Positions 1 through 64,000 of a DNA stretch of 64,000 nt are shown here, piece by piece. Below the pieces are notes generated by a model. It did not search any database and was not told the DNA's origin. It saw nothing but the letters and a program-made list of their open reading frames with translations. Source of the DNA: Cupriavidus taiwanensis (GTDB lineage Bacteria; Pseudomonadota; Gammaproteobacteria; Burkholderiales; Burkholderiaceae). How positions within the stretch are numbered: the stretch's first letter is position 1; each line of letters opens with the position of its first letter. Location: NCBI RefSeq assembly GCF_900249755.1, contig NZ_LT976854.1, positions 1,960,927-2,024,926 on the forward strand, written 5' to 3'. Both the position numbers and the translations under genes were made by a program.

Positions 1-921
1 GAGATCGCCAGCAACGACGGCTACCTGCTGCAGTACTTTGTGCAGGCCGGCGTGCCTTGCCTCGGCATCGAGCCCACCGCCAACACCGCCGCGGCGGCAC
101 GCGACAAGCACGTAGAAACGCGCGAGGTCTTCTTCGATGCGCAGAGCGCGCGCTCGCTCGCCGCGCAAGGCTGGCAGGTCGACCTGTTGCTGGGCAATAA
201 CGTGCTGGCCCACGTGCCGGACATCAACGACTTCGTCGCCGGCATGCCGGTGGTGCTCAAGCCGGAGGGCGTGATTACGCTGGAGTTTCCCCATCTGCTG
301 CGGCTGCTGGAAGAGAACCAGTTCGACACGCTCTACCACGAGCACTATTCCTACCTGTCGCTGACCGCGCTGATGCCGGTGCTGGCGCGCGCAGGCCTGC
401 GCGCCTTCGACGTCGAGCATCTGCCCACGCACGGCGGCAGCTTGCGGCTGTATGCCTGCCACGCCGCGGCACGCCATGCCGGCTCGCCCGCCGTGCAGGC
501 GTGCCTGGATGCGGAAGGCGCCGCCGGACTGACCTCGGCCGCCGGCTACGCAGCGTTCGCGCAGCGCGTGCAGCGCGCCAGGCAGGAGCTGCTGGTGTTT
601 CTGGTGGAGGCCAGGCGTGCCGGCAAACGCGTGGCGGCCTACGGGGCCGCCGCCAAGGGAAATACGCTGCTGAACTACTGCGGCGCACGCGCCGATCTGG
701 TCGAGTTCGTGGTCGACCGCAATCCGGCCAAGCAGGGCCGCTTGCTGCCAGGTACGCGCATCCCGGTGCTGGCTCCAGAGGCCGTCACCACGCATCGCCC
801 CGACTATCTGCTGGTGCTCCCATGGAACCTGCTTGACGAGATCCAGCAGCAAATGGCACACATCCGCGCCTGGGGCGGCCGCTTTGTCACCGCCATCCCC
901 CATACCGTGGTGCATCCATGA
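1..921 (+). CDS. Sugar C-methyltransferase, SAM-dependent (5' end outside window)
   Basis: The frame is open from base 1, so the N-terminus, including the zinc-binding domain usual in this family, lies outside the window. The visible protein starts in the SAM-binding loop (EIASNDGYLL), continues through an HEHYSYLS catalytic-type motif, and ends in the C-terminal domain typical of sugar C-methyltransferases (GAAAKGNTLLNY, then VLPWN). Known relatives transfer a methyl group to a carbon of a nucleotide-linked 4-ketosugar. Its stop overlaps the ATG of the next gene (ATGA), so the two are translationally coupled. The family is well supported; the exact sugar is not known. Confidence 0.85.
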   Translation, partial: EIASNDGYLLQYFVQAGVPCLGIEPTANTAAAARDKHVETREVFFDAQSARSLAAQGWQVDLLLGNNVLAHVPDINDFVAGMPVVLKPEGVITLEFPHLLRLLEENQFDTLYHEHYSYLSLTALMPVLARAGLRAFDVEHLPTHGGSLRLYACHAAARHAGSPAVQACLDAEGAAGLTSAAGYAAFAQRVQRARQELLVFLVEARRAGKRVAAYGAAAKGNTLLNYCGARADLVEFVVDRNPAKQGRLLPGTRIPVLAPEAVTTHRPDYLLVLPWNLLDEIQQQMAHIRAWGGRFVTAIPHTVVHP

Positions 922-1472
922 TTTTCACGCCGACCCGCATCGCCGGCGCATGGCTGATCGATCCCGAGCCGCTGCACGACGAGCGCGGCCATTTCGCCCG
1001 CGTCGTCTGCCAGGACACGTTCGAGCGCCATGGGCTCAATGCACGGTTCGTGCAGCAAAGCGTATCGCGCAACACGCGCGCCGGGATCCTGCGCGGCATG
1101 CATTTCCAGGCAGGCGACGCCGCAGAAGACAAGCTGGTGCGCACCACCACCGGCGCGGTCTACGACGTGATCCTGGACCTGCGCAGCGATTCCGCAACCT
1201 ACCTTCAATGGCAGGCATTCGAACTCTCCGCGCAGTCGCAACGGGCGGTCTATATCCCGAAAGGGGTGGCGCACGGTTTCCAGACGCTTACGGCGTTGTC
1301 TGAGGTGTTCTACCAGATGACCGTTCCCTACAGCCCCCGGCACAGCCAGGGGGTGCGCTGGGACGACCCCGACATCGGCATCGCCTGGCCGGATTGTGAA
1401 GACCGGCTTATCTCGGCGAGGGATCTCGCGCTGCCGACACTGGCCGAATCGGCTGGTGCCGCACCGCGTTGA
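918..1472 (+). CDS. rfbC: RmlC-type dTDP-4-dehydrorhamnose 3,5-epimerase family protein
   Basis: The 184-residue cupin protein belongs to the RmlC family, which epimerises C3 and/or C5 of dTDP-4-keto-6-deoxyglucose in the cytoplasm. It carries the RGMHFQ segment with the family's catalytic histidine, PKGVAHGFQTL in the barrel, and the closing SxGVRWDDPDIGIAWP-type signature. Length matches the family. The ATG overlaps the preceding methyltransferase stop. rmlA, rmlB and rmlD are not in the window, and next to a C-methyltransferase it may serve a branched or 3-/5-epimerised deoxysugar instead of plain rhamnose. Confidence 0.85.
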   Translation: MIFTPTRIAGAWLIDPEPLHDERGHFARVVCQDTFERHGLNARFVQQSVSRNTRAGILRGMHFQAGDAAEDKLVRTTTGAVYDVILDLRSDSATYLQWQAFELSAQSQRAVYIPKGVAHGFQTLTALSEVFYQMTVPYSPRHSQGVRWDDPDIGIAWPDCEDRLISARDLALPTLAESAGAAPR

Positions 1473-1518
1473 TCGCTCCGTTTCCCCGACTCATTACCGC
1501 AGCCAAATCCGATACCCC

Positions 1519-2589
1519 ATGAATACCGAAGCCCTTCAGAAACTGTCTGCGGCACTGCGGACCGTGGCCGCAAGCCCCGCTGCCCGCGACAAGGTCCTCG
1601 CCATGTGCAGGTCGATCGAACAGGACCTGGCCAGCTATGCCGGCAGCGTGCGCGATGATATCACCGGACCGATCATCGATGCGCTGCACGATGAAACCAC
1701 CCGCCTGCGCAAGACGCTCTCCGACGGGACCGTATTCGAGTTCCTGTACCGCACCAAGATCGCCCGCGATTTCCTCATGAGCACGCCGGAGCAACCGGAC
1801 CACGTCTGGGAGCCGCAAACCACCAAGCTGCTGCTGCGGCTGTGCGCGGCTGGCGGCCATGCGCTGGTCGGAGGGGCCTATTTCGGGGACCAGGTCGTCC
1901 TGATGGCACGCCGGCTGGCGCTGGCCGGAGGCACCTGCCACGCCTTCGAGCCGAACGCGGACCAGCTGGCCATGCTGCGGCGCAATGCCGAGCTCAATGC
2001 CGTCGGCAATATCCGCAGCTGGCGCCTGGGCCTGTGGTCGGACAGCACTTCGCACCTGCGCCTGGTGGGCCACGATTCGTTTGCCCATGCGGAACGCGCC
2101 GACGCCGCCGATGGTGCGGCCAGCTTCGCCACCATTACCGTTGACGACTACTGCGCGCAGCAGGACATCGATCGGCTCAGCCTGATCATGCTGGATATCG
2201 AAGGCGCCGAACTCAACGTGTTCAGGGGCGCGGCAAAGCAGCTGTCACGTCCGGCCGGTGCCGCGCCCAATCTGGTGTTCGAGGTGCATCGCCATTACGT
2301 CGACTGGAGCCATGGCCTGCAGAATGCCGAGATCGTCCGCGAACTCGCGGACTATGGCTACCATGTCTACGCGGTACGTGACTTCAATTCGAACGTCGAT
2401 ATGCGCGGACGCCCGGTCGAGCTTGTGCCGGTCGACGACATTTACCTCGACGGCCCCCCCCATGGCTTCAACATGGTCGCGGTCAAGGATCCCGCGCTGC
2501 TGCGTGCGGCCGATTTCGCACTGTGCCCCGGTGTCAGCCCCAAGCTGCTCTGGCACCGCGATCCGGCGCTGCACCACCCGCTCCATTGA
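1519..2589 (+). CDS. FkbM-family methyltransferase
   Basis: I start this 356-residue protein at the ATG at 1519, since the longer frame runs back into rfbC. It has a C-terminal FkbM-type methyltransferase domain: a GGAYFGDQVV glycine-rich SAM loop, an acidic strand end in HAFEPN, and LIMLDIEGAELNVFRGA, the family's signature. FkbM proteins O-methylate sugars or polyketides. The first 100 residues are helical and not recognised. It sits 46 bases after rfbC and two bases before the next gene, so it belongs to the same glycan operon. The acceptor cannot be read from sequence. Confidence 0.8.
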   Translation: MNTEALQKLSAALRTVAASPAARDKVLAMCRSIEQDLASYAGSVRDDITGPIIDALHDETTRLRKTLSDGTVFEFLYRTKIARDFLMSTPEQPDHVWEPQTTKLLLRLCAAGGHALVGGAYFGDQVVLMARRLALAGGTCHAFEPNADQLAMLRRNAELNAVGNIRSWRLGLWSDSTSHLRLVGHDSFAHAERADAADGAASFATITVDDYCAQQDIDRLSLIMLDIEGAELNVFRGAAKQLSRPAGAAPNLVFEVHRHYVDWSHGLQNAEIVRELADYGYHVYAVRDFNSNVDMRGRPVELVPVDDIYLDGPPHGFNMVAVKDPALLRAADFALCPGVSPKLLWHRDPALHHPLH

Positions 2590-2591
2590 AC

Positions 2592-3413
2592 ATGGCAATG
2601 ACCATGCCTTGTACCGTCATTGGCGGCGCGGGCTTCGTCGGAAGACGGCTTGCCGCGAGGCTGCGCGCCGCCGGATGCGAGGTCAGCGTGCCGCGACGTG
2701 ATGACCCCGAGCTGCTGTCGCGCGACCTGGGCCAGGTCTACTATTGCGCCGGGCTGACCGCCGACTACGCTGCCCGCCCGTACGACACGGTGCAAGCCCA
2801 CGTGGGCCTGCTCGCCGACGTGCTGCGCGCGGGCCGCTTCTCCCGCCTTGTCTACCTGTCGTCCACCCGTCTCTACGACAGTGCGCCTCAGATGCCGGCA
2901 GACGAAGCAGCGCCATTGACGCTCGCGCCAGCCAACCCGCGTGCGCTCTACGATTTGTCCAAGGCGCTCGGCGAGAACCTTTGCCTGACGCTGGCACCGG
3001 GGCGGGCAACGGTGGCCAGGCTCTCGTGCGTGTTCGACTGGGAGGATGGCGCCCCCGGCTTCCTGTCCGGATGGCTGCAGCGGGCGGCAATCCAGCGCGA
3101 GCTCCGGCTGGACACCGACGCTGCCGTGGTGCGTGACTATATCCACCTCGACGACGTGGTCACGGCACTGGTCGCACTGGCGGAGGCGCCGGATACCGGC
3201 ATCTTCAATGTCGCCAGCGGCACCAACGTCTCCAACGGCGAGCTGGCCGGGGTATTCAGGCGACGCGGCTGGCAGGTCGCGCTGGCTCGCGCCACGGCAC
3301 CGCAGCTTGCGCCGCAGTGCCGTGTGCAACGGCTGCATGCACTGGGCGTCGTGCCGCGCGATGCGCGCGATATCGTCGACGCCCGGCTCGCGGAGATCGC
3401 TGCATGGAACTGA
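2592..3413 (+). CDS. NAD-dependent epimerase/dehydratase (extended SDR)
   Basis: The 273-residue Rossmann protein has an N-terminal nucleotide-binding motif (VIGGAGFVG), a YLSSTRLYD strand and a YDLSK active-site Tyr/Lys pair, all typical of extended short-chain dehydrogenases acting on nucleotide sugars. DYIHLDDVV near residue 180 and the FNVASG segment also fit. It is slightly shorter than classic GalE/RmlB. The ATG at 2592 starts two bases after the preceding stop, and the gene overlaps the next start by ten bases. It probably reduces or epimerises the sugar intermediate made by its neighbours. Confidence 0.82.
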   Translation: MAMTMPCTVIGGAGFVGRRLAARLRAAGCEVSVPRRDDPELLSRDLGQVYYCAGLTADYAARPYDTVQAHVGLLADVLRAGRFSRLVYLSSTRLYDSAPQMPADEAAPLTLAPANPRALYDLSKALGENLCLTLAPGRATVARLSCVFDWEDGAPGFLSGWLQRAAIQRELRLDTDAAVVRDYIHLDDVVTALVALAEAPDTGIFNVASGTNVSNGELAGVFRRRGWQVALARATAPQLAPQCRVQRLHALGVVPRDARDIVDARLAEIAAWN

Positions 3414-4057
3414 TTGGTCAAACCGGCGCGAGCCTGGCCACCTATACCTGTGAGCAGGTCGACAGGCTGATACCGGACGGTCAAGCCCGGGCCATGCGCC
3501 CGGTGATCGAACGCAACCTTGACGAAGCACTGGCGCGCACGGTCCGCTGCATCGACGCCGTGAAGATGTGGAAGCCAGGAGCCTTCAACTACCTGCACTC
3601 CAGCCAGTACTGCCAGTATCTCTATTACCTCGCCAATACGATCTGGCGCAATGAACGGGACGCGCAGAACTGCACGCGGCTGTTCCTGCTGAACAAGGCG
3701 CTCAACGGCATCGACCTGTTCTACGAGATCGAGATGCCGGAGATCTTCTTCATCGGCCACTCCGTCGGCATCGTGCTCGCCAAGGCGACCTACGGCAACT
3801 ATCTGGTGCTTTACCAGAATTCCACCGTCGGCAAGAACCATGGCGCGGCGCCGGTCATCGGCGACGGGGTGGTGATGTACCCCAACTCGGCCATCATTGG
3901 GCGCAGCCGCGTGGGTGCCGGCTCGGTGATCGCGCAAGGGGTCGGGGTGATCAACCGGGACACGCCGGGCGACTGCCTGGTCTTTGCCGGGCAGGGCGGC
4001 GACCTGGTTTGCAAGCCGGCGACGCAACCTGCGCTGGAGGAGTACTTCCGCGTCTGA
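3404..4057 (+). CDS. Hexapeptide-repeat acyltransferase, CysE/LpxA-like
   Basis: The 217-residue protein has a helical N-terminal half and a C-terminal left-handed beta helix (VIGDGVVMYPNSAIIGRSRVGAGSVIAQGVGV, about residues 145-180), the fold of serine acetyltransferases and sugar O-/N-acetyltransferases. IGHSVGIVLAKATYGN resembles the CysE active-site region. As the last gene of the glycan operon, overlapping the epimerase by ten bases and followed by a strong terminator, it most likely acetylates the sugar. A true serine acetyltransferase role is less likely from context. Confidence 0.75.
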   Translation: MELIGQTGASLATYTCEQVDRLIPDGQARAMRPVIERNLDEALARTVRCIDAVKMWKPGAFNYLHSSQYCQYLYYLANTIWRNERDAQNCTRLFLLNKALNGIDLFYEIEMPEIFFIGHSVGIVLAKATYGNYLVLYQNSTVGKNHGAAPVIGDGVVMYPNSAIIGRSRVGAGSVIAQGVGVINRDTPGDCLVFAGQGGDLVCKPATQPALEEYFRV

Positions 4058-4090
4058 CAAGCCGGCCGTCAGGCGCGCTCGCCAGCCATC

Positions 4091-4125
4091 ACCCCTGCCC
4101 GCTCGCGCGGTGCAGGGGTGTTTTT
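4091..4125 (+). terminator. Rho-independent terminator of the glycan operon
   Basis: A perfect 8-bp stem, ACCCCTGC (4091-4098) pairing with GCAGGGGT (4112-4119), has a 13-nt loop and is followed at once by GTTTTT. It lies 33 bases after the acyltransferase stop and just before the end of the convergent fliE. Confidence 0.85.
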
Positions 4126-4141
4126 CCAGTCTGCCGGGCGA

Positions 4142-4465
4142 TCACACCGGCATATTCATCATCTCCTGATACGCCGCCACCAGCCGGTTGCGCACCTGCA
4201 CCCCCGTCTGGAACGACACATTGGCCTTCTGCAGGTCGATCATCACGTCATTGAGCGCCACGCCGGGCTTGCCCAGCTCGAACGCCTCGGCCTGGCCGTA
4301 GGCGCGTTCCTGCGCGGCGTTGATGCGGCCGAGCGAGCGCTGCAGTTCGCCGGCAAAGCCGCCGCCGACCGGCGCGGCGGACTGACTGGCACTGTTGCCC
4401 GAGGCAAGCTGGGACAGCCCGCGCAGTTGCTGCAGCATGCCCTCGATGGAAGAGATAGTGGTCAT
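4142..4465 (-). CDS. fliE: Flagellar hook-basal body complex protein FliE
   Basis: The 107-residue protein is a standard-length FliE, the adaptor that joins the MS ring (FliF) to the proximal rod. The conserved C-terminal half is clear: NDVMIDLQKANVSFQTGVQVRNRLVAAYQEMMNMPV, read here as the usual helix that inserts into the rod, ending in the family's M-x-M-P-V. It is transcribed away from fliF, with a shared 418-bp upstream region, an arrangement common in beta-proteobacteria. Confidence 0.95.
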   Translation of the reverse strand: MTTISSIEGMLQQLRGLSQLASGNSASQSAAPVGGGFAGELQRSLGRINAAQERAYGQAEAFELGKPGVALNDVMIDLQKANVSFQTGVQVRNRLVAAYQEMMNMPV

Positions 4466-4883
4466 TTGGCTGGTCGTAGGCCGGCGTACCGGCTCGGTTG
4501 GTCTTGTGGCGCGCCCCTTGCATCACGCGCCGGCCTGCCGGCAGGCAGGCCTCGGGCGGTTCGCACCCAGTTTCAGCCCCCGCAGAGTACCCGTCCGCCG
4601 CGCCGGTCCATGGGCCGAAATCGGACAAAAAACCGGGTCTATTCGCCGGATTGTCGGGCTCAAGTCTGGCCGATCATTGCCACCGTGCCGGAAGAGCGCG
4701 GGCCAGGGCCCGTGCTAATGCCGGCAATCACCAGACAACCATCCATTCGGGAGTACGCGTGTTTTCTCTGCAGCGCAACGTGAGCAATGCGGTGAGCCGT
4801 GCCGTGAGCCGGGCCGACGACCAGGGCGGTCAGCATCGCCCGTGCCGTCGCGCGCACCGCCGCGCCGGATCCGGAGCACGCGC
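4466..4883. other. Divergent fliE/fliF regulatory region
   Basis: This 418-bp gene-free stretch separates the two flagellar units. It holds the sigma-54-like element at 4507-4522, a perfect 14-bp palindrome GCCTGCCGGCAGGC at 4533-4546, and a short A-run near 4628. I found no convincing sigma-28 (FliA) box and no intact open frame. Confidence 0.6.
4507..4522 (+). promoter_or_regulatory. Sigma-54-like promoter toward fliF
   Basis: TGGCGCGCCCCTTGCA matches the RpoN consensus TGGCACG-N4-TTGCW, with the invariant GG and GC dinucleotides exactly 12 bases apart. A perfect 14-bp palindrome (4533-4546) lies where transcription would start. The leader to fliF would be about 350 nt, which is long, so the call is tentative. 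Sigma-54 control of class II/III flagellar genes is well known in proteobacteria. Confidence 0.4.
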
Positions 4884-6605
4884 ATGACCGCGGCAGTGGC
4901 ACTGCCCGGGCGTCCGGCCGAAATGCTGGAGCGCCTGAAGGCCAACCCGAAGCTGCCGCTGATGCTGGGCGGCGCGGCGCTGGCCGCGGCGATCGCGGTG
5001 GGCGTGCTGTGGTCGCGCGGGCCGGACTACAAGGTGCTGTACAGCAACCTGTCCGAGCGCGACGGCGGCGCGGTGCTGCAGTCGCTGCAGCAGATGAACG
5101 TGCCGTACAAGTTCGCCGAAGGCGGCGGCGCCGTGATGGTGCCGGCCGAGAAGGTGCACGAGACGCGCCTGCGGCTGGCCTCGCAAGGCCTGCCCAAGAG
5201 CGGCACCGCCGGCATGGAGCTGATGGACAACCAGAAGTTCGGCATCAGCCAGTTTGCCGAGCAGGTCAACTACCAGCGCGGGCTGGAGGGCGAGCTGGCG
5301 CGCTCGATCGAGTCGATCGCCGCGGTGCAGTCGGCGCGCGTGCACCTGGCCATCCCCAAGCCCACGCTGTTCGTGCGCGAGCGCCAGAAGCCGACCGCGT
5401 CGATCGTGCTGCAGCTGTTCCCGGGCCGCGCCATCGATGAAGGGCAGGTCGCGGCGATCAGCCATTTGGTGTCGTCGAGCGTGCCGGAACTGACGCCCAA
5501 GTCGATCTCGATCGTCGACCAGCACGGCAACCTGCTGTCGAACACCGGCAACGAGCGCATGCTCGACGCCACCCAGCTCAAGTATGTGCAGGCGCTGGAG
5601 CAGAACTACCTGAAGCGCATCGAGGCGATCCTGACGCCGATCGTCGGCAAGGACAACGTGCGCGCGCAGGTCACCGCCGACGTCGATTTCTCCATCGTCG
5701 AGCACACCGACGAGAGCTACAAGCCCAACCAGGACCCGACCCGCACGGCGATCCGCAGCCAGCAGACCAGCGAATCGACCCAGCAGGGCGCAACGCCCCC
5801 GGGCGGCGTGCCCGGCGCGCTGTCGAACCAGCCGCCCGCTGCCGCCGCCGCGCCGGTGACCACGCCACAGACCCCGCGCGCGGGCCAGGCGCCGGGCCAG
5901 GCCGGCGCGCCGGCTGCTGCCCAACCCGGCCAGGCGGGCCAGCCCGGCCAGGCCGCGCAGGGCGCCACCACCGCCGCGTCCGGCGGCCCGAGCAGCAACC
6001 GCCGCGACTCCACCGTCAACTACGAGCTGGACCGCTCGGTGCGCCACGTGCAGCAGGCCCCGGGCGGCGTGCGCCGGCTGTCGGTGGCGGTGGTGGTCAA
6101 CTACCGCCAGCAGGCCGATGCCAAGGGCAAGCTCGTGGCCGAGCCGCTGCCGCCGGCGCTGCTCGCGCAGATCCAGAACCTGACCAAGGAAGCGATGGGG
6201 TTCTCGGCCGACCGCGGCGACTCCATCAACGTGGTCAACAGCCCCTTCACCGCCGAGCGCGAGAAGGCCGAGCCCGAACTGCCGCTGTGGAAGCAGCCCG
6301 ACATGATTGCACTGGGCAAGACCCTGGCCGGCTACCTGCTGCTGGCACTGCTGGCGCTGTTCGCGTGGTTCAAGGTGGCGCGCCCGATCCTGCGCCGCTA
6401 CACCACGCCGCCGCTGCCGGCGCCGGAGCCCAAGGACGAGACCGAGGCGGTGCTGCTGCCGCCGGAAGAGCCGGCCAATCCGGAAGTGCTGCGGCTTGCC
6501 GCCAAGTACGAAAGCGATCTCGCGCTGGTGCGCGACGCCGCCCAGCGCGACCCGCGCCTGGTCGCCAGCGTGATCAAGAACTGGATTTCCAATGACAACC
6601 GCTAA
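4884..6605 (+). CDS. fliF: Flagellar MS-ring protein FliF
   Basis: FliF forms the inner-membrane MS ring of the flagellar basal body. The start at 4884 is chosen for its GGAG seven bases upstream; the protein is then 573 residues. Visible parts are a first membrane segment (about 25-43), the ring-building domains ([15 protein letters not shown] onward), a second membrane segment (about 473-497) and a C-terminal cytoplasmic tail, [13 protein letters not shown], that binds FliG. Between about residues 295 and 375 there is a Pro/Gln/Gly/Ala-rich insert with repeated PGQAG units in the periplasmic part. It overlaps fliG by 14 bases. Confidence 0.96.
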
Positions 6606-7602
6606 AGGCATCTCAGAATCCGGCCTGCAGAAGAGCGCCATCCTGATGATGGCGATCGGCGAGGACGCCGCGGCCGAGGTGTTCAAGCACCTGTCGCAGC
6701 GCGAAGTGCAGGAGCTGGGCTCGGCCATGGCCACGCTCAGCTCGGTCACCCGCGAGGAAATGGCCGAGGTGCTGGGCGAGTTCCGCACCGAGACCGAGCA
6801 GTACCTGGCGCTGAACGTCGACTCCGGCGCGTTTATCCGCAGCGTGCTGAACAAGGCGCTGGGCGAGGAGCGCGCGCAGTCGGTGATCGAGGACATCCTG
6901 GAATCGCGCGACCCGGGCGGCGGCATCGACTCGCTCAACTGGATGGATGCCACGGCCATCGCCGAGCTGATCCGCGACGAGCATCCGCAGATCATCGCCA
7001 CCATCCTGATCCACCTGGACCGCCAGAAGTCGTCGGAAGTGCTGGGGCTGTTCACCGACCGCCTGCGCAACGACGTGATCCTGCGCATCGCCACCTTCGG
7101 CGGCGTGCAGCCGGGCGCGCTGCAGGAGCTGACCGACGTGCTGACCAAGCTGCTGGCGGGCCAGAGCCTGAAGCGCAGCCGCATGGGCGGCGTGCGCACG
7201 GCGGCGGAGATCATCAACCTGATGAGCACCGCGCACGAGGAAGCGGTGATCGACGGCGTGCGCCTGCACGACGGCGACCTGGCGCAGAAGATCATCGACG
7301 AGATGTTCCTGTTCGAGAACCTGCTCGAGGTCGATGACCGCGGCATCCAGCGCGTGCTCAAGGAAATCGCCACCGAGTCGCTGATCGTCGCGCTCAAGGG
7401 CGCGCCGCAGGAGCTGCGCGACAAGTTTATCCGCAACATGTCCACGCGCGCCGGCGAGATGCTGCGCGAGGACCTGGACGCGCTGGGCCCGGTGCGCGTG
7501 TCGCAGGTCGAGGCCGAGCAGAAGGCCATCCTGCAGGTGGTAAGGCGCCTGGCGGATGCGGGCGAAGTGCAGATCGGCGGAGGCGACGATGCCTATGTCT
7601 GA
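6592..7602 (+). CDS. fliG: Flagellar motor switch protein FliG
   Basis: The 336-residue FliG is the rotor protein that couples the MS ring to the C-ring and interacts with the stator. It is full length, with the N-terminal FliF-binding domain, the conserved EHPQ motif at 130-133, the GG hinge (199-200) and a C-terminal torque domain with charged helix residues. The start overlaps fliF and the stop overlaps fliH, so fliFGHIJ is a coupled unit. Confidence 0.97.
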
Positions 7603-8413
7603 AGCCGACCCCGAGCGCGGCAGCGCGCGCCGCGCGTTGGGCGCGGAGCCGCCGCCGTCCCTGGCCGGGCACCGCGCGGCGGGCGCGGCCGGCGGTACGG
7701 GCGGCTTTGCGCCGTTCGAGCCGCCGCGCCGCGCGCGTGGCGGCGCCGCCGGCTGGCAGCGCTGGCAGATGGGCTCGCTCGATACGCGGCATGCCGCGCC
7801 GCTGGAAACGCTGGCCGCCGTGCCCGCCGAACCCGCGCCGCCGCCGATCGACTTCGCCGCGCTCGACGCGATGCGCGAGGGCGCGCGCAAGGAAGGCTAT
7901 GCCCAGGGCTACACCCAGGGCCAGACCCAGGGCTACGGCGACGGCCATCGCGAAGGCTATGCGCGCGGCCTGGAAGCCGCCCGCAACGAGGCCGCGCAGC
8001 TGCAGGCGCTGGCCGGCAATTTCCGCAGCGCGCTGAGCCAGGTGGACGACGCGGTCGCGCGGGCGCTGGTGTCGCTGGCGCTGGACGTGGCGCGCCAGCT
8101 GGTGCGCTCGACGCTGGCGCAAGATCCCGCGGCGCTGCTGCCGGCGGTGCGCGAGCTGCTGACCAGCGAACCCGCGCTGTCGGGATCGCCCAGCCTGCTG
8201 CTGCACCCCGACGACGTGGCGCTGGTGGAAACGCACCTGCACGGCGAACTGGCCGCGGCCGGCTGGACCGTGCGCGCTGACCCGTCAGTGGCGCGCGGCG
8301 GCTGCATCGCCAGCGCCGCCAGCGGCGAGCGCGACGCCACGCTGCCCACGCGCTGGACCCGGGTGGTGCGCGCGCTGGGCCGCGACGACCCGTGGGAGCC
8401 GCCGCATGCCTGA
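7589..8413 (+). CDS. fliH: Flagellar assembly protein FliH
   Basis: FliH regulates the export ATPase FliI and tethers it to the export gate. The ATG at 7589 has GGAGG five bases upstream and lies inside the end of fliG; 274 residues result. The middle carries the FliH-type glycine-spaced helix repeats ([18 protein letters not shown], about residues 100-120), followed by the conserved C-terminal domain that binds FliI. The N-terminal 80 residues are Ala/Pro/Arg-rich and poorly conserved, as is usual. Confidence 0.92.
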
Positions 8414-9902
8414 CACCGCGCAGCACACCCACGCCGGCACGCCCGCGACGGATGCGGCGCAAGCCCACACGCAACGCTGGATCGGCGCGCTGAACGGCGC
8501 CGCGGCCGGCATCGCCGGGCTCGACAGCAAGCGCAGTTGCGGCCGCCTGACGCGCGCCGCGGGGCTGGTGCTGGAAGCCGTGGGCCTGCGCCTGCCGGTG
8601 GGCAGCGATTGCCTGATCGAGCTGCCGGCCGGACAGTTCACCACCGACAGCAACGCCCCGCGCACCGCCGAGGCCGAAGTGGTCGGCTTTGGCGCCGACC
8701 GCCTCTACCTGATGCCGCAGTCCGACGTGGTGGGCCTGCTGCCGGGCGCGCGCGTCTATCCGCTGGAGCCGTCGCCGCAACCGGCCGGCGCCAGCGCGCC
8801 GCGCGAGCCGGGCTCCAAGCGCCTGCCGGTCGGCGCCGGCCTGCTAGGGCGCGTGCTCGATGCAGCGGGCCGCCCGCTCGACGGGCTCGGCCCGATCACC
8901 GCCGCGATGGAAGTGCCGCTGGCCGGCGAGCAGATCAACCCGCTGATGCGCGCCCCGATCGACACCGTGCTCGACACCGGCGTGCGCGCCATCAACGGCA
9001 TGCTGACGGTCGGCCGCGGCCAGCGCATGGGCCTGTTCGCGGGCTCCGGCGTGGGCAAGAGCGTGCTGCTCGGCATGATGGCGCGCTACACCAGCGCCGA
9101 CGTGATCGTGGTCGGCCTGATCGGCGAACGCGGCCGCGAGGTGAAGGAGTTCATCGAGAACATCCTGGGGCCGGAGGGCCGCCGCCGCTCGGTGGTGGTG
9201 GCCGCGCCGGCCGACTGCTCGCCGCTGCTGCGCATGCAGGGCGCCGCCTATGCCACGCGGCTGGCCGAGTACTTCCGCGACCAGGGCCAGCACGTGCTGC
9301 TGATCATGGATTCGCTGACACGCTACGCCATGGCGCAGCGCGAGATTGCGCTGGCGATCGGCGAGCCGCCCGCCACCAAGGGCTATCCGCCATCGGTCTT
9401 CGCCAAGCTGCCGACGCTGGTCGAGCGCACCGGCAACGGCCCCGAGGGCGGCGGCTCGATCACCGCGTTCTACACCGTGCTGACCGAAGGCGACGACCAG
9501 CAGGACCCGATCGCCGATTCCGCGCGCGCCATCCTGGATGGCCATATCGTGCTGTCGCGCAGCCTGGCCGAGGCCGGCCACTATCCGGCGATCGACGTCG
9601 AGGCTTCGATCAGCCGCGCCATGACCGCGCTGATCCCGCACGAACAGTTCGGCTCGGTGCGCCGCTTCAAGCAGCTGATGTCGCGCTACCAGCGCAACCG
9701 CGATCTGATCAGCGTGGGCGCCTACGTGCCCGGCAACGATCCGGAGCTGGACCTGGCGATCCAGCTGCATCCGCGCATGGAAGCCTTCCTGCAGCAAGAC
9801 ATCCACGAGCGCGCCGGCTACGCCGACGCGATCGCCGCGTTGCACAGCCTCTTCGACAGGAGTGAACATGCTCAAGCATTCACCGCTCAACACGCTGGCT
9901 GA
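8406..9902 (+). CDS. fliI: Flagellar export ATPase FliI
   Basis: The 498-residue F1-beta-like ATPase powers type III export of flagellar parts. The Walker A motif is GSGVGKS (213-219), the Walker B region [11 protein letters not shown] follows, and the catalytic region [13 protein letters not shown] is intact. Length is somewhat above the usual 440-460, owing to an N-terminal extension and a short insert near residue 120-135. It overlaps fliH by eight bases and fliJ by about 35 bases. Confidence 0.97.
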
Positions 9903-10326
9903 CCTGGCCCAGACCGATACCGACACCGCCGCGCGCGAGCTGGGCCGGCTGCAGGGCCTGCGCACGCAGGCGGAGCAGCAGCTCAACCAGCTGACGCAGT
10001 ACCGCCAGGAATACCGCGAGCGCATGCAGGTGGTGGCAGCGCAGGGCATGACCTCCAGCCGCTGGCAGGATTTCTCGCGCTTCCTGGATTCGCTGGACCA
10101 TGCCATCCGCCAGCAGGGCGCGGCGCTGGCCAAGGCCGAGGCCGACCTGCTGGCCGGGCGCAACCGCTGGCAGCACCAGAAGCGCCGGCTGAATTCCTTC
10201 GACACGCTGATCGCGCGCGCCGACGCCAGGCAGGAGCAGGTGGCCACGCGCCGCGAGCAGCGCGCCAACGACGAATACGCCGCCCGCCTGGCCCGCGCCA
10301 CGGCCGGCCGCCTGAGCGAAGCCTGA
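9868..10326 (+). CDS. fliJ: Flagellar export chaperone/coiled-coil protein FliJ
   Basis: FliJ is the small coiled-coil stalk protein that fits inside the FliI hexamer and helps export. I use the ATG at 9868, five bases after AGGAG; a GTG at 9862 overlaps that site and is less likely. The 152-residue product is charged and almost wholly helical, with FliJ-type heptads ([33 protein letters not shown]). It starts within fliI. Confidence 0.9.
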
Positions 10327-10385
10327 TCGAAGAAACGAAGCCGGGGCGGCAGCAAGCCGCCAGGCCACACGTAGCGAATCCCCCC

Positions 10386-11837
10386 ATGATCGATATCAGC
10401 CAGATTGTCAGCAGTGCCGCCAACGCCGTGGAAGGCGCCCGGCGCGCCAGCGCCGACGCCGCCGCGAGCGGCTTCCGCGACGCGCTCTCGCAGGCCCGCG
10501 ACAGCCACAAGGCCGCGACACCGGCGCCTGCGGCCAAAGAGACCGTGGCACGCGACAAGCCCGCTGCCCGGCCGGCCGCCGCGCAGGCGGACGGCGGCAA
10601 GCCGCAGCACGCTGTCAGCAAGAAGCCCGCTCCGAGTGAGAAGGACCAGGACCAGGAAGACACCGCCTCAGCCCCGACCGATGCCGCCGCAGCCGCGGCC
10701 GCGTTGGCGCTGATGCTGCCTGCCGCCGCGCCGGCGAACCCCGCTGCGGTCCCGACCGGGGCAGCGGGGGCAGCCGGGACGACAGGCACCGCGGCCGCCG
10801 CGGTCGCCGGCATGGCCGACACCGGCACTGCCGCGGCCTTGCAGGCGGCGCTCGCGGGCGCGCCCGGCACCTCTGCGCAAACCCAGGCCGATGCGGATGC
10901 CACCGCGGGCCTCGCTGCGGGGACGACCTTGCCCGGCGCCATGCAGGCTGCCAGCGCCGAAGCGCGGCCGGCGCAGCCGTCGGTCGCCGACACGCTGGCC
11001 ACCATCGCCTCGCAGCGCGCGGCGCTGCAGCCCGGCGGCAGCACCGGCACCGATGCCAAAACCGGCACGACGCAGTCCGTTGCCGGCGACGCACTGGCGC
11101 TGCGGCAACCGGACCTGGCAGGCCAGGACGCCGGCGCCTCGGCCGGCGGATCGGGGCATCGCCCCGACAGCGGTCTCGGCCAGCATCGCGCCGATGCGCT
11201 CGCCGCCAGCACGGGCACGCCCGATGCACGGTCTGCGGCCACCCCATTCGCCGCGGTGCAGGCCGCACGCGCCGGCGACACCGTGTCGGCCAGCCCCGAA
11301 GGCACCCCGGCCATGGTTGCCACGCTCGCCGGCCAGCCCACCCCGGCGGCAGCCGCCGCTGCCGCCAGCCGCCCCGTGGTCGCCCCGCCGCTGTACGACA
11401 GCCAGTGGCCGCAGGCCCTGGGCCAGCAGATGATCCGCCTGGGCACGCAAGGCCAGCAAAGCGCCGAACTGCAGCTGAACCCGCCCGACCTGGGCCCGCT
11501 GAAGGTGGTGCTCAACGTGGTCAACGACCAGGCCCAGGCGCAATTCGTCTCGCCCCACCAGGCCGTGCGCGCCGCGGTCGAAGCCGCGCTGCCGCACCTG
11601 CGCACCGCGTTGTCCGAAAACGGCATCCAGCTGGGACACACCTCGGTGGGCGCCGATGGCTTTGCCAGCCAGGCGGGCAACGGCAACGGGCAGCAACAGC
11701 AGGCGCCGGGGCACGGGCGAGGGCAAGCGGGCTTTGGTGGCGCCGCGGTGGCGGCGGTAGAGCCGGTGCCAGCGGGCGGTGCAGCGGCGCGGCCGGCGCG
11801 TGTGCTGGCGCAGGGGGAGATTGATACGTTCGCGTGA
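10386..11837 (+). CDS. fliK: Flagellar hook-length control protein FliK
   Basis: FliK is secreted during hook building and switches export specificity when the hook reaches full length. This 483-residue version has a long Ala/Pro/Gly/Thr-rich, probably disordered ruler region (about 40-330) and a conserved C-terminal hook-length domain: QSAELQLNPPDLGPLKV through LRTALSENGIQLGHTSV. It starts 59 bases after fliJ and ends the plus-strand flagellar block. Confidence 0.92.
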   Translation: MIDISQIVSSAANAVEGARRASADAAASGFRDALSQARDSHKAATPAPAAKETVARDKPAARPAAAQADGGKPQHAVSKKPAPSEKDQDQEDTASAPTDAAAAAAALALMLPAAAPANPAAVPTGAAGAAGTTGTAAAAVAGMADTGTAAALQAALAGAPGTSAQTQADADATAGLAAGTTLPGAMQAASAEARPAQPSVADTLATIASQRAALQPGGSTGTDAKTGTTQSVAGDALALRQPDLAGQDAGASAGGSGHRPDSGLGQHRADALAASTGTPDARSAATPFAAVQAARAGDTVSASPEGTPAMVATLAGQPTPAAAAAAASRPVVAPPLYDSQWPQALGQQMIRLGTQGQQSAELQLNPPDLGPLKVVLNVVNDQAQAQFVSPHQAVRAAVEAALPHLRTALSENGIQLGHTSVGADGFASQAGNGNGQQQQAPGHGRGQAGFGGAAVAAVEPVPAGGAAARPARVLAQGEIDTFA

Positions 11838-11863
11838 GGGCGCTATCGCGCGGAGCAGCATGG

Positions 11864-11886
11864 AAGGCCGCCGCAAGGGCGGCCTT
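11864..11886 (+). terminator. Hairpin after fliK
   Basis: A perfect 9-bp stem, AAGGCCGCC (11864-11872) and GGCGGCCTT (11878-11886), with a 5-nt loop lies 26 bases after the fliK stop. There is no clear U-run behind it, so it may end transcription only partly. Confidence 0.45.
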
Positions 11887-11942
11887 GTCATGTCTGCACC
11901 GCGCGCACAGATAGCCGGACACTTTGCTGCAACAAGTTTGGA

Positions 11943-11962
11943 CGTATTGCTGCTAGAATACG
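11943..11962. promoter_or_regulatory. Inverted repeat upstream of hicAB, candidate HicB operator
   Basis: CGTATT (11943-11948) and AATACG (11957-11962) form a 6-bp inverted repeat about 50 bases before hicA, inside an AT-rich stretch unlike its surroundings. HicB-type antitoxins with a DNA-binding domain commonly repress their own operon from such palindromes. I saw no good -35/-10 pair with standard spacing. Confidence 0.35.
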
Positions 11963-12011
11963 TAAACATTTTTGCTTACCCTGTATGCCACTGAGCGGCA
12001 GGAGAATCGGG

Positions 12012-12188
12012 GTGAAGCAGAGTGAATTCAGGCGATGGCTCGCAGGGCAAGGCGCGACCTTCATCGAAGGCGCGAAGCATGTCAGGGTGTATCTCAATGG
12101 CAGGCAGTCCACCCTGCCGCGGCATCCCAGCCACGAGATCGGCGAGGGACTGCGTAAGGCGATCCTCAAGCAACTTGGCCTGTCGTGA
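12012..12188 (+). CDS. hicA: HicA mRNA-interferase toxin
   Basis: HicA is a double-stranded-RNA-binding-fold toxin that cleaves mRNA. I start at the GTG at 12012, which has AGGAG seven bases upstream; the upstream ATG at 11985 has no ribosome site. The 58-residue product has the family length and shows the core FRRWLAGQGATFIEGAKHVRVYLNGR, with the catalytic histidine of the family in GAKH, followed by LPRHPSHEIGEGLRKAILKQLGL. hicB follows 49 bases later. Confidence 0.9.
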   Translation: MKQSEFRRWLAGQGATFIEGAKHVRVYLNGRQSTLPRHPSHEIGEGLRKAILKQLGLS

Positions 12189-12237
12189 GCTTGCAAGCCT
12201 GGACCTACCCTGCCCTTGTCGCCAAAGGAGTTTCAAC

Positions 12238-12654
12238 ATGCTGCGTTTTCCCGCCAACATCGTCCCCGACGGCGATGGCTTTGCGGTTTCGTTTCCCGAT
12301 ATCCCGGAAGCCCTGACCAGCGGCGACACCGTCGAGCAGGCGCGGGAGATGGCAGCCGATGCGCTGGCCACGGCCATGGAGTTTTACTTCGAGGATGGCC
12401 GACCGGTGCCGCTGCCGTCGAAGGCCGCACGTGGCCAGCATCTGGTCGAGCTGCCGGCAAGCATGTCGGCAAAGGTGCTGCTGCTCAACGAGATGATCGC
12501 GCAGGGGGTAACGCAGGCGGAGCTGGCACGCCGTCTGCATACCCGCAAGCAGGAAGTCCAGCGCATCGTCAACCTCGATCATGCGACCAAGATCGACACG
12601 ATCGAGGCCGCGTTCCGGGCGCTGGGAAAGCGCCTGGAACTGAAGGTCGCCTGA
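12238..12654 (+). CDS. hicB: HicB antitoxin with helix-turn-helix domain
   Basis: HicB neutralises HicA and usually represses the pair. The 138-residue protein has an N-terminal partly degraded RNase H-like fold (FPANIVPDGDGFAVSFPDIPEALTSGDT) and a C-terminal XRE-like helix-turn-helix (GVTQAELARRLHTRKQEVQRIV). AAAGGAG lies seven bases before the ATG. Together with hicA it makes a complete toxin-antitoxin module set between flagellar and repair genes. Confidence 0.92.
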   Translation: MLRFPANIVPDGDGFAVSFPDIPEALTSGDTVEQAREMAADALATAMEFYFEDGRPVPLPSKAARGQHLVELPASMSAKVLLLNEMIAQGVTQAELARRLHTRKQEVQRIVNLDHATKIDTIEAAFRALGKRLELKVA

Positions 12655-12686
12655 GCGCGCCAGGCCACCGCAGTATCCTCTTCACG

Positions 12687-13349
12687 ATGACATTCGACCT
12701 GTTCGACGACCTGCCCGAAGACAGCGCCGCCACCCCCGCCACCGAACCCCTCGCCGACGGCGCGGTCGTCCTGCGCGGCGTGGCGCGGGCGGATGCCGAA
12801 GCGCTGCTCGCCGACGCGCAGGCAGTCGTGGCCCTGGCCCCCTGGCGCCACATGGTCACCCCCGGCGGCCTGAAGATGCAGGTGGCGATGACCAATTGCG
12901 GCGTGTTCGGCTGGGTTTCGGACAGGCGCGGCTATCGCTATGACCCGGTCGATCCGCTGAGCGGACAGGCGTGGCCCGAGATGCCCGGGAGTTTCCGCCG
13001 GCTCGCCGCCGCCGCGGCGGCGCAGGCCGGCTTTGCCGGCTTTGCGCCGGATGCCTGCCTGATCAACCGCTATGTGCCGGGCACCCGGCTGTCGCTGCAC
13101 CAGGACCGCGACGAACTCGACTTCACCGCGCCGATCGTCTCGGTGTCGCTGGGGCTGCCGGCGGTGTTCCTGTTCGGCGGCATGCGCCGTGCCGACAAGC
13201 CGCAGCGGGTACGGCTGGCGCATGGCGACGTGGTGGTGTGGGGCGGGCCGTCGCGGCTGGCGTTCCACGGCGTGGCGCCGCTGGCCGATGGCGATCATCC
13301 GCTGCTGGGGCCGCTGCGCATCAACCTGACGTTCCGCAAGGCGCGGTAG
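12687..13349 (+). CDS. alkB: DNA alkylation repair dioxygenase AlkB
   Basis: AlkB uses iron and 2-oxoglutarate to remove methyl groups from 1-methyladenine and 3-methylcytosine. The 220-residue protein has all iron ligands (H138 and D140 in LSLHQDRDE, H194 in FHGVAPL) and the two arginines of the 2-oxoglutarate site (R211, R217 in RINLTFR), plus the VVWGGPSR signature. The length matches E. coli AlkB. It starts 32 bases after hicB. No ada gene is present. Confidence 0.95.
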   Translation: MTFDLFDDLPEDSAATPATEPLADGAVVLRGVARADAEALLADAQAVVALAPWRHMVTPGGLKMQVAMTNCGVFGWVSDRRGYRYDPVDPLSGQAWPEMPGSFRRLAAAAAAQAGFAGFAPDACLINRYVPGTRLSLHQDRDELDFTAPIVSVSLGLPAVFLFGGMRRADKPQRVRLAHGDVVVWGGPSRLAFHGVAPLADGDHPLLGPLRINLTFRKAR

Positions 13350-13433
13350 GCGCCGGCCCGGCCTTGGCACTTTGCCGGGGGTTTTCTACAGTCAATGGAC
13401 TGTCCTGAACGCCACCGTGCAAAGGCCACTCCC

Positions 13434-13922
13434 ATGCATCTCGACGGCTCCTGCCATTGCGGCGCGGTCCACTTCTCGCTCGAATCCGATTCGCCCTGCC
13501 CGTACATGCATTGCCACTGCTCGATCTGCCGCAAGACCGCGGGCGGCGGCGGCTATGCCATCAATATCGGCGGCGATGCCGCCACGCTGCGCGTGCGCGG
13601 GCGCAAGTACCTGGGCATCTATCAAGCCGTGCTGCGCGAGCCCGGCAAGCGCGCGCGGCGCTCGCCGGCGCAGCGGCATTTCTGCGTGAAGTGCGGCAGC
13701 GCGCTGTGGCTGTGGGATCCGCGCTGGCCTGAACTGCTGTATCCGCATGCCTCGGCCATCGATACGCCGCTGCCGCGCCCGCCTGAGGTGGTGGAGGCCT
13801 CGCTGGACTCGGTAGCACCCTGGGTCGACGTGCCGCGCGGCAAGGGCCACGTGCATTGCGACACGTGGCCGGAGGAATCGCTGGTCGACTGGCACAGGCG
13901 GCATGGCCTGCTGTCGCGCTGA
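13434..13922 (+). CDS. GFA-family (glutathione-dependent formaldehyde-activating-like) protein
   Basis: The 162-residue protein shows the zinc-binding cysteines of the GFA/CENP-V fold: GSCHCGAVHF (C7, C9), CHCSICRKTAGGG (C27, C29, C32) and FCVKCGSALW further on. Members bind glutathione or handle formaldehyde adducts, but most are uncharacterised. I prefer the ATG at 13434 over 13395, as the family motif starts within five residues. No formaldehyde dehydrogenase gene is adjacent, so no pathway can be assigned. Confidence 0.82.
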   Translation: MHLDGSCHCGAVHFSLESDSPCPYMHCHCSICRKTAGGGGYAINIGGDAATLRVRGRKYLGIYQAVLREPGKRARRSPAQRHFCVKCGSALWLWDPRWPELLYPHASAIDTPLPRPPEVVEASLDSVAPWVDVPRGKGHVHCDTWPEESLVDWHRRHGLLSR

Positions 13923-14012
13923 ATGTCGCGCTGAAGCGCACAGGCGCGATATGAACGTTTTCGCCGCGCGATCTTAGTCTTTCTTCCCGACGCCGCCATT
14001 GCAACGGTTTGG

Positions 14013-14040
14013 GCGCCGCGCGCATTGCCTCGCGCGGCGC
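14013..14040 (+). promoter_or_regulatory. Perfect 10-bp hairpin upstream of the barrel genes
   Basis: GCGCCGCGCG (14013-14022) pairs perfectly with CGCGCGGCGC (14031-14040) across an 8-nt loop, 50 bases before the start at 14090. A smaller dyad, GCCAG-N6-CTGGC, follows at 14043-14058. It may be an upstream terminator or an operator; sequence alone does not decide. Confidence 0.35.
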
Positions 14041-14089
14041 GCGCCAGTATCTTCTGGCAACGATCACGCACACCAGCCAGGGGAGAGCC

Positions 14090-15175
14090 ATGCCGCCAGG
14101 TGCCGCCACGGCAGCCACGCAACGCCGCATCCGGATTGCCGCGCAGGGCCGGCGCACCGTCGGCACAGCGGTCTTGCTGGCGGCGCTGGCGTGCACGCCG
14201 ATGGCCGCGCAGGCGTGGGTGGCCGGCAACGGCGGCGAAGCGGCGGCCACCACCAGCGCCTTACCGGCCGCCGGCCCCTACCGCGGCTATGTCGGCCCGC
14301 CCGCGCAGCCCGACGCCGGCGCACCCGCCGCGCCGCGCCAGTGGGACCGGGCCCTGCCGTTCTTCGCGCAGCGCGTGATCGACAAGGGCTATGACCTGCC
14401 CAATCCCTATGACATCGGCTATTCGTATTTCGATGGCCACCAGCGCTACCAGCTGAGCGGGCTGAGCATTTCGGCGGGCAGCGCGCCGCTGCGCAGCGCG
14501 GATTTCGTGCGCTTCGACCAGTCGCGCATCCGCAATACCTCGAACCAGGTACAGGTCGGCGCGTGGCTGTTCCCGTTCATGAACGTGTATGGGATGCTCG
14601 GCACGGTACGCGGCAGCGGCGACATCGGCATCAGCTTCTCGTCGCTGACCGAGCTGGAGCGCTTCTTCGGCATCGACGTCGGCTGCGGCGGACGCCGGCC
14701 GCGGCCGGATTGCGCCAGGCCGATCCGGCTGCCGACGCAGCATGCCAGCTACAGCGGGCATTCCTACGGCGCCGGCTTTACGCTGGTGGGCGCCTACGGC
14801 GACCTGTTCTTCTCGCTGCCGGTGACGTTCACCGTGTCCGACATCTCGATGTCGGACACGCCCGTGAAGTCGCTCAATATCGGCCCGCGCGTCGGCTGGA
14901 ACTTCCGGCTGGGGCGCTTCGGCGTGCTCACGCCCTATGTGGGCGCCACCTGGTTCCGCACCCATGCCAGCATCACCGGCCATTTCGACGTGCCGGTGCC
15001 GGGCAGCGACCAGACCCAGCGGCTGAACTACCAGATCGATGAAAAAGTGGCGGGCGCCTGGAGCGGCTCGGTGGGCATGAACTGGACCGTCAACAAATAC
15101 GTGGGGCTGCTGCTGGAAGTGGGCTACGGCTACAACCGCAACAATGTGATCGCAACCGGCTTCCTCCGCTTCTGA
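14090..15175 (+). CDS. Putative outer-membrane beta-barrel protein
   Basis: I do not recognise a named family. The 361-residue protein has a twin-arginine-containing signal-like N-terminus (hydrophobic TAVLLAALACTPMAAQA, about 24-41), an Ala/Pro-rich linker, then alternating aromatic strands (YQLSGLSIS, VQVGAWLFPFMNVYGMLG, LLLEVGYGYN) ending in FLRF, the terminal Phe typical of outer-membrane barrels. GGGGAGAGCC precedes the ATG at 14090. It lies 13 bases ahead of a second barrel gene, so the two are probably co-expressed. Confidence 0.6.
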   Translation: MPPGAATAATQRRIRIAAQGRRTVGTAVLLAALACTPMAAQAWVAGNGGEAAATTSALPAAGPYRGYVGPPAQPDAGAPAAPRQWDRALPFFAQRVIDKGYDLPNPYDIGYSYFDGHQRYQLSGLSISAGSAPLRSADFVRFDQSRIRNTSNQVQVGAWLFPFMNVYGMLGTVRGSGDIGISFSSLTELERFFGIDVGCGGRRPRPDCARPIRLPTQHASYSGHSYGAGFTLVGAYGDLFFSLPVTFTVSDISMSDTPVKSLNIGPRVGWNFRLGRFGVLTPYVGATWFRTHASITGHFDVPVPGSDQTQRLNYQIDEKVAGAWSGSVGMNWTVNKYVGLLLEVGYGYNRNNVIATGFLRF

Positions 15176-15188
15176 CGCTGCCCACACC

Positions 15189-16325
15189 ATGCCCGCGCTG
15201 CACCGACGCCTTGCCGCCACCCTCGCCCTGCTGTGCGCGGTCGCGCCGGCGCGCGCGGACGAGCCGGGCTGGATGGACCGCTTGCTGACGCGCCTCGGCG
15301 CATCCAGCCAGGTGGACCTGAGCCACGGCATGGACTGGGGCGTGCTGCCGGGGCCGTTCTACAACCCGGAGATGGGGCTTGGCCTCGGCATGGCGGCGAT
15401 CGGCCTGTACAAGCCGCCCAATGCGCAGGCCGACACGCAGGTCTCCACGCTCAACCTGCACGGCTTCGTCACCACGCGCGGTGCCGTCGGCCTGGGGCTG
15501 GACAACACCACCTTCTTCGCCGACGACAGCTACCGCTTCGTCGTGACCGGCGCGGTGCTGAACATGCCGACGTCGTACTGGGGCATCGGCTACGACCGCG
15601 CCAGCAACGACGCCAACAAGGAAGGCTATACCCGGCGCGAGTTCTTCCTGCAGCCGCGCATGCTGATGCGGGTGCGGCCCAACACCTATGTCGGCGCCGG
15701 CTTCTCGGTGCAGAACGACGATGCCAACAGCCTGCAGCGCGGCGCCGCCAGCGCGCTGGCCACCGACCCCAACGGGCCGCACGTGTTCAGCGCCGGCGTG
15801 ACCGCGCATTTCTCGTACGACACGCGCGACTTCCTGCCCAACCCCTACTCCGGCCAGGCGCTGGCCGCCAATGCCGCGGTGTACCGGCGCGCGCTGGGCA
15901 GCAATACCGATTTCGAGACGCTGGAATGGTCCTATGACCGCTACCACCGCCTGCGCGGGCGCGATGTGCTGGCGTTCGACCTTTACGGGCGCTTCAGCTG
16001 GGGCGACGTGCCTTGGAATATGCTGTCGCAGCTGGGCGACAACAAGCGCATGCGCGGCTATTTCCTGGGGCAGTACCGCGACCGCAACGTGGTCATGGCG
16101 CAGGTGGAATACCGGCTGCATATCGCCGGCCGGCAGGGCATGGTGTTCTGGGCCGGCACCGGCGCGATTGCGCCCAAGCCGGGCGAGCTGGCGTCGGCGC
16201 ACTGGCTGCCGAACGCCGGCATCGGCTACCGCTTCGAGTTCAAGCCGCGCGTCAATGTGCGGCTCGATGCCGGCTTCGGGCGCAGCACGCGCGGCGTCTA
16301 CTTCCAGATCAACGAAGCGTTCTGA
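15189..16325 (+). CDS. BamA/TamA-like surface-antigen barrel without POTRA domains
   Basis: After a cleavable signal (about residues 1-24, ending APARA) this 378-residue protein goes straight into an Omp85-type C-terminal barrel: the GPFYNPEMGLGLGMAAIGLY start, FSYDTRDFLPNPYSG, the RMRGYFLGQYRDRN segment matching the lid-loop region of Omp85 proteins, and a final Phe. POTRA domains are absent, so it is not the BAM core subunit. Short members of this family are common in beta-proteobacteria but of unknown role. It pairs with the upstream barrel gene. Confidence 0.8.
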   Translation: MPALHRRLAATLALLCAVAPARADEPGWMDRLLTRLGASSQVDLSHGMDWGVLPGPFYNPEMGLGLGMAAIGLYKPPNAQADTQVSTLNLHGFVTTRGAVGLGLDNTTFFADDSYRFVVTGAVLNMPTSYWGIGYDRASNDANKEGYTRREFFLQPRMLMRVRPNTYVGAGFSVQNDDANSLQRGAASALATDPNGPHVFSAGVTAHFSYDTRDFLPNPYSGQALAANAAVYRRALGSNTDFETLEWSYDRYHRLRGRDVLAFDLYGRFSWGDVPWNMLSQLGDNKRMRGYFLGQYRDRNVVMAQVEYRLHIAGRQGMVFWAGTGAIAPKPGELASAHWLPNAGIGYRFEFKPRVNVRLDAGFGRSTRGVYFQINEAF

Positions 16326-16344
16326 GCGCCCGGGCCGGGCGCTC
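16324..16344. terminator. Hairpin between convergent barrel and cysK genes
   Basis: GAGCGCCCG (16324-16332) and CGGGCGCTC (16336-16344) form a perfect 9-bp stem with a 3-nt loop. It begins at the barrel stop codon and ends 15 bases before the end of cysK. No U-run is visible on either strand. Confidence 0.45.
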
Positions 16345-16359
16345 GTCGCGACGCTGTTG

Positions 16360-17277
16360 TTACGCGGGCAGGAAGCCTTCGACCGTCAGGTAGCGCTCGC
16401 CGGTGTCGTAGTTGAAGCCCAGCACGCGCGCGTTGGCGGGCAGGTCCGGCAGCTTCTGCGCGATCGCCGCCAGCGTGGCGCCCGACGAGATCCCGACCAG
16501 GATGCCCTCCTCGCGCGCGCAGCGGCGCGCCATCTCGCGCGCGGGCTCGGCGTCGACCTGGATCACGCCGTCGAGCAGCGTGGTGTCGAGGTTCTTCGGG
16601 ATAAAGCCCGCGCCGATGCCCTGGATCGGGTGCGGCGCCGGCGCGCCGCCGGAGATCACCGGCGAGGCCACCGGCTCGACCCCGAACACCTTCAGCTGCG
16701 GCCACTTGTCCTTCAGCACGCGCGCGCAGCCGGTCAGGTGGCCGCCGGTGCCGACGCCGGTGATCAGCGCGTCGAGCCCTTCGGGGAAGTCGTTCAGGAT
16801 TTCCTGCGCGGTGGTGCGCGCGTGCACGTCGGCATTGGCGGGGTTCTCGAACTGCTGCGGCATCCACGCGCCCGGCGTGGCGGCAACCAGCTCCTCGGCG
16901 CGCGCGATCGCGCCCTTCATGCCCTTCTCGCGCGGCGTCAGGTCGAAGCTGGCGCCGTAGGCCAGCATCAGCCGGCGGCGCTCCACCGACATGCTGTCGG
17001 GCATCACCAGCACCAGCTTGTAGCCCTTGACCGCGGCCACCATGGCCAGGCCGATGCCGGTGTTGCCCGAGGTGGGCTCGATGATGGTGCCGCCGGGCTT
17101 GAGCACGCCGCGGCGTTCGGCGTCTTCGACCATCGCCAGCGCGATGCGGTCCTTGATCGAAGCCCCGGGGTTGCTGCGTTCGGATTTGATCCAGACCTCG
17201 TGGCCGTTGCCGAACAGCCGGTTGATGCGGATATGCGGGGTATTGCCGATCGTCTGCAGGATGTTCTGGACCTTCAT
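16360..17277 (-). CDS. cysK: Cysteine synthase A (O-acetylserine sulfhydrylase)
   Basis: The 305-residue PLP enzyme makes cysteine from O-acetylserine and sulfide. The cofactor lysine is K42 in NPGASIKDR, the substrate loop TSGNTG is at 69-74 and the PLP-phosphate loop GVGTGG at 174-179. Length and motifs match CysK; CysM is less likely. It is divergent from a TauE/SafE exporter, a plausible sulfur-metabolism pairing, across a 186-bp region. Confidence 0.93.
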
Positions 17278-17463
17278 CGTGTTCTCCGGGACGGGTGCGA
17301 TGCAGCGAGCCTGGCTGGCCGCGCAGCGCGGGATCGAATGACCCCGCCGATTTTAGTGCAAAGCGCCCCGCCGGGCCGCTCGCGTATCATTGAGTCCTCC
17401 GCGCCTTGCCCCCGCTTTCTCCGGAATCCGTCCTGAAATCCCCCGCATTGCCCCCTTGCACCG

Positions 17464-18228
17464 ATGCCTGACCACCTGCTGCTGTCCTCCCTTTTGATCT
17501 TCGGACTTGGTGGTTTGCTGGGCGCGGTGGGCGGGCTGTTCGGCATCGGCGGCGGGCTGATCGCGATCCCGGCGCTGGGGCTGCTGTTCGGCATGGACCA
17601 GCAGCTGGCGCAGGGCACCGCGCTGGTGATGATCGCGCCCAACGTGCTGATCGGCTTCTGGCAATACCGCAAGCGTGCCGACATTGCGCTGCGCACGGCG
17701 GTGGTGCTGGGCTTGTCGGCGGTGCTGGCGACGTGGCTCTCGGCACGCGCGGCCACCGCGATGGACGCGCAGCTGCTGCGGCGCTGCTTTGCGCTGTTCA
17801 TGATCGGCATGGCGCTGTACTTCCTGTGGCGGCTGCTGCCGGGGCGCGCGGTGACGGCGCAGCAGGCGCGCGTGTCGCCGCGCTGGATTCCGCTGGTGGG
17901 GGTGGTCGGCGGCGTGTTCTCGGGCTTCTTCAGCGTGGGCGGCGGCGTGGTGGCCGCGCCGGCGCTGGTCGGCCTGTTCGGGCTGCGCCAGGCGGCGGCA
18001 CAGGGGCTGGCGCTGGCGCTGGTAACGCCGGGCGCGGTGGTGGCGCTGGCCACCTATGCCCATGCCGGCCAGGTCGACTGGGTCAGCGGCATGCCGCTGT
18101 CGCTGGGCGGCATGCTGACCATCTCATGGGGCGTGGCGTTGGCGCACCGGATGCCCGAGCGGCGCCTGCGCGCGTTGTTTGCCGTGTGTTTGATCGCCAC
18201 TGCGGTGGTGATGCTGGTGCGCGGCTGA
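17464..18228 (+). CDS. TauE/SafE-family anion exporter (sulfite exporter-like)
   Basis: The 254-residue inner-membrane protein has about eight hydrophobic segments and the two internal repeats of the family, each starting with a glycine-rich signature (GGLFGIGGGLIAIP near 21-34 and GGVFSGFFSVGGGVVAAPAL near 147-165). Relatives export sulfite, sulfoacetate or related organosulfur anions. Its divergent position next to cysK suggests sulfur traffic, but substrate is not shown. Confidence 0.85.
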   Translation: MPDHLLLSSLLIFGLGGLLGAVGGLFGIGGGLIAIPALGLLFGMDQQLAQGTALVMIAPNVLIGFWQYRKRADIALRTAVVLGLSAVLATWLSARAATAMDAQLLRRCFALFMIGMALYFLWRLLPGRAVTAQQARVSPRWIPLVGVVGGVFSGFFSVGGGVVAAPALVGLFGLRQAAAQGLALALVTPGAVVALATYAHAGQVDWVSGMPLSLGGMLTISWGVALAHRMPERRLRALFAVCLIATAVVMLVRG

Positions 18229-18270
18229 AGCGCGCGCATCCCGCCCCGCCCCGACACCGCGCGCGGCGCC

Positions 18271-18888
18271 TTACTTGCGCAGCACCAGACAGAAGTTGTT
18301 CGCCGGCATCGGCACCGGTTCGTCGCAGCGCAGGCCCTGCGCCTCGCCCAGCGCGATCACCGCTTCCATGTCGCGCACGCCCCAGTCCGGGTCGGTGGCG
18401 CGCAGCTGCGCGTCGAAGGCGGCGTTGCTGGGCGCGGTATGCGCGCCGCCGCGGCGATAGGGGCCGTACAGGAACAGCACGCCACCGGGCCCCAGCAGCT
18501 TGCCGGCACCCGCGAACAGCGCCTCGGCCGCGGCCCACGGGGCAATATGCAGCATGTTGATGCAGACCACCGCATCGGCGGCGTCGATGCCCCACGGCTG
18601 GCGGCAGACATCCAGCGCCAGCGGCGTGCGCACATTGGTCAGGCCCGCGTGCGCGGTCCAGGCGGCGATCGACGCGCGCGCGGCGGCGTCCGGATCGCTC
18701 GGCTGCCAGGTCAGGCCCGGCAGCGCCGCGGCAAAGTGCACGGCGTGCTGGCCGGTGCCGCTGGCAATTTCCAGCACCGTGCCGCTGGCGGGCAGCACCT
18801 GGCGCAGCACGGCCAGGATGGGCTCGCGGTTGCGCTCGGTGGCGGGCGCCATGCGGCGCGCATCGGGATCGTGGGTCGGGCCGGTCAT
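18271..18888 (-). CDS. DUF938-family SAM-dependent methyltransferase-like protein
   Basis: The 205-residue protein has the DUF938 layout: an N-terminal PATERNREPIL motif, the SAM loop VLEIASGTGQHAVHFA, WQPSDPD at the end of the second strand, and CINMLHIAPW and LYGPYRRGG further on. It is a single-domain class I fold with no known substrate. It is convergent with the exporter gene. Confidence 0.85.
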   Translation of the reverse strand: MTGPTHDPDARRMAPATERNREPILAVLRQVLPASGTVLEIASGTGQHAVHFAAALPGLTWQPSDPDAAARASIAAWTAHAGLTNVRTPLALDVCRQPWGIDAADAVVCINMLHIAPWAAAEALFAGAGKLLGPGGVLFLYGPYRRGGAHTAPSNAAFDAQLRATDPDWGVRDMEAVIALGEAQGLRCDEPVPMPANNFCLVLRK

Positions 18889-18978
18889 GGTGGCAGGCTC
18901 AGCGGGCGTTGGGGAAGCGCCTAGCGTAGCAGAATTGGCGCGCGGACCGTGCCGCGCGCCTTTCCACCATTCAGCCGG

Positions 18979-20439
18979 TCAGCCCGGCGTGCACGGGAAC
19001 GCCTGCGCCACCGACGGCCGCAGCGCCGCCGTGGTCGGGCTTTCCTCGCCGCTCACCAGCGTGTTGTCGGTGAACTTGCAGCCGTAGGCCGGGCTGGCCA
19101 CGGTGGCGGCGTCCAGCACCTCGTCGCCGGCCGGCTTCACGCCGTTCTGCTCCCAGTTGACCATGTCGTCGAAGGCCCGGGCCTGCTCGGCCACGGTGAA
19201 GTCGCAATGGCTGACGCCGCGGATGGCGCGCTGCACCAGCCACTGCGCGGTGCCGTTGGCATCGGCGCGGCGCTTGTAGATCTGCTCCATGCTGAACGGC
19301 ACGTACATGTCGCCCAGCGTATGCAGCGTCACCACCGGCACGCTGATGCGCGCGTTGGTCCGGGGGATCCAGCGCAGGCCGTCGCTGCGCGCGCGGTTGG
19401 CCTCGGCGCTGCCGGTCACGCGGAAGATGCCCGCGTTGAACGACTGCTCCGCCGCCGACTGCGCCGGGTCGTTGTCGAGCTGGAAGGTGATGCCGGTGGT
19501 GTTGACCACGTTCTGCGTCAGGATGCCGTTGACCGACCCATCCTGGCCGAAGGTGCCCCACACCGCGTCCTGCAGCGGCTGCGCGCCCGGGCCGCCGAAG
19601 CCCCAGTCGAACAGCGGCCGCTGCCCGCCGGTCAGGTTGCGCACGATCGCCTTGAGGGTGTCGCCCTGCGCCGTGGTCTGGCCGGGGTAGGTGGTGAACA
19701 GCGCCGCACGCACCGCCGGGCCGATCTGCGCCCAGTTGGCCGCCGGCCACGCCGTCACCGGATAGCCGGCCAGCTGCTGCGCCGCGGTCTGGTAGGCGCC
19801 GAAGTAGTTGAACAGCTCGGTATCGCCCAGCACGCCGCACATCGGCACCGCGCCGTGGTAGCGCACCTTGTGGTTGGCGGCCTGGATGTTCTCGTCATCG
19901 ACCGCCGCGGCCGAGATATGGCCGCCCATCGAATGGCCGACGATGTAGGTGCGCACCGGCGCCGCCAGCATGCGCCCGTTCTGCGCGGCAATGCGCGTGA
20001 AGGCCAGCGCCAGCGCATTGGTGTCTTCCAGGCCGGCGCGCACGTCATAGTAGTTTTTGGCGTAGCTGGACGCGGCCCAGGCGTAGCCGTTGGCAAGAAG
20101 ATGCCGGCGGATGCTGGGGATGGTGACCGACAGGGCCGCGCCGGTGCCGGCATAGCCGTGGGCATACATCACCAGCCGGCCGTTCCAGTTCTTCGGCACC
20201 TCGATGCGGTAGCCGGCGCCGTCCTGCACGCCCCACCAGCGGTCGGCGTCGGGCGCGCCGGCCAGCGCGGCGAACGGCAGCGTGGCCGCGTCGATGGTGA
20301 AGGTGCGGTCGTCCTGCGGGCGCTTCTCTTCGGCCTGCGGCGGTGGATTCTGCGCCGGCTCGTCATCGTCGCCGCCGCAACCGTACAGCAGCGTCGCGGC
20401 GAGGCACAGCATCGCGGCTTTCCCGACAGCTCGTTTCAT
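18979..20439 (-). CDS. Secreted alpha/beta-hydrolase lipoprotein
   Basis: The 486-residue protein has a lipoprotein signal (LLYGC, acyl-Cys 21) followed by an Asp/Glu/Pro-rich linker. The hydrolase domain shows an oxyanion-hole region YAHGYAGTG (about 92-99) and the nucleophile elbow GHSMGG (Ser170); VVTLHTLGDMYVPF and a late SHCDF provide likely Asp and His. AAAGGAG precedes the ATG. The substrate is not evident; lipase, esterase and depolymerase are all possible. Confidence 0.75.
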   Translation of the reverse strand: MKRAVGKAAMLCLAATLLYGCGGDDDEPAQNPPPQAEEKRPQDDRTFTIDAATLPFAALAGAPDADRWWGVQDGAGYRIEVPKNWNGRLVMYAHGYAGTGAALSVTIPSIRRHLLANGYAWAASSYAKNYYDVRAGLEDTNALALAFTRIAAQNGRMLAAPVRTYIVGHSMGGHISAAAVDDENIQAANHKVRYHGAVPMCGVLGDTELFNYFGAYQTAAQQLAGYPVTAWPAANWAQIGPAVRAALFTTYPGQTTAQGDTLKAIVRNLTGGQRPLFDWGFGGPGAQPLQDAVWGTFGQDGSVNGILTQNVVNTTGITFQLDNDPAQSAAEQSFNAGIFRVTGSAEANRARSDGLRWIPRTNARISVPVVTLHTLGDMYVPFSMEQIYKRRADANGTAQWLVQRAIRGVSHCDFTVAEQARAFDDMVNWEQNGVKPAGDEVLDAATVASPAYGCKFTDNTLVSGEESPTTAALRPSVAQAFPCTPG

Positions 20440-20673
20440 GCCTGGTCTCCTTTGTTATGCGGATCTTGTTGTCCTGGCGGATGGCGCGCCGGCGGCCAAG
20501 TGCCGTGGCCGGCGCCCCCACCACTGTAGGACACGGCGGCGCAAGGCGCATGGAGGCAATCCTCGGCGCGCTGTGGCCGTTGCAACGGATGCGGGTTAGC
20601 CCCGGCTCGCCTGAACCGGTGCTGCGTGTTAGCAAACCCGAAGGCGATACCGATGACCACGCCCCAATGCAAA

Positions 20674-20693
20674 CGGCGGGCCGAAGCCCGCCG
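20674..20693 (-). terminator. Hairpin after the PhoX gene
   Basis: On the minus strand an 8-bp stem CGGCGGGC / GCCCGCCG with a UUCG tetraloop lies 27 bases after the phosphatase stop and is followed by GTTTGC. The T-run is short, so termination strength is uncertain. Confidence 0.5.
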
Positions 20694-20719
20694 CCCTCAT
20701 TGCCGCACGCAGCCGCGCG

Positions 20720-22714
20720 TCAGGCCCTGGCCAGCCTGACGCCGGTCGGGTCGCCGGTCAGGTAGCCGACCGCCGCGCCGAAGCGGTCCTTGTAGTTGGC
20801 GCGCACCAGCGGATCGAGCTGCGCCTTCACCTTGTCGTGCAGCGGCGATTCCCAGTCGCCGACATGCTGGAAGTTGCTCATCACGTAGGTCCAGCCGTTG
20901 ATCTCGTCGACCGCATGCAGGCCGGTGGACTCCGCGCCGGCCGGGCACGACAGCACGCGGCTGAGCACCCCGGTGTCGACGTTGTACGCCCACAGGAAGT
21001 TGTTGACGTGGGTGTTGCTGTCCTCGCCGACGAACAGCGTGCGCAGCTTTTCCGAGAACTTCAGGTTGTCGGGCGTGGCGACCTTGTCGGGGTTGGCGAA
21101 GTTGCCCAGCGCATCCTGCTGCTTCATCTTGCCGCCGCCCAGGTCTTCGCTGACCAGCGCCGGCACCGCGGCCATGTCGACCGGCACCCATTCGCTGTGG
21201 ATCGCCGTGCCGGTCTTGTCGGCCTGGCCGCCCTTCAGGTTGAGCTCATAGACCGCGCCGGAGTACGGGCCTTCCACCTGGATGTCGCCGGCATTGGCGG
21301 CGTTGCCCGCCAGCATGCTCGACTCGATGCGCGACATCGCCGAATAGGCCTTCTTGTCCTTGATGTTGACGGTGGTGCCTTCCATCTTGGTAAAGCCCAG
21401 GCTGCCGCCGACCAGCGCGGCATAGCGGTGGGTTTCCAGGAACGCCGCGGCCTGTTCCATGCCCGGCACCAGCTTCACCCAGTTGGGCTTGCCGTTGTAG
21501 AGGATGCGGGTGTAGCTGGCATCGGCCGGGTCGGCGGTCTTGACGTCCAGGATGTCGGCCAGCCGGATGCCGCCGTCGACCAGCGCGCGGATTTCGGCGC
21601 TGGTGGCGTGGCCCAGCCGGATCCACGACAGCGTGGCACTGCCCGGGCCGGTGCCCGAGGTCTGGTGCCACTTGGCCACGTACAGCGTGCCGGCGGACAG
21701 GTCGCGCGCCTGGTCGGCGACAAACAGGAACAGGCCGCCATTGGTGGCATCGTCGCCCATCAGCACGGTGCGCTCGTCAGGCATGACCTGCACCAGCTCG
21801 TGCGAAATGCGGCCCAGGCAGTAGTGCTTTTTGATGGTGCCGGTGCCGTCAGGATTCACCGTGACTTCCGGCAGGTGGCCGTAGTTGTACGCGTTGGCGC
21901 GCGCCGGGTCGCCGTACAGGTTGCGGCTGTAGCCCTGCAGCTGCGTGACCGCGTTGGCGTCCATCAGGTCGGTCTCGTACTCCTCGCTCGACAGGTGCGT
22001 GTTCCACGGCGACAGGCTGGCGCCGCAGGTGATCCACAGGCCGTTGACGCCCGAGGTGTCGACATTGTGGTACTTGACCGGCGTCAGCTTGCCGGTGGCC
22101 GGATCCTGGTCCAGCGTCAGCACCGCGATCGGCGACGGCAGCAGCCCGTACATGCTGGCATTGCCCTGGTTGCGCGTGGTGTATTCGAACTGCACCACCG
22201 CGAACACCGTGTTGCCCTTGACGCCCGGCACGGTGGGGTTGGCCAGCGTCAGCAGCGAGCTGCCGTCCGGCGCGTCGGAGAAGAACTGGCGCTCCTTGCC
22301 GGGCACCGAGGTATCGATGATCGGCTGGTTGTTGATGTCGTAGTAGCCGCCCGCCAGGATGGTGCCGCCCTTGCCGTCGGGCAGTGTGTCGCCGGTGACG
22401 AAGAAGGGCTGGTAGGCCAGCTTGTAGGTCTGGCTGCTGCCGTCGCTGAAGGACACCTTCAGGCTGGAGCCGACCGTGGTGGTCGCCATGGCCTCGGGCG
22501 TGGCCAGCGTCGGCGCGCTCATCGGCACGAACTCGGCGGTGGTGAAGGTGGCGGCGGGGCCGGGCGCCGGGGCCGGTGCCGGCGCCACGGCGGCTTCATC
22601 GCCGCCGCCGCAGCCTGCCAGCAGGCTGGTGGAGGCGAGGCCGAGCGGCAGCATGGGCGCGCCGGCCAATAGCTTCAGGGCCTTGCGACGGCCAGCATTG
22701 GGTTGTTCAAGCAT
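20720..22714 (-). CDS. phoX: PhoX-family (DUF839) alkaline phosphatase, Tat-exported
   Basis: The 664-residue protein belongs to the PhoX family of calcium/iron phosphatases that release phosphate from esters in the periplasm. Its N-terminus has a twin-arginine pair (AGRRKALKLLAG) and a lipobox LLAGC. Conserved PhoX segments include TCGASLSPWNTHLSSEEYE, HELVQVMPDERTVLMGDD and FVGEDSNTHVNNFLWAY. I use the ATG at 22714; a GTG at 22750 would add 12 residues. A Pho-box-like promoter lies upstream (22836-22869) and a hairpin follows. Confidence 0.85.
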   Translation of the reverse strand: MLEQPNAGRRKALKLLAGAPMLPLGLASTSLLAGCGGGDEAAVAPAPAPAPGPAATFTTAEFVPMSAPTLATPEAMATTTVGSSLKVSFSDGSSQTYKLAYQPFFVTGDTLPDGKGGTILAGGYYDINNQPIIDTSVPGKERQFFSDAPDGSSLLTLANPTVPGVKGNTVFAVVQFEYTTRNQGNASMYGLLPSPIAVLTLDQDPATGKLTPVKYHNVDTSGVNGLWITCGASLSPWNTHLSSEEYETDLMDANAVTQLQGYSRNLYGDPARANAYNYGHLPEVTVNPDGTGTIKKHYCLGRISHELVQVMPDERTVLMGDDATNGGLFLFVADQARDLSAGTLYVAKWHQTSGTGPGSATLSWIRLGHATSAEIRALVDGGIRLADILDVKTADPADASYTRILYNGKPNWVKLVPGMEQAAAFLETHRYAALVGGSLGFTKMEGTTVNIKDKKAYSAMSRIESSMLAGNAANAGDIQVEGPYSGAVYELNLKGGQADKTGTAIHSEWVPVDMAAVPALVSEDLGGGKMKQQDALGNFANPDKVATPDNLKFSEKLRTLFVGEDSNTHVNNFLWAYNVDTGVLSRVLSCPAGAESTGLHAVDEINGWTYVMSNFQHVGDWESPLHDKVKAQLDPLVRANYKDRFGAAVGYLTGDPTGVRLARA

Positions 22715-22762
22715 GTTTTTCGATCCGGGGAAAGGAAAGGGATGGTTCACGGCATGTTTGCG

Positions 22763-22784
22763 CCGGTTCCGGGGGCGGAACCGG
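22763..22784. other. Hairpin in the phoX leader
   Basis: CCGGTTCC (22763-22770) and GGAACCGG (22777-22784) form a perfect 8-bp stem with a G-rich 6-nt loop between the predicted phoX promoter and its start codon. Its function is unknown; it could fold in the leader RNA. Confidence 0.35.
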
Positions 22785-22835
22785 GCACCTGTTGCACAGG
22801 CGGGCGGCGGGCGTCATCGCGCACGTCCGGGGCGG

Positions 22836-22869
22836 ATCGTAGGCCCCGTTTATGACACCAAGTTGACGA
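22836..22869 (-). promoter_or_regulatory. Pho-box-like promoter of phoX
   Basis: On the minus strand two 7-bp half sites, TCGTCAA and GTGTCAT, are separated by four bases, the spacing of PhoB sites (consensus CTGTCAT-N4-CTGTCAT). Ten bases downstream lies a TACGAT -10 element. PhoB replaces a normal -35 in such promoters, which agrees with the layout here. The match of the second half site is 6/7, of the first 4/7. Confidence 0.5.
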
Positions 22870-22979
22870 TGCAACACAAGCCGACGCGCGCTTCGGGCCA
22901 GCCGGGTCCGCTGCGGTACACTGCCGCCTTGCTTTCCGCGGCCCGGCCGGCGCGGATTTCCGCACCCGTTCCGCACCGC

Positions 22980-23603
22980 TTGCCCTTGCCCACCTACACG
23001 CTAGCCAGCCCCGTCCACGCCGAGATCGAGATCCGCAAGAGCCGCTTCCTGGCGCTGGCGCTGCCGGTTGCCGACCGCGAAGCCGCCATGGCCGCGCTGC
23101 AGGCGCTGCGGGCCGAGCACCCCACCGCCACCCACGTCTGCTGGGCGCTGCTGGCCGGCGGGGCCTCGGGCATGTCCGACGACGGCGAGCCCTCCGGCAC
23201 GGCGGGTCGGCCGATCCTGGAAGTGCTGCGCCACCACGACCTCGACGGCGTGCTGGCGGCAGTGGTGCGCTACTACGGTGGCGTCAAGCTGGGGGCCGGC
23301 GGGTTGGTGCGCGCTTACACCGATGCCATCGCCGCGGCCCTGAAATGCGCCGAACGGGTCGAGCGCATCGCCTACGGCACGCTGGCCGTCGCGGTCGACT
23401 ATGCCGACGAGCCGCGCGTGCGCCGCTGGCTGGACTACGAGGCCCCCGCTGGCTGCACGCTGGCCGAGACCGGCTACGGCGCGCTTGCCACGCTGGTGCT
23501 GCGCATTCCCGCGACCCAGCTCGACGCCGCGCGCGACGCCCTGCGCGATGCCACCCACGGCCGCGCGCAGTTTCCGCAGGCGCAGGACAACAGCCATGGC
23601 TGA
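22980..23603 (+). CDS. yigZ: IMPACT/YigZ-family protein
   Basis: The protein has the IMPACT (UPF0029) N-terminal domain: EIEIRKSRFLALALPV, HPTATHVCWALL, DDGEPSGTAGRPILEVL and VVRYYGGVKLGAGGLVRAY, then a short ferredoxin-like C-terminal domain. No ATG lies near the family start; a TTG at 22980 gives 207 residues, close to the usual 200-205, while an ATG at 22869 would add an unrelated 37-residue leader. The role in bacteria is unclear. It overlaps the ferredoxin gene by eight bases. Confidence 0.85.
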   Translation: MPLPTYTLASPVHAEIEIRKSRFLALALPVADREAAMAALQALRAEHPTATHVCWALLAGGASGMSDDGEPSGTAGRPILEVLRHHDLDGVLAAVVRYYGGVKLGAGGLVRAYTDAIAAALKCAERVERIAYGTLAVAVDYADEPRVRRWLDYEAPAGCTLAETGYGALATLVLRIPATQLDAARDALRDATHGRAQFPQAQDNSHG

Positions 23604-23904
23604 CATCGAGCTTTCGGACGAAAGCGCCGAATTCACCGCACAGGTGCTGCCGGGCCCTGGGCGCTTCCCCGCGCCGGCGGCGCTGAGCCTGCTGGAGGCG
23701 GCGTTGCTGGAGGGCGTGGCGCTGCCCAATTCGTGCCGCAACGGCACCTGCCGGGCCTGCGCCAGCCGGCTGCACGCGGGGACGATCCGTTACCGGATCG
23801 AATGGCCTGGGCTGAGTCCGGACGAGAAGGACGAGGGGCTGATATTGCCGTGCGTGGCTTGTCCGGCGAGTGATGTGGTGTTTGAGCCGGTCAGCTTGGG
23901 GTGA
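23596..23904 (+). CDS. [2Fe-2S] plant-type ferredoxin
   Basis: This 102-residue protein has the plant-type iron-sulfur ligands: SCRNGTCRAC with three cysteines and a fourth in LPCVAC, around ALLEGVALPNSCRNG. Such proteins carry electrons to oxygenases or reductases. The ATG lies inside the end of yigZ, implying coupling. No partner reductase is nearby, so its redox partner is unknown. Confidence 0.87.
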   Translation: MADIELSDESAEFTAQVLPGPGRFPAPAALSLLEAALLEGVALPNSCRNGTCRACASRLHAGTIRYRIEWPGLSPDEKDEGLILPCVACPASDVVFEPVSLG

Positions 23905-23917
23905 GGCTCCGAAGGGA

Positions 23918-24127
23918 CTATTCGGCGCTTTTATCCGGGCCGGGCGTTGCCGTCGGGGGAATCATGAATCCGAGGCGACGTTTCGCTGGTTGCGCGCTTG
24001 CAGTGAATGCGACTACCTTCACCAGCGGTACGCCCGCCTTGGCAATGATGAAGGGATCGCCGTTGGCGGCCTCCTCCACCAGTCGTGAAAGATGCTTTTT
24101 CGCATCTTTAATATCGATGATTCGCAT
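23918..24127 (-). CDS. Phd/YefM-family antitoxin without adjacent toxin
   Basis: The 69-residue protein starts MRIIDIKDAKKHLSRLVEEAANGDPFIIAKAG and continues PLVKVVAF, the classic Phd/YefM DNA-binding fold. I start at the ATG at 24127; an upstream extension lacks the motif. Normally a PIN or Doc toxin follows within a few bases, but here the stop is 13 bases from the end of the oppositely oriented ferredoxin gene, leaving no room. It is therefore an orphan antitoxin. Confidence 0.8.
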   Translation of the reverse strand: MRIIDIKDAKKHLSRLVEEAANGDPFIIAKAGVPLVKVVAFTASAQPAKRRLGFMIPPTATPGPDKSAE

Positions 24128-24205
24128 GGCTCGACACCAGAGAAAGTGCAGTAAATCGCGCGTCATCGCATGACAACGCGATCTCCCTAAGGCGTCAAGC
24201 CCGCC

Positions 24206-25303
24206 TTACCCTCCAACCGCCAGAAAAAACCGCAACGCCAGCTTCAACCCATCCGGCCCCGCCGGATCCGAAAACGCATGCCCGCCGGCGCCGCCGCTCC
24301 ACGCGTGGCCCAGGCCTTCCACGCGCACCAGCCGCAGGTAGGGCGACCTGCCTTCGGTCCAGTCGAACACGTCGATCGCCCGGCGTACGCCGCGCTGGAT
24401 GCGCCGCGCCGGCACCCCGGCCAGCGGCGGTGCGCCTTCGGGCTGCAGATGCATCCACATGCCGGCCGCGGCGGTGGCGTTGCTGAAGTCGACCACGTGG
24501 TCGGCATCGCCATGCAGCAGCAGCAACGGCGGCGGGCGCCGTCCCGCCAGGCCGATGCGCAGCGCCTGCATGGCCTTGGCGTCGGGCCCGCGCTGTCCGC
24601 GCATGGCGCGCGCGGCCTGCGCGGCGTTGGTGGCGCTCCAGGGCACGGCGCCGGAGTGCGAGCCCACCGCGGCGAAGCGCGACGGATAGCGCAGCCCCAG
24701 CATCAGCGCCATTGCGCCGCCGGCGGACAGGCCCAGCACGCTGACGCGGTCCGCCGCCACCGGATGGCGGCGGCAGGCCTGGTCGACCAGCGCCAGCAGC
24801 AGCCCGGCTTCGACGGCGCCCTGCGCGGCGGGCCGGAACCAGTTCCAGCAGCGCTGCGCGTTGGCCTGCGAGGCCTGCTCGGGCAGCAGCACCACCCAGC
24901 CGGTTTCGCGCGCCACCGCGGCGGCGCGCGTGACCGCGGCAAAGCTGGCGGCATCCTGGCCGCAGCCGTGCAGCAGCACCAGCATCGGCGCGCGGCGCGC
25001 GGCGGTGGCGCCGGCCGGCACGAAGATGCGGTAGCGCCGCGGCGCCAGCGGCGCGCCCCAGGCGCCCTCTTCCCAGCGCCCGCTGCCGCGGCTTTGCGGT
25101 GCCGCCACCGGCGACACCACGCCGGACAGCGCGCGCTGCGTGGCCGCCGTAACTGCAGCGGATTGCTTCACCGCGTTGCGCACGATGGCCTCGGTCATCG
25201 GCCTGGTCAGGTTCTTGTTGACGGCGCGCTGCATCTGGCGCGCATTGCGCGCCGCGGCCTTGTTCAGCGTGGACCAGAGCTTCGCGCCGGGGGAACGGGG
25301 CAT
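24206..25303 (-). CDS. PHB-depolymerase-like esterase (LpqC/Esterase_phb family)
   Basis: The 365-residue alpha/beta hydrolase shows the oxyanion motif HGCGQ (112-116), the nucleophile GLSAGG (Ser193), LLLLHGDADHVVDF for the acid and GLGHAWSGG with the likely catalytic His. The family covers short-chain polyhydroxybutyrate depolymerases and feruloyl-type esterases. There is no recognisable signal peptide; the first 70 residues are Ala/Arg-rich and helical, so it may be cytoplasmic. Confidence 0.82.
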   Translation of the reverse strand: MPRSPGAKLWSTLNKAAARNARQMQRAVNKNLTRPMTEAIVRNAVKQSAAVTAATQRALSGVVSPVAAPQSRGSGRWEEGAWGAPLAPRRYRIFVPAGATAARRAPMLVLLHGCGQDAASFAAVTRAAAVARETGWVVLLPEQASQANAQRCWNWFRPAAQGAVEAGLLLALVDQACRRHPVAADRVSVLGLSAGGAMALMLGLRYPSRFAAVGSHSGAVPWSATNAAQAARAMRGQRGPDAKAMQALRIGLAGRRPPPLLLLHGDADHVVDFSNATAAAGMWMHLQPEGAPPLAGVPARRIQRGVRRAIDVFDWTEGRSPYLRLVRVEGLGHAWSGGAGGHAFSDPAGPDGLKLALRFFLAVGG

Positions 25304-25433
25304 GCGGCATCCTGTGGTTGGGTAACCGCCACATCATATGCGCTGGCGCAGCCCGGCTTGCATCCAACGCGTTCCGGATGGCTGCCTACAATGCAAGGGC
25401 CGTGTCGCGCCCAGACACGAACCGGAGGCAAGC

Positions 25434-25634
25434 ATGAGCGATGTAACCAGCGAATTCAGGCCCCTGGATCCGGGCCGCATCAACCTGACGGATCCGCTCG
25501 AAGTGCAGTACTGGTGCAGGGAACTCGGCTGCAGCACCAGTGACCTGGAAAACGCCGTCGACCAGGCCGGCGATCATATCTCCGCGGTGCGCGCGCAGCT
25601 GGAACAGCAGCACGCGGGCGCGCGCACCGGCTGA
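25434..25634 (+). CDS. DUF3606 small protein
   Basis: The 66-residue acidic protein has the DUF3606 core DPLEVQYWCRELGCSTSDLENAVDQAGDHISAVRAQL. GGAGG lies just before the ATG at 25434. The family is small, frequent in proteobacteria and uncharacterised. It stands alone with a hairpin immediately downstream. Confidence 0.82.
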   Translation: MSDVTSEFRPLDPGRINLTDPLEVQYWCRELGCSTSDLENAVDQAGDHISAVRAQLEQQHAGARTG

Positions 25635-25656
25635 CATCCCCACCGCGGCGGGGATG
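25635..25656. terminator. Hairpin between convergent genes
   Basis: CATCCCC (25635-25641) and GGGGATG (25650-25656) form a perfect 7-bp stem; the loop can pair further (CC with GG). It starts right after the DUF3606 stop and ends 25 bases before the end of the phytase-like gene. No U-run. Confidence 0.45.
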
Positions 25657-25681
25657 CCAGCGCCTGGCCCGGCCTGGCGTC

Positions 25682-28195
25682 CTAGCCGCCCACGTTGAGC
25701 GCCCTGGGCAGCCGGATCTGGATGAACTCGCTGTCATCCGGCATCTTGCTGCCGACATGCCTGCCCACGCTGAACGGGAAGTTGTTGTCGTCGATCACCA
25801 GCAGCGTGGTCGGGTCCAGCACCAGCACGTCTTCGATGGTGTTGAACGGCATGCCGAACGGATCCCCCAGCGCCACGTCGCCCGGCGCGCCGCCGGCGCT
25901 GATGCCGGACGGGTCGCGCAGCGCCATCAGGTTGGCCAGCTCTGACTTGGCGACGTAGTCGCCCGGCTTGCCCAGCGTCACCTGGAACAGCTTCTTGAAG
26001 CCGTTCGGGTCGCCCTGCGAGCCGTCGCGCTCGATGACGATGCCCTCGCTGGCGTTGAACAGGATGAAGTCGCCGATATTGGTGCCCTTGTCGTCGAGCC
26101 GGTACTTGTATTGCACACCGGTGTACCGGCGCGTGGCGATATCGAACTCCGAGATCAGCAGCGTCTTGCCGTCGTGGCCCGCCAGCGGCAGTTCCAGCAG
26201 CGGATAGAGTTTCCTGCCGTCCGGGCTCATCGCCATGCCCTCGAAGCCGCCCGAGCGCTTCGCGCGCAACGGGTTCGACGTCGCGGTGGCGCGGTACGGC
26301 CAGTACAGGCCCGCCATCCACGGCGTGTTGGCGCCGGCTTCGTCCTGCATATTGGTGCCGTCGTCGCTGTTGGCCGCGTCGCCATAGATCGGGAAATCGC
26401 CGAACAGGTACACCGTGCGGATCGCCGGGAACTTCTGCTGCACGCGCAGCAGCGTGCGGAAATCGAAGCTCTGGATATCGGCGCGCTGCGCCATGCCGGC
26501 GGCACTGATCACGCCCGCCAGCGTGTCGGCCATCTGCTCGGCGCCGACGGTGCGGTCCTGGTAGACGTTGCCCTTGCCATCCCTGTCGCTGCGCGGGTTG
26601 AGCTTGGTCTCGAGATTGAAGCGCACCGCCTGCGCGTTCTTCGCGCGCTGTGCCGCCTGCGCATGGCTGCTGCCCGCGCCGGTGCTGTAGTACGCGACAT
26701 AGGCGCTGACCAGGTCGAACACGTCCTGCACGCGCGGCACCACGTACGGGCTAGCGTAGCCCTTGGCCGTCGCCACCGCCGCCGACACCGGCGACAGCGC
26801 CGCATCGTTGCGCTGGCTGGGGCCGCGGAACAGCTTGTCGCAGATAAAGGTGGACTGGATCTGCGCCGCGGTCAGGTTCTTGATCAGCACTTCGTCGGCG
26901 GTGCCGTAGGGCGCGCCATCGGCGCGGCGGCACTTGACCGATTCGATATAGGGATCGTGCTTGAGCACCGCGATGCCATCGGACGTGATGCCGGCATCGG
27001 TCTCCAGCGTCGTCATCAGGTTGTCCAGCGCGGCTTCCATTGCCGGCAGGGTGTTCTCCGGGCGCAGGTCGCGCGCGCCGCGGTGGCCCTGCGCGTCGAA
27101 TTTCGCGGCGTCGATCAGGCCATCGGCGGTCAGGTAGTCGCCGGCCTTGCCATCGCCGTTGGCATCGTGGGCGGCAACGGCCGCGTAGAGCAGGTCAGGC
27201 CGGTCCGAGATGATGCCGTTGACGCCGGCCTTCAGCAGCTCGGTCATCTTCGCGCTGTCGTTGACGGTCCAGGTCACCACGCTGTAGCCGGCGGCCTTGA
27301 CCGAGGCCACGTCGAGCGTGTCGGATGCCGCCGGCACCAGCCCTGGCTGCGGGTTGGCGCCGCGCGCATAGTGCGCATCGGGGCTGGACTTGACGCCGTT
27401 GACGTCGTACTTGAGCTGCACGTAGTACGGAGCGAACACCGGCGCGCGGGTGCCGCCATGCGCGAAGGCATGCGCGCGCACGGCGTTCATGATGCGCACC
27501 GGCGTCGCCTCTTCATTGAACGGGTTCTGCGGCGAGCGGATCTCCTTGCCGGGATTCTCGAAGTCCGGCAGCGGGATCGGCGCTTCCAGCAGCACGCCGT
27601 TGGCATCGGTATGCAGCAGGAACGGGCCGAACTCGTCGCCGAACCACAGCGTGCCGTCGCTGCCGCGCTGCATGCTCTCGATATCGAAATCGGCGCCGGT
27701 CAGCACGCGCTCGGTGGTGAACTGGTTGGCGATTGCGAACTTGATATGCTGGTTCGGATCCTTCAGCTCGATAAAGCTGCGCACCGCGACACTGCCCGCG
27801 CCGCCGGCCGCGGTCTTGAACGCGGGCGCCACGGTGTAGACGCGCAGGTGGAAGTCAGCCGAATTCTCCAGCGAACCATAGCCGTTGTCGGCCATCACCA
27901 TGAAGCTGCCATCCGGATTGCGCAGCACCGCCGAAAAGCCCTGCACCGGCTGCGAAGCGAACGGCGCGGCCTGCCCGTTGAGGTCGCCGGTGACATAGCG
28001 CCCCGACTGCGGTCCGCTGGCAAAGGTGGCGGCGGGCAGCACGGCGCGGCCCACCAGCGTGGGCGCGGTGACCGCGGGCGTGGCGGCACCGTTATCGTTA
28101 TCGTCGCCGCCGCATGCCGCCAGCAGCGATGCCGCCACGGCGGCGGTAGCCAGTGCCGCGCGCGTGCGGCGCGAAGGGAAGACGCTCAGGCGCAT
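25682..28195 (-). CDS. Phytase-like/esterase-like lipoprotein with nested GDPD domain
   Basis: The 837-residue secreted lipoprotein (lipobox LLAAC, Cys28) has two halves of a phytase-like esterase domain at about 45-255 and 648-837 (FEGMAMSPDGRKLYPLLE, FNTIEDVLVLDPTTLLVIDDNN). Between them lies a glycerophosphodiester phosphodiesterase domain: GHRGARDLRPENT (H371, R372, E380), E398 and D400, H413, and FNLETK (E529). The usual C-terminal GDPD elements (TWTVND near 309-313, GVNGIISDRPDLL near 324-336) come before the N-terminal ones, joined by an Asp-rich DANGDGKAGD linker. I start at the ATG at 28195, after AGGAA. Likely role: phosphate scavenging from phospholipid-derived esters. A Pho-box-like promoter lies upstream. 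Confidence 0.82.
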   Translation of the reverse strand: MRLSVFPSRRTRAALATAAVAASLLAACGGDDNDNGAATPAVTAPTLVGRAVLPAATFASGPQSGRYVTGDLNGQAAPFASQPVQGFSAVLRNPDGSFMVMADNGYGSLENSADFHLRVYTVAPAFKTAAGGAGSVAVRSFIELKDPNQHIKFAIANQFTTERVLTGADFDIESMQRGSDGTLWFGDEFGPFLLHTDANGVLLEAPIPLPDFENPGKEIRSPQNPFNEEATPVRIMNAVRAHAFAHGGTRAPVFAPYYVQLKYDVNGVKSSPDAHYARGANPQPGLVPAASDTLDVASVKAAGYSVVTWTVNDSAKMTELLKAGVNGIISDRPDLLYAAVAAHDANGDGKAGDYLTADGLIDAAKFDAQGHRGARDLRPENTLPAMEAALDNLMTTLETDAGITSDGIAVLKHDPYIESVKCRRADGAPYGTADEVLIKNLTAAQIQSTFICDKLFRGPSQRNDAALSPVSAAVATAKGYASPYVVPRVQDVFDLVSAYVAYYSTGAGSSHAQAAQRAKNAQAVRFNLETKLNPRSDRDGKGNVYQDRTVGAEQMADTLAGVISAAGMAQRADIQSFDFRTLLRVQQKFPAIRTVYLFGDFPIYGDAANSDDGTNMQDEAGANTPWMAGLYWPYRATATSNPLRAKRSGGFEGMAMSPDGRKLYPLLELPLAGHDGKTLLISEFDIATRRYTGVQYKYRLDDKGTNIGDFILFNASEGIVIERDGSQGDPNGFKKLFQVTLGKPGDYVAKSELANLMALRDPSGISAGGAPGDVALGDPFGMPFNTIEDVLVLDPTTLLVIDDNNFPFSVGRHVGSKMPDDSEFIQIRLPRALNVGG

Positions 28196-28236
28196 TGCAG
28201 GGTTCCTGGAGTTGGGCAATGCGCCATGGTGGTAGG

Positions 28237-28270
28237 CCGATATGTCGGCCTGATGTCGCTTGCGTGACAG
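28237..28270 (-). promoter_or_regulatory. Pho-box-like promoter of the phytase-like/GDPD gene
   Basis: On the minus strand CTGTCAC and GCGACAT are separated by four bases (28253-28270), and ten bases later comes TATCGG as a possible -10. The first half site matches CTGTCAT in 6/7 positions. The spacing is identical to the site before phoX, and the gene it would drive is a phosphate-ester scavenging enzyme. Confidence 0.45.
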
Positions 28271-28483
28271 CATGAGCGCCAGGCATCAATCGACGGCTCG
28301 CATGCAGCCCTTACTGGTGTTAAGCGCAGTGCAGACCGGAATTCAGCAATGCCTTATTCGCCCGCGCGCAGTTTTGCTGCATGATTTCCGGCCCGGGCCC
28401 CGACCCGGCACTCAAGACTGGGACAGATCGATAACACCACGTCGGAACACAAGGGGTTTATCAACACGAGGACGCATTGACAG

Positions 28484-29236
28484 ATGAACACCAAGCTGCC
28501 GCTATTCACGGTTTGCGCCGCCTTGCTGGCACCGGCCGCATGGGCCGGCAATGACCACCCGCACTGGAGCTACACCGGCCCCACCGGCACCAGCCACTGG
28601 GCCGAACTCGACCAGGCCTACCAGACCTGCGCGCTGGGCAAGCACCAGTCGCCCATCGACATCCGCACCGGCAAGGCCCGGCGCGCCGACCTGAAGCCGA
28701 TCGGCTTCGGCTACGCCGCCGCGCCCGGCACCGTGGTCAACAACGGCCATACCGTGCAGGTCAACCTGCCGGCGGCGGGACAGATCGACCTGGACGGCGT
28801 GCCCTACAAGCTGCTGCAGTTCCACTTCCACACGCCCAGCGAAGAGAAGATCAACGGCAAGACCTATCCGCTGGTGGCGCACCTGGTGCACCAGAACGCC
28901 GAGGGCAAGCTGGCGGTGGTGGCCGTGCTGTTCAAGTCCGGCCGCGAGAATGCAGCGCTCAGGCCGGTCTTCGCCAGCCTGCCGGCCCACGCCGGGGAAT
29001 CGCGTGAACTGCCTGCGCCGCTGGACGTTGCGGCGTTGCTGCCGGCGCAGCAGGCCTATTGGTCCTTCACCGGTTCGCTGACGACGCCGCCATGCAGTGA
29101 GGACGTGCGCTGGCAGGTGCTGAAGACGCCGGTGGAAGTGTCGCCGGCACAGCTGGCGGCGTTCCGGAAGCTGTATCCGATGAACGCGCGGCCGGTGCAG
29201 CCGTTGAATGGGAGGACGGTGCAGGCAAGCCGCTGA
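28484..29236 (+). CDS. Alpha-type carbonic anhydrase, periplasmic
   Basis: The 250-residue protein hydrates CO2 to bicarbonate. A signal peptide (about 1-21, ending AWA) is followed by the alpha-CA fold: WSYTG, QSPIDI, the zinc ligands in QFHFHTPSE (H114, H116) and AHLVH (H133), and GSLTTPPCSE near the end. C49 and the TPPC cysteine probably form the usual disulfide. It is transcribed alone, divergent from the phytase-like gene, and followed by palindromic repeats. Confidence 0.94.
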   Translation: MNTKLPLFTVCAALLAPAAWAGNDHPHWSYTGPTGTSHWAELDQAYQTCALGKHQSPIDIRTGKARRADLKPIGFGYAAAPGTVVNNGHTVQVNLPAAGQIDLDGVPYKLLQFHFHTPSEEKINGKTYPLVAHLVHQNAEGKLAVVAVLFKSGRENAALRPVFASLPAHAGESRELPAPLDVAALLPAQQAYWSFTGSLTTPPCSEDVRWQVLKTPVEVSPAQLAAFRKLYPMNARPVQPLNGRTVQASR

Positions 29237-29250
29237 GATATTTCCAATAC

Positions 29251-29575
29251 CGCTTGGGTACTCCCTCTCCCGCTTGCGGGAGAGGGTCGGGGTGAGGGCC
29301 AGAGCTTTCACGCAGTGCGAACGCCTCGTGCTTGCCACACACCCGCCCTCACCCCCGGCCCCTCTCCCGCAAGCGGGAGAGGGGAGCAACCCGGCGGCAT
29401 GGCGAAGTGCCACGGGCTTTGCAAATCCCGCTTGGGTACTCCCTCTCCCGCTTGCGGGAGAGGGTTGGGGTGAGGGCGGGGAGCGTCATACGAAGTGAAC
29501 GCAGTCGCTATTGCCACCGCTGGCCCCTCACCCCCGGCCCTCTCCCGCGCGCGGGAGAGGGGAGCAAACCGCCAC
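29251..29575. repeat. Tandem palindromic repeat block (REP/BIME-like)
   Basis: This fills the gene-free 361-bp gap 29237-29597. Four near-perfect palindromes share CCCTCTCCCGC-NN-GCGGGAGAGGG, at 29263-29286, 29359-29384, 29441-29464 and 29538-29561. Copies 1 and 3 carry the tail GGGGTGAGGGC on the right, copies 2 and 4 carry its complement on the left, so they alternate in orientation. Copies 1/3 and 2/4 are both about 178 bp apart, so the block is two tandem units of one inverted pair. This matches bacterial REP/BIME elements; no RAYT transposase gene is in the window. Confidence 0.88.
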
Positions 29576-29597
29576 AAGCAACAAGGCTCAACGCCCC

Positions 29598-30353
29598 TCA
29601 CCCCAACCCCCGCATCGCCAACTCTCCACCCAACACCAGCAACCCACAAAAAAACAGCTTGCGAAACCGCTCCGCACTGATCCGATGGCGCAGCCACTGC
29701 CCCAGGAACATGCCGCCGAGCGCAGGCACCAGCGCCAGCGCCGACGCGCCCAGCACCGGCATGTGCAGCAGCGCCCCGCCCAGCGCCAGGCTGACCGCCA
29801 GCGCGATGGTCGACACCGTGAACGACAAGCCCAGCGCCTGCACCAGGCTCTCCTTGTCCAGCCCCAGCCCCTGCAGGTAGGGCACGGCCGGGATCACGAA
29901 CACGCCCGTGACCGCGGTGATGGCGCCGGTGACCAGGCCCATCAGCGGCCCCAGCCAGCGCTCCGCCCCGGCCGGCACCGTCAGCTTCACCGCCGCCAGC
30001 CCCACCAGCGCGTACAGCACCAGCGCCACGCCCAGCGCGGAAGTCGCGTGCGTGGTCATGCCGGCCGGCACCAGTGCCGCGCACAGCCAGGTGCCGGCGC
30101 AGATCGCCGCCAGCATCGGCCACAGGCGCCGCACCAGCAGGCCGAAGCGCGCGCCGCTGAACAGCTGCACCACGTTGGTCACCATCGACGGCGCCACCAG
30201 CAGCGCCGCGGCCTGCGCGGGCGGCATCACCAGCCCCAGCATGCCCACCGCGACCGTGGGCAGGCCCAGCCCTACCACGCCCTTGACGAAGCCCGCCAGC
30301 AGGAAGGTCAGGCCGATAAAGGCTGCCTGCGTGCCGATCGATTCCATCGTCAT
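29598..30353 (-). CDS. TauE/SafE-family membrane exporter
   Basis: A 251-residue protein with about seven or eight membrane segments and two family signatures (GFVKGVVGLGLPTVAVGML near 21-39 and GLVTGAITAVTGVFVIPAVPYL near 137-158). It is distinct from the paralogue at 17464. It follows the ABM monooxygenase by ten bases and the P450 before that, so all three are one leftward operon. Its substrate is unknown. Confidence 0.82.
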   Translation of the reverse strand: MTMESIGTQAAFIGLTFLLAGFVKGVVGLGLPTVAVGMLGLVMPPAQAAALLVAPSMVTNVVQLFSGARFGLLVRRLWPMLAAICAGTWLCAALVPAGMTTHATSALGVALVLYALVGLAAVKLTVPAGAERWLGPLMGLVTGAITAVTGVFVIPAVPYLQGLGLDKESLVQALGLSFTVSTIALAVSLALGGALLHMPVLGASALALVPALGGMFLGQWLRHRISAERFRKLFFCGLLVLGGELAMRGLG

Positions 30354-30363
30354 CGCCGCCCCT

Positions 30364-30720
30364 TCAGCCAGCGTCGCGGTCGTGCACCGCGCGGCTGTCC
30401 GCCGGCGCCTGCTCGCGCGCATCGAGGCCGTAGTCGCGCAGAACCTGTGCCACGCGCAGCCGGTAGCCGGCAAACACCCCGCCGCGCCCGGCGGCCTGCG
30501 CCTGGCGATGCGCCAGCGTATTGCGCCAGGCGATCACCGCGGCCTCGTCGCGGAAGAACGACAGCGACAGCAGCTTGTTGGGGTTGGTCAGGCTCTGGAA
30601 GCGCTCCACCGAGATAAAGCCATCGATGGCCTCGAGCTGCGGGCGCAGGTGCGCGGCGATGTCCAGGTAGTTGTCCTGCCGGCCCGGCGCGGGCTCGACT
30701 TCGAAGATGACGGCGATCAT
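30364..30720 (-). CDS. Antibiotic-biosynthesis-monooxygenase (ABM) domain protein
   Basis: The 118-residue ferredoxin-like-fold protein begins MIAVIFEVEPAPGRQDNYL and has the ABM pattern: a first beta strand, FISVERFQSLTNPNKLLSLSFF, then AVIAWRNTLAHRQAQ. Family members are cofactor-free monooxygenases acting on quinone-like aromatics, or structural relatives. It lies 16 bases after the P450 gene and may act on the same compound. Confidence 0.82.
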   Translation of the reverse strand: MIAVIFEVEPAPGRQDNYLDIAAHLRPQLEAIDGFISVERFQSLTNPNKLLSLSFFRDEAAVIAWRNTLAHRQAQAAGRGGVFAGYRLRVAQVLRDYGLDAREQAPADSRAVHDRDAG

Positions 30721-30736
30721 GGTTGTCTCCACGAGA

Positions 30737-31891
30737 TCAAAGGAAATGGGGAATGCGCGCGTTCAGCGACGGACGATAGCGGAATGCGCGCGCCAGCGCA
30801 GCCGGCTCCGCGCCGCGTGCACACAGCGCCGCCACCGTGGCGGCGGCCAGTGCCTGCGCGAGCTTGTCGCCGGGGCATGCATGGCGGCCATGGCCGAAGG
30901 TCCACGCGCGCGCATCGTCGGCAACACCGCTGCACGACGCCGCGGCCAGCAGCACCAGCACCGCGTCGCCGGCCTTGAGCGCGTGGCCGCACAGCCCGGC
31001 ATCTTCAGCGAGGAACCGGCGCGTGTTCTGTACCGGCGGATCGTACTGCGCCACGCGCGCCACCACGGACGCCAGCGGCATCTCGCCTGCGGCCGGATCG
31101 CGGCCCAGCCACAGCAGCGTATTGCCGGCCAGCGCGGCGGTCGCTTCGCAGGCCTGGACCAGCAAGCCGATGATGTTGGCGGCAACGGCCTGCGGTGCGA
31201 TGCCGGCGGCGTGTGCCGCGTGCTGCAGCGCTGGCAGCGGACCGTCCGCCGCAGCCATGCCGGCCAGCGATGCGGCCAGCCATGTGCCCAGCCACTGCGC
31301 AGCGTCGGCCCCGGCGCGCACGGCATCCGCGTCCGCCAGCGGCGACTGGGCCGCGGCGAACGCCGCGACCTGCTGCGCGACCCCGACCGCCCCGCCAGGG
31401 TCGCGCGCGACCGGCAGGCCGAGCACGCCTGCCACGCCGAGGACCGGCAACGCGAACAGCCAGCGGTTGACCGACGCGGCCGGCATGGCAACGCGCCCGG
31501 CCTCGCCTTCATCCAGCACCCGCGCCATCGCCCCGGCCTGCTGCGCCGCGACGGCCGGATCGACCGCCGCCAGCATCGGCATCAGCAGGGCCTTGAGCGG
31601 CGCATGCGCGGCGCCATCGTTCATCCGGATCAGCCGGCCGAACAGGTCACCGGCGGCGCTGCCGGCCAGTGCGGGCGGCACCGGCTGCGCGGGCGGGCGC
31701 ACGCGGCAGGCGGGATGGGCCAGCACGGCCGCCACTTCACGCGGCCCGGCGGCTACCCACAGCCCCAGGCGCTCGTCACGGAAGAAGGGCCGGGTGGCGG
31801 CCAGTTCACGGTAGTAGGGATAGGGGTCGGGGTGCGTGACCGCGCTGAGCGGGTCGATCCCGGCGAAGCTGGCAGTGATGGTCTCTGGCAT
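30737..31891 (-). CDS. Cytochrome P450, short, lacking canonical ExxR
   Basis: The 384-residue protein has the heme-binding loop FGHGRHACPG with the thiolate at Cys339, an I-helix QACEAT segment near 246-251 in place of AGxET, and YDPPVQNTRR. In the K-helix, where P450s normally have ExxR just before that segment, it reads RVAQ (R279-Q282). The stretch between I- and K-helices and before the heme loop is also shortened. I start at the ATG at 31891. It heads an operon with the ABM protein and an exporter. Product and substrate are unknown. Confidence 0.8.
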   Translation of the reverse strand: MPETITASFAGIDPLSAVTHPDPYPYYRELAATRPFFRDERLGLWVAAGPREVAAVLAHPACRVRPPAQPVPPALAGSAAGDLFGRLIRMNDGAAHAPLKALLMPMLAAVDPAVAAQQAGAMARVLDEGEAGRVAMPAASVNRWLFALPVLGVAGVLGLPVARDPGGAVGVAQQVAAFAAAQSPLADADAVRAGADAAQWLGTWLAASLAGMAAADGPLPALQHAAHAAGIAPQAVAANIIGLLVQACEATAALAGNTLLWLGRDPAAGEMPLASVVARVAQYDPPVQNTRRFLAEDAGLCGHALKAGDAVLVLLAAASCSGVADDARAWTFGHGRHACPGDKLAQALAAATVAALCARGAEPAALARAFRYRPSLNARIPHFL

Positions 31892-32135
31892 GGCGGCGCG
31901 AATCGCATGTAAGGGCTGGCTGCGCCGCAATCTCGGGCGCACACCGGCATCATGCCGCCGCGGCCGGGCCGGAAGATTCACGGTGTGATGAAGGGTCGAA
32001 TGCAGGCGCCGGCGCTGCGGCCCTGCAATTGGTTGTATGCTTTGAGCACGGCGTGCCGGCCGCCACGCGCGGCCGCCGGCATCGGGGCCTTCACCGCGCT
32101 GCCGGGCACGCCATACCAAGTACGGCGGTGACGAC

Positions 32136-32531
32136 ATGAAGCGTGTTCACGCACTGGTTGTGGCCGGCATCATGTTGTCGGCGTGCGTATCCACCGGCGT
32201 CGACGTGAAGCCCGAGCACTTGTCGAACTTCCTGCCCGGCTTCTCCACGCTCGACGAGGTCACCGCGCAGCTTGGCCCGCCTTCCTCGCACGCCAAGCTG
32301 CGCGACGGCTCGACCATCCTGGTCTATTCGTTCGCCGCCTCGCAGCCCCATCCCGAGAGCTTTATTCCCTTCATCGGGCCGTTGTTTGCCGGCGGCGCGA
32401 TCCGCGCTTCGACGGTGCTGTTCGAGTTCGACCACAACGGTGTGCTGATGAGCCAGCGCCGGACCACGTCGAGCGGGGTCTCGGGATGGAGCGTGCTGAC
32501 GCCGGGCGCGATGCCCGGCGCCGCGCAGTAA
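32136..32531 (+). CDS. Small lipoprotein, BamE/SmpA-like
   Basis: The 131-residue protein has a lipoprotein signal (MLSAC, Cys17) and a compact domain: LSNFLPGFSTLDEVTAQLGPPSSHAKLRDGSTILVYSF, which resembles the BamE/OmlA fold in which a short motif is followed by LGxP. VLFEFDHNGVLMSQ follows as the last strand. It may be anchored in the outer membrane. The neighbour czcA is convergent. Confidence 0.65.
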   Translation: MKRVHALVVAGIMLSACVSTGVDVKPEHLSNFLPGFSTLDEVTAQLGPPSSHAKLRDGSTILVYSFAASQPHPESFIPFIGPLFAGGAIRASTVLFEFDHNGVLMSQRRTTSSGVSGWSVLTPGAMPGAAQ

Positions 32532-32541
32532 GCCGCGCTCG

Positions 32542-35500
32542 TCACGCCTCCATTCGCGCCATCTGTCCTGCGGCTCGCACCGTCGCCGGGTCGTCGTTGC
32601 GGTGCGCCAGCCGGTACAGCACCGGCAACACCAGCAAGGTCAGCGCCGTCGACGACAGGATGCCGCCGATCACCACCGTCGCCAGCGGGCGCTGCACCTC
32701 GGCGCCGGTGCCGGTGGCCAGCGCCATCGGCACGAAGCCAAGCGACGCAACCAGCGCCGTCATCAGCACCGGCCTCAGCCGCGTCAACGCCCCATCGCGG
32801 ATCGCCGCATCCAGTCCATGGCCTTCCTCGCGCAGCGAGCGGATAAACGACAGCATCACCAGCCCGTTGAGCACCGCCACGCCGCACAGCGCGATAAAGC
32901 CCACCGCCGCCGAGATCGACAGCGGAATGCCGCGCAGCCACAGCGCCAAAATGCCGCCGGTCAGCGCGAACGGAATGCCGGTGAAGACCAGCAGCCCGTC
33001 CTTGACGTTGCCGAACATGGCGAACAGCAGCACGAACACCAGCCCCAGCGCCAGCGGCACCACCACGCGCAGCCGCGCGGTGGCGGACTGCAATTGCTCG
33101 AAGGTGCCGCCCCAGCTGGTCCAGTAGCCCGCCGGGATCTGCACGCGCGCGCGGATGGCGGCCTCGGCCTCGGGCACGAAGCTGCCGATATCGCGCCCGC
33201 GCACACTGGCGCTGACCACGATGCGGCGCTTGCCGTTCTCGCGCGAGACCTGGTTGGGGCCCGGCGCGATCTCCACGCTGGCGACTTCGCTCAGCGGGAT
33301 ATAGCTGGTGCGCGCGGCGGCCTCCTTCGGCAGCGGCACCGGCAGCCGCCGCAGCGCTTCCACGTCCTCGCGCACGGCATCGGGCAGGCGCACCACGATG
33401 TCGAAGCGCCGGTCGCCGCTGAAGAAGGTGCCAGACACCTTGCCGCCGATGCCGATCGCCACCGCATCCTGGATATCGCTCAGGTTCAGGCCGTAGCGCG
33501 CCGCCTTGTTGCGGTCGATCTGCACCGTCAGCATCGGCAGGCCGGTGGTCTGTTCGACCTTCACCTCGGCCGCGCCGGGGATGTCCTGCAGCACCGCCGC
33601 GATGCGATTGGCGGTCTGCTCCAGCACGGCATTGTCGTCGCCGAACACCTTGACCGCCACGTCCGAGCGCACGCCGGAAATCAGCTCATTGAAGCGCAGC
33701 TGGATCGGTTGCGAGAACTCATAGTTGTTGCCCGGCAGCTTGCCGACCTCATCGCGGATCGCGGCGATCAGCTCGTCGCGCGTGCGGCGGGGCTCGGGCC
33801 ATTGCGCAACAGGCTTGAGCATGATGTAGCCGTCGGAGATATTCGGCGGCATCGGGTCGGAAGCGATCTCCGCGGTGCCGGTGCGCGCAAAGACGCGCTC
33901 GATCTCCGGGAACCTGGCCTTCAGCGCGGTTTCCAGCTGCTGCTGCATCGCCACCGATTGCGTCAGGCTGGTGCCGGGGATGCGCAAGGCCTGGATCGCC
34001 AGGTCGCCCTCGTTCAGGCTGGGCACGAACTCGCTGCCCAGCCGCGTGGCAATGGCCAGGCACAATGCCACCGCCACGCCGGCAAACGTCAGCACCACTG
34101 GCGTCGCGGCCAGCGCGCGCTCCAGCAGCACCGCGTAGCAGCGGCGCGCCCACGCCATCAGCCGGTTCTCGCGCTCGGCCACGCGCTTGCCGATAAACAG
34201 CGCCACCGCCGCGGGCACGAAGGTCACAGACAACACCATCGCCCCCAGCAGCGCCAGCACCACGGTGAAGGCCATCGGGTGGAACATCTTTCCCTCGACC
34301 CCGGTCAGCGCAAAGATCGGCAGGTACACCACCATGATGATCAGCTGGCCGTACAGCAGCGGCCGGCGCGCCTCGCGCGCCGCGGCGAAGACTTCATGCA
34401 GGCGTTCGCCGCGCGTGAGGGGCCGGCCGTGGCGCGCCTGCGCATGCGCCAGCCGGCGCACGCAGTTCTCGACGATCACCACCGCGCCGTCGACGATGAT
34501 GCCGAAGTCGAGCGCGCCCAGGCTCATCAGGTTGGCGCTGATGCGGTAGTGCACCATGCCCGTGAAGGTGAACAGCATCGACAGCGGGATCACCAGCGCG
34601 GTGATCAGCGCCGCGCGCAGGTTGCCCAGGAACAGGAACAGGATGGCGATCACAAGCACCGCCCCTTCCAGCAGGTTCGTCTTGACCGTGGCGATGGCCT
34701 TGTCGACCAGCGTGGTGCGGTCGTACACCGTGACGGCCTGCACGCCCTTGGGCAGGGTGCGGTTGATCTCGGCCATCTTGCGGTCCACCGCCTGCGACAC
34801 CGCGCGGCTGTTCTCGCCGATCAGCATGAACACGGTGCCCAGCACCACCTCGCGGCCGTTCTCGGTGGCCGCGCCGGTGCGCAGTTCGCCGCCGGTCTGC
34901 ACGGTGGCCACGTCGCGCACGCGGATCGGCTGGCCCTGCGCGGTACCGACGATCACGTCGCCGATATCTTCAAGCGAGCGCACCTGCCCCGGCACGCGCA
35001 CCAGGTACTGCTCGCCGCGGCGCTCGATATAGCCGGCGCCGACGTTGTCGTTGTTCTTCTCCAGCGCGCCCACCACATCGGCCAGCGACAACCCGTACGA
35101 CGCCATGCGCTCCAGGCTGGGCGCGACCACATAGGCGCGCGCATGGCCGCCGATGGCATTGACCTCGGTCACGCCGGGCACGTTGCGCAGCTGCGGGCGG
35201 ATCACCCAGTCCTGGATCTCGCGCAGGTCCGACAGCGTGTAAGCGGTGCCATCGGCCTTGCGCGCGCCGGGGTCGGCCTCGACCGTCCACAGGTAGATCT
35301 CGCCCAGCCCGGTCGAGATCGGGCCCATCGCGGGCGTGATGCCGGCGGGCAGCTGGTCGCGCGCTTCCTGGATGCGCTGGTTGACCAGCTGGCGCGCAAA
35401 GTGGATATCGGTGCCGTCGCGGAAGATCACCGTCACCTGCGACAGCCCGTAGCGCGACAGCGAGCGGGTCTGCTCCAGCCCGGGCAGGCCCGCCATCACG

Positions 35501-35712
35501 GTCTCGACCGGATAGGTGATGCGCTGCTCGGTCTCCAGCGGCGAATAGCCCGGCGCGGCGGTGTTGATCTGCACCTGCACGTTGGTGATATCGGGCACCG
35601 CGTCGATCGGCAGCCGCGTGTAGCTGTACAGGCCCAGCGCGGCCATGCCCAGCACCGCCAGCAGCACCAGCCAGCGTTGCTCGATGGCAAAGCGGATCAG
35701 GCGTTCGAACAT
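32542..35712 (-). CDS. czcA: Heavy-metal efflux RND pump (CzcA family)
   Basis: The 1056-residue proton-driven inner-membrane pump exports divalent metals through CzcB and CzcC. The heavy-metal signature lies in membrane helix 4: D402, D408 and E415 in LDFGIIVDGAVVIVEN, the same numbering as the CzcA charge relay. This pattern marks the Co/Zn/Cd (HME1-type) group and not the Cu/Ag pumps. I start at the ATG at 35712, five bases after GGGAGG. It is the last gene of czcICBA. Confidence 0.92.
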   Translation of the reverse strand: MFERLIRFAIEQRWLVLLAVLGMAALGLYSYTRLPIDAVPDITNVQVQINTAAPGYSPLETEQRITYPVETVMAGLPGLEQTRSLSRYGLSQVTVIFRDGTDIHFARQLVNQRIQEARDQLPAGITPAMGPISTGLGEIYLWTVEADPGARKADGTAYTLSDLREIQDWVIRPQLRNVPGVTEVNAIGGHARAYVVAPSLERMASYGLSLADVVGALEKNNDNVGAGYIERRGEQYLVRVPGQVRSLEDIGDVIVGTAQGQPIRVRDVATVQTGGELRTGAATENGREVVLGTVFMLIGENSRAVSQAVDRKMAEINRTLPKGVQAVTVYDRTTLVDKAIATVKTNLLEGAVLVIAILFLFLGNLRAALITALVIPLSMLFTFTGMVHYRISANLMSLGALDFGIIVDGAVVIVENCVRRLAHAQARHGRPLTRGERLHEVFAAAREARRPLLYGQLIIMVVYLPIFALTGVEGKMFHPMAFTVVLALLGAMVLSVTFVPAAVALFIGKRVAERENRLMAWARRCYAVLLERALAATPVVLTFAGVAVALCLAIATRLGSEFVPSLNEGDLAIQALRIPGTSLTQSVAMQQQLETALKARFPEIERVFARTGTAEIASDPMPPNISDGYIMLKPVAQWPEPRRTRDELIAAIRDEVGKLPGNNYEFSQPIQLRFNELISGVRSDVAVKVFGDDNAVLEQTANRIAAVLQDIPGAAEVKVEQTTGLPMLTVQIDRNKAARYGLNLSDIQDAVAIGIGGKVSGTFFSGDRRFDIVVRLPDAVREDVEALRRLPVPLPKEAAARTSYIPLSEVASVEIAPGPNQVSRENGKRRIVVSASVRGRDIGSFVPEAEAAIRARVQIPAGYWTSWGGTFEQLQSATARLRVVVPLALGLVFVLLFAMFGNVKDGLLVFTGIPFALTGGILALWLRGIPLSISAAVGFIALCGVAVLNGLVMLSFIRSLREEGHGLDAAIRDGALTRLRPVLMTALVASLGFVPMALATGTGAEVQRPLATVVIGGILSSTALTLLVLPVLYRLAHRNDDPATVRAAGQMARMEA

Positions 35713-35725
35713 GCGCGCCTCCCGC

Positions 35726-36979
35726 TCAATGCTCATGCCCGGCGCTGGCTTTGCCCAGCTCGGACTTGAGGATGAAGCTGTTGGCCGCGGCGTAGCGCGC
35801 GCCGGCCTGCAGGCCGCGCGTCACCTCGACCAGCTTGCCGTCGCTGCGCCCGGTCTGGACCGGCTGCGCCGCAAACCCGTCCGGCACCGCGACGAACACC
35901 ACGCTCTGGCCATCGACCTGCTGCACCGCGTCGGCCGTCACCGTCACCGGCACCTGCACCGGCGCGCCCAGCACGCTGACCGTGACGAACAGCCCCGGCC
36001 GCCACGCCATGCCCGGATTGGCCAGCGTCACGCGCGCCTTGGCGGTGCGGGTCTGCTCGCCCAGCAGGCTGCCGACGTAGGACACCTTGCCCTCGGCCTG
36101 CGCGGCGGAAGCGCTGGAGCGCACCGTGACCGCCTCGCCCACGCGCACCCGCTCCAGGTCGCGCGCGGACACCACGAATTCGGCCCAGACCGAACTGAGG
36201 TCCGACACCGTGAACACGCTGGCGTCTTCCTTGACCGCTTCGCCCAGCGACAGGTGCTTCTCGACCACGATGCCGTCGAACGGCGCGCGCAGCGCGAACT
36301 GGTTCAGCGCGCCGCCGGCCCCGCCGCTTTCGGCGGCGCCGATCGCGGTGAGCTTCTGGCGCGCGTTCTGCACCGCGATCTGCGCTTCCTCCAGCGCCGT
36401 GCGCGCCTGCTGGTAGTCCTGCTCGGCGGAGATCTTCTCCTGCCACAGCGTCTTCTCGCGCGCATGGGTGGCGCGCGCCAGCGCCTCGCGCTTCTGCGCA
36501 GCGAGCAGTTCGCTGCGTTGTTCCGAGACCGTGGTGCTGGCAATCAGCGCCAGCACCTCGCCCTTGCGCACCGCCTGGCCCAGGTTGGCCGGCACCGCCT
36601 GCGCCACGCCCGCGACGCGCGGCACCACGTGCGCGGTGCGGTCGTCGTTGAAGCGGATCTCGCCGGGGAAATCGACGCTGCTGCGCAGCGCCGCCGCCGC
36701 GGCGGTGGCGATGCCGATACCGGCCTGTTCGATTTGCGCCGGCGTCAGCGCGATCACGTGCGGCTTGCCTTCGGCTTGCGGTTGCGCGGCAGGGGCGCCC
36801 GCCTTGTCCCCCTCTTTGCCTTGCTCATGCCCGTGCTCGTCGCCATGCCCGGCATGCCCGTGGGCGGCCTCGCCGCTGGCGCCGCCGCCCTTGCCGGTGA
36901 ACAGGATCGCCGCGCCGCCCAGCAGCCCCGCGACCAGGATGGCCACCACTGCGGCCCGTTGTTGCTTGCTCATTGCCAT
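35726..36979 (-). CDS. czcB: RND periplasmic adaptor (CzcB family)
   Basis: The 417-residue membrane-fusion protein links CzcA to CzcC. A membrane anchor (about 9-27) is followed by a His-rich stretch (five His between 40 and 51, HGHAGHGDEHGH), a probable metal-binding arm. Then come the lipoyl/hairpin domains (VPRVAGVAQAVPANLGQAVRKG, QFALRAPFDGIVVE) and a barrel domain. It lies 13 bases before czcA and 16 after czcC. A second ATG two codons in is possible. Confidence 0.92.
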   Translation of the reverse strand: MAMSKQQRAAVVAILVAGLLGGAAILFTGKGGGASGEAAHGHAGHGDEHGHEQGKEGDKAGAPAAQPQAEGKPHVIALTPAQIEQAGIGIATAAAAALRSSVDFPGEIRFNDDRTAHVVPRVAGVAQAVPANLGQAVRKGEVLALIASTTVSEQRSELLAAQKREALARATHAREKTLWQEKISAEQDYQQARTALEEAQIAVQNARQKLTAIGAAESGGAGGALNQFALRAPFDGIVVEKHLSLGEAVKEDASVFTVSDLSSVWAEFVVSARDLERVRVGEAVTVRSSASAAQAEGKVSYVGSLLGEQTRTAKARVTLANPGMAWRPGLFVTVSVLGAPVQVPVTVTADAVQQVDGQSVVFVAVPDGFAAQPVQTGRSDGKLVEVTRGLQAGARYAAANSFILKSELGKASAGHEH

Positions 36980-36995
36980 GTCTGCGGCTTCCGTA

Positions 36996-38267
36996 TCAGT
37001 GTCCGAGGATGCGGTCGATGCTGGCCGCGGCGTCATAGGTGCGGGCCAGCACGTCCAGGTAGCGGATGCGCGCCTGGAACAGCGTGCGCTGGGCGTCCAG
37101 CACGTCGAGGAAATTGAACTTGCCCGCCTCGAAGCCGCGCGAGGCGGCGGCGTAGGCCTGCTCGGCGGCGGGCAGCACCGAAGCCTGCAGCGTCTGCGCC
37201 GCGGCGCGGGACACCGACAGCTGCGTCGACGCCTGCTTCAGTTCGCCCTGCAGGCGCACGCGCGTGGCGGCGTGCGCGTCCTGCGCGCCGTCGGCGCGGC
37301 GCAGCGCCGCGTACAGGTTGCCCTGGTTGCGGTCGAACAGCGGCAGCGGAATCGCCACGCCGAGCACCGCCATGTTGCGGTTGGCCTCGTTGTCGCGCTT
37401 GGCGCCCAGGCTCACGGTCACGTCGGGATACTGGCGGCTGCGCTGCACCGCCACGTCGGCACGGCTGCGCTCCGCCGCCAGGCGGCTGGCTTCGAGCAGC
37501 GGCGAGTCTTCCAGCGCCGCCTGCAACGCCGCCGGCGCGGGCCGCGACGGCAACGCATCCAGATCGCCCCGGGCCTGCGCAAAGCGCGGCACGCTATCGC
37601 CCCACAGCGCCGCCAGCGACTGCCGCGCGGACTGCAGCGCGCCGGTGGCCTCGGCCAGCTCCAGCTCGGCGTTGGCCTGCTCCACCCGGGCGCGCGTGGC
37701 TTCCAGCGGCGCGACCTTGCCGGCGGCCACGCGCCGGCCGGCGGCGTCGGCGGCCTGGCTGGCGATGCCGACCGAACCCTCGGCCAGCCTGACGCGCTCC
37801 TGCGCCACCAGCACGCCGAAGAAGCGCGCGATCACCGCGGCGCGCAGCTCGGCGCGGGTGCTGCCCAGCTCCGCCTGCGCCAGCTCGCGGCCGCGCTCGG
37901 CCAGGCCGATGCGGGCGGCGCGCTTGCCGCCCAGTTCGATCGGCAGGTTGACCTGGCCGGTGGTCGAGCGCGACGCCTTGCGCGTGTCTTCCATCGACAC
38001 GGCCAGTTCCGGATTGGGCAGCACGCGCGACTGGACCAGGTCGCCTTCGGTGGCGTCAAGCTCCTTGCCGGCGGCGGACAGCGTGAAGCTGCCGGCTTCG
38101 GCCAAGGCCAGTGCGGCGTCGAGTGTCAGTGTCCCGGCGGGCTGCGGCTCTTCAGCCGGTGGTGCAGCCGGTGGCAGCGCCACGGCGGCGGGCGGCGTCT
38201 GCGCAACGCCGGGGAAAGGGCTGGATAACAGGGCCGCCAGCCCGAGCGGCAGCAAAAGTCTTCGCAT
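36996..38267 (-). CDS. czcC: Outer-membrane efflux factor (CzcC, TolC family)
   Basis: The 423-residue protein has a signal peptide (ending GVAQ), then two TolC-type repeats with long helices (LVQSRVLPNPELAVSMEDTRK, VNLPIELGGKRAARIGLAERG; AIPLPLFDRNQGNLYAA). The closing segment GFEAGKFNFLDVLDAQRTLFQARIRYLDVL is diagnostic for CzcC-like factors. It forms the outer-membrane exit duct. Confidence 0.92.
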   Translation of the reverse strand: MRRLLLPLGLAALLSSPFPGVAQTPPAAVALPPAAPPAEEPQPAGTLTLDAALALAEAGSFTLSAAGKELDATEGDLVQSRVLPNPELAVSMEDTRKASRSTTGQVNLPIELGGKRAARIGLAERGRELAQAELGSTRAELRAAVIARFFGVLVAQERVRLAEGSVGIASQAADAAGRRVAAGKVAPLEATRARVEQANAELELAEATGALQSARQSLAALWGDSVPRFAQARGDLDALPSRPAPAALQAALEDSPLLEASRLAAERSRADVAVQRSRQYPDVTVSLGAKRDNEANRNMAVLGVAIPLPLFDRNQGNLYAALRRADGAQDAHAATRVRLQGELKQASTQLSVSRAAAQTLQASVLPAAEQAYAAASRGFEAGKFNFLDVLDAQRTLFQARIRYLDVLARTYDAAASIDRILGH

Positions 38268-38311
38268 CGAATTGCACCAGAAGAATCGGGGGAATTCGGC
38301 GAGACGCCCGG

Positions 38312-38329
38312 CGTCATGCGCTCATGACG
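38312..38329. promoter_or_regulatory. Inverted repeat between czcI and czcC
   Basis: CGTCATG (38312-38318) and CATGACG (38323-38329) form a perfect 7-bp inverted repeat 45 bases upstream of czcC; it runs on into the palindrome TGACGTCA (38325-38332). It could be an operator for a metal-responsive regulator or a small RNA hairpin. Confidence 0.35.
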
Positions 38330-38369
38330 TCAGGATGCGATCAACGGGGATCGGGAAGCGGGGAAGCGT

Positions 38370-38392
38370 CGTCTCGCCGGCTAGGCGAGACG
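38370..38392 (-). terminator. Hairpin over the czcI stop codon (attenuator candidate)
   Basis: A perfect 9-bp stem, CGTCTCGCC (38370-38378) with GGCGAGACG (38384-38392), encloses a 5-nt loop that contains the czcI stop TAG. No U-run follows. It would separate a short czcI transcript from full czcICBA mRNA, or be opened by ribosomes finishing czcI. Confidence 0.5.
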
Positions 38393-38755
38393 CGGCCACT
38401 GCGGGCGGTCGGGCGCACGTGCGCTGTGCGAGGAGAAGCTGGGCTGCGGCACCGGCGGCGCCAGTTCCACGCGGCGCAGCGCAGGCACGTCCTGCGCATC
38501 GGCCCGCGCGAACGGCAGCGAGGCGATATGGCAGACGCCGCAGTCGGGATCGGCCAGGTTCAGCTTGGCCTTGTCCGGCGCAGGATCGGCTTGCTGCGCC
38601 TGCTTGCCGTTGCCGGCCTCGTGCCGGTGTTCATGGTGGCCGAAATGCGCCTTGGCCGACACCTCAACCTCATGCCCGCAATACGCGGCGGCTCCCGCCC
38701 AGGCGAACTGGAGCGGCAGGACGAGCGCAAGGAAGACAAGGAAGAGGCGTTGCAT
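38381..38755 (-). CDS. czcI: CzcI-like metal-resistance leader protein
   Basis: The 124-residue protein has a signal peptide (MQRLFLVFLALVLPLQFAWA), a CGHE motif, a His-rich stretch (HFGHHEHRHE, about 39-48) and a DCGVCH pair of cysteines. It matches CzcI/CnrX-region periplasmic proteins that accompany Czc pumps and tune their expression. A TTG one codon upstream is the alternative start. It is the first gene of the operon, 113 bases before czcC. Confidence 0.8.
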   Translation of the reverse strand: MQRLFLVFLALVLPLQFAWAGAAAYCGHEVEVSAKAHFGHHEHRHEAGNGKQAQQADPAPDKAKLNLADPDCGVCHIASLPFARADAQDVPALRRVELAPPVPQPSFSSHSARAPDRPQWPRLA

Positions 38756-39031
38756 CAATCGTGGGATCTGGCTGCGGCATGACGATCCGGGCGCCGGCAG
38801 CGAGTCGCAAGTTTAACCGAGGCGAAGCGGGCATTCCGGCAACGGGGTCATTACATTTGCGTCATGCCATCGGCGCTTTGCTGCCCTCCCTGCATATTCA
38901 GAATTTTTGAATAACTTGTCCGGCAAAGCGCCCGCTTACCCGGCTCATGGACTCCTATAGTTCCGTACATGAACGGCACGCACACACCGCAAAGCCTTCT
39001 GACAAATTCAACGAACTAACGGAGAACCACC

Positions 39032-39376
39032 ATGACCAAGACCACCCGCCTCGCTTCCGCGCTGCTCCTGACGCTGGCCGCACTTGGCGCCGCCCAAGCC
39101 GCCACCGCCGCCGACAGGCTGCCCGGCGACAAGTACGGCTACAGCTTCCGCAGCACCGTGCCGGGCGACAAGTATGGTTATGAATTCCGCAGCCACGACG
39201 CCTTCACCGACGGCGCCCGCACAGGCAACGCCGATCCCTACACCGACGGTGCCCGCACCGTGGCCGGCCTGGACCGCAGCGGCGTGTCGGCATCGCCTAC
39301 GCGCAGCTTCGACGCCTTCACCGAAGGCAGCCGCGCCGGCAAGTTCGATCCCTACGGTGAAGGTGCGCACGCCTGA
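39032..39376 (+). CDS. Secreted small protein with internal repeats, unknown function
   Basis: No known family is recognised. A signal peptide (about 1-26, ending AATA) is followed by an 88-residue mature part built of two repeat types: PGDKYGYxFRS twice (about 31-41 and 44-54) and DAFT(D/E)G(A/S)RxGxxDPY twice (about 56-70 and 94-108). It is rich in Asp, Gly, Tyr and Arg, has no cysteine, and is probably periplasmic or secreted. It is convergent with an ECF sigma/anti-sigma pair. A 6-bp dyad, TATTCA-N7-TGAATA, lies upstream at 38895-38913. Confidence 0.7.
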   Translation: MTKTTRLASALLLTLAALGAAQAATAADRLPGDKYGYSFRSTVPGDKYGYEFRSHDAFTDGARTGNADPYTDGARTVAGLDRSGVSASPTRSFDAFTEGSRAGKFDPYGEGAHA

Positions 39377-39400
39377 GCGGCCAGCACCGCACGCCAGACG

Positions 39401-39428
39401 AGAAGGCCAGCGCAAGCGCTGGCCTTCT
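39401..39428. terminator. Bidirectional terminator, 13-bp perfect stem
   Basis: AGAAGGCCAGCGC (39401-39413) pairs perfectly with GCGCTGGCCTTCT (39416-39428). On the plus strand the stem ends in TTCT followed by GTC; on the minus strand the same applies. It sits exactly between the convergent repeat-protein and anti-sigma genes. Confidence 0.7.
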
Positions 39429-39429
39429 G

Positions 39430-39645
39430 TCATTCGTCGCGCCCCAGCCGGTGCATCGCCTCGCGCAGCGTGCGCATCTGCGCGCTGAAGCGGGTGCAGG
39501 CATCGCAGATCGCCAGGTGCGAGCGCATGCGCAGCCGCTCCGTCCAGGACAGCGGCAGGTCCAGGCTCTTCATGGTCAGGTGGTGGACCTCTTCGCAGTC
39601 CGGCAGCAGCCGGCGCGGGGAGCGGGAGGGTGGGGTTTCCGGCAT
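39430..39645 (-). CDS. Putative anti-sigma factor, zinc-finger type
   Basis: The 71-residue protein has a zf-HC2-like zinc site (DCEEVHHLTMKSLDLPLSW, then RSHLAICDACTRF with HxxxCxxC). Such proteins bind and hold back ECF sigma factors in response to redox or metal stress. It lies 40 bases after the sigma gene and has no membrane segment, so it would be soluble. Confidence 0.78.
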   Translation of the reverse strand: MPETPPSRSPRRLLPDCEEVHHLTMKSLDLPLSWTERLRMRSHLAICDACTRFSAQMRTLREAMHRLGRDE

Positions 39646-39685
39646 GTAGGTCAGTGGCGGTACGGTTGCGTGGGCATGGAAGGGC

Positions 39686-40279
39686 TCAACCCGCCTTGCC
39701 GGGCCGGCCGCGCTGGCCGAACCAGTGCAGCTCCAGGCATTCGCGCAGGCGCATGCGGGCACGGTACAACATGGCCCAGGCATTGGTCGCGCTGATCTGC
39801 AAATGCTGACAGATTTCCTCGGTGTCCAGCTCCAGCCATTCCCGCATCATGAAGATGCGGCCCGCGCGCGGCGGCAGGCGGTCCACGCATAGCTGCAGGA
39901 TCTCGAAGAACTCGCGGCGCTCGAACGCGCGCTCCGGGTCGCCCCAGTCGGTGGGCGGATCCTGGTAGTGGCCGTTGCGCGTGAACAGGGCATCGAAGGC
40001 ATCGTCGTCGGACTGCGGCTGGCCGTCGCCGTCGGCGGCCAGCGCCAGCCTGACTTCGCGCTTGCCTCTGCGCAGCGCGTCGATGATCTTGTGCTTCAGG
40101 ATGCCGACCAGGTAGGTGCGCAGCGCCGACTGGCCGGCAAAGCGCTCCGGATGCTCGAGCGCCGCCAGCAGCGTTTCCGAGACCGCATCCTCGGCCACCG
40201 CCTCATCGCGCAGCTGCAGGCGCGCGAAGCGCAACAGGTAGGGGCGCAGCGCGTGGAGGTCGGCGGGGTCGAGGCTCAT
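39686..40279 (-). CDS. ECF-type RNA polymerase sigma factor
   Basis: The 197-residue protein has region 2 (LRPYLLRFARLQLRDEAVAEDAVSETLLAAL, SALRTYLVGILKHKIIDALRR) and region 4 (LPPRAGRIFMMREWLELDTEEICQHLQISATNAWAMLYRARMRLRECL). The Asp-rich linker contains an acidic insert. It is followed by its candidate anti-sigma. The target promoters are unknown; the nearby secreted repeat protein and czc operon are the obvious first candidates to test. Confidence 0.88.
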   Translation of the reverse strand: MSLDPADLHALRPYLLRFARLQLRDEAVAEDAVSETLLAALEHPERFAGQSALRTYLVGILKHKIIDALRRGKREVRLALAADGDGQPQSDDDAFDALFTRNGHYQDPPTDWGDPERAFERREFFEILQLCVDRLPPRAGRIFMMREWLELDTEEICQHLQISATNAWAMLYRARMRLRECLELHWFGQRGRPGKAG

Positions 40280-40415
40280 CGGGGATGGGGGGCGGTTGCC
40301 TGGACGGATGCGCCATCATACCTGTGCCGGCCGCTTTCGCCCGCCGGCCGGCAGCAGCAAACGCGATGGCGCAGGCGCAGCCAGCCGCCGATGGCATCGC
40401 GCGGCAGCTACGCGG

Positions 40416-42146
40416 CTAGCCGTTCAAGCCGGCGTAACCCTCTTTGCACAGTTGCAGCAGGGTTTCCAGTTCATTGCCGTGGCCGAGCCCCGTCACCTTC
40501 AGGTCGGCATCCTCCAGGCCGCCCTCGCGCTGGGCTTGTCGCTTGAGGCCCACCACAATGGTGTCGTAGGCCATTAATCGCTGGCCGATCTGGAACCCGA
40601 TCTTGGCCAGCGCCTTGGCATACAGCCCCGCAACGACATCGTCGCGCTTGCGTGCATTGATCGAGGCAAACAGTTCGCTCAGTTCGGTCAGCTCATACTT
40701 CACCAGAACGCCGATCGACAACAGCGTTGCCTTGACCACGCGATTATCGAAACTACCCCGCCCGCGCAGAGCCAGATAAGCAGTCCTGAGCGTGTCGTAC
40801 TGGCTGCGGTCGTAGCGCCCCTTGCGCAAATCGCTCTTCATTGTCTTGGCGAGCGCCCGCGCGCTGTCTTCGGCCTTGTCCTCCGATACCACCTTGACCT
40901 TGGTGAGGACCGTGTTGGCAAAGCGCTTCGCCTTGGTGGTCTTGTCATGCTGCGTCACGTGGACCACGGGCATCGGGTAGTCGGGCGCCGGCCGCGCCGC
41001 GAGCGCGAGCAGCGCCTCCTTCCAGTCGCGATAGGCGCCGTAGGCCAGTGCGTTTGCAAGCCCCGAGGCGGTGTCTGGCGGTTCTTCCATCGTCATGAGT
41101 TGCGCGAAGCGGCTCTTGACCTTGAAGACTGAGTAGTCCATGCCCTCAACGTTCTGGCACGCCTTCAGTGTCTTGAGCAGCGACTCCGATGTACCGGTCG
41201 GCGATTTCAGTTCCTGTACCAGTTGCCTCATCGTTTCGCGCACCTGCGGTGCAATGTCCGTTGCCAGATCCCTGAAGGTATCGGCGTAGTCGCCAGATAC
41301 CTCCTCGAGTGATACGCCGCCACTACTGACGGCGTGTTCAAGCAAGATTTGCGCGATTCGTGCCTCCAGCTCTGTACCAAGCAACTCCGACATGCTCGGC
41401 TGGTATGGCGCCGGAAAGATCTGCTTCTCCGCGATATTCCACCCGGTGCCTGCGCCTAGCAGTTCCCCTCCCAGGATGGCAGTGCGGTAAAGATCTTCTC
41501 GCGTGGGCCTGGCTCCGAGTTGCCCTGGTGCGGAACCGAGGTGTTTTAGCGAAGGAGAAACAACATCATTGTCAATCGGCAAGAAGCGTTGAGCGGCAGC
41601 GTCATAGACAAAATTCCCGGTATGCATCATGTATTCCGTCTGGCCCCTGCCGGGTCGCAGCGAAATCCGATCGAAATTCCCGAGCAACAGATCTGCCGCC
41701 AGCATTCTGGCAAAGTCCCGGCGCACGGTCTCATGCCCGAGTACCTTCGCATCGAGCGACGCCTTTCCGAACTTCTTCCCACGCTCTTTGTCCACATGCT
41801 CCTGGTAAGTGCCGTTCCCGCCCACGTGCTGCAGCACGACCAGATCGTCCCCCTGCCCTACCCTCGCGCGCATCTGCGCCAGGACACCGCGTGCAGCCGG
41901 GAACCGTGCATCCAGAGCGTCGAGGACACCGGACGCATCCTGCCGTGCGACCAGAAGCACGCCCTGGTTCTCGAAGCCGACACGCTCCATCACCTTGCCG
42001 GCAAAGACAATGCGTGCGCCGCCCGGTGCCGCCTTGAGCCAGGCGGTTCCCCCGCCGTTCAGCGTCATCTGGATGACTGGATTGGCAGTCGTCTCTCCCC
42101 GTGGCGTGAGACCGGTGACGTCGGCCCAGTCGAAGTCGAATGGCAT
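40416..42146 (-). CDS. Putative T6SS cargo with atypical kinase-like (PI3/PI4K-like) motifs
   Basis: No named family is certain. In the N-terminal half of this 576-residue protein I see a kinase-like series: WLK (K38), an ADLLLGNFDR loop (151-160, D159 as likely catalytic base), N178 in HTGNFVYD, and LPIDNDVVSPSLKH (D192 as likely metal ligand). This order, N-x-DR ... N ... IDN, is that of PI4-kinase and actin-fragmin-kinase-like folds. The C-terminal 330 residues are helical and unrecognised. There is no signal peptide. It is the last gene of the T6SS operon, 50 bases after tssA, with AAGGAGCC before the ATG. GC and codon use look lower than neighbours. No immunity-type gene follows. Confidence 0.6.
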   Translation of the reverse strand: MPFDFDWADVTGLTPRGETTANPVIQMTLNGGGTAWLKAAPGGARIVFAGKVMERVGFENQGVLLVARQDASGVLDALDARFPAARGVLAQMRARVGQGDDLVVLQHVGGNGTYQEHVDKERGKKFGKASLDAKVLGHETVRRDFARMLAADLLLGNFDRISLRPGRGQTEYMMHTGNFVYDAAAQRFLPIDNDVVSPSLKHLGSAPGQLGARPTREDLYRTAILGGELLGAGTGWNIAEKQIFPAPYQPSMSELLGTELEARIAQILLEHAVSSGGVSLEEVSGDYADTFRDLATDIAPQVRETMRQLVQELKSPTGTSESLLKTLKACQNVEGMDYSVFKVKSRFAQLMTMEEPPDTASGLANALAYGAYRDWKEALLALAARPAPDYPMPVVHVTQHDKTTKAKRFANTVLTKVKVVSEDKAEDSARALAKTMKSDLRKGRYDRSQYDTLRTAYLALRGRGSFDNRVVKATLLSIGVLVKYELTELSELFASINARKRDDVVAGLYAKALAKIGFQIGQRLMAYDTIVVGLKRQAQREGGLEDADLKVTGLGHGNELETLLQLCKEGYAGLNG

Positions 42147-42196
42147 GGTGGCTCCTTGCGGCTTTCAATACGTTCTTTCAGGAATCCGGCTGACCG

Positions 42197-43294
42197 CTAG
42201 TTCTCCAGCAGCGCGAAATACCGCCCGATATCCCCTTCCTCGCGCAGGATGTCCTGCATCAGGTCGGCCAGCGGCAACTCGCCCCAGCGCACCGCGCGCC
42301 GCAGCAGGTGCGGCGTGGGGCTGTGCGGCTCGTGCCGCGCCAGGTAGTCGGCCACGTCGCGGATCAGCCGGTAGGCGTGGGCGCGGTCTTCGATGCGGCC
42401 GTGCGCCAGCAGGGCGTTTTGCGCCGGCGGCGCGTCGGGCGGGGCCGGCTCGGGCTCGGTGACAGCGGCATCGCGGATAGCCACTGGTGCCATGGCGGTG
42501 GGCTCTAAAGCGGCAGTCGCTGCGCCAGCCGCTTCGCCATGCGCCGCACCGCGCAATGCCGCCACTGCGCGCTGCAGCCGCGCGAGCGTATCGGTCACGC
42601 GCGCCAGGCTGGGCGCCTGCGCGCCCAGCAGCGTGTCGACGCGACGATCGAAGGCCGCCCATTCGGCGCTGGCGTCATGCAGGCCGCGCCACAGCGTGTC
42701 CAGCGCCGGGCGGTCGGGTGCGTGCTGCGCGCGCTGCAGCAGCGCCTCGCGGCCCAGGCCGGGGTCGTCCTCTCCAGTCAGCAGGCTGCGCTCCCACAGG
42801 TCCAGCGTGAGCCGCACCGGCTCGTCGTCCGGCAGGCTGAGCAGCGGCAGATGCAGCGCCAGCACGGTCGGCATGGTCTCGTTGAGCCAGGCGAGCGGCG
42901 CGCTGCGCGCGTCGGCATCGCCGTCGTCGATGCGGGGCCAGGCGCCATCCCAGTACGCGTCCGCCAGCGCGCCCAGCAAGCGCGTGCCGGCGCAAAAGCC
43001 GCTGACGCCATGCAGGTGGGTCCACGCCTCGCACAGCCATGCCGCCAGCTGGAAGTCCTTGCTGCGCGTGGCCAGCGCCTCGCTGGCGAGGGCGGCCACG
43101 CGCTTCCAGTCGGCCCTGACCAGCGGGCGCTCCCATTCGCGCATCGGCAGCGATTCATCGTCGTGCCGGCGCGCGTCGGCAATGGCGCGAAACAGCGGGT
43201 CATAGCGCAGCGAAGTACCCGCGGCATCGTCGCCGGGCACCGGCGCCAGCAGTGCCTGCACATCCAGGCCGCTGCATGGGATGGGCTGGTTCAT
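42197..43294 (-). CDS. tssA: T6SS baseplate/cap protein TssA (ImpA family)
   Basis: The 365-residue protein carries the ImpA N-terminal domain: LLAPVPGDDAAGTSLRYDPLFRAIADARRHDDE followed by WERPLVRADWKRVAALASEAL and AAWLCEAW. TssA helps to start and finish sheath assembly. A C-terminal region of Ala/Pro linker plus YRLIRDVADYLARHEPHSPTPHLLRRAVRWGELPLADL is the usual TssA ending. Its ATG overlaps the tssM stop (ATGA). Confidence 0.92.
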   Translation of the reverse strand: MNQPIPCSGLDVQALLAPVPGDDAAGTSLRYDPLFRAIADARRHDDESLPMREWERPLVRADWKRVAALASEALATRSKDFQLAAWLCEAWTHLHGVSGFCAGTRLLGALADAYWDGAWPRIDDGDADARSAPLAWLNETMPTVLALHLPLLSLPDDEPVRLTLDLWERSLLTGEDDPGLGREALLQRAQHAPDRPALDTLWRGLHDASAEWAAFDRRVDTLLGAQAPSLARVTDTLARLQRAVAALRGAAHGEAAGAATAALEPTAMAPVAIRDAAVTEPEPAPPDAPPAQNALLAHGRIEDRAHAYRLIRDVADYLARHEPHSPTPHLLRRAVRWGELPLADLMQDILREEGDIGRYFALLEN

Positions 43295-46200
43295 AAGTTG
43301 GTCCATTCGGGAGCACGGGTGGGGAAGCTCTGCGGCCATGGCAACGGCAGCTTCTTGCCCGGTGCCGTCAGCGTCAGGCGCAGGAACACGCGGGCGCGCG
43401 CGGGCCGCGGCGCCGCGCTCAGGTCCGGCGCGGCGCTGCCCAGCGGGAAATCGAAGCGCAGCAGTTGCGCGGTGCTGTCGGCCCGTCCGCCCGGATCGGC
43501 AATGCGATGGCCGGCGATGAACGACAGCAGCGCCCACGGGTCGGCAAAGCGCCAGGTCAGCACCTTGCCGTCGGTGGCCAGGGTGCGCTGTTCGGGATCG
43601 GGCAGCGCCGCCAGCGGCGCGTCCTTGGCAAGGCGCAGCGTCAGCGTGACCGGGCTGCCGTAGTCCCAGTGCAGCGCGCGCGGCGCATCGCGCATCGACA
43701 CGCTGTGCGCGCCGATCGCCAGCGTCCAGTCGATGATCTGGTTGCCCGCCAGCTCGGCACCGCGGTTGACGCGGAACTCGGCGCTGACGTCGTAGCCCGC
43801 GGGCGCGCCTTCCTCGGCCGGATACAGCGGCGCCAGCAATGTCCTGACCTGGTCGAAGCTGTCGATGAACTGGTGCACCGGCACCCCGGACGCGATATGC
43901 CGCAGCGGCCCGTCGCCGCGCGAGGCCCGGTACGTCGCCGACAGCGGTTCATAGCGCTTGAGCACGCGGCCGAGTTCGGCATAGTCGGCCGTGCGCGCTT
44001 CGCCGGTGCTGGCAGCGTTGCCCGCCGTGGCGGTGGCACCGCCAAACGGTGCGCGTCCGGCCACGCGTTCGTTGAAGGTGGCGGAGAACCCGTCCCATTG
44101 CCGCTGCAGCTCGGCAAAATAGCCTTGCGCACAGCGCGCCAGCAGGCCGTCGTACAGGCGCACATGCAGCGCGGCAAAGTAGTCGTCGCCGCCGGCCGGC
44201 CGCGCGGCAAAGCGCGACAGGCAGACGCCCTGGCCGGTTTCGGCCGCGGCGGCCTGCACGAACTGCTCCAGCATCAGCAGCCGGCTGTTGGGGTTCTTCA
44301 GGCGGTAGCGCTCCAGGTCGCGGTTCAGCGCCTGCCAGCGTAAGGCCACGCCGCTGTTCGCGTCCGCGGGCGACAGCGCGGCAAGATACAGCGCCGCCTC
44401 GCGCCCCAGCGCCTGCGCGCGCACGGCCTGCTGGTCGAGATACGGCCCCAGCGCGGCGGCGTCATTCAGGCCGAACGCGGTCAGCACCGGCGAGCGCGGC
44501 GCGCGCGCGCCGTCGCCGATACTGCCCTGGCGCATGGCGTACAGCTCCGACTGCTGCAGCTGCGCGTCGACGGCGCGCAGCCGGGCCAGCGCGTCGCGCG
44601 AGACCAGCGCATCCAGGTCATCGACTCGCGCCATGGCGTGCATGTCGCCCAGCATGGCGCGGAGGCGCGCGATGCGGGGCTGCGCCGCCTCGAACCCCGC
44701 GCTGCCGCCGTCGGCAGGCAGCGGCGCCAGGATTGCCGCCGCCGCGACCTGGTCCATCACCAGCCGCGCGAACTGCTGGTCGACGTTCTGCGCGATGGCG
44801 TCGCGCCATGCGCCGGGCAAGCCCACCAGCCCTTCGTCCAGGAAGCGCTTGCGCATGTCGCCAAGCGCCAGCGCCTGGTCCAGCTGCTGGCGGTCCCACA
44901 GCACCGCTGTTCCCGAGGTTCCCGCCGGCAGGGCCGGCAGCGCCAGGTCGCGCGGCGGCGCCATAAACGGCTGGTTCAGCAGCGCGGCAAGCCGCTCGCG
45001 CAGCGCCAGCCGCTCGGGCGTGACCGCGTAGCGCCCTTCCTTCTCCTGCCAGGCGATGCCGCTGTCGGGTCCGCTGAAGCGCTGCGCCAGTTCGCCGGTG
45101 AAGGCCTGGAAGCCGCTCTCCGAGCGTGCCCGCGCACTGGCGACGACGTCCTCCCCCAGCAGGCGGTTCTGCGCGGCCAGCGCCAGCGTGCGCTCGTACA
45201 CCGTGCCGGCCGCGAATTGCGGCTGGCGCATCCAGCCGCCCTTGCCGCCGGCCAGCAGTTCCTGCTGCGTGCCGATCGCGCTGACAATGCCGCGGTAGTC
45301 GGCCAGCACGCGGCTGAAGCCGCCGCCGGCGCTGGCCGCGCCGTCCAGGCCGTCGAGGCTGCTCCTGACGGCGCGCTCGGCCACCAGCAGCGGGTTGTTG
45401 TGGAACAGCCGCTCGTCAAGCTGGCGCGCGCCCTTGTCGAAGCTGCAGCGCAGCGGCGGCACCAGCGCGGTCAGCGCCCTGCCCCCGGTGGCCAGGCTGG
45501 CCGCGCCGCGCGCCTTGCCGGGCTCGCGCCGGAAGTACGGCAGGCTTGCCGACACGTCGCCCTGCAGCTCGGCACCCAGCGCGTAGCGCACCACCAGCCG
45601 CAGCGCCTCGGCGTTGCCTTGCTGCGGCGTCTCCAGCCGGTGCAGCGCCTGCAGCACCGCGTCGAACTGGCCGACCGCGGCCACGTATTGTTGCAGCGCG
45701 CGCATCTCCGGCATGTCTTCCAGCGCCAGGCCACGCGGCGGCAACACATCGCCGCGCGCGCCCGGCGGCGCCTGGCAACTGTCGCCGGCAACCAGCTGCC
45801 CGGTGGCGGGGTCGCGCCCGACCCCGGTCAGCAGGTCGACGCGCGCCAGCAGTTCGCGCTCGATGGTGTCGAGCGCGATCTCGCCGAAGGCGCGCTGGAA
45901 GCGTTCATGCACGCGCGCGTCGAGGTCGTCGACGACGGCCCACGAGCCGGGCATGAACCACGACGACACCGGTTGCGCGCTCAGCCGCTGGTGCATCGCA
46001 AGCAGCCCCAGCGCCTGGCGCCGGTACCAGTCCGGCGGCAGGTCCTGGCCGCGCTGCGCGGCCCGCGCGCGCTGCTCCGCGCCGGCGCGCAGCTCGCCCA
46101 GTGCGGCGACCAGGTCGGCGTGGCGCTGGCTCATCTGCCACGTCGCCACCACCAGTCCCCCGCCCCACGCGCACAGCACGGCAACGCCGCCCCAGCGCAG

Positions 46201-47454
46201 CGCACGGTGCACCAGCGGCCGCGCCAGCTGCTGCGAGCGCGACGGCCGCGTCAGCCCGTACTCGAGGAAGATCTTCTTTTCGAACAGGTCGCGCAGGAAC
46301 GCCGGCTGCCGCATCAGCTCGTTGAGCAGGTCGGCCGGCGGCGCGTGCGCGTCGGCCGCGGCCGGCGCCGCGACAGCCGCCGCTGCCTGCGCTTCCTCTA
46401 CCTCCACCTCCGCCGCGGCCTCCGCTTCACGCTGGCGCGGCAGCGCGAACGACGGCGCGTGCGCGGCCAGCTCGCCGCTGTCGCCGGTCAGGTAGATCCC
46501 GCGCAGGTAGAACGGCTCGTGATAGGCGCTGGGTCGCAGCAGTTCGTCGACATAGCGCGTCAGCTGGCCGCGCATGGCGTCGATGCGCGCGGGCAGCAGC
46601 AGCGACTGGCACGGGTCCAGCTCCTGCGCGCCCATCGCCAGCAGTTCGGCCACGCTGTCCGAAACCGCGCGCACCGCCGAGGACATGGCGGCATCGACCC
46701 AGCCCGACTGGTAGGTGGCAGACAAGTCGTACGGCGACGACCAGCCCAGCATGCTGGCCCGCATCGGCTCCGGCAAGGCGCGGGCAAAGTGGGCAAACCC
46801 CGGCAATGACTCGCAACCGATCACCACCACATAGACCGCGAAGCGCACGGCAAAGCGGTTCTGCGCCAGCCACAGGCGCCGGTGCGCCAGCTTGGCGCGG
46901 CGCACCAGCTCGAGCTGGGCGTCGGTGTCGTCGGCCAGCAGCATCGCCGCGGGCACGGTGACCACCACGCTGTCGAACGGCCGTTGCGGGCGATAGCCGC
47001 GGCACAGGCCCAGGAATTCGTCCCAGGGCTTTTCCTCGCTGTCATCGTCGGGCAGGCCCAGGTAGGCGGCGTTGATGTCGATGACCACGCCGCGATCAAA
47101 GAAATGCCACGAGATGCCCTGCGTCGCCGCCGCATTGGCGGCGTCGGGGCTCAGCACGCTGGCCACGCCGGACTGCGCGATCGGCAGCGGCCGCGCGTCC
47201 GCGCCCTCGTTCAGCACCAGGATCCAGGGGATGTTGTAGCGCTCGGCGCGCGCGGCGATATTGCCTTCGACCAGTTCGATCGCCTGGCGGAACGCGGTGC
47301 GCAGCGAATCGGTGCGCAGCCGTACGATCTTGCGCTCGGCCGCGGGCTTCGCGCGGGCGCGCTGCGCGGCGAAGTACAGCACCGCGCCCAGCACCGCAAG
47401 CACCACCAGCGTCAGCACGCCGACCGAGACCAGGAACAGGTTGCTGGTCAGCAT
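43291..47454 (-). CDS. tssM: T6SS membrane-complex protein TssM (IcmF family)
   Basis: The 1387-residue inner-membrane protein spans the periplasm and joins TssJ and TssL. It has an N-terminal membrane segment (about 7-29) and another near 415-440, followed by the large IcmF periplasmic region. Where many TssM carry a Walker A motif (GxxGxGKT), this one has ILVLNEGADARPLP, so NTP binding is probably lost. GGGAGG precedes the ATG at 47454. Confidence 0.94.
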   Translation of the reverse strand: MLTSNLFLVSVGVLTLVVLAVLGAVLYFAAQRARAKPAAERKIVRLRTDSLRTAFRQAIELVEGNIAARAERYNIPWILVLNEGADARPLPIAQSGVASVLSPDAANAAATQGISWHFFDRGVVIDINAAYLGLPDDDSEEKPWDEFLGLCRGYRPQRPFDSVVVTVPAAMLLADDTDAQLELVRRAKLAHRRLWLAQNRFAVRFAVYVVVIGCESLPGFAHFARALPEPMRASMLGWSSPYDLSATYQSGWVDAAMSSAVRAVSDSVAELLAMGAQELDPCQSLLLPARIDAMRGQLTRYVDELLRPSAYHEPFYLRGIYLTGDSGELAAHAPSFALPRQREAEAAAEVEVEEAQAAAAVAAPAAADAHAPPADLLNELMRQPAFLRDLFEKKIFLEYGLTRPSRSQQLARPLVHRALRWGGVAVLCAWGGGLVVATWQMSQRHADLVAALGELRAGAEQRARAAQRGQDLPPDWYRRQALGLLAMHQRLSAQPVSSWFMPGSWAVVDDLDARVHERFQRAFGEIALDTIERELLARVDLLTGVGRDPATGQLVAGDSCQAPPGARGDVLPPRGLALEDMPEMRALQQYVAAVGQFDAVLQALHRLETPQQGNAEALRLVVRYALGAELQGDVSASLPYFRREPGKARGAASLATGGRALTALVPPLRCSFDKGARQLDERLFHNNPLLVAERAVRSSLDGLDGAASAGGGFSRVLADYRGIVSAIGTQQELLAGGKGGWMRQPQFAAGTVYERTLALAAQNRLLGEDVVASARARSESGFQAFTGELAQRFSGPDSGIAWQEKEGRYAVTPERLALRERLAALLNQPFMAPPRDLALPALPAGTSGTAVLWDRQQLDQALALGDMRKRFLDEGLVGLPGAWRDAIAQNVDQQFARLVMDQVAAAAILAPLPADGGSAGFEAAQPRIARLRAMLGDMHAMARVDDLDALVSRDALARLRAVDAQLQQSELYAMRQGSIGDGARAPRSPVLTAFGLNDAAALGPYLDQQAVRAQALGREAALYLAALSPADANSGVALRWQALNRDLERYRLKNPNSRLLMLEQFVQAAAAETGQGVCLSRFAARPAGGDDYFAALHVRLYDGLLARCAQGYFAELQRQWDGFSATFNERVAGRAPFGGATATAGNAASTGEARTADYAELGRVLKRYEPLSATYRASRGDGPLRHIASGVPVHQFIDSFDQVRTLLAPLYPAEEGAPAGYDVSAEFRVNRGAELAGNQIIDWTLAIGAHSVSMRDAPRALHWDYGSPVTLTLRLAKDAPLAALPDPEQRTLATDGKVLTWRFADPWALLSFIAGHRIADPGGRADSTAQLLRFDFPLGSAAPDLSAAPRPARARVFLRLTLTAPGKKLPLPWPQSFPTRAPEWTNL

Positions 47455-47491
47455 GGGCCCGCCTCCCGGGCGTGGCCAAGCCGGTGCCGCG

Positions 47492-48244
47492 TCATGGCGC
47501 GCCCCCCGCCACCGTATCGGCGCGCAGCGCCTCGCGCACCGGCCAGGATTGCCACAGCCAGGCAAGCTCCGACAGCGCCAGCAGCGCGGCCAGGCCCAGC
47601 ACGAATACCACGCTGTAGCGCGTCAGCGTCGGCAGCTTGCGCGGGGCGATATGAGACAGCGTGTGCGCGTAGGCCGCCTCGCCGAGCACGCGCTCGCGCC
47701 CGCCCAGGTCCGGCCGGCGCTGGTAGATGAACGCATACAGCTCCTCGCGCAGGCTGCGCAGCCGCTCGCCGGCATCGCCGCCGCGAAAGCGCCCCTGGAA
47801 GCCCAGCCCGAGCGCGAACAAATACAGCCGCGCCAGGTTGCGGCGCGACGGCTCGCGGTCCAGCAGCAGCTGCTCGATGCGGGCAAAGACCTGGTCGCCG
47901 GCCACGTTGGTGCGGAACAGCGTGGATTCGAGCAGGTGCGCCGGCCACTCGGCGCGGCCGGCCCAGTCGGCATTGAGCAGGATCTCGTCGGCCAGCACCG
48001 CCTTCAGGTAGCGGGCGTCGGCCACGTCTTCCATCTCGAAGCGCGAGCTGTCGCGGCGCGATTGCAGGGTCTGCACCTCCAGCAGGTTCAGCAGGTGCCG
48101 GTTCATGGCTTGCGCCGCGATTTCGCCGCTGAGATCGGGCTGCCCGTCCAGGCGCGCGCGCATCTTGACCAGTTCGTCCAGGAACGCCCGGAACTGCCCG
48201 GTGGCGAGATCGTCTTCTTCGGTTTCGGGTCGGTACCGCGCCAT
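47492..48244 (-). CDS. tssL: T6SS protein TssL (DotU family), short form
   Basis: The 250-residue DotU protein has the cytoplasmic helical domain (FRAFLDELVKMRARLDGQPDL; RYLKAVLADEILLNADWAG; RNLARLYLFALGLGFQGRF) and a single C-terminal membrane anchor (about 207-231). The peptidoglycan-binding OmpA-like extension found in some TssL is absent. It lies 29 bases after tssK and 37 before tssM. Confidence 0.94.
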   Translation of the reverse strand: MARYRPETEEDDLATGQFRAFLDELVKMRARLDGQPDLSGEIAAQAMNRHLLNLLEVQTLQSRRDSSRFEMEDVADARYLKAVLADEILLNADWAGRAEWPAHLLESTLFRTNVAGDQVFARIEQLLLDREPSRRNLARLYLFALGLGFQGRFRGGDAGERLRSLREELYAFIYQRRPDLGGRERVLGEAAYAHTLSHIAPRKLPTLTRYSVVFVLGLAALLALSELAWLWQSWPVREALRADTVAGGAP

Positions 48245-48273
48245 GTCTGTGTGCCTTGGTTGTGGGGCCGGCG

Positions 48274-49602
48274 TCAGCCCTTGACGAACAGCAGCATTTC
48301 CTGCGGCCGCTGCACGCTCGCGCCTTCATTGGGGTTGCCGATCACCATCGCCTCGCCGGCGTGGACCAGCGCGGGATCGGCCTCGATCTCGAACAACAGG
48401 TAGCCCGAGCCCGAGCGCACCCCGAGCTCCTCGGCATGCTCGACCACGCGGCGCGCCGCGCCCAGCACGCGCCGCGCGCGCAGCGACGGGTAGACCGATT
48501 GCGAGCCGAGCACCGCGCCCGCCATCCAGGCCAGCAGGTCGCGCTCGGACTGCCCGCGCAGGCCCACCACCAGGCGCTCGCCGATCCATTCCGGCTGCAG
48601 CACGATGTCGAAGGCGCCGTGGCGGAACTCGAACTTGTGCTCGCGGTATTCCTCGCTGACCTCGGCCAGCGCCTCGCGCAGCGCGCGCAGCAGCGGCGTG
48701 AACACCGCCATCGGATCGGCGTGGTCGTAGTCGTCCGGCACCGGCGGCAGCCCGCCCGGCTTGAGCAGGCTGAGCGGGCCCAGCACCGAGGCCAGCGCCA
48801 GGTACAGCGCCAGCGGGTGCAGGTGCGGGGTGCGCAGCACCGCTTCCAGCAGCGGCAGCGCACTGACCAGGCTGCGCAGGCGGTCCTTCAGTTCGAGCTG
48901 CGTCAGGCGGTCGTCGGCCCGCGACGACGGGATTGCGGTCTGCCTGGCGACGAAGGCCGCCTTGCCGCGCAGCTGCGCCACCAGCGTGGCCACCGCCGTC
49001 CACAGCGGGCTGCCGCGCGCCACCTCCAGCAACGGCGGCAGGCGCTCGCCCAGCCGCACGATCTCGTTGTCCTTGTAGAGCGCGCCCAGGCACAGCGACA
49101 CAAAGCGCGGCGACGGCCGGGGGCCCGCGTCGAGCGCCAGGTTAGGCAGCAGCCGCGGGATCTCGGCGGGCGGGGCCTCGGACACTTCATCCTCGACCAG
49201 CGCGTCGGCCACGGAGCGGAAGCGCCTGGCCTGACCGTCGCCGCGCTGGGACGGCACCACCGGCAGCGTCAGGTGCAGGTCGAGCATGCCGGCTGCGAGC
49301 GCCCCGGCAAACGGCTCGAGCGTCAGTTCCAGCGGCGGCTGGCGCGCGTCGTCGCGCGTGTACGAGACCGCGGTGCCGTCCGGCATGATGGCTTCGAGCT
49401 GCAGCACGCGCACCACCCCCGCGGCCAGCAGCCCGGCATCGAACTCCAGCCGGCGCACGCCCCAGCCGAACGGGCTGGCCGCCAGCGTCTGCCAGGCCAC
49501 CAGCGAGTCCAGGCGGCCCGCAAGCTGCTGCAGATGCTGCGGCGCGAGCAGCATGCCCTCGTGCCATTCGACGCGATCGACCGGCAGCGTGCATTCAGGC
49601 AT
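48274..49602 (-). CDS. tssK: T6SS baseplate protein TssK
   Basis: The 442-residue protein has the TssK start (VEWHEGMLLAPQHLQQ) and conserved internal segments (LYLALASVLGPLSLL, FDIVLQPEWIGERLVVGLRG). TssK bridges the baseplate and the membrane complex. Length is as expected. It is 45 bases downstream of tssJ. Confidence 0.95.
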   Translation of the reverse strand: MPECTLPVDRVEWHEGMLLAPQHLQQLAGRLDSLVAWQTLAASPFGWGVRRLEFDAGLLAAGVVRVLQLEAIMPDGTAVSYTRDDARQPPLELTLEPFAGALAAGMLDLHLTLPVVPSQRGDGQARRFRSVADALVEDEVSEAPPAEIPRLLPNLALDAGPRPSPRFVSLCLGALYKDNEIVRLGERLPPLLEVARGSPLWTAVATLVAQLRGKAAFVARQTAIPSSRADDRLTQLELKDRLRSLVSALPLLEAVLRTPHLHPLALYLALASVLGPLSLLKPGGLPPVPDDYDHADPMAVFTPLLRALREALAEVSEEYREHKFEFRHGAFDIVLQPEWIGERLVVGLRGQSERDLLAWMAGAVLGSQSVYPSLRARRVLGAARRVVEHAEELGVRSGSGYLLFEIEADPALVHAGEAMVIGNPNEGASVQRPQEMLLFVKG

Positions 49603-49647
49603 GGGCGGCTCCGGGGGCCGGCACGGCGGTGGCGTGGAAAATCAGGT

Positions 49648-50145
49648 TCATTGGGTGACCAGCACGGTAAAGGCGGCGCTGTCGAGCTGCACGGCAAGCG
49701 TGCCGTTGAACTGCTCGATGCGGGCACGGTGCGCGCCCGGCGCCTGGTAGTTGGCAAAGACAAAGGCCGCGGCCACGCGCGGGCCCTGCAGCGCTTGCGC
49801 GGCAATTTCCAGCCGCTGGCCGGGCACCAGTTCCCAGCTGCGGTAGCGCAGCGCGCCCGGATAGGTGCTGCCGAGATCGCCGCGCCCGGCAAACCACTTG
49901 GCCGCCGGCAGTTCCGCCAGGCGCGCCTGCAGCGCCGCGTCGCTGACCAGCACCACGTCGACCGCCACCGGGCTGTTGCCGTTGGCATCGTCGGCCGCGG
50001 TCAGCGTGACCTGCTTCCAGTTGACCTTGTCGCCCTTGAAGCCCAGCCACGAGGCCGCGGCGCAGCCTCCCAGCAGCGCCGCCAGCCACAGCGTCGCCAG
50101 CCAGCGCAGCGCCAGGCGCATCCGAGCTTGTGCATGCGCTGTCAT
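49648..50145 (-). CDS. tssJ: T6SS outer-membrane lipoprotein TssJ
   Basis: The 165-residue protein has a lipoprotein signal (LLGGC, Cys28) and the TssJ beta-sandwich: VNWKQVTLTAADDANGNSPVAVDVVLVSD, ALQARLAELPAAKWFAGRGDL and the late RIEQFNGTLAVQLDSAAFTVLV. TssJ anchors TssM to the outer membrane. The ATG at 50145 overlaps the symporter stop (ATGA), so it is translationally coupled to the amino-acid module. Confidence 0.88.
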   Translation of the reverse strand: MTAHAQARMRLALRWLATLWLAALLGGCAAASWLGFKGDKVNWKQVTLTAADDANGNSPVAVDVVLVSDAALQARLAELPAAKWFAGRGDLGSTYPGALRYRSWELVPGQRLEIAAQALQGPRVAAAFVFANYQAPGAHRARIEQFNGTLAVQLDSAAFTVLVTQ

Positions 50146-51590
50146 TTCGCCCCCACGCCGATGCCCATCAGCACGATCAGCAGCGCCGCCAGCAGCGCGC
50201 AGGCGCCGGCCAGCGCCAGTTGCATGCGCGTCAGCACCAGCCGCACCGCGGCCGCCGCTCCGGTCACGCCGCCGCGAACCACTGCCCCCGGCACCGTTGG
50301 CCGCGCCTGGACCGCGCGCTCCAGCGGCAGGCCCACCGACACCAGCGCGATCACCGCGCAGGTGCAGACCAGGCTCAGTGCATTGCGCGGGCCATCGCAG
50401 ACCGGGTCGATCGCCAGCAGCAGCACCGCCGCGGCCTCCGCCGGCAACTGCAGCGCCGACAGCGCGACGCCCGCGTAGGCGATGGTCCCGATACCGCCCT
50501 GCCCGGCCGACAGCCACGCCGCCAGCGCGGCCGCCAGCGTGATCCACGCCAGCTCGCCGGCAGTGATGGGGCGCCCATAGAGGTTGGCGACGAACACCGT
50601 CACCAGCGCGAAGTACAGCGCCGCGCCGCCGCGCACGAACACCGCGCCCAGCGGCACCACCAGTTCCACCAGCCCGCGCGGGAAGCCCAGCCGCGCGCTC
50701 ATGGCCTCGATGGCGTGGGGGATCGGCGCGGTGGCGCTGCCCGAGGCCAGGCCGACCAGCATGGCCCGGTTCAGCTCGGTCACCACCTGCAGCAAGGGCA
50801 GCCGCGCGCAGCGCGCGATCACGGCCGCGGCGGCGCCGCTGAGCAGCAGGCACAGCACCAGGAAGGTCGCCAGCAGCGCGGCCATGGCGCCGATCGCGGC
50901 GCGGTCCGCATGCATCGCCAGGTGTGCGGCCAGCCCGAAGGCCAGCACCGGGATCAGCAGGTTGGCGTGGGCGATGATCTGCTCGAAGGTGCGGTAGATG
51001 CCTTCGAACACATTGCCCAGCATGCTGGTCTGCTCGCGCGACAGCGCCGCGAAGGCCAGCCCGAACAGCAGCGTCCCGGTCAGCACGCCCAGGGTCTGGC
51101 CGTGCGCCAGCGCGCGGTAGAAGTTGTCGGGGATGATCGCGGCGAGCGCATCCGTGGCCTGCCCGCGCTCCGCGCCAGGCGCGGCGCCGCCCTGCAGGTC
51201 CACGCGCACCTCGCCGCCGCCGGCCACGCCGCTGAGGATCAGCGCGCCCAGCCTGGCGCTGGCGTCGGCCGGCAGCGCCGCGCCCGGCGCCATCAGCACC
51301 CCCGCCAGCGCGCCCGCCAGCGCGCATGCGGCCACCACCGCGGCGGCCGTGCCGACGATCGCGCCAAAGCGCGCGCCCGCGCGCGGCAGCGCCAGCACCT
51401 GGCGCAGGCCGAAGAAGGTGGCCACCACCAGCAGCGGCACCGCCGCCATGTTGACCACCGACAGGTACAGCTGCCCGGCCAGCCACGCAAGGCGGCCCAG
51501 CGGCGCGGCCACGGTGCCGGCCAGCGCGCCCGCCACCAGGCAGGCGAGCAGCCCGGGCACGCTGTGCGAGAGCCAGTGCAGGGCTTTCAT
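50142..51590 (-). CDS. Dicarboxylate/amino-acid:cation symporter (DAACS family), T6SS-linked
   Basis: The 482-residue membrane protein has the DAACS pattern: LSVVNMAAVPLLVVATFFGLRQVL, an IIPDNFYRALAHGQTLGVL segment, a SGSATAPIPHAI hairpin in place of the usual SSSAATLP, and the substrate-site LLLAIDPVCDGPRNALSLV. Relatives take up glutamate, aspartate or C4-dicarboxylates with protons or sodium. ATGA overlaps join it to the racemase before it and tssJ after it. Substrate is inferred. Confidence 0.85.
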   Translation of the reverse strand: MKALHWLSHSVPGLLACLVAGALAGTVAAPLGRLAWLAGQLYLSVVNMAAVPLLVVATFFGLRQVLALPRAGARFGAIVGTAAAVVAACALAGALAGVLMAPGAALPADASARLGALILSGVAGGGEVRVDLQGGAAPGAERGQATDALAAIIPDNFYRALAHGQTLGVLTGTLLFGLAFAALSREQTSMLGNVFEGIYRTFEQIIAHANLLIPVLAFGLAAHLAMHADRAAIGAMAALLATFLVLCLLLSGAAAAVIARCARLPLLQVVTELNRAMLVGLASGSATAPIPHAIEAMSARLGFPRGLVELVVPLGAVFVRGGAALYFALVTVFVANLYGRPITAGELAWITLAAALAAWLSAGQGGIGTIAYAGVALSALQLPAEAAAVLLLAIDPVCDGPRNALSLVCTCAVIALVSVGLPLERAVQARPTVPGAVVRGGVTGAAAAVRLVLTRMQLALAGACALLAALLIVLMGIGVGAK

Positions 51591-52309
51591 GCGGCCTGGT
51601 TCCAGCCGCGCGCCAGCGCGAACGCCACCGTCGCGCGGGCCAGCTCGGTGGTGCTGTCGACCAGCCGCAGCGGCGCCGCGGCCAGCCCGCGCGCCGCCAC
51701 CGGGATTTCGGTGCAGCCCATGATGGCGGTGCCGACCCCCAGCGCGGCGATGCGCGCCAGCGCGCTGCCAAGCGCCGCGGCGGCCGGCTCCAGCGCACCG
51801 GCCTTGACCGCCTGGATGCAGGCATCGACTTGCTTCTGCACCGGCTCGGGCGGCACTACGGCGTCGATCCCGCGCGCGGCCAGCGCCGCCTGGTAGATGC
51901 CGGCGGCAAGCGCGCCGCGCGTGGCCAGCACCGCGACGCTGCCGCTGTCGGCCGGCAGCGCCGCCACGCAGGTGCGCGCGATATGCAGGATGGGCGCGGC
52001 GCTGTGCGCGCTCAGCTCGGCATACCAGTGGTGCGAGGTATTGCAGGGGATCGCCACCAGCCCGACCTGGCTGCGGTTGAGCAGCTCGATGCCGTGCAGC
52101 AGGTAGGGCAGCGGCAGCGCGTCGCCGGCCAGGATCGAGCGCGAGCGGTCCGGCGTCTGCGGCAGGTGCGCCACCACCATCGGCAGGTGGTCCTGGTCGC
52201 GCGCGGCATCGGTAAGGCGCACCACGCGCTCGAGGAAATCGACCGTGGCCAGCGGCCCCATGCCGCCCAGCACCCCGATCATGGTCATGCCGGTGCTTAC
52301 GCTGTTCAT
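51587..52309 (-). CDS. Aspartate/glutamate racemase-family protein, T6SS-linked
   Basis: The 240-residue protein has the two-cysteine active site of cofactor-free racemases: C89 in AIPCNTSHHW and C199 in MGCTEIP, with the N-terminal GVLGGMGPLATVDF that marks the YgeA/broad-specificity aspartate/glutamate racemase branch. It would interconvert L- and D-amino acids in the cytoplasm. It starts nine bases after one symporter and its stop overlaps the start of the next. The amino acid is not established. Confidence 0.87.
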   Translation of the reverse strand: MNSVSTGMTMIGVLGGMGPLATVDFLERVVRLTDAARDQDHLPMVVAHLPQTPDRSRSILAGDALPLPYLLHGIELLNRSQVGLVAIPCNTSHHWYAELSAHSAAPILHIARTCVAALPADSGSVAVLATRGALAAGIYQAALAARGIDAVVPPEPVQKQVDACIQAVKAGALEPAAAALGSALARIAALGVGTAIMGCTEIPVAARGLAAAPLRLVDSTTELARATVAFALARGWNQAA

Positions 52310-52318
52310 GATGACGGC

Positions 52319-53689
52319 CTAGAGTTTGAGCGGACGCGGGCAGATCACCGACACCGCCGCGGTATTGCCGACCACCAGGATCAGCGTGCGCAGCATGTCG
52401 CAGACCGGGTCCACGGCCAGGAAGAGAATGAAGGCCGCCTCGAACGGCAGGCCCAGGTAGGCGCAGGTCATGCCCACCAGCGATACGATCACCAGCCCGG
52501 TCATGCCGGCCGAGGCAAAACCCGCCAGCACCGACGCCAGCAGCACCGTGGCGATATCCAGCAGCCCCAGCGGATGCCCGTACAGCTGTGCGATAAAGAG
52601 CGTGGCGCAGACGTAGTACACCATCGGCCCGACGCGCAGCAGCGAGATCGCCAGCGGCACCAGCAGCTCCACCCGCACGCGCGCGAAGCCGAGCCGGTCC
52701 ACCAGGCACTCGATCATGCTGGGCATGCACGCCGCGCTGTTGCGCGTCGCCAGCGCCAGCGCGAACGGGGAGCGCAGCGCGTCCAGCGTGGCGCCCAGGC
52801 TCTGGCCGGAGCGCTTCCACAGCACCACCACCGCCAGCGCCAGCAGCAGCACCGACGCGACGAAGAACGCCAGCACGAACTGCATCATGGCGTGCAGCGG
52901 CTCCAGCCCGGACTTGCCCAGCTGCGCCGCGCTCATGCAGAACAGGATCAGCGGCAGCGGGTAGCTGAGCCAGTGCATCAGCTTCTGGCAGGCGTGGTAG
53001 ACCGTCTCCAGCGACAGGCTCAGCCCGATCGAGATGCGCTCGGGCACGCGCCCCACGGCCAGCCCGAACATCAGCGCGAACACCAGCGCCTTGAGCGCAT
53101 CGCCATTGGCCAGCGCGGCGAAGATGTTGGTCGGGATCAGGCTGGTCAGCACCTCGGACAGGCTCAGCGATTTCTCCGGGATATCCTCGCCGTACAGGTT
53201 CATCACCGTGTCGCCCGACCTGGCATCGTTGCCGACCATCGCGCCAAAGGTCTGCATGGTGGCCTCGGACAGCTCGCTGCCCGGGCGCATCGCCACCAGC
53301 ACCAGCGCCGACACCAGCGCCACCAGCAGCGACGCGCCGGCGAACACCGCCACCACGCGGATCATCAGGCGCGAGGCGCCGCCGTCGCGGAACAGCCGCT
53401 GCAGGCTGAAGATCACCGCCGACACCATGAACGGCAGCGTGGTCATCTTGAGCAGGTCCACGTAGATGTCGCCGACCACGCCCAGGTGCCGCGCCAGCCC
53501 GGGCCACAGCAGCCCGGTGGCGCCGCCCAGCACCAGGCTGCCGATCACCACCCACGGGTTGAGCGCGATGGCGTAGAGCCTGGCCGCGTCCAGCTTCAGC
53601 GGCGGCGTGCGCGGTGCCCGGGCTGCGCCCGGCCTGGTCGCGGGCTCGGTTGCGGGCTTGATTGCGGGCTTGATTGCGGGCGTGCTCAT
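52319..53689 (-). CDS. Dicarboxylate/amino-acid:cation symporter (DAACS family), T6SS-linked
   Basis: The 456-residue paralogue of the symporter at 50142 has an N-terminal Pro/Ala-rich extension of about 35 residues, then IYVDLLKMTTLPFMVSAVIFSLQRL, LIPTNIFAALANGDALKALVFALMFG, RNSAACMPSMIECL in place of SSSAATLP, and FLAVDPVCDMLRTLILVVGN. The ATG overlaps the binding-protein stop. The altered hairpin motifs in both symporters suggest a substrate other than plain glutamate. Confidence 0.87.
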   Translation of the reverse strand: MSTPAIKPAIKPATEPATRPGAARAPRTPPLKLDAARLYAIALNPWVVIGSLVLGGATGLLWPGLARHLGVVGDIYVDLLKMTTLPFMVSAVIFSLQRLFRDGGASRLMIRVVAVFAGASLLVALVSALVLVAMRPGSELSEATMQTFGAMVGNDARSGDTVMNLYGEDIPEKSLSLSEVLTSLIPTNIFAALANGDALKALVFALMFGLAVGRVPERISIGLSLSLETVYHACQKLMHWLSYPLPLILFCMSAAQLGKSGLEPLHAMMQFVLAFFVASVLLLALAVVVLWKRSGQSLGATLDALRSPFALALATRNSAACMPSMIECLVDRLGFARVRVELLVPLAISLLRVGPMVYYVCATLFIAQLYGHPLGLLDIATVLLASVLAGFASAGMTGLVIVSLVGMTCAYLGLPFEAAFILFLAVDPVCDMLRTLILVVGNTAAVSVICPRPLKL

Positions 53690-54657
53690 CGCGCGGCCGC
53701 CTGCAGCACGTCAGCGACCTCGAGCCGTCTGGGCCGCTCGGCGAGGAACTGGTTGACGAAGCCCAGCAGCGCCGGCGCCGAGACATTGACGGCGATGCCC
53801 AGCGTGTCCTCCAGGTCCTGCAGCGTCACCACGCGCAGCCGCAGTGCCGCGGTCGGGTCCGCCTTGAGCACGCGCTTGACCTCGAACTCGTCGCGGTAGA
53901 CCGCGGCGACGCGGCCGTCGTTGAGCGCCTTCAGCGCTTCGTCCCAGGTGGGATAGGCGGTCACATAGGCCTTGGGAAAATTGTTCACCACGTACTCCGA
54001 GTAAGACGAATTGCCGACCACGCCGATCGAGCTGTCATAGCCGCGGATCACCTCCGGCACCGGCCGGCCGCGCGCCATCTGCGCGAACCTGACGCGGTTG
54101 AGCAGCAGCGCGCGATTGAGCCGCAGGTAAGGAATGCTGAAGCTGATGATCTGCATGCGCGGCAGCGTGCGCGACAGCTTGCTGATGGCCACGTCGGCCT
54201 GCCCCTGCGCCAGCAGCCGCACCACGCCGTCGAAGGTGGTGGCGTCGCGGTTGAAGCGCACCCGCACGTTGAGCTTCTGCGCCAGCTCGCGGGCGAGGTC
54301 GATGTCGAGGCCGCTCAGCTCGCCATTGCGCTGCTGGAAGAACGGCGGCTGGTCCACCTTCAGCACCGCCACCACCAGCTCGCCGCGGCTGACGATGCGG
54401 GCGAATTCCGGCGCCATCAGCCGTCCGTCCGGCATCAGCACGAGCCCGTTCGGCGTGGCGACGGGTGCCGGCGCGGGCGCGCTGTCGGGCGCGGGCGCCG
54501 GCGATGGCAGGTAGTTGCCCTGCGCATGGCCGGCGAGCGGCAGCAGCAGCGCCGCGCCCGCGAGGGCGCGCGCCAGCCAGCGCCATGCGCGCGCGGCGCC
54601 ACGGCGGGAAAGACAGGCAGGATTCAAAAGCATGGCTTTGCGTAGGTCATGTTTCAT
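53686..54657 (-). CDS. Periplasmic amino-acid-binding protein (SBP family 3), T6SS-linked
   Basis: The 323-residue protein has a signal peptide (about 22-45, ending GHAQG), a Pro/Ala linker, then a family 3 solute-binding fold: RIVSRGELVVAVLKVDQPPFF, GLDIDLARELAQKLNVRVRFN, ADVAISKLSRTLPRMQIISFSIPYL and VAAVYRDEFEVKRVL. No ABC permease or ATPase is nearby, which is odd; it may serve the symporters or act as a sensor. It is coupled on both sides by ATGA overlaps. Confidence 0.87.
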   Translation of the reverse strand: MKHDLRKAMLLNPACLSRRGAARAWRWLARALAGAALLLPLAGHAQGNYLPSPAPAPDSAPAPAPVATPNGLVLMPDGRLMAPEFARIVSRGELVVAVLKVDQPPFFQQRNGELSGLDIDLARELAQKLNVRVRFNRDATTFDGVVRLLAQGQADVAISKLSRTLPRMQIISFSIPYLRLNRALLLNRVRFAQMARGRPVPEVIRGYDSSIGVVGNSSYSEYVVNNFPKAYVTAYPTWDEALKALNDGRVAAVYRDEFEVKRVLKADPTAALRLRVVTLQDLEDTLGIAVNVSAPALLGFVNQFLAERPRRLEVADVLQAAAR

Positions 54658-54884
54658 GGCGTCGCGGGCGCAGGGGCCGCGGCGGCGAGGCCCGTCGTGG
54701 CGACGGCACCCTGGGTGGCGGGCGCCGCCGCGATTTGCGCCGCAACCTGCGCCGCATCGGGAGCCGGCCGCGCCAGGCGCGTGCCGATCTCCACCCCCAT
54801 CAGGAACAGCAGCGCGCACAGCAGCACCGCACAGGTCACGGCGATGGTCACCATGCGCGGGCTCATCGAAAATACATAGGTCAT
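54654..54884 (-). CDS. Small single-pass membrane protein, T6SS-linked, unknown
   Basis: The 76-residue protein has one hydrophobic segment (about 11-31, VTIAVTCAVLLCALLFLMG) and an Ala/Pro-rich tail (40-76), probably in the periplasm. I do not recognise a family. It lies 19 bases after the PAAR-like gene, and its stop overlaps the binding-protein start. It may hold that binding protein or a symporter at the membrane. Confidence 0.65.
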   Translation of the reverse strand: MTYVFSMSPRMVTIAVTCAVLLCALLFLMGVEIGTRLARPAPDAAQVAAQIAAAPATQGAVATTGLAAAAPAPATP

Positions 54885-54903
54885 GGCTTGCCTTATTTCG
54901 TCG

Positions 54904-55290
54904 TCATGGCGTCATCACGGTGGCTTGCGCCGGCGCGACGACCTGGATCACGCCGCCCCATGCGCACGCCAGCCTGGAGGTGTGCTGCAGCGCCGGCGCG
55001 CCGCCGATCTGCACCGTCGGCGCACCGGGCAGCCATGGTGCCGGCGTCACCGGCACGCACGGCATCGGCGTCAGCACACCCTGCGCCGCCGCGGTGGCCG
55101 CCGCCACCTGCGGGTTGGCCACGCACTGGCACAGGCCGAACGGCGGGATGTTGACCAGCGGCAGGTGGTCCATCACGCTGGCGGCGCCGGTGCCGGCCAG
55201 CACGCGGCCCAGCGGCAGCACCGCCAGCGTGGACGGTGCCAGCCCGAAGCTGCATTGCATGGCCGCGCCGGCGGTGACCTGCAGGGCCAT
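54904..55290 (-). CDS. PAAR-like (DUF4280) T6SS spike-tip protein
   Basis: The 128-residue protein starts MALQVTAGAAMQCSFG and has cysteines at 13, 54, 56, 78 and 109 with VTPAPWLPGAPTVQIGGAPALQHTSRLACAWGGVI, the DUF4280 pattern of PAAR-like cones that sharpen VgrG spikes. It lies 2 bases after the MORN-like gene and two genes after vgrG, as expected for a spike tip. Confidence 0.82.
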   Translation of the reverse strand: MALQVTAGAAMQCSFGLAPSTLAVLPLGRVLAGTGAASVMDHLPLVNIPPFGLCQCVANPQVAAATAAAQGVLTPMPCVPVTPAPWLPGAPTVQIGGAPALQHTSRLACAWGGVIQVVAPAQATVMTP

Positions 55291-55292
55291 GC

Positions 55293-56006
55293 TCAACCCC
55301 TCAGCCAGCGCTCGAGGCGCTGCGCAAAGCCCGCGGGCAGTTCGGTGCCGTCGCCATCGTCGGCCGCTGCCGCCGGTTGCCAGTCTTCGCGCGGCTTGCC
55401 GGCCGCATAACCCCGCGTCGCCGCCACCTCGCCCGCGGCGCCGAAGCGGCGCGCGACCCCGTGCAGCAACCCGGCGCGGTAGGGCAGCGCCTGCACCAGC
55501 GCACCTCCGGCGCCGTACTCGCGGGTCTCGCCGTCGAGGCGGCCGGCGCGGTAGCGGCTGCGGCGCACCACCGCGCCCTCGTGCGCGTAGACCGCCTCGT
55601 CCTCGAGCCGGCCCTGCCGGTAGAGGCAGCGCGCGGTCACGTCGCCGGACGGCGCGTAGCACACGCTCTCGCCCTCGAGCTGTCCGTGGGCGTGCTGCTG
55701 GCGGGCCTGCAGCCTTCCATCGAGATATGTGGTGCTGATGCCGTGCAGCTGGCCGCCGGCGTAGTGGGCCTCGTACTCGACGCTGCCGTCGGCGGCATAG
55801 GCGCGCAGCAGCCCGGACAGCTCGCCGTGCGCGTACTCAGCATCGAGCCGCAGCGAGCCATCCGGATAAAAGCATTCCAGGCGTCCGTGCGGCCGGCCCG
55901 CGCACAGCGGCACGCGCGACACCAGCCGGCCGTCGCCGTCATGGGTCTCGGCCATGGCGGCGGCAGGATCGGCCGGATCGGGCAGCGCGGGATCGGTCAA
56001 AGGCAT
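55293..56006 (-). CDS. MORN-like repeat protein (YwqK-type), T6SS-linked
   Basis: The 237-residue protein contains about seven MORN-like units of the form G-x-L-x-G-x-x-x-x-Y-x-x-x-G-x-L (for example YAHGELSGLLRAYAADGSVEYEAHY and YAGGQLHGISTTYLDGRLQ). YwqK-like MORN proteins act as antitoxin-like or adaptor proteins. It sits between vgrG and the PAAR-like gene, the place of T6SS loading adaptors. Confidence 0.75.
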   Translation of the reverse strand: MPLTDPALPDPADPAAAMAETHDGDGRLVSRVPLCAGRPHGRLECFYPDGSLRLDAEYAHGELSGLLRAYAADGSVEYEAHYAGGQLHGISTTYLDGRLQARQQHAHGQLEGESVCYAPSGDVTARCLYRQGRLEDEAVYAHEGAVVRRSRYRAGRLDGETREYGAGGALVQALPYRAGLLHGVARRFGAAGEVAATRGYAAGKPREDWQPAAAADDGDGTELPAGFAQRLERWLRG

Positions 56007-56018
56007 GGTCGGCTCCGC

Positions 56019-57920
56019 TCAGTTCAGTTTCACCAGGGCGCCCTTGAGTTCGAGCATGCCGCCGCTTTCCACCGTCTGCGCGGCGGACGCCTTCTGCCGC
56101 ACCATCATCGCTTCGTGGCTCAGCGTGGTGCCGGCCTTGCTGCTGAGCGTGGTGCCGGCCTCGCACTGCAGGGACGTGCCGGCCTTGAACGAAATCGATC
56201 CGCCGACCTCGATTACCAGGTTGCCCTGCACCGTGAGCTTGTAGTTGCCGGCGACGTCGTGGCTGAACGCCGCGCCGCTGGTGTGGGTCTCGCCGCCGCC
56301 GGCCTCGACCTGGCGCGTGCCGCTGACCTTGTGGGTCTCGTTGCCGGAGGCCACCTCCAGCGCCAGGTCGCCGGACTTGATGCGATGCGATTCGCCGCCG
56401 GCTTCGACCGTGGTCGACAGCGTGTTTTCCACCGACACCGTCATCGCGCGCTGGGCGCGCAGGTACAGTTCCTCGGCGCCGGCCTTGTCTTCCATGCGCA
56501 GCTCGTTGCCGGCGCTGCCGCCCTTGGACGAACGCGAACGGATCACGCTTTGCGTCTGCATCGCGGGCAGCGGCACCGGCACACCCGACTGCCCGTTGTA
56601 GACGCTGCCGGTCACCAGCGGCCGGTCGGGGTCGCCGTCGACATAGCTGACCACCACCTCCTGGCCCACGCGCGGCAGGAACAGCTGGCCCCAACCTGCG
56701 CCGGCGGCGGCCTGCGCCACGCGGACCCAGCACGAGCTGTCCTGGTTGGCGCCGGGGCTGCGGTCCCAGTGGAACTTCACCTTGATGCGGCCGTGCGCGT
56801 CGGTCCAGATTTCTTCACCGGCGGAGCCCGCCACCGTGGCGGTATGCGTGCCGGCCACCAGCGGCCGGGGCGTGGCGAGCGGCGCGCGGAACGGCACCGA
56901 CAGCGGCAGCACCGCGACCGTATTGCGATAGCTGTCGCCGCTGCAGGCATGCTCGACCGCGCGCACCACGTAGGCGCGGTCCAGCGCCGGGTCGACGTGG
57001 CCGGCCAGCGTGAAGCGGATGCCCGCGGCCAGGTGGCAGCACGCGCTCTCGCCCACGCCGGTGTGGGCCTCGGCCTGCTGCGCGCCGCTGCGCACGGCGG
57101 CCTTGCGGCTGGCGTCGTCGGCGTCGCGGTGCCGGCCCGGGAACACGTACTGCTGCGCCAGGTCTCCCGTGCCCGCCGGCGCGCTGCCCTGCGAAGTGCG
57201 CGCCTGCAGGTAGTCGTAGTCGGCCAGCACCTGCGTGGCCGCGCCGAGCTGCCGCGCCATGCCGAAGGCCAGCATGCGCGCCGCGCCGGCCGGCGGGCGC
57301 GCCATGCCGTCCATCGCCAGGTCGGCGCAGTGCGTGCCAGCCGGATGCGCGGAGGGGCTGTCGGCCAGCACCATGGTGTGCGCGCCGTCGGCAAAGGTGA
57401 AGAAGTAGAAGATGCCCTCTTCCTCCATCAGCCGCGAGATAAAGCTGAACGGGCTTTCGTCGTACTGCACGCAGTATTCGCGCACCGGATAGCGCGTCTC
57501 TGTAAGGCGCGCCTCGAACGCGACGTCGAAGGCCTGCAGCACGCGGCGGATGATCTGCGGCGCGGACAGGTTCTGGTAGATGGCGCGGTCGCGCCCGAGC
57601 GTGAGCAGCCACAGCCGCGGCGCCAGCTCCGCGCTGTAGAAGCCGTGCTGGTGGTCCGCGCCGGTGTGGGCAAAGCGCGTGACGATGCCGTTCAGGTACC
57701 GCGGCGCGCCGTCCGGGTGCCGCAGCGTGATGCTCAGGCGCTGGCCGACGATGCGCCCCGCATCCAGCCCCTTGTCCGACGAACGCATGCGCAGGCTGAA
57801 GCGGAATGGCTCGGAGATCGCCTCGCGCCCGGCGAAGCCGTCCAGCCGCAGCACGTCGCCGCCGAAGGGCGTGGCCAGCGTGGCGAAGTTGCCGGCCTGC
57901 GTGGCCAGTTTCGGGATCAT
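56019..57920 (-). CDS. vgrG: T6SS spike protein VgrG (TssI)
   Basis: The 633-residue protein has the gp27-like N-terminal region (LRLDGFAGREAISEPFRFSL; ESPFSFISRLMEEEGIFYFF), the gp5-type OB segment (RIKVKFHWDR, WGQLFLPRVGQEVVVSYVDGDPDRPLVTGSVYNG) and a C-terminal beta helix ending at about residue 630. There is no extra C-terminal effector domain, so cargo must be carried separately. The ATG follows clpV by three bases. Confidence 0.95.
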   Translation of the reverse strand: MIPKLATQAGNFATLATPFGGDVLRLDGFAGREAISEPFRFSLRMRSSDKGLDAGRIVGQRLSITLRHPDGAPRYLNGIVTRFAHTGADHQHGFYSAELAPRLWLLTLGRDRAIYQNLSAPQIIRRVLQAFDVAFEARLTETRYPVREYCVQYDESPFSFISRLMEEEGIFYFFTFADGAHTMVLADSPSAHPAGTHCADLAMDGMARPPAGAARMLAFGMARQLGAATQVLADYDYLQARTSQGSAPAGTGDLAQQYVFPGRHRDADDASRKAAVRSGAQQAEAHTGVGESACCHLAAGIRFTLAGHVDPALDRAYVVRAVEHACSGDSYRNTVAVLPLSVPFRAPLATPRPLVAGTHTATVAGSAGEEIWTDAHGRIKVKFHWDRSPGANQDSSCWVRVAQAAAGAGWGQLFLPRVGQEVVVSYVDGDPDRPLVTGSVYNGQSGVPVPLPAMQTQSVIRSRSSKGGSAGNELRMEDKAGAEELYLRAQRAMTVSVENTLSTTVEAGGESHRIKSGDLALEVASGNETHKVSGTRQVEAGGGETHTSGAAFSHDVAGNYKLTVQGNLVIEVGGSISFKAGTSLQCEAGTTLSSKAGTTLSHEAMMVRQKASAAQTVESGGMLELKGALVKLN

Positions 57921-57923
57921 GGC

Positions 57924-60623
57924 TCAGCGCCCCTCCTGCGGCAGGAAGCGGAACGCGACGCCGCCGGCCGCATCCAGCGACAGGTGCACGCCGCCGAAGC
58001 GCTCGTCCATCGACAACTGCTCCAGCACGCGGCGCGCCAGCTCCGGCAGCACCGCATGGGTCAGGATGTGGTCGACATTGCGCGCGCCGCTGTCGACCTC
58101 GGTGCAGCGCTGCGTGATGGCGCGCGCCAGCGCCTCGTCCCAGGTGAGCCGTGCGTTGTGGTTGCGCGCGAAGCGCTGCGCCAGCCGGGCCAGTTTCAGG
58201 TCGACGATCTCGCGGATCTGCGCGTCGCCCAGCGGGTAGTACGGCACCAGCACCAGCCGCGCCAGGAACGCCGGGCTGAACTGCCTGAGCAGCGCGGGGC
58301 GCAGCTTCGCCACCAGCGCCTCGGGCGCCGGGCGCCCGCCGCCGCGCACGGCCTCGGTGATCACGTCCTGCGCCGCGTTCGAGGTCAGCAGGATCACCGT
58401 GTTGCGGAAATCGATGGGCACGCCCTCGCCGTCTTCCATCACGCCCTTGTCGAAGACCTGGAAGAACAGCTCCAGCACGTCCGGGTGTGCCTTCTCCATT
58501 TCATCCAGCAGCACCACGCTGTACGGGCGGCGGCGCACCGCCTCGGTCAGCACGCCGCCGCGCCCGTAGCCGACATAGCCCGGCGGCGCGCCCTTCAGCC
58601 CCGAGACGCTGTGGGCCTCCTGGAACTCCGACAGGTTGACGGTGATCATGTTGCGCTCGCCGCCGTAGAGCAGGTCGGCCAGCGCATGCGCGGTCTCGGT
58701 CTTGCCGACCCCGCTGGGGCCGACCAGCAGGAACACGCCGACCGGCTTGCCCGGATCGTCCAGGTCGGCGCGGAAGGTGCGGATGCGGCGCGCAATCGCG
58801 TCGAGCGCCTCGTCCTGGCCCACCACGCGCTCGCCCAGCCGGTCGTGCAGGTACAGCACGGTATGCAGTTCGTCGGCCAGCATGCGCCCGACCGGCACGC
58901 CGGTCCAGCCCGAGATGACTTCGGCGACCGCGGCCGAGTCGACGCAGACCGGCACCATCGGCTCATCGTTCTGCACCGCCTCCAGGCCCTTCTCCAGGCG
59001 CGCGAGCGTGGCGCCGAGCGACGCGGCGCTGTCGGCGCAGTCGTCGCCGTCGTCGCCGTCCTCTTGCGCCCCAGCGCTTTCGCCGTCCTGGTTCTCCAGC
59101 CAGGCCGCGATCTTGCCGCGACACGCCAGGATCTCGGCCACGGCGCGCTGCTCGGTGGCGAGCTTGTCGCTGAGGCGGGCGTGCTGGCTGCGGGCCTCGT
59201 CGCGCGCGCGCGTGACCGCGGCGATCTCGTCGGCGCGCGCGGTGCCGGTGGCGGCCTCATGGCGCAGGATGCGCAGCTGGTTCTCGGCGCTTTCGATGCT
59301 GCGCCCCAGCGCCTCGATGGCCTCGGGCACGCCGCCCTGCGCCGCGGCCACGCGCGCGCAGGCGGTGTCGAGCACGCTGATGGCCTTGTCGGGCAGCTGC
59401 CGTCCCGACACATAGCGGTGCGACAGCCGGACCGCATCGCGCACGGCATCGTCAAGGATCTCCACGCCATGGTGGCGTTCCAGCTGGCGCACCATGCCGC
59501 GCAGCATGTCGATGGCCACGGCCTCGGCCGGCTCGTCCACCTTGACGATCTGGAAGCGGCGCGCCAGCGCGGGGTCGCGCTCGATGTACTTCTTGTATTC
59601 GGCCCAGGTGGTGGCGGCAATGGTGCGCAGCTCGCCGCGCGCCAGCGCGGGCTTGAGCAGGTTGGCGGCATCGCCCTGCCCCTCGCTGCCGCCCGCCCCG
59701 ATCAGCTGGTGGGCTTCGTCGATAAACAGGATCACCGGCGCCGGCGAAGCCGCCACCTCGGCAATGACCGACTTGAGCCGGTTCTCGAACTCGCCCTTCA
59801 CGCCGGCGCCAGCCTGCAGCAGCGCCAGGTCCAGCGAGCGCACCGAAACCTGGCGCAGCGACGGCGGCACCTCGCCGGCGACCACGCGCCGGGCAAAGCC
59901 TTCGACCACCGCGGTCTTGCCCACGCCTGCCTCGCCGGTGAGGATGGGGTTGTTCTGGCGCCGGCGCAGCAGCACGTCGATCAGCTGCCGGATTTCACTG
60001 TCGCGCCCGCGCACGGGATCGATCGCGCCGGCGCGCGCCAGCGCGGTCAGGTCGACGGTGTACTGCTCCAGCGCCGTGGCCTGCCCGCTGCCGGCCACGC
60101 GGTGCGGCATGCCCGGCACGGCGCCTTGCGCGCCGGGCATGGCCGCGCCGGGCGCCGAGGCGCCCAGCAGCGCGGGCAAGGCCTCGCGCAGCGCCGCGCG
60201 CGGAATCGACAGCAACGCCGGCGCCGACTCCAGCAGCATGCCGCGCAGGCTTTCCACTTCCAGCAGCGCCAGCAGCAGCGTGCCGGCACGCACCTGCTGC
60301 TCGCCCAGCAGCATCGAACTGAGCAGCCACGCTTCCTGGAACAGCGGCGAGAAACTGGGCGACAGCACCGGCGTGCGGCCGTTGCCGCGCTTGAAGCCGT
60401 CGACCGCCTTCTGCAGCTGCGCCGCGACCTGCGCCGGCGACAGCGCGAAGTGCGCGAAGATGGCCTGCAGGTCCGCGGCGCCGCCCTCGAGCAATTGCAG
60501 CAGCAGGTGCTCGACGTCGACGCTGTAGTGCGTCTGCCGCACGCACAGCTGCGCGGCCTGCTCCATGGCATGCCGGCATTCCGGATCGAGGCGGCTCAGC
60601 AGCGTGCGGATATCGATGTCCAT
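57924..60623 (-). CDS. clpV: T6SS AAA+ ATPase ClpV (TssH)
   Basis: The 899-residue Clp ATPase disassembles contracted sheaths for reuse. It has an N-terminal sheath-binding domain, a first Walker A (GEAGVGKT, 230-237), a coiled middle domain and a second Walker A (GPSGVGKT, about 600) with the sensor regions of ClpV. I start at the ATG at 60623 (MDIDIRTLLSRL), the ClpV-type N-terminus; the longer frame runs into tssG. Confidence 0.95.
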   Translation of the reverse strand: MDIDIRTLLSRLDPECRHAMEQAAQLCVRQTHYSVDVEHLLLQLLEGGAADLQAIFAHFALSPAQVAAQLQKAVDGFKRGNGRTPVLSPSFSPLFQEAWLLSSMLLGEQQVRAGTLLLALLEVESLRGMLLESAPALLSIPRAALREALPALLGASAPGAAMPGAQGAVPGMPHRVAGSGQATALEQYTVDLTALARAGAIDPVRGRDSEIRQLIDVLLRRRQNNPILTGEAGVGKTAVVEGFARRVVAGEVPPSLRQVSVRSLDLALLQAGAGVKGEFENRLKSVIAEVAASPAPVILFIDEAHQLIGAGGSEGQGDAANLLKPALARGELRTIAATTWAEYKKYIERDPALARRFQIVKVDEPAEAVAIDMLRGMVRQLERHHGVEILDDAVRDAVRLSHRYVSGRQLPDKAISVLDTACARVAAAQGGVPEAIEALGRSIESAENQLRILRHEAATGTARADEIAAVTRARDEARSQHARLSDKLATEQRAVAEILACRGKIAAWLENQDGESAGAQEDGDDGDDCADSAASLGATLARLEKGLEAVQNDEPMVPVCVDSAAVAEVISGWTGVPVGRMLADELHTVLYLHDRLGERVVGQDEALDAIARRIRTFRADLDDPGKPVGVFLLVGPSGVGKTETAHALADLLYGGERNMITVNLSEFQEAHSVSGLKGAPPGYVGYGRGGVLTEAVRRRPYSVVLLDEMEKAHPDVLELFFQVFDKGVMEDGEGVPIDFRNTVILLTSNAAQDVITEAVRGGGRPAPEALVAKLRPALLRQFSPAFLARLVLVPYYPLGDAQIREIVDLKLARLAQRFARNHNARLTWDEALARAITQRCTEVDSGARNVDHILTHAVLPELARRVLEQLSMDERFGGVHLSLDAAGGVAFRFLPQEGR

Positions 60624-60634
60624 GGCCAGGCGTC

Positions 60635-61753
60635 TCAACGAGAGGACAGCGAGTGCGGGCTGCGCGCACCGCCGCGCAACGCCAGCTGGACCGGCGCCGG
60701 CCGGGACTGCCCGCCGCCGGCAAGCCAGGTGGTCCAGCCCAGCCGCGCACCCGGCCCCAGGCGCGCCGGCGCACGCGTGCCGACATGGAGCGCAAGCCGG
60801 ACCGCGAGCGGCTGCGGCGCATAGGCCCGCACCAGCCCCGCGATCAGCGCGTGGTCGTTGCCGCCGGGCAGCAGCGCCTGCAGGCGCGCGGCCGCGGGCA
60901 ACTGCACGTCGAGCCGGATGCCGGCGGCCTGGTCCCACGCGCGCTGCCCCAGCACCGCGCCGCCGCCGAGCGCGGTACCGGCGACGGCCCCGCGTCCGCC
61001 CAGCCGCACCGCGTCGCCTGCCGCGACCGGCAGCCATCCGCCCATGAATTGCGTGCCGCGCACGCGCAACCCGAGCCGGTCCCCGAGCAGCGCCAGCAGG
61101 CCTGCCATCGAACGCGGCGCCGGACCCAGCAAGCCCGCGTGGCGCAGCCACGGCGCCGGCGTGCCGGGTGCAGCGCCGGCAGTCTCATCCGCTACTGCAT
61201 CCGCTGCCGCCCCGCGCTGCAGGCCCAGGTTGCTGAGCGCATCCAGGCAGTCAGCCAGCGGGCCGGTGGCCGGACGCTGGCTGCCCAGTGCCGGGACATG
61301 CTTGCCGCGGCCGCGATACAGGAATGACAGGAAGCGGTGGTTGAAGCTGTCGAGCAGGTCGCCCATCGCCGGGTCGCGCGCGGCGCGGCGCTCGAGCAGC
61401 AACTCGGTATAGGCCAGCGGCAGCGGGCCGCCCGCGCCCGCCAGCGACATCACGGGCGTCGCCAGCATGTAGCGGTGCGCGTCGCGGCCGCCCTCACCGC
61501 CCTCACCGCGCTCACCGCCCTCGCCGGGCCGTTGCAGGCGGCCGATATCGCGCGGCTGGAACGCCAGCGACACCAGCCCGCGCAGGCGCACCGGCTCGCC
61601 CATGCCATGGCCGCGGCCGAGCGGCTGCGCGCCCGGCACGGCACGTTCCAGCAGGCGGATCGCCTGGAACAAATCGAAGCCAGCCGGATTGTCGGCCAGC
61701 TGGTCGATCACAGCAGCTGCTGGCTGCCGGTCATCGCTGGCCATTGCTTCCAT
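60635..61753 (-). CDS. tssG: T6SS baseplate protein TssG
   Basis: The 372-residue protein has the TssG core: NPAGFDLFQAIRLLERAVPG near the start, FNHRFLSFLYRGRGKH, GTQFMGGWLPV and a late GLVRAYAPQPLAVRLALHV. Gly/Glu-rich repeats of GEGGERGEGG around residues 77-90 are an unusual insert. It forms the baseplate wedge with TssE and TssF. It overlaps the end of tssF by about 45 bases; an ATG at 61744 is also possible. Confidence 0.9.
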   Translation of the reverse strand: MEAMASDDRQPAAAVIDQLADNPAGFDLFQAIRLLERAVPGAQPLGRGHGMGEPVRLRGLVSLAFQPRDIGRLQRPGEGGERGEGGEGGRDAHRYMLATPVMSLAGAGGPLPLAYTELLLERRAARDPAMGDLLDSFNHRFLSFLYRGRGKHVPALGSQRPATGPLADCLDALSNLGLQRGAAADAVADETAGAAPGTPAPWLRHAGLLGPAPRSMAGLLALLGDRLGLRVRGTQFMGGWLPVAAGDAVRLGGRGAVAGTALGGGAVLGQRAWDQAAGIRLDVQLPAAARLQALLPGGNDHALIAGLVRAYAPQPLAVRLALHVGTRAPARLGPGARLGWTTWLAGGGQSRPAPVQLALRGGARSPHSLSSR

Positions 61754-63507
61754 GTCTCGTCTCCGCGGCGCACCACCAGCCGCACAAAGGAATTGACCGA
61801 GGTGTACAGCGCGAAGAAGCGCGCCAGCACCGCCCCCAGCAGCAGCGGCGAGCCGCCAACAAAGGCATCGGGATCAAATTCGACCGCCACCTCGGTGCCG
61901 CGGCAGTAGCCGCGCCAGGCTTCGCTGCCGACATGCGCGGTCGCGCCGCGCGCGCGCACGCTGCGGATGCCGCGCACCTGCTCCTGCTGGCGCTGCCCGT
62001 CGCCGGCGAACAGGCGCAGCATCTGCTGCACGGCGTGGCGGCCGGTTGCGCCGCTGGCCAGCGTGCCATGGTGCCGGGTCAGCAGCGTCACCAGCTGCCA
62101 CAGGGTCTCGCTGCCCATGGGCGGGTTGCGCTGCGCGGTCGGCTCGTAGAGGCAGCGCACCTGCGCGTACTGCGACACATCCTCCAGCACCAGCCGCGCG
62201 CCCACCGGAACCTGCTCCGCCAGCCGGCGGTTGGTGCACAGCACGTTGGCATACGCCACCGCTGCCGCCGGCAGCCGCTGCACGTTGCGCGCATCGACAA
62301 AGCTCAGGTACATGTCGGTGCCGGACAGGCTGGCGCGCAGCGTCGGCTCGCGGCGGGCGTGCCAGAACAGTTCGCCCTCGGCCGGATCGCCGCTGGCCGC
62401 GGCAAAGGGCGGCACGGCCAGGGCGCGCTCGCTGTCAGGGTCCGACAGCACCACCGAGCGGATCGAATGGATCTCGGTCATGGCCTCGCGGCGCTGGTCG
62501 GCCACCAGCCGGTGCTCATAGTGGCGGTGGTCGAGCACGATGGGTTCGCTGGTCTGCGCAAACAGGTTGATCGCGGGCACGCAGCCAAGCCGGAACATGC
62601 CGGCATGCACGCGGCCCAGCGCGGGCGCGCCGCGCCGCAGGCACAGCTCCACCTCGCAGCTGCGGCCGTTGCCGAGCCGCCCCGCCGGCAGGTCCAGCTC
62701 GAAGAAATGGAACTTGCGCGCAAAGGCGAAGTATTCCTGCATCAGCCCGTAAGCGGGTTGGGCGTGCGGCGGCTGCGGCAGCACGTTCTCGTCGGCGCCA
62801 TAGCCGGCCTCGCGCCACGCGCTGGCCGGCAGCCAGGTCTGGGGCGCGTTCGGCGGGGCCACCCGCACGCCCGCCACGCTGGTGACCAGCGCCTCGTACA
62901 GCGGCACCGTCACCATCCAGTCGCCGTGCAGGTGCAGGCGCAGCGTGCCCAGTTCCAGTTCGGAAAAATCCACCCCGGGCGCGCACTCCAGCGTCAGCCT
63001 GAGCGCGTGGTCCTCGGTCATCCGGGCCTGCGTGACCGCGAGCGGCCACAGCGTCGTGTCCCAGGCGGTGCGGAAGCGGCAGGCCTCGCCGCTTTCGGTG
63101 CGCGCATGCAGCCCGGTGTGGCGCGGCACCGCGTAGCCTGCGGTCACCTTGCCCTGGCCGGCATCCAGCTCGAACTGCACCACCGTCATCGACGGCACCG
63201 GCTGTACCAGCGACGGGCACACGTTGTCCAGCAGCGCCGCGGCAAGCTGCGGGAAGGCCTGGTCCAGGTCGCGATGCACGCGCGCCGCGAGGAAGGCGGT
63301 GGCCTCGATCAGGCGCTCGGTATGCGGGTCCGGCGATTCGGTGCCATGCCACGCGATGCGCGCGGCCACGCTGGGATAGCGCTCGGCAAACGCGGCGCCC
63401 TCGGTGCGAAGATAGGCCAGCTCGCGCTTGTAGTAGGGCAGGATGCCGCCGTCGCCCGCGTCATCCAGGCCGGCTCCGTCGCCGCCGTTCGCCACACTTT
63501 CAGCCAT
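61708..63507 (-). CDS. tssF: T6SS baseplate protein TssF
   Basis: The 599-residue protein has TssF signatures: LPYYKRELAYLRTEGAAFAERYPSVAARI, HTERLIEATAFLAARVHRDLDQAFPQLAAALLDNVCPSLVQPVPSMTVVQF and EYFAFARKFHFFELDL. It starts eight bases inside tssE. It belongs to the baseplate wedge. Confidence 0.95.
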   Translation of the reverse strand: MAESVANGGDGAGLDDAGDGGILPYYKRELAYLRTEGAAFAERYPSVAARIAWHGTESPDPHTERLIEATAFLAARVHRDLDQAFPQLAAALLDNVCPSLVQPVPSMTVVQFELDAGQGKVTAGYAVPRHTGLHARTESGEACRFRTAWDTTLWPLAVTQARMTEDHALRLTLECAPGVDFSELELGTLRLHLHGDWMVTVPLYEALVTSVAGVRVAPPNAPQTWLPASAWREAGYGADENVLPQPPHAQPAYGLMQEYFAFARKFHFFELDLPAGRLGNGRSCEVELCLRRGAPALGRVHAGMFRLGCVPAINLFAQTSEPIVLDHRHYEHRLVADQRREAMTEIHSIRSVVLSDPDSERALAVPPFAAASGDPAEGELFWHARREPTLRASLSGTDMYLSFVDARNVQRLPAAAVAYANVLCTNRRLAEQVPVGARLVLEDVSQYAQVRCLYEPTAQRNPPMGSETLWQLVTLLTRHHGTLASGATGRHAVQQMLRLFAGDGQRQQEQVRGIRSVRARGATAHVGSEAWRGYCRGTEVAVEFDPDAFVGGSPLLLGAVLARFFALYTSVNSFVRLVVRRGDETWKQWPAMTGSQQLL

Positions 63508-63955
63508 GATCGCTCCAGCGCGGATCGGCCGGCTGGCCCGCCGCGGCAAGCTCGAAGGCCACGCGCACGGGCGCGGCGCCCAGCGCCAGTTCGCCGTCGA
63601 TCGCCAGCACCGGCCACGGCGTGTCGCGTTCGGCAAAGCGCACGCGCACACGGCGCAGGCGCGGCTCGAACAGCGCGATCGCATGCGCGGCCAGCGCCGC
63701 GATCGCGTCGCAGTCCGGCACCGACTGGAACGAGCGGAACGAGAAGTCCGGCACGCCATAGTCGAGCACGGTCCCGTCCGACGCCAGGAACTGCGCCTCG
63801 GTCAGCCGCGAGCGCGTATTGAGCAGCCGCGCCAGTTCGCGCGCCACCGACTGGCGCAGCGGCTCGCCTTGCAGCAAATGCGTGGCGGCGCCGTCGGCGC
63901 GCGCCGACAGGCGCTCGAACAGCGGCATCGGCGACCCGGTGACGATGACGGACAT
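63500..63955 (-). CDS. tssE: T6SS baseplate protein TssE (gp25-like)
   Basis: The 151-residue protein has the gp25-like fold: LFERLSARAD at the start, EPLRQSVARELARLLNTRS, a VLDYGVPDFSFRSF segment and IALFEPRLRRVRVRF. TssE is the sheath-initiating baseplate part, related to phage T4 gp25. It is the first complete gene of the operon in the window. Confidence 0.93.
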   Translation of the reverse strand: MSVIVTGSPMPLFERLSARADGAATHLLQGEPLRQSVARELARLLNTRSRLTEAQFLASDGTVLDYGVPDFSFRSFQSVPDCDAIAALAAHAIALFEPRLRRVRVRFAERDTPWPVLAIDGELALGAAPVRVAFELAAAGQPADPRWSDHG

Positions 63956-63982
63956 AGGTGCTCGGCTGCGGTGCGGCTTTGC

Positions 63983-64000
63983 TTAGGCCGCCTTCTTCTG
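63983..64000 (-). CDS. 3' end of an upstream T6SS gene (partial)
   Basis: Read on the minus strand, the last bases give QKKAA followed by TAA, 27 bases before tssE. T6SS operons of this order usually have hcp or tssC here, but five residues do not decide, and the frame is an assumption. Confidence 0.3.
   Translation of the reverse strand, partial: QKKAA

What the first reader, a model, noticed from the sequence alone, without database searches (positions are those of the whole stretch)
50142..54884. Racemase, two amino-acid symporters and a binding protein built into the T6SS operon
Between the spike genes and tssJ lie a periplasmic amino-acid-binding protein, two DAACS symporters flanking an aspartate/glutamate racemase, and a small membrane protein. 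Four consecutive ATGA overlaps, ending at tssJ, show that they are translated with the T6SS. From established knowledge, in Acinetobacter baumannii a T6SS-linked racemase (RacK) makes a D-amino acid that edits the cell's own peptidoglycan and protects it from its own T6SS peptidoglycan hydrolases. By inference, this module could make and recycle a D-amino acid (D-Glu/D-Asp-like) for wall editing, or harvest amino acids from lysed prey. The binding protein has no ABC partner, and both symporters have altered SSSAAT-type hairpins.
Basis: partly seen in the sequence, partly recalled or inferred. Interest (0 to 1): 0.85.

Follow-up and report, generated by a model that had tools for sequence, protein, structure and literature searches.

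The report
Amino-acid carrier cassette inside T6SS operon
A bacterial contact-weapon operon carries a small amino-acid-handling cassette already noticed in a relative; here its two carriers turn out to have lost the usual sodium-site residues, the racemase turns out to be optional, and the second carrier ends in a copy of one of the weapon's own small membrane proteins.

Summary
The genes are real: a binding protein (SBP), two DAACS-family carriers and an Asp/Glu-type racemase lie between a small membrane protein gene and tssJ, with four ATGA overlaps and one 9-nt gap. The layout is already in print for Paraburkholderia phymatum T6SS-b. New here: (1) the unit that stays together is SBP plus carrier 1 (94 of 96 loci), also in genomes without a TssK match; (2) both carriers lost the N-x-D sodium/substrate motif and hold Arg/Lys there (95 of 98 and 72 of 73; 0 of 34 ordinary paralogues), so they are probably not sodium-coupled; (3) the racemase is missing from 19 of 72 T6SS loci and occurs only with carriers keeping the Asp that binds the substrate's amino group (63 of 63); an SBP pocket residue switches with that Asp; (4) the 'small membrane protein' is a T6SS gene and carrier 2 ends in a copy of it. 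Best reading: a periplasm-fed, cation-uncoupled carrier of an acidic amino acid, captured by one Burkholderiales T6SS type. RacK-like wall editing is not supported as the core function.

The parts
54654..54884 (-). small membrane protein (smp, 76 aa): one N-terminal TM ending in GxxxG, Ala/Pro-rich tail; a gene of this T6SS type rather than of the amino-acid module
   Evidence: similar small ORFs between paar and tssJ in sister T6SSs that lack the module, one of them (G362) found blind at E 1.2e-5
53686..54657 (-). periplasmic amino-acid-binding protein (SBP_bac_3, 323 aa) with signal-like N-terminus (by eye); pocket residues S162, T164, R167, D256
   Evidence: Pfam 69.7 bits; alignment A7; beside carrier 1, end distances -81 to 75 nt, in 94 of 96 loci
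52319..53689 (-). carrier 1 (sym1, 456 aa), DAACS/SDF fold; N310-M311-D312 replaced by L351-R352-V353; keeps D431 (D394) and R434 (R397)
   Evidence: model pLDDT 82, best PDB matches GltPh/GltTk/uncoupled ancestor
51587..52309 (-). Asp/Glu-type racemase (240 aa), both catalytic cysteines C89 and C199
   Evidence: Pfam 130.9 bits; C89/C199 invariant in 19 aligned sequences
50142..51590 (-). carrier 2 (sym2, 482 aa), DAACS/SDF fold; R320 at the M311 position, keeps D399 and R402
50145..50270 (-). C-terminal tail of carrier 2 (about residues 441-482, extra TM helix 455-481, GxxxG): a copy of the small membrane protein
   Evidence: hhalign probability 95.1%, score 44.4 against 21.8 for the best window outside the tail, 130 windows of 7 families; found blind by the smp profile in one of 399 genomes
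49648..50145 (-). tssJ position (165 aa, lipoprotein-like by eye), ATGA overlap with carrier 2
   Evidence: no Pfam/NCBIfam hit
48274..49602 (-). tssK
   Evidence: PF05936, 134.6 bits
54904..55290 (-). PAAR-like spike-tip protein (DUF4280)
   Evidence: PF14107, 104.6 bits; start
55293..56006 (-). MORN_2/YwqK-like protein just downstream of vgrG; by gene count the counterpart of TeoL of C. necator JMP134
   Evidence: PF07661; counting inference
56019..57920 (-). VgrG
   Evidence: PF05954/PF04717

Best explanation
A four-gene cassette (SBP, carrier 1, racemase, carrier 2) sits between smp and tssJ of one Burkholderiales T6SS type, probably inserted there as a unit. Shown: gene make-up, orthologues, empty-site relatives, loss of the sodium/substrate motif, covariation of SBP, carrier 1 and racemase, and the smp-like tail of carrier 2. 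Inferred: the SBP catches an acidic amino acid in the periplasm and passes it to carrier 1, which moves it by the GltPh elevator without Na+, an Arg standing where N-M-D coordinates cations. An uncoupled carrier only runs downhill, so the racemase acts as the sink, probably turning a D-acidic amino acid into its L form. Carrier 2 is a sister carrier whose C-terminal copy of the T6SS small membrane protein ties it to the place where smp works, so the amino-acid unit serves, or reports to, this T6SS. In C. necator JMP134 what looks like the same T6SS recruits outer-membrane vesicles, so scavenging is the likeliest setting.
For: SBP beside carrier 1 on the same strand in 94 of 96 loci, against 0 of 36 ordinary DAACS loci by phmmer and 1 of 36 by profile (control flanks only 1.5 kb). 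Arg/Lys at position 311 in 95/98 carrier-1-type and 72/73 carrier-2-type sequences; N310, D312 and N401 present in 34/34 ordinary paralogues and lost in nearly all module carriers; R397 kept in 91/98 and 70/73. Reddy et al. 2025 (passages): the NMD motif takes part in coordinating Na1-Na3 and substrate, D394 the amino group, R397 the side-chain carboxylate; many uncoupled homologues lie beside amino-acid enzymes. D394 is D in 63/63 loci with racemase; all 21 D394A loci lack it; SBP S162 is S in 70 of 70 D394 loci where it can be read and A/G in 21/21 D394A loci. smp-tail homology. Empty sites paar-smp-tssJ in L156-L159 and in L163-L164, whose genomes hold SBP-carrier 1-carrier 2 elsewhere. The 8 free-standing-unit genomes without a TssK match show no second carrier; their best match to carrier 2 lies at carrier 1 itself. 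In Ramlibacter albus SBP + carrier 2 stay in the T6SS while another SBP + carrier 1 + racemase sit elsewhere. T6SS1 of JMP134 has 21 locus tags with TeoL downstream of vgrG; I count 21 genes here with the MORN gene in that place.
Against: I know of no transport, binding or racemase data for any member. The D394/S162 switch rests on about two events (one 20-row clade plus L145), so the large counts are not independent; L147 has V at D394 with S162 kept; SBP D256 stays in 19 of 21 switched loci, which argues against a complete loss of amino-group binding. Five D394 T6SS loci with carrier 2 lack the racemase. A racemase-like gene also lies beside 2 of 36 ordinary DAACS genes, so that pairing is not unique. 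Direction of the insertion is inferred; loss in the empty-site relatives is possible. The JMP134 equivalence is a count, not an alignment. Only 15 of 73 carrier-2 sequences reach E<0.01 with the smp profile singly, though 70 of 73 fit a tail pattern. Cytosolic L-Glu is high (recalled), so an uncoupled carrier could run outwards instead.
Confidence: 0.45

Rival explanations
1. Sensor reading: SBP with carrier 2 (smp tail) is a receptor-like element that senses an acidic amino acid from lysed neighbours or the host plant and adjusts T6SS assembly; carrier 1 and the racemase set the ligand level.
For: Carrier 2 of this type seen only in loci or genomes with this T6SS, also when unlinked; smp-like tail; SBP + carrier 2 alone kept in the R. 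albus T6SS; some free-standing SBP-carrier 1 pairs lie near cyclase-like or kinase-like genes (named by eye); Hug et al. suggested dicarboxylate sensing (passages).
Against: Carrier 2 keeps the substrate residues R397 (70/73) and mostly D/E394 (63/73), as a working carrier would. In P. phymatum the T6SS-b promoter was highest on citrate, constitutive on malate and aspartate, and low on glutamate: no simple acidic-amino-acid induction.
Confidence: 0.25
2. One reading: the racemase makes a D-amino acid that edits the cell's own wall against its own T6SS hydrolases, as reported for RacK.
For: Racemase in the operon in 53 of 72 T6SS loci, catalytic cysteines kept; an uncoupled carrier could export the D form.
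Against: 19 of 72 T6SS loci lack it; it persists with SBP and carrier 1 in genomes without a TssK match (L056, L059, L068); different family from RacK (recalled).
Confidence: 0.08
3. Ordinary amino-acid or cysteate catabolic genes that hitch-hike in the operon without functional link to the T6SS.
For: NCBIfam calls the racemase cysteate racemase CuyB, 214.8 bits against a cut-off of 190; similar cassette without annotated T6SS genes in Gemmobacter.
Against: No TIGR01275 (CuyA-like) match in the genome; order kept over several families; carrier 2 carries a T6SS-type tail and was not found in the 8 genomes without a TssK match.
Confidence: 0.15

Closest known systems
Paraburkholderia phymatum T6SS-b, Bphy_5986-5992 (Hug et al. 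2021, PMC8356804)
   Same: same gene order; the paper lists similar clusters in further strains including Cupriavidus, and a Janthinobacterium cluster without the racemase; carrier 1 79% identical
   Different: the passages and section I read do not mention SBP pairing, loss of the N-M-D motif, covariation or the smp-like tail
GltPh/GltTk and the uncoupled ancestral aspartate transporter (Reddy et al. 2025, PMC12668577, passages read)
   Same: fold, R397 and D394; many uncoupled homologues sit beside amino-acid enzymes
   Different: the ancestral uncoupled protein keeps the N-M-D site; here it is replaced, with Arg in the middle, N401 is lost, and an SBP is next door in 94 of 96 loci
TRAP transporters (SBP-dependent secondary carriers; recalled)
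   Same: periplasmic SBP paired with a secondary elevator-type carrier
   Different: different SBP family and different carrier family
C. necator JMP134 T6SS1 with TeoL (PMC8776902, passages read)
   Same: 21 locus tags, effector gene downstream of vgrG; 21 genes counted here
   Different: equivalence rests on gene counting; the main text does not mention symporters or racemase (0 occurrences)

Membership tests
DAACS/SLC1 (SDF) carriers | sequence family and fold with two hairpins | tested here: met
   PF00375 202.9 and 151.4 bits; models match GltPh/GltTk
DAACS/SLC1 (SDF) carriers | cation-site residues N310, D312, N401 | tested here: not met
   present in 34/34 ordinary paralogues, replaced in nearly all module carriers
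DAACS/SLC1 (SDF) carriers | cation-coupled transport activity | not testable with these tools
   needs flux assay
SBP-dependent secondary transporter (TRAP-like in working) | SBP gene consistently paired with the carrier gene | tested here: met
   94 of 96 loci; 0-1 of 36 controls
SBP-dependent secondary transporter (TRAP-like in working) | carrier and SBP of TRAP families | tested here: not met
   SDF and SBP_bac_3 instead
Asp/Glu racemase superfamily (PF01177) | two catalytic cysteines | tested here: met
   C89, C199 invariant in 19 sequences
Cysteate racemase CuyB (NF052483) | model above cut-off | tested here: met
   214.8 against 190 bits
Cysteate racemase CuyB (NF052483) | CuyA-type pathway partner in the genome | tested here: not met
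   no TIGR01275 match at E<=0.001 in own genome; that TIGR01275 covers CuyA is recalled
RacK-type T6SS self-protection racemase | PLP-type broad-spectrum racemase (recalled) | tested here: not met
   this racemase is PF01177, a cofactor-free family (recalled)
RacK-type T6SS self-protection racemase | altered muropeptides, protection from own effectors | not testable with these tools
   wet test
T6SS-b (i4a) of P. phymatum type | vgrG-MORN/YwqK-PAAR-HP-SBP-carrier-racemase-carrier-tssJ order | tested here: met
   (L022 is the P. phymatum locus)

The most novel reading that the evidence does not exclude
These are members of a not yet named class: SBP-fed elevator carriers of the glutamate-transporter fold in which an Arg replaces the sodium ions, and one of them has been built into a T6SS by acquiring a copy of its small membrane protein, making the secretion machine respond to, or feed on, an acidic amino acid.
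Probability: 0.3. Interest if true: 0.85.

Novelty: new variant of a known kind. Interest (0 to 1): 0.6.

Why it matters
If right, the glutamate-transporter fold has an SBP-dependent, cation-free branch, which bears on how ion coupling arises and is lost, and a T6SS has a built-in metabolite carrier joined to a membrane component. It gives a simple genetic test (tail deletion of carrier 2) of a link between nutrient handling and T6SS function.

Tried and rejected
Cysteate pathway: NCBIfam name CuyB, but no CuyA-like gene. RacK analogy: paper not found in the library. Module as T6SS-only: rejected by free-standing loci. 'Module fixed in every close T6SS': rejected by L163 and L164, TssK 50% identical with an empty site. 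smp as part of the module: rejected. I first thought D405N was diagnostic; ordinary DctA-type paralogues also have N there (33 of 34), so it was dropped. Weak smp-profile hits in G074, G113 and G311 are partial and taken as chance; the sister T6SS genomes G206, G333 and G391 gave no smp match at E<=0.001, their small ORFs being seen by eye only. Side-chain geometry in the models was not measured (no coordinates in the box).

The 98 carrier-1-type sequences include L149 and second copies in a few loci. The 34 ordinary paralogues are the distinct ones of 36 loci, from one genus plus one other genome of the order. Tree caution: several long branches, midpoint root. Some free-standing loci have short flanks on one side (L068 1.1 kb upstream; L090, L091 2.4-3 kb downstream).
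Full report
What is there. On the minus strand, in transcription order after VgrG, a MORN/YwqK-like protein and a DUF4280 PAAR-like protein, lie a 76-aa membrane protein (smp), an SBP_bac_3 protein, a DAACS-type carrier (carrier 1), an Asp/Glu-type racemase, a second DAACS-type carrier (carrier 2), and then the tssJ position, TssK, TssL, TssM and TssA. Four junctions are ATGA overlaps; carrier 1 and the racemase are separated by 9 nt. With the stretch beyond the window (VipA/TssB, VipB/TssC, Hcp, TssE) I count 21 genes from TssB to the 576-aa ORF after TssA. The genome is of the same genus as Cupriavidus sp. P-10 (G024, whose 1,635,938-base contig and match position equal those of NZ_AP025172.1).

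Prior art. Hug et al. 2021 (PMC8356804; passages and the whole of section 12) describe this gene order in P. phymatum T6SS-b, call the two symporters in a T6SS 'intriguing' and not reported before to their knowledge, list further strains including Cupriavidus, and note a Janthinobacterium cluster without the racemase. The P. phymatum carrier 1 is 79% identical to the window's. The listings of my searches showed no other paper on it that I recognised by title and abstract.

Distribution. In a sample of 60 genomes of the genus, 4 including the window's have carrier 1 at 83-100% identity; in 399 genomes of the order, 4 at E<=1e-45; in 398 of the phylum, 9 at E<=1e-31, among them one ordinary DctA-like protein (L149). 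A GTDB scan found 180 relatives and kept the best 80. Together with the window, 2 plasmid records and 13 stretches, 96 loci were compared. The SBP stands beside carrier 1 on the same strand in 94 of 96 (upstream in 93; end distances -81 to 75 nt); the misses are L146 (contig edge) and L149. In 36 ordinary DAACS loci with 1.5-kb flanks an SBP of this kind is found in 0 by phmmer and 1 by profile; a racemase-like match is found in 2 of 36. 75 of 96 loci hold T6SS genes; in 72 both carriers are visible, and of these 53 have the racemase and 19 do not, the two carriers there being only 11-80 nt apart. The query bias makes the T6SS share an upper estimate. Of the 21 loci without a T6SS gene, 18 are informative (not L043, L146, L149): 18 of 18 have the SBP, 8 of 18 the racemase.

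Outside the T6SS. Gemmobacter aquarius has SBP-carrier-racemase-carrier in the same order, downstream of oxidoreductase genes, with no T6SS gene annotated in 25 kb. Twelve loci of the GTDB scan carry SBP-carrier 1, with or without racemase, away from a T6SS. In their genomes, 8 of 12 have no TssK match at E<=1e-5, one only a distant TssK (30%), and three have this T6SS elsewhere. In the 8 genomes the best match to carrier 2 (E<=1e-10) is at carrier 1 itself; one of them has two further weak matches of 45-50 bits (positions checked by arithmetic). Six of the 8 are MAGs, so absence is less sure. The three with a T6SS are telling: Ramlibacter albus keeps smp-SBP-carrier 2-tssJ in the T6SS and a separate SBP-carrier 1-racemase (L055); the two others have smp directly before tssJ (empty site) and SBP-carrier 1-carrier 2 elsewhere (L090, L091). 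Thus SBP-carrier 1(-racemase) can live without the T6SS, while carrier 2 of this type was seen only in loci or genomes with this T6SS. In the tree of carrier 1, Polaromonas and Ramlibacter free-standing rows lie inside T6SS-bearing clades with starred support (100/96, 100/99), so the free unit probably left the T6SS there (long branches and midpoint root noted).

Empty site. TssK with 50% identity or more marks the close T6SSs in the order sample: 4 of 4 have the module. Six genomes with TssK at 32-40% show no match to carrier or SBP profiles in the stretches fetched; in four of them (L156-L159) the order is vgrG-MORN-PAAR-small ORF-tssJKLM. So smp belongs to the T6SS and the module sits between smp and tssJ.

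Carriers. Against PF00375 full-length ordinary paralogues score 331-393 bits, carriers 1 and 2 score 203 and 152. In an alignment of 98 carrier-1-type, 73 carrier-2-type and 34 ordinary sequences, N310, D312 and N401 (GltPh numbering, recalled, and consistent) are invariant in the ordinary ones. The module carriers mostly have Leu/Val-type residues at 310, Arg/Lys at 311 (95/98 and 72/73), no acid at 312, and Leu/Thr/Ser at 401, while R397 stays in 91/98 and 70/73. Reddy et al. 2025 (passages) state that the NMD motif takes part in coordinating Na1, Na2, Na3 and substrate, D394 the amino group, R397 the side-chain carboxylate and N401 the main-chain carboxylate, and that many uncoupled transporters are adjacent to amino-acid enzymes. 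AlphaFold models (mean pLDDT 82 for both) match GltPh, GltTk and the uncoupled ancestor. I infer that the module carriers are not Na+-coupled; I know of no flux data.

Linked changes. D394 is Asp in all 63 loci with racemase; the 21 loci with D394A lack the racemase. SBP S162, in the ligand motif with T164 and R167 (its role recalled from LAO/GlnBP), is Ser in 70 of 70 D394 loci where it can be read (L079 has a fragment) and Ala/Gly in 21 of 21 D394A loci; L147 (V at 394) and L148 (unreadable) have Ser. This supports one shared ligand for SBP, carrier 1 and racemase, and a changed ligand where the racemase is gone. Against: about two evolutionary events only (a 20-row clade and L145); SBP D256 stays in 19 of 21; five D394 T6SS loci with carrier 2 lack the racemase.

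Tail. Carrier 2 has an extra C-terminal TM helix (residues 455-481). The smp profile aligns to it over 44 columns (hhalign 95.1%, score 44.4); of 130 windows from seven families the two best cover this tail and the next scores 21.8; against the whole carrier-2 alignment the tail is again the match, 82.8%. A blind six-frame search of 399 genomes with a profile of 20 smp rows gave 9 matches: five smp genes in genomes with this or the sister T6SS, three weak partial ones, and one (G117, E 1.7e-4) in the C-terminus of carrier 2 next to the T6SS, running a few bases past its stop (position by arithmetic). The tail pattern is in 70 of 73 carrier-2 sequences, 0 of 98 carrier-1-type and 1 of 34 ordinary ones; singly, 15 of 73 reach E<0.01.

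Racemase. Both cysteines are invariant in 19 rows. All 19 match CuyB and TIGR00035, the window's above the CuyB cut-off, but no CuyA-like TIGR01275 gene was found. The genome has a separate MurI-like protein. I therefore read the substrate as an acidic amino acid, unproven.

Setting. T6SS1 of C. necator JMP134 (Reut_A1713-A1733; passages) is Fur-regulated and secretes TeoL, encoded downstream of vgrG, to recruit vesicles; a second paper (passages) adds OxyR control. The count of 21 genes and the place of TeoL fit this operon with TeoL as the MORN gene. This is an inference.

Verdict. A known arrangement with features I found in no paper seen here, and testable. The wall-editing reading is unlikely to be the core function; a periplasm-fed, cation-uncoupled acidic amino-acid unit tied to the T6SS through carrier 2 fits best.

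Noticed in passing
window 55293-56006: MORN/YwqK-like gene after vgrG holds, by gene count, the place of TeoL, the LPS-binding vesicle-recruiting effector of C. necator JMP134.
   Followed up: partly
window 40416-42146: 576-aa ORF after tssA, no Pfam match; possible last gene of the T6SS operon.
   Followed up: no
window 35726-40279: Sigma-70-family (ECF-like) sigma factor gene, outer-membrane efflux and HlyD-type genes next to the T6SS: likely a separate efflux locus.
   Followed up: no
L092, L093, L095, L101: Free-standing SBP-carrier 1 pairs lie near formyltransferase-like, adenylate-cyclase-like, or kinase/response-regulator-like genes (named by eye, no family search).
   Followed up: no
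L021:11076-15312: Gemmobacter plasmid cassette SBP-carrier-racemase-carrier near GMC oxidoreductase genes; its second carrier lost the R397 position.
   Followed up: partly
L145:4330-7935: SBP-carrier unit with a second, divergently oriented DAACS gene beside it.
   Followed up: no
NCBIfam NF052483 (racemase, window 51587-52309): The CuyB (cysteate racemase) model matches all 19 aligned racemases, the window's above its cut-off, in a genome without a CuyA-like match; it may over-call.
   Followed up: partly
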